DNA of 29,539 nucleotides from Magnetococcales bacterium. GTDB taxonomy: Bacteria > Pseudomonadota > Magnetococcia > Magnetococcales > JADFWU01. This document shows positions 1 through 29,539 of the stretch, piece after piece. The DNA is taken from positions 1-29,539 of the forward strand of contig JADFWU010000040.1 in the NCBI GenBank assembly GCA_015234045.1, in the 5' to 3' direction. Position 1 is the stretch's first letter; every line of letters begins with the position of its first letter. Below the pieces are notes generated by a model that saw only the letters and a program-made list of their open reading frames with translations, did no database searches and was not told the DNA's origin. A program made the position numbers and the translations under genes.

Positions 1-290
1 TCTGCAAAGAGCTTGGAGTAGTTGATGCGATAGTGCTTAAAACCGGAAACATCCAGCACGTTATATCCTCGCCAGCAGTCAGAATAGACGATGCTATCAG
101 GGACAACTTTATCCTGAATAATTGGCATCAAAGTAGATGAAGAAGCATCGGGAATGATCTTCGTGTAGACCTTTCCTTTTCGCTTTAACAGGCCAAATAC
201 TGGGACCTTTCCCGCTGCACCTCGACCACGCTGGCCTGCGAGGGTTTCTCACATAGGAAAAGAATCATCTACCTGTCACCCATCCATTGT
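1..290 (-). pseudogene. IS1595/ISXO2-type transposase remnant, truncated by the window edge
   Basis: The minus strand is open from 248 down to 1 and encodes a typical ISXO2-like DDE transposase segment. It contains the blocks RGRGAAGKVPVFGLLKRKGK, VYTKIIPDASSSTLMPII, SIVYSDCWRGYNVLDV and FKHYRINYSKLFA. The second catalytic Asp should be the one in YSDCWRGY. Upstream, the region that should hold the first catalytic Asp is still faintly readable as VDDSF, but it is interrupted by in-frame TGA codons at 249-251 and 276-278, and the spacing to the RGRG block is degenerate. The C-terminal part lies outside the window. The reading as a dead IS copy rests on these stops; the family assignment is from recalled motif similarity. 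No terminal inverted repeats or target duplication could be identified. Confidence 0.8.
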
Positions 291-510
291 ATCCACGCAA
301 AAAAACAATCCTCTAAAATCATGATGTGCTGACAATGCCGTTGCATTGAGCACACAAGCACAGCTTTGCAGGCTTTTTTCATGCCAATTGCACACTGAAT
401 AGACACAATTATCCTTATCAGATTGCATTCAATCGCACAATCTCCTGGTAATTACACCTCAACTCAGTCTACAATTCACTTTTTTAAGATCGTGAAGGAG
501 TTTTTAGATC
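291..510. other. Intergenic region and presumed 5' leader upstream of the cold-shock gene
   Basis: No coding sequence is supported here. The stretch contains an imperfect hairpin at 326-353 (GTGCT + CAATG pairing with CATTG + AGCAC, a 2-nt bulge and a 6-nt loop), AT-rich sequence, and a possible promoter at 389-416. The end is the cspA-like leader with its ribosome-binding site. The part nearest the transposase remnant may be decayed IS sequence. Confidence 0.5.
389..416 (+). promoter_or_regulatory. Possible sigma70-type promoter for the cold-shock gene
   Basis: TTGCAC at 389-394 is followed after 16 nt by TATCCT at 411-416. This would give a leader of roughly 85-90 nt before the ATG at 511, and long leaders are usual for cold-inducible csp genes. 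The hexamers match the consensus only in part, so this is a weak call. Confidence 0.25.
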
Positions 511-723
511 ATGTCAGAACGTGAAACCGGTACCGTCAAATGGTTCAACGACGATAAAGGCTTCGGCTTTATTCAACGTGACTCGGGCCAAGGTGATGCT
601 TTTGTTCACCACACAGCTATCTCAGGCAGCGGATTCAAATCCCTGTCCGAAGGTCAGAAAGTGGAATTCACTGTTGTTGCCGGCCCTAAAGGCCCAGCTA
701 CAGAGAACGTCATCGCTATCTAA
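511..723 (+). CDS. cspA: Cold-shock protein, CspA family
   Basis: This is a 70-residue single-domain cold-shock protein, the normal family length. It should be a cytoplasmic OB-fold protein that binds single-stranded RNA and DNA and melts RNA secondary structure. The N-terminal GTVKWFN, the RNP1 motif KGFGFI and an RNP2-like motif DAFVHH are all present, followed by the usual [10 protein letters not shown] and the C-terminal [13 protein letters not shown]2 ends in His where E. coli CspA has Phe, a substitution seen in other bacterial Csp proteins. The start is fixed by a GAAGGAG ribosome-binding site at 494-500, 10 nt before the ATG. The gene stands alone and is closed by a strong terminator at 753-779. 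Whether it is cold-induced or constitutive cannot be told from sequence. An overlapping +2 frame reading is a shadow. Confidence 0.95.
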
Positions 724-752
724 GCTGACCCAGCACGCTAGTTTCATTAAAG

Positions 753-779
753 GCCGTCCTTTTGAGGACGGCTTTTTTT
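753..779 (+). terminator. Rho-independent terminator of the cold-shock gene
   Basis: A perfect 8-bp GC-rich stem (GCCGTCCT at 753-760, AGGACGGC at 765-772) with a TTTG loop is followed directly by seven T residues. It lies 30 nt after the stop codon. Confidence 0.93.
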
Positions 780-865
780 GGTTGTGGGTCCGGGGCCACG
801 GAATAAATTAATCATGCCAATCAGCCCGCTCAATTTTACAAGCGATACTTTTTCAGTATCAAATA

Positions 866-933
866 AGAGTTACGCAGTTGCCGGTTGAAACAGACATCAC
901 AGCGTCTACCCATCATCCAACTGCGTCACTCCT
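866..933. repeat. Imperfect inverted repeat in front of the phospholipase-like gene
   Basis: The left arm at 866-880 (AGAGTTACGCAGTTG) and the right arm at 918-933 are complementary, with a perfect 8-bp core (CGCAGTTG at 873-880, CAACTGCG at 918-925) and most flanking bases paired. The arms are 37 nt apart and the right arm ends 6 nt before the ATG at 940. It could be a leader hairpin controlling translation of the downstream gene, or a small decayed mobile repeat. A separate 6-bp hairpin (GATACT/AGTATC) lies just upstream at 844-860. Confidence 0.45.
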
Positions 934-939
934 ATCAAA

Positions 940-1524
940 ATGGATGCCTACATGTTTACGATTATACTGAGCAATATCAAATCAGGTTTTAGAATATTTT
1001 CTATCATCGCCACACTGTGTGCAACACTGTTTATGGGCGGCAACGCCACCAGTGCTACTGAGCCAAATGAAGCGAAAGGTGATGGATTGGCGCTTCCGGT
1101 ACATGGTCGGTTTTGCGGGCCAAACTATCCAAAACTCAACGCTGAAAACAAGGCGGATGAATTAAAAGAACTTGAAAGCATAAAAGCGTTTGATACCATT
1201 GATAGTGCCTGTAAAAACCATGATATCTGCTACGCACGAAAAGGCTATTTTGATTATCAATGCGATCAACAATTCGTCATGCATCTGCAACGGTTAACGC
1301 TGGCAACACCTGCTTGTCAGACATTGGCGTATGAGATGGGTATGTTTGTCGCACGCATCAATCCTTCCTACAATCGTGAAGCTGACGCGGTTTCGCGTCT
1401 GAGCTATCTACCCGGAAAGGCCATGGGTAGCATGATGTCCTTCCCTTTTGATGCGGTGGAGTACGCAACAATTCGTTCCAACAGTGCGGCTGCCGAGCGC
1501 TGGGATCATTGCGAAGAAAAATAG
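940..1524 (+). CDS. Secreted phospholipase A2-like protein
   Basis: This 194-residue protein has a hydrophobic N-terminal segment at about residues 17-39, ending in small residues (ATSA), which looks like a signal peptide or membrane anchor. The mature part carries a phospholipase A2 signature: HGRFCGP (residues 55-61), resembling the calcium-binding loop, and DSACKNHDICY (residues 88-98) with the His94-Asp95 catalytic pair between two cysteines, then a further Cys in YQCDQQF. Family knowledge predicts calcium-dependent hydrolysis of the sn-2 ester of phospholipids outside the cytoplasm; activity here is inferred. No clear ribosome-binding site precedes the ATG at 940, and the in-frame ATG at 952 is an alternative start. 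trhP begins 36 nt downstream on the same strand, so the two may be co-transcribed, although no functional link is obvious. The region after residue 130 has no recognised domain. Confidence 0.75.
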   Translation: MDAYMFTIILSNIKSGFRIFSIIATLCATLFMGGNATSATEPNEAKGDGLALPVHGRFCGPNYPKLNAENKADELKELESIKAFDTIDSACKNHDICYARKGYFDYQCDQQFVMHLQRLTLATPACQTLAYEMGMFVARINPSYNREADAVSRLSYLPGKAMGSMMSFPFDAVEYATIRSNSAAAERWDHCEEK

Positions 1525-1560
1525 AGTCCAAACCGGACAGCACTAAAAGAGGACTGCCCT

Positions 1561-2859
1561 TTGAAAATCCCTGAACTGTTGGCACCAGCTGGCACTTTGC
1601 AGAGTTTACGGTATGCGCTGGCTTATGGTGCTGATGCGGTCTATGTCGGCCTGCCTCGCTATAGCCTGCGCGTGCGTGAGAATGAATTTGACAACACCAT
1701 TTTGAAACAGGCGATTCAAGAGACTCGACAACACGGTAAAAAACTCTATCTGGCCTGCAATATTGCCGCACATAACAGTAAAATTGACTCGTTTCTAAAC
1801 GATATGGCACCGATTATTGATCTCGGTCCTGATGCGTTGATCCTGTCCGATCCTGGGATTATTCATCTGGTGCGGCGTGACTACCCGGATGTGCCGATTC
1901 ATTTATCGGTGCAGGCAAATGTGGTGAACTATGCTGCGGTACGCTTTTGGCAACAACACGGTATCCAACGCATCATTCTATCCCGCGAACTCTCTTTGGA
2001 TGAGATTGAAACCATCCGCAACCGCTGCCCGGATATTGAGTTGGAGACCTTTATTCATGGTGCGCTGTGCGTGGCTTATTCGGGCCGGTGTTTGCTATCA
2101 GGCTATATGAGTCATCGGGATGCCAATCAAGGTGCATGCACCAACGCCTGTCGTTGGAACTATCAAGCCAAGGAGGCCGAACAGACACCTGAAGGAGATA
2201 TCATTCCAAAAACCAGTCACGAACCACTGTTTCTTTTGGAAGAGAAAGGACGACCCGGCGAATGGCTGGCCGCTGAAGAGGATGAACATGGCACCTATAT
2301 TTTCAATGCCAAGGATCTACGCGCCATCCAGCATGTGGAGCGTTTTGCCCAAATGGGTATCCATTCACTGAAAATCGAAGGCCGTACCAAATCCTATTTT
2401 TATGTCTCCCGCGCAACACAAATTTACCGTCAAGCATTGGACGCTGTAGCTGCTGGAGCGCCTTTTGATCCACAATGGATGACTGATCTTGAAGATCTTG
2501 GTAACCGTGGCTACACCGAGGGATTCTATCGCCGCCACGCACCGGAACAGATACAAAATTATCGATTTGGTCATTCGCAGAATCACCAAAGATTTGTTGG
2601 CGAAGTAATCAATCAAGAAAAAGGAAAAATGCATGTCGCGGTCAAAAATCACTTTGAACAAGGTGATGAGATGATGCTGATGACACCGCGTGGTAACATT
2701 CATTTCACTGTAGAGGACATGACAAATTTGAAGGGTGAAGCGATGGCCGTAGCACCAGGCTCTGGTCATACTGTAGTAATGGATGCTCCGACACAAAAGA
2801 CGCTTGACTATGCACTACTGGTCAAGACCCACACCTCAAAAGGACAAAATCCAGCGTAG
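1561..2859 (+). CDS. trhP: tRNA uridine-34 hydroxylation protein TrhP (YegQ, U32 family)
   Basis: This 432-residue protein follows E. coli YegQ (453 residues) over its length, beginning with PELLAPAGTLQSLRYALAYG. The U32 family signature is visible as ETFIHGALC and YSGRC (residues 162-177). Cys170, Cys177, Cys193 and possibly Cys197 fall where related U32 proteins bind an iron-sulfur cluster. TrhP proteins take part in prephenate-dependent 5-hydroxylation of wobble uridine-34 in tRNA, a cytoplasmic modification that precedes cmo5U or mcmo5U. The old peptidase annotation of this family is misleading. The start is TTG at 1561, supported by the purine-rich AAGAGGA at 1547-1553 at good spacing; no better ATG lies near. 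The protein is slightly shorter than YegQ around residues 205-220. No terminator is apparent after the gene. Confidence 0.93.
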   Translation: MKIPELLAPAGTLQSLRYALAYGADAVYVGLPRYSLRVRENEFDNTILKQAIQETRQHGKKLYLACNIAAHNSKIDSFLNDMAPIIDLGPDALILSDPGIIHLVRRDYPDVPIHLSVQANVVNYAAVRFWQQHGIQRIILSRELSLDEIETIRNRCPDIELETFIHGALCVAYSGRCLLSGYMSHRDANQGACTNACRWNYQAKEAEQTPEGDIIPKTSHEPLFLLEEKGRPGEWLAAEEDEHGTYIFNAKDLRAIQHVERFAQMGIHSLKIEGRTKSYFYVSRATQIYRQALDAVAAGAPFDPQWMTDLEDLGNRGYTEGFYRRHAPEQIQNYRFGHSQNHQRFVGEVINQEKGKMHVAVKNHFEQGDEMMLMTPRGNIHFTVEDMTNLKGEAMAVAPGSGHTVVMDAPTQKTLDYALLVKTHTSKGQNPA

Positions 2860-2973
2860 ATAATACGACAGACAAACCTCTATGATACCAATCCAAAAAT
2901 CTACGAGGCACTAAACAGATCTCCAACTGTCTAATTCATCTATATAGCGCCCCTCTTTGCTCAGGATATAGCC

Positions 2974-3471
2974 ATGGTTACTAAAAAAAAGCTGAAGAAA
3001 ATTCCGTTTTTTTGGGGGTTCTCAGAGAAACAGCTCGATATGTTGGTTGAACAAGAAAGTCTGCTGGCCAAGTTCAAACCAAATGATATAATTATTCAGG
3101 AAGGCGATGATGTTAATAAGGATCTCTTCATTATTTTAGAGGGCCGTGTCAACGTAACGCGCACCACATCAACCGGTTCAGAACATGTGATCACGACCCT
3201 TGAAGCAGGTGCGATATTTGGTGAGATCTCCTTCTTGATTGGTCGCTCCAGAACGACCAATGTGGTTGCCGCTGATAAAGTAATGACATTTCAGATCAGT
3301 TCCAATGCGTTACAAAGCTTCGGCTATCAGATCCATATCATGATTAAAGACAAATTGATTGAACTGCTGGTCCGTCGCCTGGAAAAGATGAACGATATTT
3401 TTATTCAGAAAGACCGTTCAAATCAACAACTGATTGATGCGCTCAGATCAGCAACGCTTCTTGGCCAGTGA
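2974..3471 (+). CDS. Stand-alone cyclic nucleotide-binding domain protein
   Basis: This 165-residue protein consists almost entirely of one CRP-type cyclic nucleotide-binding beta-roll (about residues 10-125), followed by a helical tail. The phosphate-binding cassette reads FGEISFLIGRSRTTNVVA, with the Glu and Arg that contact the ribose and cyclic phosphate in CRP and PKA domains. GxxxxDLFIILEGRV upstream matches the beta-roll core. There is no helix-turn-helix, so it is not a CRP-like transcription factor; it may act as a small effector or partner protein sensing cAMP or cGMP. AGGA at 2963-2966 precedes the ATG at 2974. It is probably monocistronic: 114 nt separate it from trhP and about 200 nt from the next gene. 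Its target is unknown. Confidence 0.85.
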   Translation: MVTKKKLKKIPFFWGFSEKQLDMLVEQESLLAKFKPNDIIIQEGDDVNKDLFIILEGRVNVTRTTSTGSEHVITTLEAGAIFGEISFLIGRSRTTNVVAADKVMTFQISSNALQSFGYQIHIMIKDKLIELLVRRLEKMNDIFIQKDRSNQQLIDALRSATLLGQ

Positions 3472-3500
3472 CATTCCGATCTCCGACAACTTCCACAATA

Positions 3501-3547
3501 TCGTCATTTCGATCCAAAAGTTGACAATGAATCACAACCTGAGACGA
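3501..3547 (+). repeat. Dispersed intergenic repeat, copy 1
   Basis: This segment aligns without gaps to 29483-29529, with roughly 80 percent identity over 47 bp. The shared core reads ATTTCGATCC, then GACAAT, then AATCACAACCTGAG. It begins 29 nt after the stop codon of the cyclic nucleotide-binding protein gene. The element is not recognised; it could be the end of a MITE or IS, or a 3'-UTR repeat. Confidence 0.7.
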
Positions 3548-3603
3548 AGGGCCACGGAACAAACTGAGTACTTCGGTTGCACAGAACGTTGATTCATCAA
3601 CAA

Positions 3604-3631
3604 TAGACAAGTGAATGGGGTAAGATATAGT
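3604..3631 (+). promoter_or_regulatory. Probable sigma70-type promoter for the SemiSWEET gene
   Basis: TAGACA at 3604-3609 and TATAGT at 3626-3631 each match the consensus at five of six positions, with a 16-nt spacer. The predicted start lies about 35 nt upstream of the ATG at 3673. Confidence 0.45.
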
Positions 3632-3672
3632 ATTCGTGGCCCTAACTCGCCGTACAATTTTTAGGAATAATA

Positions 3673-3927
3673 ATGGATAAAACAGAGATTATCGGCTATT
3701 TGGCAATGCTGATGACAACACCAGCGATACTACCTCAAGTGGTTCAGATTATCCGAACACGTGATACAAAGGCAATCTCGCTGGGCATGTATATTTTGAT
3801 ATCCTGTGGCCTTGGCCTATGGATGACGTATGGCATTCTTCTGGAGCAATGGCCGCTGATCATCGCCAATTTTGTCGGCTTTTCACTGGCCTGTGTCGTA
3901 CTGGTCTTAAAGCTAATCTATAAATAA
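3673..3927 (+). CDS. SemiSWEET-type sugar transporter
   Basis: This 84-residue protein has the length and layout of bacterial SemiSWEET proteins: three hydrophobic helices (about residues 5-25, 35-56 and 60-82) forming one triple-helix bundle. Helix 1 carries the Pro21-Gln22 PQ-loop motif. Helix 2 carries Trp50 in LWMTYG and helix 3 Asn66 in IIANFVG, which correspond to the substrate-contacting Trp and Asn in characterised members. Such proteins dimerise in the inner membrane and move mono- or disaccharides down their gradient. AGGA is placed just before the ATG. The gene is convergent with the sulfotransferase gene, whose stop is 63 nt away. A glycogen cluster lies about 13 kb away, which is compatible with sugar handling, but no direct link is shown. 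The substrate cannot be predicted. Confidence 0.9.
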   Translation: MDKTEIIGYLAMLMTTPAILPQVVQIIRTRDTKAISLGMYILISCGLGLWMTYGILLEQWPLIIANFVGFSLACVVLVLKLIYK

Positions 3928-3989
3928 GGATCACAGAATCAACAGGGTGTTCCATTCACTAATCTATTGATTCCATAGCAACAAACCTA

Positions 3990-5297
3990 TCAGCGCTGCC
4001 AACCAAACTGAAAACACATCGCTTCAGGCATGTGCTCAAACATCCATTCCTGTTGTTGCTCGGTAAAAACCGAACGCCACTCTTTGGGATCGCCTTTTCT
4101 AAAGCGTACTTTATTGTCTCGTTTGGGAATAATAATCTGCTCTGGATGATGATCCAACGCATCACATAGAGAGCGGATAAAGGGCTTTTGTCCCATGGAT
4201 AACATCGTATCAAAGGATGTCAGATTGATCTCGACCGGCTTATCGGTTTGTTGTTGATAATCCATCCACGATTGAATCCAATCGATCTGCGGTTGAAAAT
4301 AGTGGTTAACCATCCATTGCAACCGTTCGGACTCTTCCATTTTATAAAAGTTCTGATCCTTGGCAAAACAGCGGAACAGACCACGCCCACCACAACAATG
4401 ATGGTGATAAGAGAGCAGTGCTTGCCGAGGATCACGGACATGGACCAGAATTTTTTTAATACCAACCGCTGCGATAACAGCGATATTGGCAGCTGAAGCA
4501 TTGGCATGATTGTGTACAATGCCACGCTGGCTGGTGGTGACACGAAACGCATCTTCCGTGAGCAGAATATCGGGAAACATGCCATCATCGATGGAATATT
4601 TACGGTCTTTTACTTCAGAATTTAATGTATTTGCTAAGCTTGTCGCCAAAAAAGTGCCGGCAGACTTGGGCAGCGCACAGATACAGATCGTTTCAGGATC
4701 AGCGCGTAATTGGGCAATATCCGCAACATCGGTATCATATCTGGCAACGGCATCCAACACGCTGGCAGCGTTATCCGTCTCACCGCTGAGTTCATAAGTA
4801 AACGCCAACCCTTCAGCGGAAGCATAATGATCTGGCTCCAATTGGAGCGCATTTTTATAAAACTTCCGCGCCTGATCAAAATATCCTTGGTCAAGGTAGA
4901 TGGTGGCCAGATTAAAATGGGTCGTCATATCTTCTGAATCTAAAGTCAACGATTTGAGATAGAGTTGCTCGGCCATAGCAAACTCTTTCGCTTCATAATT
5001 AAGCACAGCTAAGTGTCTATAATAGTGTGGTATTTCTGGATGATGACGGATAGCACTTCGAAGCAGTTTAAACCCTTCCTCTCTGCGTCCTGTTCTGGCT
5101 AACGCCACACCCATCAGATCAAGAGTTGGTCCATTGATTGGAAAAGCACGCAAAATGGGCATGCACCGAGTGACCACCTCTGGCCAATCCTCCTTGATAT
5201 AGGCATCCAACGCTTTGGCATAAAATGCCTCCAGATTGGCCTCTGTGCAGAGGCTTGTGGATGTCGTTTCATTGGACAGTCTCATTTTGTCTGACAT
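3990..5297 (-). CDS. TPR-repeat sulfotransferase
   Basis: This 435-residue protein has about four to five tetratricopeptide repeats in residues 20-195, then a PAPS-dependent sulfotransferase domain. The 5'-phosphosulfate-binding loop is PKSAGTF (residues 210-216) and the 3'-phosphate-binding motif is RDPRQALLS (residues 288-296). A C-terminal FRKGDPKEW followed by FT matches the RKGxxGxWxxxFT block that closes over the cofactor in cytosolic-type sulfotransferases. The enzyme should move a sulfuryl group from PAPS to an acceptor. The TPR domain suggests that the acceptor is a protein or is brought in by one, but this is inference. There is no signal peptide, so it is cytoplasmic. The ribosome-binding site is poor (GGA about 14 nt before the ATG). 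A perfect TATAAT lies 74 nt upstream on the same strand. The Cys-rich gene upstream is also on this strand and could be co-transcribed. Confidence 0.87.
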   Translation of the reverse strand: MSDKMRLSNETTSTSLCTEANLEAFYAKALDAYIKEDWPEVVTRCMPILRAFPINGPTLDLMGVALARTGRREEGFKLLRSAIRHHPEIPHYYRHLAVLNYEAKEFAMAEQLYLKSLTLDSEDMTTHFNLATIYLDQGYFDQARKFYKNALQLEPDHYASAEGLAFTYELSGETDNAASVLDAVARYDTDVADIAQLRADPETICICALPKSAGTFLATSLANTLNSEVKDRKYSIDDGMFPDILLTEDAFRVTTSQRGIVHNHANASAANIAVIAAVGIKKILVHVRDPRQALLSYHHHCCGGRGLFRCFAKDQNFYKMEESERLQWMVNHYFQPQIDWIQSWMDYQQQTDKPVEINLTSFDTMLSMGQKPFIRSLCDALDHHPEQIIIPKRDNKVRFRKGDPKEWRSVFTEQQQEWMFEHMPEAMCFQFGWQR

Positions 5298-5370
5298 TAT
5301 GTGATCTATTCGTCCTGAAGCAATGCGTTATTTCTTGAAGACAGGAAGTCAATCCGTCAATTTCCTGATG

Positions 5371-5376
5371 ATTATA
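5371..5376 (-). promoter_or_regulatory. Perfect -10 box upstream of the TPR-sulfotransferase gene
   Basis: TATAAT on the minus strand at 5376-5371, within a 108-nt gap between two minus-strand genes. No good -35 hexamer is found at 16-18 nt, so activity as a promoter is uncertain. Confidence 0.3.
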
Positions 5377-5405
5377 TCTCCTTCCTATCAACTATGGTGC
5401 CACTT

Positions 5406-5909
5406 TTACCCACAACGCCTATCACACGTGTCATGGTGATTCCGTCGCACTTGGCACTGTGGTTTGCAGGCTTTATTTCTAGCGATATATATCGGTAGTT
5501 TATCGATTTTATTTTGCTTGCCGGTGATGGAATCATAGCAGTAGCCACTCCACCGACCTTTATAGCAGTCATTTTTATCCAGGCAGTTTGCAATTTCCAA
5601 TGTGAATGAGAACCACTCGTCATTTTGTTTAAAGCGTCCCTGGATCTCTGGGCCATTGGTGCCTGTTGTAATATCGCCTTCCAACGTGAATTTATCTGAA
5701 CCGGAATAAAATGCGCCGCTGAGATGACGGTTGAATATCTGGATAAATTCAACCGAACCTGTCCGAAATTCATCACGATTAGGATCACATTTCCAACAAC
5801 AACACCAGGTGCCATACAGCTTATGCTTAGAAAAAAGACGAGCCCAGACCACACCAAGGGGATGGAAGAAAAACAGCGTAATGCGTACCAACAAATATAA
5901 TGAATTCAT
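5406..5909 (-). CDS. Cysteine-rich membrane-anchored protein of unknown function
   Basis: I do not recognise this 167-residue protein. It begins with a hydrophobic segment (about residues 3-22) that could be an uncleaved signal anchor. The following part starts with LYGTWCCCWKC and continues with alternating polar and hydrophobic stretches (VEFIQIFN, FTLEGDITTG, EIQGRFKQ, WFSFTLEI), which suggests a small beta-barrel. Eleven cysteines lie in the predicted exported part, four of them in the WCCCWKC cluster and the others mostly in Cys-x5-Cys-like spacing to the end, so disulfides or metal binding are possible. AAAGG about 10 nt before the ATG supports the start. A second long minus-strand frame overlaps at 5372-5857, but its composition is less protein-like. 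The gene is divergent from the peroxidase operon across 168 nt. Confidence 0.6.
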   Translation of the reverse strand: MNSLYLLVRITLFFFHPLGVVWARLFSKHKLYGTWCCCWKCDPNRDEFRTGSVEFIQIFNRHLSGAFYSGSDKFTLEGDITTGTNGPEIQGRFKQNDEWFSFTLEIANCLDKNDCYKGRWSGYCYDSITGKQNKIDKLPIYIARNKACKPQCQVRRNHHDTCDRRCG

Positions 5910-6033
5910 GGCCTGTCGCCTTTACAGAACGAATCAATAAAAACCATATTGAAATCCTGCACACCATGCTGTCAAACGACACACTTTTGCACAGGTTGGA
6001 TAGTTGGTTGTGCTCCTGCGATGAACGCTTCAT

Positions 6034-6058
6034 ACTCTTTCAAGAGTTCGGGGGAACT
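6034..6058. promoter_or_regulatory. Two overlapping-spaced palindromes in the peroxidase leader
   Basis: ACTCTT-TC-AAGAGT (6034-6047) is followed by AGTTC-GGGG-GAACT (6045-6058), so the two inverted repeats share bases and could form mutually exclusive hairpins or operator sites. They end 20 nt before the peroxidase start codon at 6078. The functional role is speculation. Confidence 0.25.
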
Positions 6059-6077
6059 GTTTCATGTAGGAGTGTGC

Positions 6078-7031
6078 ATGAAAAAGAATCACCTAATCAT
6101 ATTGCTTATCGGAACGCTCTTTCTGAGCGCTTCTTCATTATTGGCTGAGAATCTTACTCAAGAACCGATTCGGCCACTGCCTACTAAAATAGTTCTAAAT
6201 CCTGCCAAAGTCGAATTAGGACGGCAGCTTTTTCATGATGTCCGTCTTTCTGGTGACGACACCATCAGCTGTGCCAGTTGTCATAGTTTGACAAGTGCGG
6301 GTGTAGACAATCTTGTCCACTCAGTTGGCATTCGCAATCAGACAGGTGCTGTCAATGCGCCTACGGTTTTTAACAGCGGGTACAATTTCCGTCAGTTTTG
6401 GGATGGACGTGCGGCAACGTTGGAGGAGCAGGCAGCGGGACCGATACATAATCCCATAGAGATGGATGCCAGTTGGGCGCGTGTTCTGCCCAAGTTGCGG
6501 GCGGATGCAGACTATGTAAAAGCGTTTTCAGCGCACTATTCTGATGGTATTCAGCCAAAGAATATTCAGGATGCTATCGCCACTTTTGAGCGTTCGCTTA
6601 TTACCTATTCACGTTTTGATCGCTATCTGTACGGCGATACAAACGCGATTACCGAGCGAGAAAAAGAGGGCTATCGACTGTTTAAATCCTACGGCTGCAT
6701 TGCCTGTCATCAGGGTATCAATATTGGTGGCAATCTCTATCAAAAATTAGGCTTTTTTGGAGATTTTTTTGCAGATCGTGGATCAATCACCAAGCCAGAT
6801 TTAGGCCGCTACAATGTCACAGAACAGGAGTCAGACCGGCATCGTTTCAAGGTGCCAAGCCTACGTAATATTGCCCGGACAGAGCCCTATTTTCATGATG
6901 GATCAATACCGGATTTGCAAACAGCGGTAGCGATTATGGCACGGTATCAGCTGGGGCGATCCATTCCAGCTGAGCATGTGGATTTGATCATCACATTTTT
7001 ACATGCGCTCAATGGTGTGGATCATGAGTAA
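6078..7031 (+). CDS. ccp: Di-haem cytochrome c peroxidase
   Basis: This 317-residue protein has a signal peptide (KKNHLIILLIG, then ASSLLA, residues 1-23) and two haem c motifs, CASCH (65-69) and CIACH (207-211), in the order typical of bacterial CcpA/MauG-type peroxidases. The blocks GRQLFHD, NAPTVFN, FWDGRA with the following EEQA, VPSLRNI and YFHDGS are all family hallmarks. Met287 in IMARYQLG is the expected axial ligand of the high-potential haem. The enzyme should reduce periplasmic hydrogen peroxide to water with electrons from small c-type cytochromes. The start is set at the ATG at 6078 because AGGAG at 6068-6072 and the signal peptide both point to it; an open frame reaching back to 5949 lacks these. 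The stop overlaps the start of the kinase gene by 8 nt, indicating translational coupling. Confidence 0.95.
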   Translation: MKKNHLIILLIGTLFLSASSLLAENLTQEPIRPLPTKIVLNPAKVELGRQLFHDVRLSGDDTISCASCHSLTSAGVDNLVHSVGIRNQTGAVNAPTVFNSGYNFRQFWDGRAATLEEQAAGPIHNPIEMDASWARVLPKLRADADYVKAFSAHYSDGIQPKNIQDAIATFERSLITYSRFDRYLYGDTNAITEREKEGYRLFKSYGCIACHQGINIGGNLYQKLGFFGDFFADRGSITKPDLGRYNVTEQESDRHRFKVPSLRNIARTEPYFHDGSIPDLQTAVAIMARYQLGRSIPAEHVDLIITFLHALNGVDHE

Positions 7032-9168
7032 GTCACTACTGCAACGGTATGTTGGTGTTATTTCAGGATTGGTGTTGGCAGTGTTGATGACACTATTTGC
7101 CTTCACGGTCAGCATTGATCAAGAGCAACATAAACGGGTAGTGAGCACACTGCACATGTTTCGACAGCACAACGCTGATTTGAGTCGGGACATGTTGTTA
7201 TTGCGCCATGGCATGTTAACGCATTACGACACGCTGGAAGCCACGCTTACAACCATGAATGGCTATGTTTCTCGGTTGAAACCGGATAATAGCGATACAA
7301 CCGAATATGATGCACTGCTTGCTGCGCATAAAAATCTGCTTGCCGGCATGGTACACAAAGTGATTGTGGTGGATCAGTTCAAATCGGACAGTGCTCTGTT
7401 TCGAAATTCATTAGCCTATTTACCAATAGCGACAGAAAATCTGATCAATCAGTTGAATGGTGATATTAGTTATAAAAAACAGCAGGATACTCATTTAGAG
7501 TTAATTCATATCAGTCAAAAACTAATCCGCTATTTATTGGTATTTTCTCAGACAGAGGCACGGCATCAGAGCGATAGTGTAACGCAGTTGATTTTACAAA
7601 TGGAGCAGCACAAGGCACGTGTTGCTGTTCCGATTCAGCAGATGATAAACAATCTTATGGATCACGCTCGGATTGTGATTCAATATAAAAGTCGGATTGA
7701 AGGTCACCTTTTTTCGGTAATCAATTCCAGCACTGATCAGCAGGCAGCCAACTATTTTCAGACGTTCAACACCTGGTTTGAAAACCGGCTGGCCTGGGTC
7801 AATCTGTTTCGGCAGTTATTATTTGTATTTGGCATGATGCTGTTTGTCTATGTGATGGTAATGATCTACCGTTTGCGTCGCAAATCCCATCAACTGGAGC
7901 AGACACATGAGGCGCTGCGCGAAGAGATGGTGCAACGTCAGAGAGCTGATGATCAATTACGTAAACTGGGTTTAGCGGTGGAACAGAGTCCGGTTTCAGT
8001 TGTGATCACAGATACCATGGGCACCATTGATTATGTGAACCCAAAGTTTGTCCAGGCAACCGGCTTTACGCGAGATGAAGCAATTGGCTGTAATCCGAGA
8101 ATTCTTAAATCTGGTGATATGTCATCTCATTTTTATCGGGATTTGTGGGATACGTTGGCCAGCGGCAACATCTGGCGCGGTGAATTCCATAACCGCCGAA
8201 AGGATGGAAGCCTCTATTGGGAATCAGCCACCATTTCACCGGTTAAGGCTGATAGTGGTGAAACGAGCCATTATGTCGCGGTAAAAGAAGACATTACCCA
8301 GCGCAAACAGATGGAAGCCGAGTTGAAACAGACATTGGCCAGTCTGGATGAAAAAGTTGCGCTGCGCACCCAGGAGTTGAACGAGAAAGTAGCGGAGTTG
8401 GAACGCACGCGCCATGTATTGATAGAAAATGAAAAAATGGCATCACTGGGTCGTTTGGTAGCCGGTTTTTCACATGAAATCAACACGCCAATTGGTGTTG
8501 CTGTCGGTTCAGCTTCGCACAATTTGGAGGCAGTTCAAGAAGTCATCACCATGCTTGAAAATGATCGATTTGATGAAGGTCGATTTGTAACACTACTCGA
8601 AAGCATGGACGAGACCGCCAAGCTCACGCTGGCCAATTTGCGTCGCGCGGCCAATATGGTACACGGCTTTAAGCGGACATCTTTGGATCAAAGTGAAGAG
8701 AAACAACGTGTTTTTTCCGTCCGTGACACCATTGACGATGTGATTCGCAGTTTTCAGCATGCATTCAAAAATACCGGTATTGAGATCAAACTGATTTGCG
8801 ATGCCGAACTGCGGGTAGAGAGTTATCCGGGTTGTTTGGACCAGGTGATTGGTATTCTACTAAGCAATAGCAGAACACATGCTTTTGATGACGATACGCA
8901 AGCAGGAATCATCAGCATAGAGGTAACCGGTGAGCACCGGCAACTTTCGGTTGTGTTTAAAGATAACGGTATTGGTATGGACGAACTGGTACTATCCAAG
9001 CTGTTTGAGCCATTTTTCACTACTCGACGCGGTGCGGGAAACAGTGGATTGGGCCTTTATATCTGCTACAACCTCATAACCAGTAAATTAGCAGGTTCGG
9101 TGACCTGTTCCAGTCAGCATGGACAAGGGGCAATTTTTACGATTTCCTTTCCGGTAGTTAACGCATGA
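7024..9168 (+). CDS. Membrane PAS-domain sensor histidine kinase
   Basis: This 714-residue kinase starts at the ATG within the end of the peroxidase gene (ATGAGTAA overlap, 7024-7031). TM1 is at about residues 8-30 and TM2 at about 263-282. They enclose a roughly 230-residue, mostly helical periplasmic sensor domain of unrecognised type. After TM2 come a short coiled coil, a PAS domain with PAC-like end (about 315-434), a second coiled coil, and the HisKA domain with the phospho-acceptor His484 in SHEINTP. The HATPase domain shows an N-box (LLSNSRTHAF), the G1 box DNGIGM near residue 647, an F-box (LFEPFFTT) and a G2 box (NSGLGLYI). All catalytic boxes are intact. The partner is almost certainly the response regulator that follows 22 nt later. 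The linkage to the peroxidase suggests that it senses peroxide, redox state or a respiratory signal; this is inference. Confidence 0.92.
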   Translation: MSKSLLQRYVGVISGLVLAVLMTLFAFTVSIDQEQHKRVVSTLHMFRQHNADLSRDMLLLRHGMLTHYDTLEATLTTMNGYVSRLKPDNSDTTEYDALLAAHKNLLAGMVHKVIVVDQFKSDSALFRNSLAYLPIATENLINQLNGDISYKKQQDTHLELIHISQKLIRYLLVFSQTEARHQSDSVTQLILQMEQHKARVAVPIQQMINNLMDHARIVIQYKSRIEGHLFSVINSSTDQQAANYFQTFNTWFENRLAWVNLFRQLLFVFGMMLFVYVMVMIYRLRRKSHQLEQTHEALREEMVQRQRADDQLRKLGLAVEQSPVSVVITDTMGTIDYVNPKFVQATGFTRDEAIGCNPRILKSGDMSSHFYRDLWDTLASGNIWRGEFHNRRKDGSLYWESATISPVKADSGETSHYVAVKEDITQRKQMEAELKQTLASLDEKVALRTQELNEKVAELERTRHVLIENEKMASLGRLVAGFSHEINTPIGVAVGSASHNLEAVQEVITMLENDRFDEGRFVTLLESMDETAKLTLANLRRAANMVHGFKRTSLDQSEEKQRVFSVRDTIDDVIRSFQHAFKNTGIEIKLICDAELRVESYPGCLDQVIGILLSNSRTHAFDDDTQAGIISIEVTGEHRQLSVVFKDNGIGMDELVLSKLFEPFFTTRRGAGNSGLGLYICYNLITSKLAGSVTCSSQHGQGAIFTISFPVVNA

Positions 9169-9190
9169 AAGATAGTCTGAGGATCGTCTA

Positions 9191-10756
9191 TTGAGTATCA
9201 CTTCAGCTTGGAAAAATCGACATACCAAACAGCCAGAGCAACCGTCAGAACAGCAGGATTCTGATAAATACTGGAAAGTGCTGATTGTTGATGATGATCC
9301 CGATATTCTTATCCTGACACGGATTAATTTAAAGAATTTCGTTTTTGATGGTCGTCCGTTACAACTGTTGGAAGCCAAGAGCGCCCAAGAAGCAAAACAA
9401 GTCATGGCAAAAGAGACCAATATTGCCCTGGCACTTGTGGATGTGGTGATGGAGACCGACGATGCGGGTATTCTACTGGTTGAATATATTCGTAACACAT
9501 TAAAACAAAAAATGATTCGCCTGGTGATTCGAACAGGTCAACCAGGCATGGCACCAGAGCGATATGTGATTGATAACTACGATATTGATGATTATAAGGA
9601 CAAAACCGAACTCACCTCTCAGAAGCTCTACACCACGGTCAGAACGGCCATCAAAGCGTATCGTGATCTGCGAGAAATTGAGGATCACCGTCAGTCAATG
9701 TTGCGCCACCGGGATGGATTGAATCAAATTCTGGCCGCAACACCACAGCTATACCGCTATCGTGTAGAATCTTTTGAGCTGTTTTTTCAGGGCATTCTCT
9801 CTCAAGTCGTTGCACTGTGTGATTTGGGCACCAATGGCTATTTTTCATCCATCAAAGGGATGATTGCCACCATGGATGGCCGTAAAGTGGAGATTCAAAC
9901 CGGTATTGGTGAGTATGCTGATCTGGATGAATCGGATCAGAAAATCAAGGCTGTACAAGAGTACAGCATGAAAGTGCTCAACAATGAGGCCATTTCTACC
10001 GAGCCGTTTGAAAAGGCCATGGTCATGCCATTAAAGGTGGAAGACAAACTGCTGGGCTTTATCTATTTTGAAACACCCAAACCATTGGAAAAGGGCAGTC
10101 GTGAGTTGATTCAGGTGTTGGCCAATCAAAGCGCCTCTGCATTGGAGAATATCCACCTGCATACCAATCTGGAGTCTGCCTATAACCAAGCCATCAATAT
10201 GATGGCTCTGGCAGCGGAGTTTAAAGACACCAGCACCGGAACCCACATCATGCGTGTGGCGGAATTGACTGAGCGGATGGCGTTGGAACTGGGATTGGAT
10301 GCCAAAGCATCCAAACAGATGGCTGAGGCCAGTAAACTCCATGATATCGGTAAGATTGGCGTACCGGATGCCGTATTGCAAAAACCAGGAAAGCTCACTG
10401 AATCCGAATACGAGGTGATTAAATCGCATGCAGGCATCGGTGCGCAGATTTTGAAGGATAGTCCGGCTTTCGAACTGGCTCAGGATGTGGCGTTGAGCCA
10501 TCATGAGCGCTGGGATGGTAGGGGTTATCCCAGAGGCATTAAAGGGCTGGAAATTTCTCTAATCAGTCGGATCGTTGCGGTGGTTGATGTGTTTGATGCT
10601 CTGGTCAATGTTCGGCCTTATAAACAAGCCTGGAGCGTTGAGGATGCGGTCGCTGAGATAAAAAATGGTGCGGGAACGCAATTTGATCCACAGGTTGTTG
10701 AGGCATTTGTTCGGCTTTATGAGAATAATACGCTTTCAGCAAACAGATCTGAATGA
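9191..10756 (+). CDS. Response regulator with DUF3369 and HD-GYP c-di-GMP phosphodiesterase domains
   Basis: This 521-residue protein has an N-terminal receiver domain with the acidic triad DDD (34-36), phospho-acceptor Asp84 in ALVDVVM and Lys in DDYKDKTE. A GAF-like DUF3369 region follows (about 175-330), then an HD-GYP domain. The latter has GTHIMRVAE, HDIGKIGVPD (His384-Asp385), KPGKLTESE, SHAGIGAQIL, HHERWDGRGYP (437-447) with the GYP signature intact, so an active c-di-GMP phosphodiesterase is expected. The output is therefore lowering of c-di-GMP rather than DNA binding. The start is TTG at 9191 with TGAGGA at 9178-9183. The upstream kinase ends 22 nt before, so they form one operon with ccp. 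The receiver has the GQPGMAPE variant typical of DUF3369 regulators. Confidence 0.93.
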   Translation: MSITSAWKNRHTKQPEQPSEQQDSDKYWKVLIVDDDPDILILTRINLKNFVFDGRPLQLLEAKSAQEAKQVMAKETNIALALVDVVMETDDAGILLVEYIRNTLKQKMIRLVIRTGQPGMAPERYVIDNYDIDDYKDKTELTSQKLYTTVRTAIKAYRDLREIEDHRQSMLRHRDGLNQILAATPQLYRYRVESFELFFQGILSQVVALCDLGTNGYFSSIKGMIATMDGRKVEIQTGIGEYADLDESDQKIKAVQEYSMKVLNNEAISTEPFEKAMVMPLKVEDKLLGFIYFETPKPLEKGSRELIQVLANQSASALENIHLHTNLESAYNQAINMMALAAEFKDTSTGTHIMRVAELTERMALELGLDAKASKQMAEASKLHDIGKIGVPDAVLQKPGKLTESEYEVIKSHAGIGAQILKDSPAFELAQDVALSHHERWDGRGYPRGIKGLEISLISRIVAVVDVFDALVNVRPYKQAWSVEDAVAEIKNGAGTQFDPQVVEAFVRLYENNTLSANRSE

Positions 10757-10807
10757 TACCCTTTTGGGCTGGAATTATGAAAAATCATTCATTTGAGGTC
10801 TTTTTTT

Positions 10808-12895
10808 GTGGATAAGAAGGAACTCGTACGACTCGACCTGCCGCAACTCTACCGCTCCATGTATCGTATTCGACGCACGGAAAAGGCGTTGGCAGAACGC
10901 TATGCTGATCAGGAAATGCGCTGTCCATTGCACCTGTGTATCGGTCAGGAAGCGATTGCCACCGGCATCTGCTCTGCACTAAAGCGGGAAGACAGTGTTA
11001 TGGGCAATCATCGCTCACATGGTCACTATCTGGCCAAAGGCGGTGATTTAGATGCACTGATTGCAGAGATCTACGGCAAAGCAACCGGATGTTGTGGCGG
11101 TCGCGGTGGTTCCATGCATCTTATTGATCATCAAGCCGGATTTATGGGCGCAGCACCGATTGTTGGTGGTACGATTCCGCTTGCTGTTGGACTTGGCTGG
11201 GCGAATAGACTGAATCATTCTGATCATGTAGCGGTTGTCTTTTTCGGTGATGGCTGTTTTGAAGAGGGTGTGTTGCATGAGTCGATGAACCTTGCTTGTT
11301 TGAAGAAGATTCCCGTTCTGTTTGTCTGTGAAAATAACGGATTGGCAGTCTATACCGGACTGGATGAACGACAACCAGACAGAACAATTGCCCAAGTTGC
11401 ACGTGGTCACGGGATCAACACCTTTGAGGGAGATGGCAACAATGTCCTCGAAGTGAGACAACTGGCAGACAAAGCAATAGCGCTGGCTCGGCGGGGTGCA
11501 GGTCCGCAGTTTTTGGAGTTAGACACCAACCGCTGGATGGCGCATGTGGGTTGGCAGGAAGATGATCACCTCAATTACCGATCCCACGAACCCGCCCTGC
11601 TACGCCGAAAAAACTGTCCTCTGAAAAAAGCCCGCGCTCTGCTGAAAACAGAGATGATGTGGACAGACAAGCAGTTTAAAGCCATCGAACACGCGGCAAA
11701 TCAAGAGATTGATCTCGCCTTTGACAAAGCGCTCAAAGCACCCACGCCTGAACCCAGTACCGCATGCCACCACCTCTATAAAAAAACAGAACAACCGCCT
11801 TCCAGCATACTGGATTCCGTATCGTCAGAGCGGCGCTTGCCCTACTCCACCGCGTTACAAGAGGCCATGCGTCAAGCCATGGAGCGCGATGATCGCGTTA
11901 TGGTTATCGGTGAGGGCGTACCTGATCCCATGGCGATATTTCGGACTACTGAAGGGTTGCAGGAAACATTTGGTGCCGAACGTGTCCAGGATATGCCATT
12001 AGCTGAAAATGGGCTTACTGGTGCGTGTATAGGGCTGGCATTAAGTGGCTGGCGGCCTATCATGACGCATCAGCGGATTGATTTTGTTCTGCTGGCATTG
12101 GATCAAATCATCAATAATGCGGCCAAATGGTTCTACATGTTCGATGGTCAGGCATCAGTGCCCATCGTGATTCGACTGCTGATCGGTCGCGGCTGGGGTC
12201 AGGGTCCGCAACATGCCCAGAGTCTGCAAGCATTGTTCGGTCATATACCGGGCTTGAAGGTGGTCATGCCCACAACAGCACGGGATGCCAAAGGGATGTT
12301 GCTGGCGGCGGTGGATGATCCCAATCCAGTAATCATCATCGAACACCGCTGGCTCTACCATCTCAAAGGCGTGGTTTCAGAACAACCGGAACCAACGCCA
12401 TTGGAAGGTGCCCACGTTGCCAGATCTGGCACAGACATCACCATAGCGGCATTCTCACACATGACTGTAGATGCCCTTTGGGCGGCACAGATTCTTACAG
12501 AACACGGCATAGAGGCCGAAGTCATAGACATGCGCGCCATCCGCCCACTGGACAGCGCCACGGTTGTCAAATCCGTTCACACCACAGGCCGTTTACTGGT
12601 AGCCGACACCGGATGGTCCACCTATGGTGTCAGCGGCGAGTTGATCGCGCGTGTTTGTGAAACGGGTTTCAGCGCGCTAAAACAACCGCCCCGGCGTGTC
12701 ACTCTGCCAGACTATCCCTCTCCCACTGCCCAAAGCCTGACCGATGACTATTTCCCAGATGCTGAAACGTTAATTCGTGCGGTATTGGAGATGGTTGATC
12801 CTGAACAACATCATTCTCACGAAGAGATCGCCCTCAAAGGACACCGCCCAGCGCCTCGGGATATTCCGAATCGGGAATTTAATTCGCCGTTTTGA
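10808..12895 (+). CDS. Fused E1 alpha-beta thiamine-diphosphate-dependent 2-oxoacid dehydrogenase
   Basis: This 695-residue protein joins the two usually separate E1 subunits. Residues 1-330 are E1 alpha: RRTEKALAERY, GQEAIATG, a substrate loop NHRSHGHYLAKGGD, GGSMH, and the ThDP motif beginning GDGCFEEG and ending ENN. After a charged and Pro-rich linker (about 330-345), residues 345-660 are E1 beta: YSTALQEAM, GEGVPDP, MPLAENGLTGACIGLAL, GQGPQHAQSLQALF and IDMRAIRPLD. Such enzymes decarboxylate a 2-oxoacid and pass the acyl group to a lipoyl E2, but no E2 or E3 gene is nearby. E1-like enzymes also occur in surface-polysaccharide clusters, where they may supply acyl units, and the convergent neighbour is gmd. 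The start GTG at 10808 has GAGG 9 nt upstream; a TTG at 10793 is a weaker alternative. The substrate is unknown. Confidence 0.88.
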   Translation: MDKKELVRLDLPQLYRSMYRIRRTEKALAERYADQEMRCPLHLCIGQEAIATGICSALKREDSVMGNHRSHGHYLAKGGDLDALIAEIYGKATGCCGGRGGSMHLIDHQAGFMGAAPIVGGTIPLAVGLGWANRLNHSDHVAVVFFGDGCFEEGVLHESMNLACLKKIPVLFVCENNGLAVYTGLDERQPDRTIAQVARGHGINTFEGDGNNVLEVRQLADKAIALARRGAGPQFLELDTNRWMAHVGWQEDDHLNYRSHEPALLRRKNCPLKKARALLKTEMMWTDKQFKAIEHAANQEIDLAFDKALKAPTPEPSTACHHLYKKTEQPPSSILDSVSSERRLPYSTALQEAMRQAMERDDRVMVIGEGVPDPMAIFRTTEGLQETFGAERVQDMPLAENGLTGACIGLALSGWRPIMTHQRIDFVLLALDQIINNAAKWFYMFDGQASVPIVIRLLIGRGWGQGPQHAQSLQALFGHIPGLKVVMPTTARDAKGMLLAAVDDPNPVIIIEHRWLYHLKGVVSEQPEPTPLEGAHVARSGTDITIAAFSHMTVDALWAAQILTEHGIEAEVIDMRAIRPLDSATVVKSVHTTGRLLVADTGWSTYGVSGELIARVCETGFSALKQPPRRVTLPDYPSPTAQSLTDDYFPDAETLIRAVLEMVDPEQHHSHEEIALKGHRPAPRDIPNREFNSPF

Positions 12896-12903
12896 GCAAT
12901 TTA

Positions 12904-14019
12904 TTATTCATAAAAATCCATGGCATTATAGCCATGTTTCTTTATCAATTCATCACGCTTGGCATCTTTCAAATCACTGCGAACCATCTCGGCAACCAAT
13001 TCATGAAACGTGATTTTTGGTGTCCAGCCCAGTTTTTGTTTGGCTTTTGAGGGATCGCCAAGCAGGGTTTCAACTTCGGTCGGTCGGAAATAGCGCGGGT
13101 CTATGCGTACTATGGCGCGGGGTTCTGTTTCAGAAGAGGTGTGCCAGTAGCCGATTTCATCAATGCCTTCGCCTTGCCACTCTATTTTCATCTCCAACTC
13201 TTTCGCAGCGGCTTCTACGAAGTCGCGCACGCTGTACTGTACGCCGGAGGCGATGACAAAATCTTCCGGTTGTTCTTGTTGGAGCATCAACCATTGCATT
13301 TCCACATAGTCGCGGGCGTGGCCCCAGTCGCGTTTTGCGTTCATGTTGCCCAGATAAAGGCACTCTTGCAGACCCAGTTTGATTCGGGTCAAGGCGCGAG
13401 TGATTTTTCGGGTGACGAAGGTTTCACCACGGATCGGGCTTTCATGGTTGAATAAAATGCCGTTGCAGGCGTAAATACCGTAAGCTTCCCGATAGTTTAC
13501 CGTGATCCAGTAGGCGTAGAGCTTGGCCACGGCGTAGGGACTGCGCGGGTAGAACGGTGTCTTCTCGGTCTGCGGGCTCTCCTGGACACGTCCGAATAGC
13601 TCGGATGTGCTGGCCTGATAGAAGCGGGTCTTCTTTTCCAGTCCGAGAATACGAATCGCCTCAAGGATACGCAATGGGCCCAACGCATCGGAGTTGGCGG
13701 TATATTCCGGCTCTTCAAAACTGACCGCGACATGGCTTTGCGCGGCGAGATTATATATCTCGTCTGGCCGTACCTTCTGGATAATATGGATCAGGCTGGT
13801 GGCATCGGTTTGATCACCATGGTGCAGAAAAAAACGCACATTCTGCTCATGTTGATCTTGATAAAGATGATCAATCCGGTCTGTGTTGAACAGGCTTGTC
13901 CGGCGTTTAATGCCGTGGACTTCGTAGCCCTTATCCAACAAAAATTCAGCCAGATACGCACCATCTTGGCCGGTAATACCCGTGATCAGGGCAACTTTGC
14001 TTTTTTCCATATCGCTCAT
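12904..14019 (-). CDS. gmd: GDP-mannose 4,6-dehydratase
   Basis: This 371-residue cytoplasmic short-chain dehydrogenase/reductase converts GDP-D-mannose to GDP-4-keto-6-deoxy-D-mannose. The NADP-binding motif [16 protein letters not shown] is near the N terminus and is followed by the Gmd-specific GIKRRTS and the [12 protein letters not shown] block. The catalytic residues are seen in STSELFG and [10 protein letters not shown] (Tyr-x3-Lys), and [16 protein letters not shown] is characteristic of the family. Length is normal for Gmd. The ATG overlaps the stop of fcl in an ATGA arrangement, so it is the last gene of a three-gene operon with the SPINDLY-like transferase and fcl. Its 3' end faces the E1 gene with only 8 nt between stop codons and no visible terminator. 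Together with fcl it provides GDP-L-fucose. Confidence 0.97.
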
Positions 14020-14987
14020 TGAGATATTTTTTGTTTGAAATCGTTATAGGCACGTGCAAGACCGTCCCTCAAGCCCACTTCAGCCTGCCAGCCGGTATCA
14101 GTAAGTCGGGTGCTGTCCATCAGTTTCCGTGGTGTACCATCCGGTTTTGAACGGTCAAACACAATCTCGCCGGTATAACCAACCACATCAGCAATTATCT
14201 CAGCCAATTCTTTGATGGTGATGTCACTGCCTGAGCCGACATTGATATGGCTACACATGGGTTGAGTGTGCTGTGCATAGCGGTTTTCATCAAGGTGCAT
14301 CAGGTGCACACAGGCCGCCGCCATATCATCCACATAAAGAAACTCGCGCCTCGGCGTACCACTACCCCAAACCACGACTTCAGCCGCCTGATTCATACAG
14401 GCTTCATGAAAACGGCGAATCAAGCCTGGAATCACATGGCTATTTTCCGGGTGATAGTTATCACCAACACCATAAAGATTGGTCGGCATGGCACTGCGAT
14501 AATCAATCTGATGGCTGGTTCCATATTGACGGTTATAGCTTTCACACAGCTTGATACCGGCGATTTTGGCAATGGCGTAGGGTTCATTGGTCGGCTCAAG
14601 CGGTCCGGTCAATAACGCCTGTTCCTGAATGGGCTGATCCGCCATCTGCGGATAGATACAACTGGAACCCAGGAACAGAAGTTTCTTAACACCGGATCGA
14701 AAGGCAGCATCAATGATATTGGCTTCCATCATCATGTTTTGATAGATGAACGCCGCAGGATAGGTTTCATTGGCGTGGATGCCGCCCACCTTTGCCGCAG
14801 CCAGATAGACTTGATCAGGCGTTTCACTGGCAAAAAAATCACGCACAGCGGCTTGCTCAGTCAGGTCAAGTTCCGCATGACTCCGCGTGATACAGCGCAC
14901 ACCCTCGCGTTGATCTAAAAGACGAACAATAGCAGAACCAACCATGCCGTTGTGGCCTGCAACATAGATTTTTTGATCACTACTCAT
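14016..14987 (-). CDS. fcl: GDP-L-fucose synthase (3,5-epimerase/4-reductase)
   Basis: This 323-residue cytoplasmic enzyme epimerises and reduces the Gmd product to GDP-L-fucose using NADPH. The N-terminal [12 protein letters not shown] nucleotide-binding motif, LGSSCIYP, the catalytic [13 protein letters not shown] and the family block MPTNLYG with [15 protein letters not shown] are all present. I place the start at 14987 (MSSDQ), where the ATG overlaps the stop of the upstream glycosyltransferase as ATGA; an in-frame ATG at 15011 would extend it by eight residues into that gene. The stop overlaps the gmd start in the same way. The overlaps on both sides imply coupled translation of all three proteins. 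Confidence 0.97.
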
Positions 14988-17170
14988 GACTGTTTGGCAT
15001 GGCGTTTCCACATGGAACGAAATGCCTGTTCCATATTCTTAGCAAACAGTTTGGCATCAAACAGCGGTGATTTTTTCAACCGATCACGCATGGTTGAACG
15101 CAGCGTCTCCAGTCGATCAACATCCTGAGCAAGGGCAACTACCATATCCACATAGGAATCAGCATCCTCGGCAATCAGTTTATCCAATCCCACTTGATTC
15201 AACAAACTGGCACCCACCCGCGCTGCATGTCGATCACCACGCAGCGCCACAACCGGCACACCCATCCATAACGCCTCACAGGTGGTGGTTGTACCATTGT
15301 AAGGAAACGTGTCCAATCCGATATCCGCCTGACCATAAGCGCCCAAATGATCCTGTAATGATGGCACTCTGGAAAGAATGGTCAAACGATCAGCAGTGAT
15401 CCCTTCCTTTTCGAGCAATGCGGTAAAGCGCTTCTGAACCGTCGGACTGGCCATGGATTTGTTTTTTATCAATAGCCTGGAGTCTGGCATGCGTCTGAGA
15501 ATTCTGGCCCAGATTTGAATCGTTGTTTCTGAGATTTTTGTATAATTATTGAAGCTGACAAAGGTGACATAGCCCTTGGATTTTGCAGGCGTTGCCACAA
15601 CATCCGGTGATTTGTCAGCCGGACTATAACAGAGAAAACCATCCGGCAGGCGCATCAATTTCTCTGAATGAAAGGCTTCAGAATCTCCAACCGGATCAGC
15701 AACAGAATCGGTAATACGATAATCAATAGCAGATAAACCCGTGGTATTAGGATAGCCCAACCAAGTCGCCTGAACCGGTGCCGGTTTACTGGCAAACAGT
15801 TGCAGCCGGTGGCCTCTGGTATGACCGGACAGATCCACCAGAATATCAATCTTATCCTTTTGGATCATCTGAGCGGCTTCAGCGTCTGATTTATTATCAA
15901 TCCGCCGCCAACCAATGACCAATTTGCGTAATTTATCTGTGATGTGGTCTGAATGTCTATTATTGGAATAGCAGTAAAAAGAGAGTTTTTTGCTGTTGTA
16001 TTCCTTAAAAAAGGTCAACAAAAAATAGCTCACCGAGTGGGTAATAAAATCACCTGATACAAAACCAATCTTCAACCGTTTCTTATTGGCTTTGATGGCG
16101 CGGTCTTTCAGTTTGACTCTCTTAATGTGTTCACAGGCAGAGTTCCAAGATTGATGCGCTTCAAACAGCTCACTTCGGTCACAGGTGCGGTAATTCATGC
16201 CGAATAAAAGACCGCTATGTGCTTTCAGATGATTCGGATCAAGGGCAATCGCCTTCTTGATGGAAGCCGTACCCGCTTCAAAATACCCTTGGCTGTTTAA
16301 AGCGCTACCGAGATTCATATGTGCGTCAGCACAGTCTGGATCAAGTGCAAGCGCTTTTCGATATTGGATAACAGCCCCGTCGAGATCACCAAAACTTTTC
16401 AACAAGTTGCCAAGATTATTGTACGCACTGACATAGTTCGGATTGATGGCAAGCGCGCGTTCACAGCAGTGAATCGCTTTCTCATGCTCTTTTTGATCTT
16501 TATAGGCATTGGCAAGATTGTTATAGGCTTCTGCATAACGCGGCGACAGCGCAAGCGCTTTTTGAAAGTACTCAATGGCCTTTTGTGGATCACTGCGTTT
16601 TAAGAAAACATTGCCCAAACCAAAATAAGCCAACGATGAATCAGGATTAATGGCACAGGCGTTTTGGTAGCTTGATATCGCCTCATCCAATTGGTCCAAC
16701 GCTTCAAGCGCATTGCCGAGATTGATATAGGCGCTGGAGTGAGAAGGCGTAATCGACAACGCTTTTTTACAAACCGAAACCGCCTCTTGTAATCGCCCCT
16801 GATCTTTCAGCACACTACCTAAATTACTCAACGCCTCGGTATGATTCGGGTTGATGGCAAGCGATTGTTGATAGCTGGCAATGGCCTCCTCATTGCGGCC
16901 CAATTGATGAAGAGAGATAGCCAGATTGAAGTGCAGCTTCGCGTTGGATGGATCAATTTCAAGCGCTTTTTGAAACTGTCCAACAGCCAGATCATGCCGA
17001 CTGATCTGTTGTGCAATCACACCCAGTGTATTGATCGCACCAACATGGTTTGGCACCACCTTGATGACGGCGGTAAGTAGTTTATCAGCTTCACTGAATT
17101 GCCCGGCTGTGTAGTGTTCAATAGCCTTGGAAAATGCAGACTCCACAGAGAGTTTCAACGGCATATCCAT
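14984..17170 (-). CDS. TPR protein with SPINDLY-like GT41 glycosyltransferase domain
   Basis: This 728-residue protein has about nine tetratricopeptide repeats (residues 1-330) followed by a GT41 catalytic domain (about 370-728). The latter matches plant SPINDLY more than animal O-GlcNAc transferase as I recall them: GYPNTTGL with [30 protein letters not shown] with Lys545 at the position of the essential OGT/SPY lysine, and [20 protein letters not shown], where OGT has a GHTTG motif. [13 protein letters not shown] is also intact. Plant SPINDLY is a protein O-fucosyltransferase using GDP-fucose, whereas OGT uses UDP-GlcNAc. This gene is followed, with ATGA overlap, by the two enzymes that make GDP-fucose. 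I therefore infer a protein O-fucosyltransferase. No signal peptide is seen, so it should be cytoplasmic. No good ribosome-binding site precedes 17170; Met3 at 17164 is possible. Confidence 0.9.
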
Positions 17171-17209
17171 CTTGGAAAGTGTTGAGTATCAAGAAAAGAG
17201 AACCATCGA

Positions 17210-17238
17210 ACTATACAAGATTTTTTCTGATTTTCCAA
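17210..17238 (-). promoter_or_regulatory. Probable promoter of the GT41-fcl-gmd operon
   Basis: On the minus strand TTGGAA (17238-17233) and TATAGT (17215-17210) are separated by exactly 17 nt. Transcription would start about 30 nt before the ATG at 17170. This makes the fucose operon independent of the upstream glycogen cluster. Confidence 0.6.
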
Positions 17239-17247
17239 TACATGCCT

Positions 17248-17269
17248 GCTTGCGAAAACGCTGTTCCAG
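17248..17269 (-). terminator. Weak possible terminator after malQ
   Basis: On the minus strand CGCTG and CAGCG, about 6 nt apart, are followed by four T residues. They lie in the 115-nt gap between malQ and the GT41 operon promoter. The stem is only 5 bp, so termination is uncertain. Confidence 0.3.
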
Positions 17270-17285
17270 CAGCGCACGAGAGCCC

Positions 17286-19511
17286 TTACCGGCCCTGATT
17301 TTTCATCACCGATAAAGCGTTTTGAATCTCCGGTTTTTCGAATAACGCATCCAATGAAATAGCCAAACGCCGTTGCCAATTGGGATGTTGATCAACGGTT
17401 CCAGGCAGGTTGGCAGCCTCCAACAGCATCAAAAGATCTTCCAGTTGAATCAACTGTAACCGCCCCGGTGTCCAGGCTAACCAAGTATGTGCCGCCTGTA
17501 TCAACGCCTCGGAAAACAGTGGATCAGCAGCATCCGCATAAAGCCCGGACACATCCAGACCCGCTTTGGCAAAACTGGCCAGCAGTTTCTTTCTGAAATC
17601 AATCCGGTCCAGACGCTCTTGGCGCTCTACCAACGGATTGGGAAACAGCTTCAATTCAGAACGCCACTCCAAATCCCGACCCAACCACCACCCTTTCAGG
17701 GTTGGCAGATCGTGGGTAGATGCGGAAACAGTGGCATCACGATCATAAAGATGTGGCGCTAACGGCTCGCCAGTAGCATCCCGTTCGAAAAAGAGTAAGC
17801 GATAGGAGAGGATACCCCAATGCGCCAATTTCTCGCGGAAACCATCCGGCACATTGCCCAATGCCTCACCCACCACCAAGGCCCGATTACGTTGACTCTC
17901 CAACGCCACTATGGCCAAAAGATCATCCACAGGATAGCGGACATACGCCCCTTCCAGCGGTGTTGCCCCTTCTGGAATCCAGAACAGGCGGGCCAAGCTC
18001 ATGACATGATCCAGACGCACCGCGCCAGCGTGTCGCATGCTGGCGCGTAACATCTCGGCAAAGGGCGCATAGCCCATCTTTGCCAAACCTTGAGGATGAA
18101 ACGGCGGCAAGCCCCAGTTTTGACCCTGTGGATTAAATGCATCCGGTGGCGCACCAACCCGTGAACCATTTACATAGGCAGCCTGTTGACGCCAAAAATC
18201 ACTGCCATCAGGATCTACGCCGAGCGCCATATCAGCATAGAGCCCAACTTTAAGGCCGCGTTGCAGGCTGGTTTTACCACAGGCTTCAAGTTGAGATTCT
18301 GCCAACCAGAATAGATATTGATAAAAGTGCAACCGCTCTGGATGTTCGGCCATGTATCGCGTACAGGCTATTCCATTGGGCTGATGGTATTCACTGGGCC
18401 AGTCCGACCAGCGCGGACTGTTCTCTTTTACAGTAGCAAAATGTTCGGAAAGCGCTTCAAACAGTGCGCCATGACGCAGTGCATCACCGCCCTGCTCTAC
18501 ATACTGTTCAAACGCCTTGCCTCGTTCGGTTAACGCACCCTGTTGCAGATGATCACGAACAAACACGGTGAACATCTTCTCAAAGGCGACCATTTTCCAA
18601 CGACATACCGAAGGATAATCCACCAAACCATTTTGATTGATTCCTTCCCGCGTGGCCTTTGTGGCCGCCAAATAACGCAGCACAGCAGAGTCACCCGCTT
18701 CTGGCACGGAAAGAATATCCACATAGAGCGGATTAACCAAAGTGCGGCAGGACGGTGAATAAGGGCTGTGCCGTTCAGGAATCTGCAACATCGGTGTATG
18801 GAGTGGATTCAACCCAACCGTGGCACCGCCGAGATCAGCAGTATGATTGACCAGATCATTCAGTACCGAGAAATCACCGATACCCTGTTCATTACCATTC
18901 CTTAATCCATACAGCTGAACCGAAAAACCCCAGCCCCGCCATTCAGGCACATCAAATGATTCCGGCTGATAACAACGCCGTGGTGCAACAATCAACGTGG
19001 TCTCGGCAACGCCTTGATCAAACGCATCACCCATCAATTGGAATGTGTGATAACCCAACGGCAATGGATCATGCACCCAGAATTGCCGCCGATCCATTTC
19101 GCCAATCTCACCGGTAAAGCGGGTGCCCCAAGGCAGTTCATCCAGGTTAAAGAAATTCTGTCGGGTTTCGCCCTCTTCCAGAGTCAACGTCCATTGGGTC
19201 CAGCTGTGACCCTGGTGGCGATAGTGGACAATGGGAATAAAGAATGGCAACTGATCTTCAAACACCACCATGACCGGTGGCAGCCCAGGTTTCCAGGCCG
19301 CCTCTTTGGCACGGATCAGGCTTTTTTCAATGGCCGCATCACTGCTGGCATCCAGATCTAAATCAGCAAGAACCTGTATCAGTGTCGATTCAGGCACCTG
19401 ATACCAAGTGCCACTGGGTGCCCAATATCCGGTATCCACTCCAGCAGCTTCGGCCAGTTGAGCGAGATTTTCAGGAAGGGTTGATTCAGGTTGGCGTGTT
19501 TTGGCGTTCAT
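17286..19511 (-). CDS. malQ: 4-alpha-glucanotransferase (amylomaltase)
   Basis: This 741-residue GH77 enzyme transfers alpha-1,4-glucan segments between acceptors and frees glucose, recycling the short chains left by phosphorylase and debranching enzyme. Family motifs are clear: HSPYSPSCRTLVNPLYVDI, VGAPPDAFNPQGQNWGLPPF, the nucleophile motif VRLDHVM near residue 500, GEALGNVP near 550 with the acid/base Glu, and STHDLPT near 600. The N-terminal 190 residues correspond to the extra domain of E. coli-type MalQ rather than the short Thermus type. It is the last gene of the glycogen operon: its ATG overlaps the glgX stop as ATGA (19508-19511). A new promoter follows downstream for the next operon. 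Confidence 0.95.
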   Translation of the reverse strand: MNAKTRQPESTLPENLAQLAEAAGVDTGYWAPSGTWYQVPESTLIQVLADLDLDASSDAAIEKSLIRAKEAAWKPGLPPVMVVFEDQLPFFIPIVHYRHQGHSWTQWTLTLEEGETRQNFFNLDELPWGTRFTGEIGEMDRRQFWVHDPLPLGYHTFQLMGDAFDQGVAETTLIVAPRRCYQPESFDVPEWRGWGFSVQLYGLRNGNEQGIGDFSVLNDLVNHTADLGGATVGLNPLHTPMLQIPERHSPYSPSCRTLVNPLYVDILSVPEAGDSAVLRYLAATKATREGINQNGLVDYPSVCRWKMVAFEKMFTVFVRDHLQQGALTERGKAFEQYVEQGGDALRHGALFEALSEHFATVKENSPRWSDWPSEYHQPNGIACTRYMAEHPERLHFYQYLFWLAESQLEACGKTSLQRGLKVGLYADMALGVDPDGSDFWRQQAAYVNGSRVGAPPDAFNPQGQNWGLPPFHPQGLAKMGYAPFAEMLRASMRHAGAVRLDHVMSLARLFWIPEGATPLEGAYVRYPVDDLLAIVALESQRNRALVVGEALGNVPDGFREKLAHWGILSYRLLFFERDATGEPLAPHLYDRDATVSASTHDLPTLKGWWLGRDLEWRSELKLFPNPLVERQERLDRIDFRKKLLASFAKAGLDVSGLYADAADPLFSEALIQAAHTWLAWTPGRLQLIQLEDLLMLLEAANLPGTVDQHPNWQRRLAISLDALFEKPEIQNALSVMKNQGR

Positions 19512-21655
19512 ATATCTTCCTTAACCTGTGCCTGAATAAAAACAGCCAAAGCACGAGACACCAATACATAACGGCTATCACTGATCAGGTGTTGCTGTTC
19601 GGGCTCTGGATCTGCTGTATCCACCAACAGTTGCCAACTTTCCGCATTCTCAGCTTTGGGAAAATGACAGGTAATCGGCTTGTCATGGGCATTCATCATC
19701 ACCAGAAAAGTGCTGTCCGGCTCTGGTTGGCCAATACTGGACAGGTGATCCTGACCCGCCTTGCCACTGATCAGAAAACAGAATGCACGTCTTTGTGCCG
19801 TACTCCAATCTTGATCTTTCAGCTCTTGGCCTTTTTCTGACAACCAGGTGATATCCTTACTATTGGTACCACGAATCGTGCGCCCTGAGAAAAATCGATT
19901 GCGCCGAAACACTTTATGATTGCGCCGCAGTTCGATCAAACGTTGGGTAAAAGCGATCATCTGATCCCGTTGTGCATTACCCTTTTCCCAGGAAAGCCAG
20001 TTGATGTGATTATCCTGACAGTAGGGATTATTGTTGCCTTCCCGACTGAAAGCCATTTCATCACCAGACAATATCATCGGCACACCTTGAGAAAGTATCA
20101 GAGTGGCCATGAAATTACGCATCTGTCGTTGCCTGAGCGTCTGGATTTCGGCATCCTCGGTTGCCCCTTCAACACCGCAATTCCAGCTGTTATTTTCGTT
20201 ACAGCCGTCGTTATTGTTCTCCTGATTGGCAGTATTGTGTTTCTGGTTGTAGCTGACCAGATCCCGCAAACTGAAGCCATCATGGGCGGTAACAAAGTTC
20301 ACGCTGGACCACGGACGACGGCCACTATGATCAAACAGGTCCGAAGAACCGGTAATCCGATAGGCCATATCGCCCACCATGCCAGGATCACCCCGCCAGA
20401 ACTTACGCACCGTATCCCGGTAACGATCGTTCCACTCCGCCCAACCGCCGGGATAGTTACCCAGCTGATAACCATCCATACCCAAATCCCACGGCTCGGC
20501 AATCAACTTTACCTTGGATAGCATGGGATCCTGACGCAGCACATCCAGAAAACCGGAACGCCCGTCAAATGCGCCCTGCCGATCCCGCGCCAAACTGGAA
20601 GTCAGATCAAAACGGAAACCATCCACATGCATCTCGCCTACCCAATAGCGCAACGAATCCAGCACCAGTTGTAATACGTTTGGATGCTCCAGATTCAGCG
20701 TATTACCACAGCCGGAGTAGTTTTCATAATAGCGCAACTGATCCGAACAGAGACGATAGTAGGACAGATTATCAATGCCACGATAACACAGCGTTGGACC
20801 CAACTGACTGCCTTCAACAGTGTGGTTGAACACCACATCAAGAATCACCTCAATGCCCGCCTCATGCAGCACGCCCACCATGGTTTTAAATTCTCTGATA
20901 TTGCCGCTGGAGAGATATCGAGATGAAGGTGCCATGAATACGAGCGGATTATAGCCCCAATAGTTGCGTAGCCCCTTTTTCTCTAACTCAGACTCATCGA
21001 CAAACGACTGCACCGGCAACAATTCAAGGGCAGTAACACCAAGATCCTTCAGATAGCGCACCACTTCCGGCATTGTCAGCCCGGCACAGGTGCCACGCAG
21101 CTTAAGCGGCACGTCGGGATGGCGTTTGGTAAAACCGCGCACATGGGTTTCGTAAATGATGGTGTCCCGCCAGGAAGTCGCGGGTGGTTTGTCGTGTCCC
21201 CAAGTATAGGCGTTTTCTACCACCACACTTTTGGGTACATAAGCAGCACTGTCGCGCGTGTCAAAGGAGAGATCCGGGTTTTCCTGTTTCTCTTTTTGAA
21301 AACCAAACAGCGCAGGATGCCAACGCAGTTCACCCACCAAACGCCGTGCATAGGGATCTATCAGCAATTTATGATGATTAAACCGATGACCATTCTGTGG
21401 ATCATAGGGACCGTATACCCGGAATCCATACACCTGTCCGGGTCGCAAATCAGGAAAATAGCCATGCCATATTGAGTGCGTATACTCCGGCAAGGTTACC
21501 CGCTCTTTTTCCATGATACCTTTACGATCAAACAGGCATAATGCCACCTTCTCGGCATTTTCGGAGAAAAGCGCAACATTAACGCCCCGACCATCCCAGG
21601 TGACACCCAAAGGAAACGGATTTCCAGGCCAAATACGCTGAGAACCATGACTCAT
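19508..21655 (-). CDS. glgX: Glycogen debranching enzyme GlgX
   Basis: This 715-residue GH13 isoamylase-type enzyme hydrolyses the alpha-1,6 linkages of phosphorylase-trimmed glycogen. The N-terminal domain ([20 protein letters not shown]) is the usual CBM48 start. The catalytic barrel shows [16 protein letters not shown] near residue 348, AEPWD near 385 and [16 protein letters not shown] near 457, so the nucleophile, acid and third carboxylate are kept. [20 protein letters not shown] is the GlgX/TreX family block. The start at 21655 overlaps the glgB stop as ATGA; a longer reading to 21745 would run back into glgB and lacks family similarity. The stop overlaps malQ. E. coli GlgX is 657 residues, so this one is somewhat longer. 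Confidence 0.95.
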
Positions 21656-23934
21656 GATAGATCCGAAGACTCCGTAGCCGGTAACAGAATCAATGCCCCA
21701 AGCGGCGGCAAGGTCAAAGAGAGCGAATAGGGTCGCCCATGCCACGTATGATCATCTGCTTGCATGCCACCCTGGTTGCCAATGTTCGAACCACCATAAT
21801 AAGCGGCATCGGTATTGATCCGCTCACGCCACAAACCCGAAAACGGCACACCAATGCGATAATCATGGCGCACCACCGGTGTAAAGTTGAACACCACCAC
21901 CGCACAGGATTTGGGTTCCTGCCCCTGACGAATAAAAGCGATAACGCTCTGATCCTCATCATGACAATCAATCCATTGAAACCCCTCAGGCTTGGTATCC
22001 AACACATGCAGAGCCGGTAACGCTCGATAGAGCAAATTCAAATCACGTACCAAATCCCGGACACGGGCATGCAGGCTTTTGTCATCATCCACCAACTGCC
22101 AATCCAGACCGATATCATGATTCCATTCCCGAATTTGACCGAACTCGCCACCCATGAAGAGCAGCTTTTTACCAGGATGGGTATATTGATAGGCAAATAA
22201 CAGACGCAGATTGGCGGCTTTTTGCCATGCGTCACCGGCCATCCGAGTCCAGAGAGAGCCCTTACCATGCACCACTTCATCATGAGACAGCGGCAACACA
22301 AAGCGTTCGCTATAGGCATATAACTGACTGAAGGTCAGACTATCATGATGGTATCGACGGTGAATGGACTGCTTGGACAGATAGTTGAGCGTGTCATGCA
22401 TCCAGCCCATATTCCATTTATAATCAAAACCCAGTCCGCCCAATACTGCGGGCGCTGAAACCCGTGGCCATGCGGTTGATTCCTCTGCAATCACCACGAC
22501 ACCCGGCGCTTGTTCCGACACCTGATGATTGAGCTTCTGAAGAAAGGCCACTGACTCCAGATTTTCATTACCACCATAGCAGTTTGGCACCCATTCACCC
22601 GGCTTGCGGCTGTAGTCCAGATAGAGCATGGAAGAGACCGCATCCACACGCAATCCATCCACATGGAACGACTCAATCCAGAACAACGCATTGGTGATCA
22701 GAAAATTAACCACCTCCGCCCGCCCCAGATTGTAGATGCAGGTTTCCCAATCAGGATGCCACCCCTGACGCGGATCTTCATGTTCATAGAGAAACGTCCC
22801 GTCAAAGGTACGTAAACCATGTTGATCTTCCGGAAAATGGGCAGGCACCCAATCAACAATCACACCAATACCGGCCTGATGACAACACTCAACAAAGTAG
22901 CGAAAATCATCCGGTCCACCAAACCGATGCGTAGGCGCAAACAGCCCCACCGGTTGATAGCCCCAGGAACCATCAAAAGGGTGTTCCGATACCGGCAGCA
23001 ACTCGATATGCGTAAAGCCCATCCCCTGAACATAGGGCACCAGATCAATAGCCAGTTCCCGATAGGTCAGAACACGTCCATCCTCATCCAAACGCCGTTT
23101 CCAGGAGCCCAAATGCACTTCATAGATACTCATCGGCGCATCAATAGCACCGGTTTGAATTCGGTTTGCCATCCACTCTTCATCCGCCCAAACATAGGGC
23201 GTTGGATCCACCACCACCGATGCCGTACCAAAATCCGTTTCCATGCTTCGGGCCATGGGATCGGATTTCAGCATCCGCTGTTGACCGCTTTGATCTAAAA
23301 TCTCAAATTTATAGAGCGCTCCGGGCTGCACACCGGGAATGAACAACTCCCAAACGCCACAATCATGACACAATCGCAACACATGATGCCGACCATCCCA
23401 GCCATTAAAGTCACCAACCACACTAACCCGCTTGGCATTGGGTGCCCAAACGGCAAAATAACAGCCGTAAACACCATCTACACTGATAAAGTGGGCACCG
23501 AGCCGATCATATGACTGCCAGTGATTACCCTCTTTGATCAGATGTTGATCCAACGTGCCCAACATGATGGGAAAACTGTATGGATCGCGTATTTTCTGTC
23601 CACCATCAACTTCTATAAGGTATTGAGGCTGACCCATGCTCACCTGTGCGGGCCGGTCGGTGATCTCTACCAGCGCAGCAAAAAGCCCAACCTCATGCAA
23701 CCGCGTCATGGATGACCACAGCGCCAAACTCTGACTGTTGAACAGATCCACCGTGCGCGCACCTGGCCAGAACACCCGAATCAACCAATGATCTCGGTCC
23801 ACACGATGCGGTCCCAACACGGAGAAAGGGTTGCCATGGTTACCCTGAACCAGCGCGTCCATTTCAGCAGGATCAAAACCCAGATCCATATCAGCGATTG
23901 AATCCTCAGATTGGGACGTTGTCACAGTGACCAC
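21652..23934 (-). CDS. glgB: 1,4-alpha-glucan branching enzyme
   Basis: This 760-residue GH13 enzyme makes the alpha-1,6 branches of glycogen. It has the N1 and CBM48 domains of the long GlgB type (NPFSVLGPH near residue 40, [21 protein letters not shown] near 155), then [10 protein letters not shown] and the catalytic barrel. Asp431 (LRVDAV), Glu484 (AEESTAW) and Asp552 ([11 protein letters not shown]) align with the nucleophile, acid/base and transition-state residues. Length is slightly above the 728 of E. coli. I use GTG at 23934, 3 nt after the glgP stop, which fits the tight packing of the operon; the next in-frame ATG (residue 16) has no better ribosome-binding site. The stop overlaps the glgX ATG. 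Confidence 0.96.
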
Positions 23935-23937
23935 CCA

Positions 23938-26433
23938 TCAAATACGTGAAGAGGGATAGAAAGGATGCAATGGTTCGATATTCCAAACATCCTTGGCATA
24001 GGTGTGTACCGTTCGATCAATGGAGAAATTGCCCATCCGCGCCACATTGAGTACCGCCATCCGCGTCCACTCTTCCGGACTGCCGAACGCATCATCCACA
24101 CGACCCAAACAGGCCATATATGACGCATAGTCGGCACAAACCAGATAGTGATCACCGTCTAAAATCGCATTGACCAGAGAGTGGTAGCGCCCTGGATCAT
24201 CCGGCGAGAAAAAACCATCCCGGATCATGTCCAGCACCTTACGCAACTCCAAATTATCTTCATAATATTGGCGCGAATTGTAGCCGTTATCACGCAGATC
24301 CTGAGCCGCTTCAGCGGTCAAGCCAAAGATGAAGATATTCTCTTTTCCAACGGATTCACGGATTTCAATATTGGCACCGTCCAACGTACCAATGGTCAAC
24401 GCACCATTCATGGCAAACTTCATATTGCCGGTTCCAGACGCTTCCGAACCAGCGGTTGATATCTGCTCGGAAAGATCACAACCCGGCACAATGGTCTCTG
24501 CCATGGTGACGTTATAGTTCGGTAGAAATGCCAACTTCAACGCATCACGCGTATCCGGATCACTATTGATGGTCGCCGCCACATCATTGATCAAACGAAT
24601 GATCAATTTGGCCAAAAAGTAGCCTGGCGCGGCTTTACCAGCGATCACGACAGTACGTGGCAGAGGATCAGAGGCGATCCCCTCTTTGAGCCGATTATAG
24701 CGTGTGATTACTGAAAAAAGATTCAACAGCTGGCGCTTGTATTCATGAATACGTTTGACCTGAATATCAAACAGTGACTGATAATCCACCTGCACGCCGA
24801 CTTTCTTTTGAATCAACTTAGCCAGCCGTTTTTTATTTTGGTTTTTCACTTTGCGAAAAGCCCTCAGAAAACTTTCATCGTCTGCATGGGCTTCCAGTTC
24901 TTTCAGATACGCCAGATCGGTAATCCACTGATCACCAATACGCGCAGTGATCAAACTTGCCAAATTGGGATTGGACTGCAACAACCATCGGCGCTGTGTC
25001 ACACCATTGGTCACATTGATGAACCACTCCTTATCCATCCGATGGAAGGGTTCAAAAGTGCCTTCACACATCAACTGGGTATGCAACTCTGCCACACCGT
25101 TGACCTTATGACTGCCCACTACGGAAAGATGCGCCATCCGCACCCGTTTGGAATCTTCATCAATCAATGAGAGCCGATTGGGCATCTCTGCATCCGCAGG
25201 AAACTGTCGCTTAACGTTGTTGAGATGTTGATGATTGATCCAGTAAATCAAAGCCATATGGCGCGGCACTATCCGCTCCAACATATCAACCGGCCATGTT
25301 TCCAGCGCCTCGGGCATCAAGGTATGATTGGTGTATGAAAACACCTGCCGTGTCATTGCCCAGGCTTCGGCTTTTGGCACCATATGATCATCAATCAAAA
25401 TCCGCATCAACTCAGCGATGGCCAACGACGGATGAGTATCGTTTAAATGGATTGAAACCTTTTCCGGCAAAGTGCGAATATCTTTGAAAGCCCGTTGATG
25501 ACGCTCGATGATATCCATGATGGACGCACTGACAAAGAAATACTCCTGCTTCAATCGCAGAATTTGACCTTTCTCTGTCGCATCATTTGGATAAAGCACA
25601 CGGGACAAGGTTTCCGACAGCGCCCGACCTTCAACCGCTGCGGTATACTCCCCTTCATTGAAATCCTGAAGATTAAAATCCGTAATGGAACGCGCCGACC
25701 ACAGGCGTAGATTCACCAACGTATTGGCACGAAAACCAGCCAAAGGAATGTCATAGCCCAGTGCCATGACCTTTTCTGTATCGACCCAAAGAGTCTGTTC
25801 ATCGCCATCACTCTCTTTATGAGTCACCGCTTTGCCGTTAAAGCGTACCGAATGTTTGACGCAATGACGCTCAAACTCCCAGGGATTGCCAAATCTCAGC
25901 CAGTTTTCCGGATACTCCACCTGTTGGCCATGCTCCACCCGCTGATGAAACATACCGAACTCATAACGGATGCTATAGCCGTAGCCTGGATAACCATGGG
26001 TTGCCATGGACTCCAATATACAAGCCGCCAATCGACCCAAACCACCATTGCCCAAACCAGCGTCCAACTCACAGGCTTTCACCGTGTCATAATTCTGCCC
26101 CAACTCCGACAAGGCAACTTTGACAGGGTTGAGCAGATCCAGAGCAAGCAGGTTGGAAGATAACAGCTGACCAAGCAGGTACTCCATTGAAAGGTAATAG
26201 CTTCTGCGTACATTACGCCGGTTCTGTTCCCGCTCCATTTTGATATAGCGTTCGCTCAAAAGGCCACGCACCAGATAGGCAAGAGCGTAGAACCAATCAT
26301 GACTGGTGGCTTCATCCGGGTTCTTGCCAACGGTGCGTACCATGTTATCGATAAGCCTACTTTTGATGGCAGAAGTTTCCCAGGAACTGGGAAGATCCGA
26401 ACCGAGCATAGGCGCGTTGAGCGGAAGATTCAT
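23938..26433 (-). CDS. glgP: Glycogen/maltodextrin phosphorylase
   Basis: This 831-residue GT35 enzyme releases glucose-1-phosphate from glycogen chain ends with inorganic phosphate. Visible hallmarks are RRSYYLSMEYLLGQLL, ELDAGLGNGGLGRLAAC, GYGYSIRYEFGMF, HLNDTHPSLAIAELMRIL and the pyridoxal-phosphate signature beginning EASGTGNMKFAMNGAL, with the Schiff-base Lys near residue 671. The length matches E. coli GlgP (815). It is cytoplasmic. A purine-rich TGGAG is placed about 11 nt before the ATG. It follows glgA by 240 nt, a gap that could hold its own promoter, and is then tightly packed with glgB, glgX and malQ, so breakdown and branching enzymes appear to be made together. Confidence 0.97.
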   Translation of the reverse strand: MNLPLNAPMLGSDLPSSWETSAIKSRLIDNMVRTVGKNPDEATSHDWFYALAYLVRGLLSERYIKMEREQNRRNVRRSYYLSMEYLLGQLLSSNLLALDLLNPVKVALSELGQNYDTVKACELDAGLGNGGLGRLAACILESMATHGYPGYGYSIRYEFGMFHQRVEHGQQVEYPENWLRFGNPWEFERHCVKHSVRFNGKAVTHKESDGDEQTLWVDTEKVMALGYDIPLAGFRANTLVNLRLWSARSITDFNLQDFNEGEYTAAVEGRALSETLSRVLYPNDATEKGQILRLKQEYFFVSASIMDIIERHQRAFKDIRTLPEKVSIHLNDTHPSLAIAELMRILIDDHMVPKAEAWAMTRQVFSYTNHTLMPEALETWPVDMLERIVPRHMALIYWINHQHLNNVKRQFPADAEMPNRLSLIDEDSKRVRMAHLSVVGSHKVNGVAELHTQLMCEGTFEPFHRMDKEWFINVTNGVTQRRWLLQSNPNLASLITARIGDQWITDLAYLKELEAHADDESFLRAFRKVKNQNKKRLAKLIQKKVGVQVDYQSLFDIQVKRIHEYKRQLLNLFSVITRYNRLKEGIASDPLPRTVVIAGKAAPGYFLAKLIIRLINDVAATINSDPDTRDALKLAFLPNYNVTMAETIVPGCDLSEQISTAGSEASGTGNMKFAMNGALTIGTLDGANIEIRESVGKENIFIFGLTAEAAQDLRDNGYNSRQYYEDNLELRKVLDMIRDGFFSPDDPGRYHSLVNAILDGDHYLVCADYASYMACLGRVDDAFGSPEEWTRMAVLNVARMGNFSIDRTVHTYAKDVWNIEPLHPFYPSSRI

Positions 26434-26673
26434 TACGCGGAAGACTCCAGATACATGACGATCATGGGAAAGAATTTATAGGGCAGAGCTATTGTTACTC
26501 TACCTTCTGCACTCTTCTCCTAACAAAATAAGTACCAACTTGTCATAATTGGGCAATAATTCTGAAAAAAATAGCCCAGAAACAGTGTCAACCATGCATT
26601 GCATAATAGAATGAATGCCCGCCTCAGAGGGAATGACGGGTACAAAACTCTTTCAACTGCGTAACGCCTACCA
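26434..26673. other. Intergenic region between glgA and glgP
   Basis: This 240-nt gap has no supported gene. On the minus strand it holds, in order, a REP-like palindrome (26611-26640), a TTGACA hexamer at 26591-26586 without a matching -10, a loose TGGGC/GCCCA inverted repeat near 26551-26579, and a TATAAA at 26480-26475 about 42 nt before the glgP ATG. It probably contains a promoter for glgP-glgB-glgX-malQ, but no complete promoter can be called. Confidence 0.4.
26611..26640 (-). repeat. REP-like imperfect palindrome downstream of glgA
   Basis: On the minus strand CCCGTC (26640-26635) can pair with GGCGGG (six pairs including a G-T wobble) across an 11-nt loop. The sequence GTCATTCCC followed by GCGGGCATTC resembles the common bacterial palindromic unit GTCATTCCCGC...GCGGGAATC, with two changes. 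It lies 34 nt after the glgA stop and may act as an mRNA 3' end. No T-run follows. Confidence 0.35.
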
Positions 26674-28119
26674 TCATGATCCATGAAGAATGTTTTGATA
26701 GTGTGCAACATAATGCTTGGCAGCATGTGACCAACCAAAATCCTGTTTCATTCCCCGCTGTTGCATCGTCTGCCAAAGCACAGGGTTCTCATAGGCAACC
26801 AATAACGCCCGCACCGCACCAGCCAAACTCGCCGCATCCGCTTGATCAAACAGAAAACCAGTGCCCTCTTTACCATCCTCGGACAGATTCACTACGGTGT
26901 CCGCCAAACCACCGGTTCTACGCACCAACGGCACTGTGCCATAGCGCAGCGCATACATTTGTGTCAAACCACATGGCTCAAAACGAGATGGCATGAGAAA
27001 AACATCCGAACCCGCTTGAATCCGGTGCGAAAGCGCTTCGTCATAACCGATATACACGCCCACCTGACCAGGATTGGCATCCTTGGCCGCGCGGAATTGT
27101 CGCTCAAGCTCTGGATCACCAGACCCCAGCAACGCCAGTTGAGCACCAGAATCCATCAACTGATGAATGATATCCGCCACCAAATCCAACCCTTTTTGAT
27201 CCGCCAGACGACTGACGACACCAAACAGCGGACATGTTGGATTTACATGTAGGCCCATCTCTTTTTGCAGAGCCGCTTTATTATGGGCTTTGCCATCAAG
27301 CGTATCTTGATCATAGTGATGCCCGATATGCGGATCAGTAGCCGGATTCCATTCACCATAATCCACGCCATTTAGAATCCCGATCAGTCGATCCGAACGA
27401 TGGGACAACACCCCTTCCAAACCATGACCAAATTCGGAGGTTTGAATCTCTTTGGCATAGGTTGGACTGACCGTGCTCAACCAATCGCTATAATGCAAGC
27501 CCGCTTTCATAAATGAGATGTGATCGTGAAACTCCAATCCTTCCAAACCATAAGCATGCTCAGGCACTCTCAAATCATGTAACAACGCCCGAGAAAACAT
27601 ACCCTGATGTTGCAAATTATGAATGGTGAACAGCGTGCGACACTGCCGATGTTCGCGGAATTTCAAATACGCCGCAGCCAATCCGGTTTGCCAATCATGG
27701 GCGTGAAGAATATCTGGCTGCCAACCAAGCAACGTACCAAACTCAACCAACACAGCACCAGCCAAACTCAACAGCGCAAAACGTTGAGCATTGTCCGGCC
27801 ACTCCTGTCCGCTCTCATCCTGATATGGACCACCATCACGTTGATAAAGCGCCGGACAATCCACCAACCACACCACCACGCCACTGTCTGGCATCCGACC
27901 TCGGATCAGGTTGACGTTTCCACTACCGAGCAGATTACCCAATGAAATGGGCTTTCGTGGATAGCGCATCTTCTGTTTCAATCCCGAGTAGGCAGGCATC
28001 ATCACCTGAGCATCAACACCCAAACCCGCTAATGCCGATGGCAATGCGCCTGCCACATCACCCAAGCCACCGGTTTTGATCAAAGGAAACGCTTCAGAAC
28101 AAAGGTGCAGGATTTTCAT
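26674..28119 (-). CDS. glgA: Glycogen synthase (ADP-glucose dependent)
   Basis: This 481-residue GT5 enzyme elongates alpha-1,4-glucan from ADP-glucose, the product of the divergent glgC. The ADP-glucose loop KTGGLGDV starts at Lys15, HAHDWQTGL and TIHNLQHQG follow, and the C-terminal nucleotide-binding half has VSRLADQKGLDL, PSRFEPCGLTQMYALRYGTVP and VRRTGGLADTV. Length equals the E. coli enzyme (477). AGGACG about 6-8 nt before the ATG supports the start. The 83-nt gap to glgC should contain the promoters of both. glgP follows after 240 nt. Confidence 0.97.
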   Translation of the reverse strand: MKILHLCSEAFPLIKTGGLGDVAGALPSALAGLGVDAQVMMPAYSGLKQKMRYPRKPISLGNLLGSGNVNLIRGRMPDSGVVVWLVDCPALYQRDGGPYQDESGQEWPDNAQRFALLSLAGAVLVEFGTLLGWQPDILHAHDWQTGLAAAYLKFREHRQCRTLFTIHNLQHQGMFSRALLHDLRVPEHAYGLEGLEFHDHISFMKAGLHYSDWLSTVSPTYAKEIQTSEFGHGLEGVLSHRSDRLIGILNGVDYGEWNPATDPHIGHHYDQDTLDGKAHNKAALQKEMGLHVNPTCPLFGVVSRLADQKGLDLVADIIHQLMDSGAQLALLGSGDPELERQFRAAKDANPGQVGVYIGYDEALSHRIQAGSDVFLMPSRFEPCGLTQMYALRYGTVPLVRRTGGLADTVVNLSEDGKEGTGFLFDQADAASLAGAVRALLVAYENPVLWQTMQQRGMKQDFGWSHAAKHYVAHYQNILHGS

Positions 28120-28202
28120 GTGCTACGTCCTATGATAAGTTCATACTTTGTAATTTTATGGAACAGATTCAGAATCACATCGACACGCCTCTGGAGGGGT
28201 AC
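28120..28202. promoter_or_regulatory. Divergent glgA-glgC promoter region
   Basis: Only 83 nt separate the glgA ATG (28119) from the glgC ATG (28203), and the segment is AT-rich in its middle (28131-28158). It must carry both ribosome-binding sites and, unless transcription begins farther out, both promoters. No convincing -35/-10 pair could be identified on either strand. The layout allows synthase and pyrophosphorylase to be controlled from one site. Confidence 0.45.
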
Positions 28203-29480
28203 ATGTCAAAATCCAGCCTCACACTTACGGATGCCATTCGCAACACACTTGTTGTGGTCCTGGCCGGTGGTCGTGGCTCCCGTCTTAAACAATTGACCCA
28301 TGTGCAAGCCAAACCGGCAGTACCCTTTGCTGGGAAATTTCGCATCATTGATTTTGCTCTGTCCAACACGGTGAATTCCGGCTTTCGTCAAGTAGGCGTT
28401 TTGACTCAGTATCACATGCACACGCTGATTCAACATGTACAGGCTGGTTGGGGATTTTTACGGGCTGAATTCAATGAGTTCATTCAGGTTTGGCCGGCCC
28501 AGCAGACAATGCAAACCTCCGAATGGTACCAGGGCACAGCGGATGCGGTATACCAAAACATCGATATCATCGAAGCCCACAAGCCCAAGTATATCCTGAT
28601 CCTCGGTGGTGACCACATCTATAAGCAGGACTACCGCATTCTTTTGGAAGAGCATATCTCACGCAATGCCGATGTGTCAGTCTGTTGTGTGCCGGTGCCG
28701 CGCAAAGAGGCCAGCGGGTTTGGTGTCATGGATGTGGATGAGACCGGGCGCATTGCTCAATTCATCGAAAAACCAGAAAATCCACCAACCATGCCGGATG
28801 ATGATACACGCTCGTTGGCCTCCATGGGTATCTATCTATTCAGCGCGGACGCTCTAACTGAACAACTGCGCCGAGATGCTGTCGAAGCCGGTTCCAGCCA
28901 TGATTTTGGCAAGGATCTGATTCCCCATATGGTGCCCCGCCTCAACGTTTTTGCCCATCGCTTTACCGATAGCTGTGTGCGGCGGCACAAAGATGATGCA
29001 CCCTATTGGCGCGATGTGGGCACTGTGGATGCCTATTGGGAAGCCAACATGGATCTTGTCTCGGTAACACCTGATCTCGATCTGTATGACCGTGACTGGC
29101 CGATCTGGACCTATCAGCGCCAATATCCCGCAGCTAAATTTGTCTTTGATGACGATGAACGGCGCGGTATGGCGGTGGACTCCCTGGTTTCAGGTGGTTG
29201 TATTGTGTCTGGCTCTGTGGTGCGACGCTCCCTGCTCTACTCGGATGTTCGGGTACACTCTTATTGCACTATTGAGGACTCTATTTTACTACCTGGCTGC
29301 GAAGTGGGCCGCAATTGTCGTTTGAAAAAAGTGATCGTTGGCCAGAACTGCACCATTCCACCAAATACGGTGATTGGTGAAGATTCGGTTGCGGATGCAA
29401 AACACTTTTTCCGCACTGAAGAAGGTGTGGTATTGGTATCCAGTGATGATCTGGAGAAGTTGGCGGATGAAAATGGATAG
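28203..29480 (+). CDS. glgC: Glucose-1-phosphate adenylyltransferase (ADP-glucose pyrophosphorylase)
   Basis: This 425-residue enzyme makes ADP-glucose from glucose-1-phosphate and ATP, the committed step of glycogen synthesis. The N-terminal LAGGRGSRLKQLT nucleotide loop, KPAVPFAGKFRIIDF (effector-site region), GGDHIYKQDY, GFGVMDVD, FIEKPENPP and SMGIYLF motifs are present, and a left-handed beta-helix domain occupies about residues 300-400. Length is like E. coli GlgC (431). The start is the ATG at 28203, 5 nt after a strong GGAGG at 28193-28197; an in-frame ATG at 28158 would add 15 residues and lacks such a site. It is divergent from glgA. A dispersed repeat begins 2 nt after its stop codon, close to the window edge, and no terminator is visible. 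Confidence 0.97.
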   Translation: MSKSSLTLTDAIRNTLVVVLAGGRGSRLKQLTHVQAKPAVPFAGKFRIIDFALSNTVNSGFRQVGVLTQYHMHTLIQHVQAGWGFLRAEFNEFIQVWPAQQTMQTSEWYQGTADAVYQNIDIIEAHKPKYILILGGDHIYKQDYRILLEEHISRNADVSVCCVPVPRKEASGFGVMDVDETGRIAQFIEKPENPPTMPDDDTRSLASMGIYLFSADALTEQLRRDAVEAGSSHDFGKDLIPHMVPRLNVFAHRFTDSCVRRHKDDAPYWRDVGTVDAYWEANMDLVSVTPDLDLYDRDWPIWTYQRQYPAAKFVFDDDERRGMAVDSLVSGGCIVSGSVVRRSLLYSDVRVHSYCTIEDSILLPGCEVGRNCRLKKVIVGQNCTIPPNTVIGEDSVADAKHFFRTEEGVVLVSSDDLEKLADENG

Positions 29481-29482
29481 CA

Positions 29483-29529
29483 TGGTGATTTCGATCCGAA
29501 ATTAGACAATTAATCACAACCTGAGTGGA
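29483..29529 (+). repeat. Dispersed intergenic repeat, copy 2
   Basis: This segment starts 2 nt after the glgC stop and matches 3501-3547 in the same orientation at roughly 80 percent over 47 bp. The window ends 10 nt later, so any continuation cannot be seen. Confidence 0.7.
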
Positions 29530-29539
29530 AGCCCTGGTG

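Follow-up and report, generated by a model that had tools for sequence, protein, structure and literature searches.

A candidate SPINDLY-type protein O-fucosyltransferase encoded in one operon with GDP-fucose synthesis genes in a Magnetococcales bacterium

SPINDLY-like (SPY-like) genes are widespread in bacteria, and very few of them have been characterised (PMC10027727). Sequences of bacterial SPY-like proteins have been noted before (PMC10027727, PMC9715652); the literature that we searched demonstrates a donor for none of the bacterial ones. Which sugar such a protein transfers, and to which acceptors, is the question raised by a locus in a Magnetococcales genome, where a GT41 glycosyltransferase with tetratricopeptide repeats (TPRs) is followed by fcl and gmd. 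The locus lies in a stretch of 29,539 nucleotides (the window, contig JADFWU010000040.1), which was first read from its sequence alone. We consider it likely, from the sequence comparisons below, that the locus encodes a SPINDLY-type protein O-fucosyltransferase with a dedicated donor supply in one operon.

The three adjacent genes on which the sequence-only reading was built are present on the minus strand, each with family matches above cut-off. The TPR-GT41 gene (14984-17170, 728 aa), the SPINDLY-like O-fucosyltransferase candidate, matches the TPR and PF13844 models. The fcl gene for GDP-L-fucose synthase (14016-14987) matches NF047922 with 516 bits (cut-off 500), and gmd for GDP-mannose 4,6-dehydratase (12904-14019, 371 aa) matches TIGR01472 with 590 bits (cut-off 415). 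Fcl has 323 aa when counted from the ATG at 14987; a 331-aa frame in the list of open reading frames opens at the GTG at 15011. Coupling through ATGA overlaps had been claimed, and both junctions are indeed 4-bp stop/start overlaps of this form on the minus strand (GT41-fcl at 14984-14987, fcl-gmd at 14016-14019). GT41, fcl and gmd are one translational unit. Downstream, a convergent plus-strand gene for an E1 dehydrogenase ends 8 bp from the operon's own end. The GC content of the GT41 gene is 46%, slightly under the 49-53% of its neighbours. Import of the cassette from afar was considered and set aside, as in the set compared each of the three genes has its closest relatives mostly within the same order.

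How the operon is transcribed is less clear-cut than had been proposed. Upstream, malQ of the glycogen cluster lies on the same strand and ends at 17286, 115 bp before the GT41 start at 17170. The three genes had been credited with a well-formed promoter at 17238-17210, separate from that cluster. The promoter-like site there (TTGGAA-17-TATAGT, 17210-17238, minus strand) is weak, matching the consensus at 9 of 12 positions, and is not above chance: the region holds eight sites of this grade, with 7.7 expected from shuffles. The minus strand between the end of malQ and the GT41 start holds no terminator-like site. Since promoter matches are at the shuffle level and no terminator follows malQ, separate transcription from the glycogen cluster is unsupported; a GT41 transcript of its own is possible.

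The domain structure of the GT41 protein is that of a SPINDLY-like enzyme. Nine TPR units of 34 residues each occupy residues 9-314 (16229-17146, minus strand) in exact register, which confirms the number counted in the sequence-only reading. The GT41 catalytic domain follows at residues 361-728 (14987-16090, minus strand). In Arabidopsis SPINDLY (AtSPY) the positions of an Asn ladder in the TPRs have been described (PMC9715652); Asn stands at four of the six in the window protein (N218, N251, N252, and N286). AtSPY is also the best natural relative in the PDB, with 431 bits over the main segment versus 156+94 for human OGT. In the catalytic domain the window protein is 46% identical to AtSPY, compared with 39% for Thermobaculum OGT and 33% for human OGT. 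Both of the catalytic blocks that had been quoted as SPINDLY-type occur in it and have aligned counterparts in AtSPY; at these places human OGT reads GYPGTSGA and NGHTTGMD.

The donor pocket is of the AtSPY kind. Cryo-EM of AtSPY has identified the residues that contact GDP-fucose and has shown that K689, A731, and Y744 decide between GDP-fucose and UDP-GlcNAc, their counterparts in human OGT being L866, R904, and C917 (PMC10027727). Mutation of K689, K665, E752, Y744 or V497 abolished AtSPY activity (PMC10027727). The window protein keeps 13 of the 17 published GDP-fucose contacts, including all five of these residues and A731: K569, A611, and Y624 correspond to AtSPY K689, A731, and Y744, and K545 to the essential K665. 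H495, S496, N662, H728, T747, and T748 are likewise identical; the differences in the pocket, from AtSPY to the window protein, are I592L, L721R, I722V, and L723P. Over the 17 positions the window protein reads HSVLNNKKRVPHAYTTE and AtSPY HSVINNKKLILHAYTTE. Human OGT reads HPTLNQKLV-AHRCHTD, in which the letter opposite K689 is alignment-dependent. The OGT-state residues (L866, R904, and C917 of human OGT) are absent from the window protein, which has K, A, and Y instead. Residue 731 is variable in the closest GT41 relatives (I, T, K, L, Q), so that A611 alone is weak evidence.

A tree of GT41 proteins with SPY and OGT had been proposed as a check. In an IQ-TREE analysis of 81 sequences, in which AtSPY was the only eukaryotic SPY, the window protein and AtSPY fall in one clade of 60 rows (SH-aLRT 93), with Thermobaculum terrenum OGT (TtOGT) and human OGT outside. 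A larger FastTree run (169 sequences) lacked the resolution to separate AtSPY and the window protein from TtOGT. No phage homologue was found. The overall sequence, the donor-pocket residues and the tree together support the assignment of the window protein as SPINDLY-like.

Enzymes of the Gmd and Fcl families turn GDP-mannose into GDP-L-fucose. A search of the host genome (3.65 Mb in 117 contigs, 93% complete) found a single copy each of GT41, fcl and gmd, and the three copies are those of the operon; with 93% completeness, these single-copy claims are provisional. A full-length GT41 query against the contigs returned one TPR-only match. As the sequence-only reading had it, genes for the supply of GDP-fucose lie directly behind the GT41 gene, and no further fcl or gmd turned up in the genome. 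The de novo pathway to GDP-L-fucose is complete: the motifs of Fcl (SSC/YxxxK) and Gmd (TSE/YxxxK) are intact, and a GDP-mannose pyrophosphorylase/isomerase is encoded elsewhere. Because the GT41 gene is joined by overlaps to both GDP-fucose-making genes, fucose is indicated as the transferred sugar. GT10 and GT11 fucosyltransferases gave no match in the genome; control genomes were equally matchless, which makes this absence weak. Taking pocket and operon together, GDP-fucose is quite probably the donor of the window protein and is well supported in that role. By analogy with AtSPY, the reaction is probably protein O-fucosylation.

The sequence-only reading had suggested a search for conserved GT41-fcl-gmd adjacency, and here its expectation failed: the linkage is absent from the other genomes of the order covered here and from 20 other GT41 loci with the full SPY signature. 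Around the fcl/gmd loci of about 60 relatives, on contigs some of which are short, no SPY-like GT41 was found within ~10 kb. These relatives often have fcl and gmd side by side, in sugar-nucleotide clusters of the ordinary kind; one genome has them directly behind manC. Among the 21 full-signature loci, gmd is near GT41 at the window locus only. For fcl the association is broader: it lies within 10 kb of GT41 at 7 of these 21 loci, at none of 11 with K/A/Y and no S496-V497, and at one of 65 in which residue 731 is a different one. The remaining GT41 class (3 of 45) contains loci picked for their fcl or gmd and does not compare with the others. All six Azospirillum plasmids have a gene annotated as GDP-L-fucose synthase 0.06-7.4 kb from GT41; in two of them (B510 and TSA2s) the synthase gene immediately precedes GT41 on its strand, 57-62 bp away. 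The six share a replicon cluster and their GT41s form one clade, and we therefore take them as one or two events. At the level of whole genomes, fcl occurs in 34 of 40 sampled alphaproteobacterial genomes with a SPY-like GT41 versus 13 of 40 without, and, among genomes of at least 2.5 Mb, in 32 of 37 versus 7 of 15 (Fisher p 0.005). Of the 12 full-signature genomes, three have no fcl, and one of these has no gmd either; the signature alone is therefore no guarantee of GDP-fucose supply.

In the model that we favour, Gmd and Fcl would convert GDP-mannose to GDP-L-fucose, the TPR superhelix of the GT41 protein would hold acceptor polypeptides, and the catalytic domain, working in the cytoplasm with GDP-fucose as donor, would attach L-fucose to their Ser/Thr side chains, as inferred from AtSPY. 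Two other accounts dispense with this reaction. Genes of this kind are commonly annotated as O-GlcNAc transferases, that is, as OGT-like enzymes using UDP-GlcNAc, and membership of the GT41 family is consistent with that; we regard it as very improbable, given the lower identity to OGTs, the position of TtOGT and human OGT outside the window protein's clade, the Lys at 689 and Tyr at 744, which disfavour UDP-GlcNAc in AtSPY, and the lack of Arg at 731. The neighbourhood could instead be a coincidence, with gmd and fcl serving LPS or capsule and the GT41 protein using another donor or acting in that same polysaccharide. The clusters of the relatives, which have no SPY-like GT41, would fit such an account, as would the many bacterial GT41s whose genes belong to glycan islands that also encode methyl-, sulfo- and further transferases. 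It is nonetheless unlikely, as two ATGA overlaps tie GT41 to the only fcl and gmd found, no polysaccharide genes lie beside the three, the pocket is in the SPY state, and fcl is found close to GT41 independently in Azospirillum.

If the protein does O-fucosylate polypeptides, the alternatives concern the acceptors. The sequence-only reading favoured cytoplasmic proteins, and a regulatory system like that of plants or Toxoplasma, in which many intracellular proteins are tuned with the same donor, would agree with the AtSPY-type fold, Asn-laddered TPR superhelix and pocket, since AtSPY itself works on nucleocytoplasmic proteins. The operon has neither secretion nor flagellar genes near it in the window, which also suits this role. 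We think it rather doubtful, by analogy, since the neighbours of bacterial GT41s point outward (type I secretion genes at five of six Azospirillum loci, and flagellin, fliD and fliT at Burkholderia glumae pBGF3) and the flagellins of the relative MO-1 are highly glycosylated (PMC7175107). Flagellin may be the substrate instead, a single GT41 fucosylating many flagellins prior to their export from the cytoplasm; this we hold to be somewhat more credible, as a minority view. The host is a flagellated bacterium with at least 12 flagellins: 13 flagellin-domain matches in its genome exceed the family cut-off, and 12 of these are strong. MO-1 has 14 flagellin genes and MC-1 has 15; every one of the 14 proteins of MO-1 is highly glycosylated, and another magnetotactic bacterium has GT41-type genes in its flagellar clusters (PMC7175107). 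The B. glumae GT41, beside flagellin and vioA, points the same way, and the non-flagellin ORFs scanned beside the flagellin arrays C64 and C23 held no glycosyltransferase, of another family or otherwise. Against it, no flagellin lies near the operon. With at least 12 flagellins and a single GT41 in the genome, flagellins are the first acceptor candidates. From the number of flagellins, the glycosylation in MO-1 and the secretion genes at the Azospirillum loci, we rate flagellin or another exported protein no lower as an acceptor than cytoplasmic proteins, and we lean slightly towards later-exported proteins over cytoplasmic regulators.

The SPINDLY-type assignment with GDP-fucose as predicted donor gives the locus its interest. 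The literature searched contains no description of a donor-coupled GT41 operon, which does not prove that there is none. A GT41 operon whose only other products make GDP-fucose, a pocket in the SPY state, and the proximity of fcl in Azospirillum make the donor directly testable with three genes. Such a test would reveal whether bacteria carry out O-fucosylation of the SPINDLY type, and on which acceptors. A bolder proposal, to which we give a little less than an even chance, is that the operon is a complete module and the first bacterial cytosolic SPINDLY-type enzyme whose donor is named by its operon, and that the bacterial SPY-like GT41s sharing its pocket are also fucosyltransferases, with flagellin, secreted or cytoplasmic acceptors.

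Several known systems share parts of this arrangement. Thermobaculum terrenum OGT (PDB 5djs; pocket HPVLNRMIP-MLTYCTE) and human OGT have the GT41 fold and TPRs in common with the window protein and lie outside the SPY clade. On Burkholderia glumae pBGF3 a TPR-GT41 gene stands beside flagellin, fliD, fliT, and vioA and likewise adjoins sugar-nucleotide genes that would name its donor; it differs from the window protein in its non-SPY signature, its viosamine-type sugar gene and its flagellar cluster setting. The closest sequences (53-58% in the catalytic domain) are tandem SPY-like GT41s of the same order (G017, G022, G027, and G030, our family f8). They share the K689/Y744/H728 state, with I, T, K, Q or L at 731, and differ in having no fcl or gmd nearby and several copies per genome; one array includes TPR-sulfotransferase and TPR-radical-SAM genes. 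The Azospirillum plasmid GT41s (L094, L120, L095, L121, L122, and L123) are 48-50% identical in the catalytic domain, and their pocket signature, HSVLNNKKRI(P/D)HAYTTE, is almost that of the window protein. Their loci are larger glycan islands with no gmd nearby, five of the six with type I secretion genes. AtSPY (PDB 8dtf-8dti and 7y4i), the Arabidopsis GT41 nucleocytoplasmic protein O-fucosyltransferase, shares both the TPR superhelix and the GT41 domain with the window protein. The latter has nine TPRs and no long Ser/Thr-rich N-terminal tail; unlike AtSPY it is bacterial and is coupled to fcl and gmd, the genes that point to its putative donor.

A compact glycogen cluster (17286-29480) lies upstream of the SPINDLY (SPY)-like TPR-GT41 gene of the window, and encodes a phosphorylase, a branching enzyme, a GH13 protein, MalQ and a starch/glycogen synthase, together with a divergent ADP-glucose pyrophosphorylase-like gene. 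Since the cluster is on the same strand as the GT41 gene and no terminator-like site was found between them, read-through into GT41 could tie fucosylation to glycogen metabolism. Elsewhere in the same genome, three flagellin genes lie near a gene (13666-19614 of locus L174, on contig C23) whose product, 1982 aa long, carries RCC1, PKD and thrombospondin-type-3 repeats and is possibly a large surface protein.

GT41 genes are found in several other settings. In G017, a relative in the same order, four SPY-like TPR-GT41 genes are in tandem (C21:13000-32900), with further ones on the same contig. The array also includes a TPR-sulfotransferase and a TPR-B12/radical-SAM protein, and is a family of protein-modifying enzymes with TPR heads, grouped in one place. 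In genome G503, a SPY-like GT41 gene, whose product has Leu at the position of AtSPY A731, has an fcl gene with one in-frame TGA (C67:14401-15303) 1.9 kb away on the opposite strand; the pair is possibly a decaying case of the same fcl-GT41 association.

The alphaproteobacterium G569 has a GT41 with the full SPY signature (L155), and neither fcl nor gmd was found in its 98%-complete genome, so this enzyme lends itself to testing for use of a different donor or for fucose salvage. In Burkholderia glumae pBGF3 (4275-15143 of locus L126), genes for flagellin, FliD and FliT are followed by a TPR-GT41 gene of non-SPY signature, and this in turn by vioA and other sugar-modifying genes, neighbors that also hint at the donor of this GT41.
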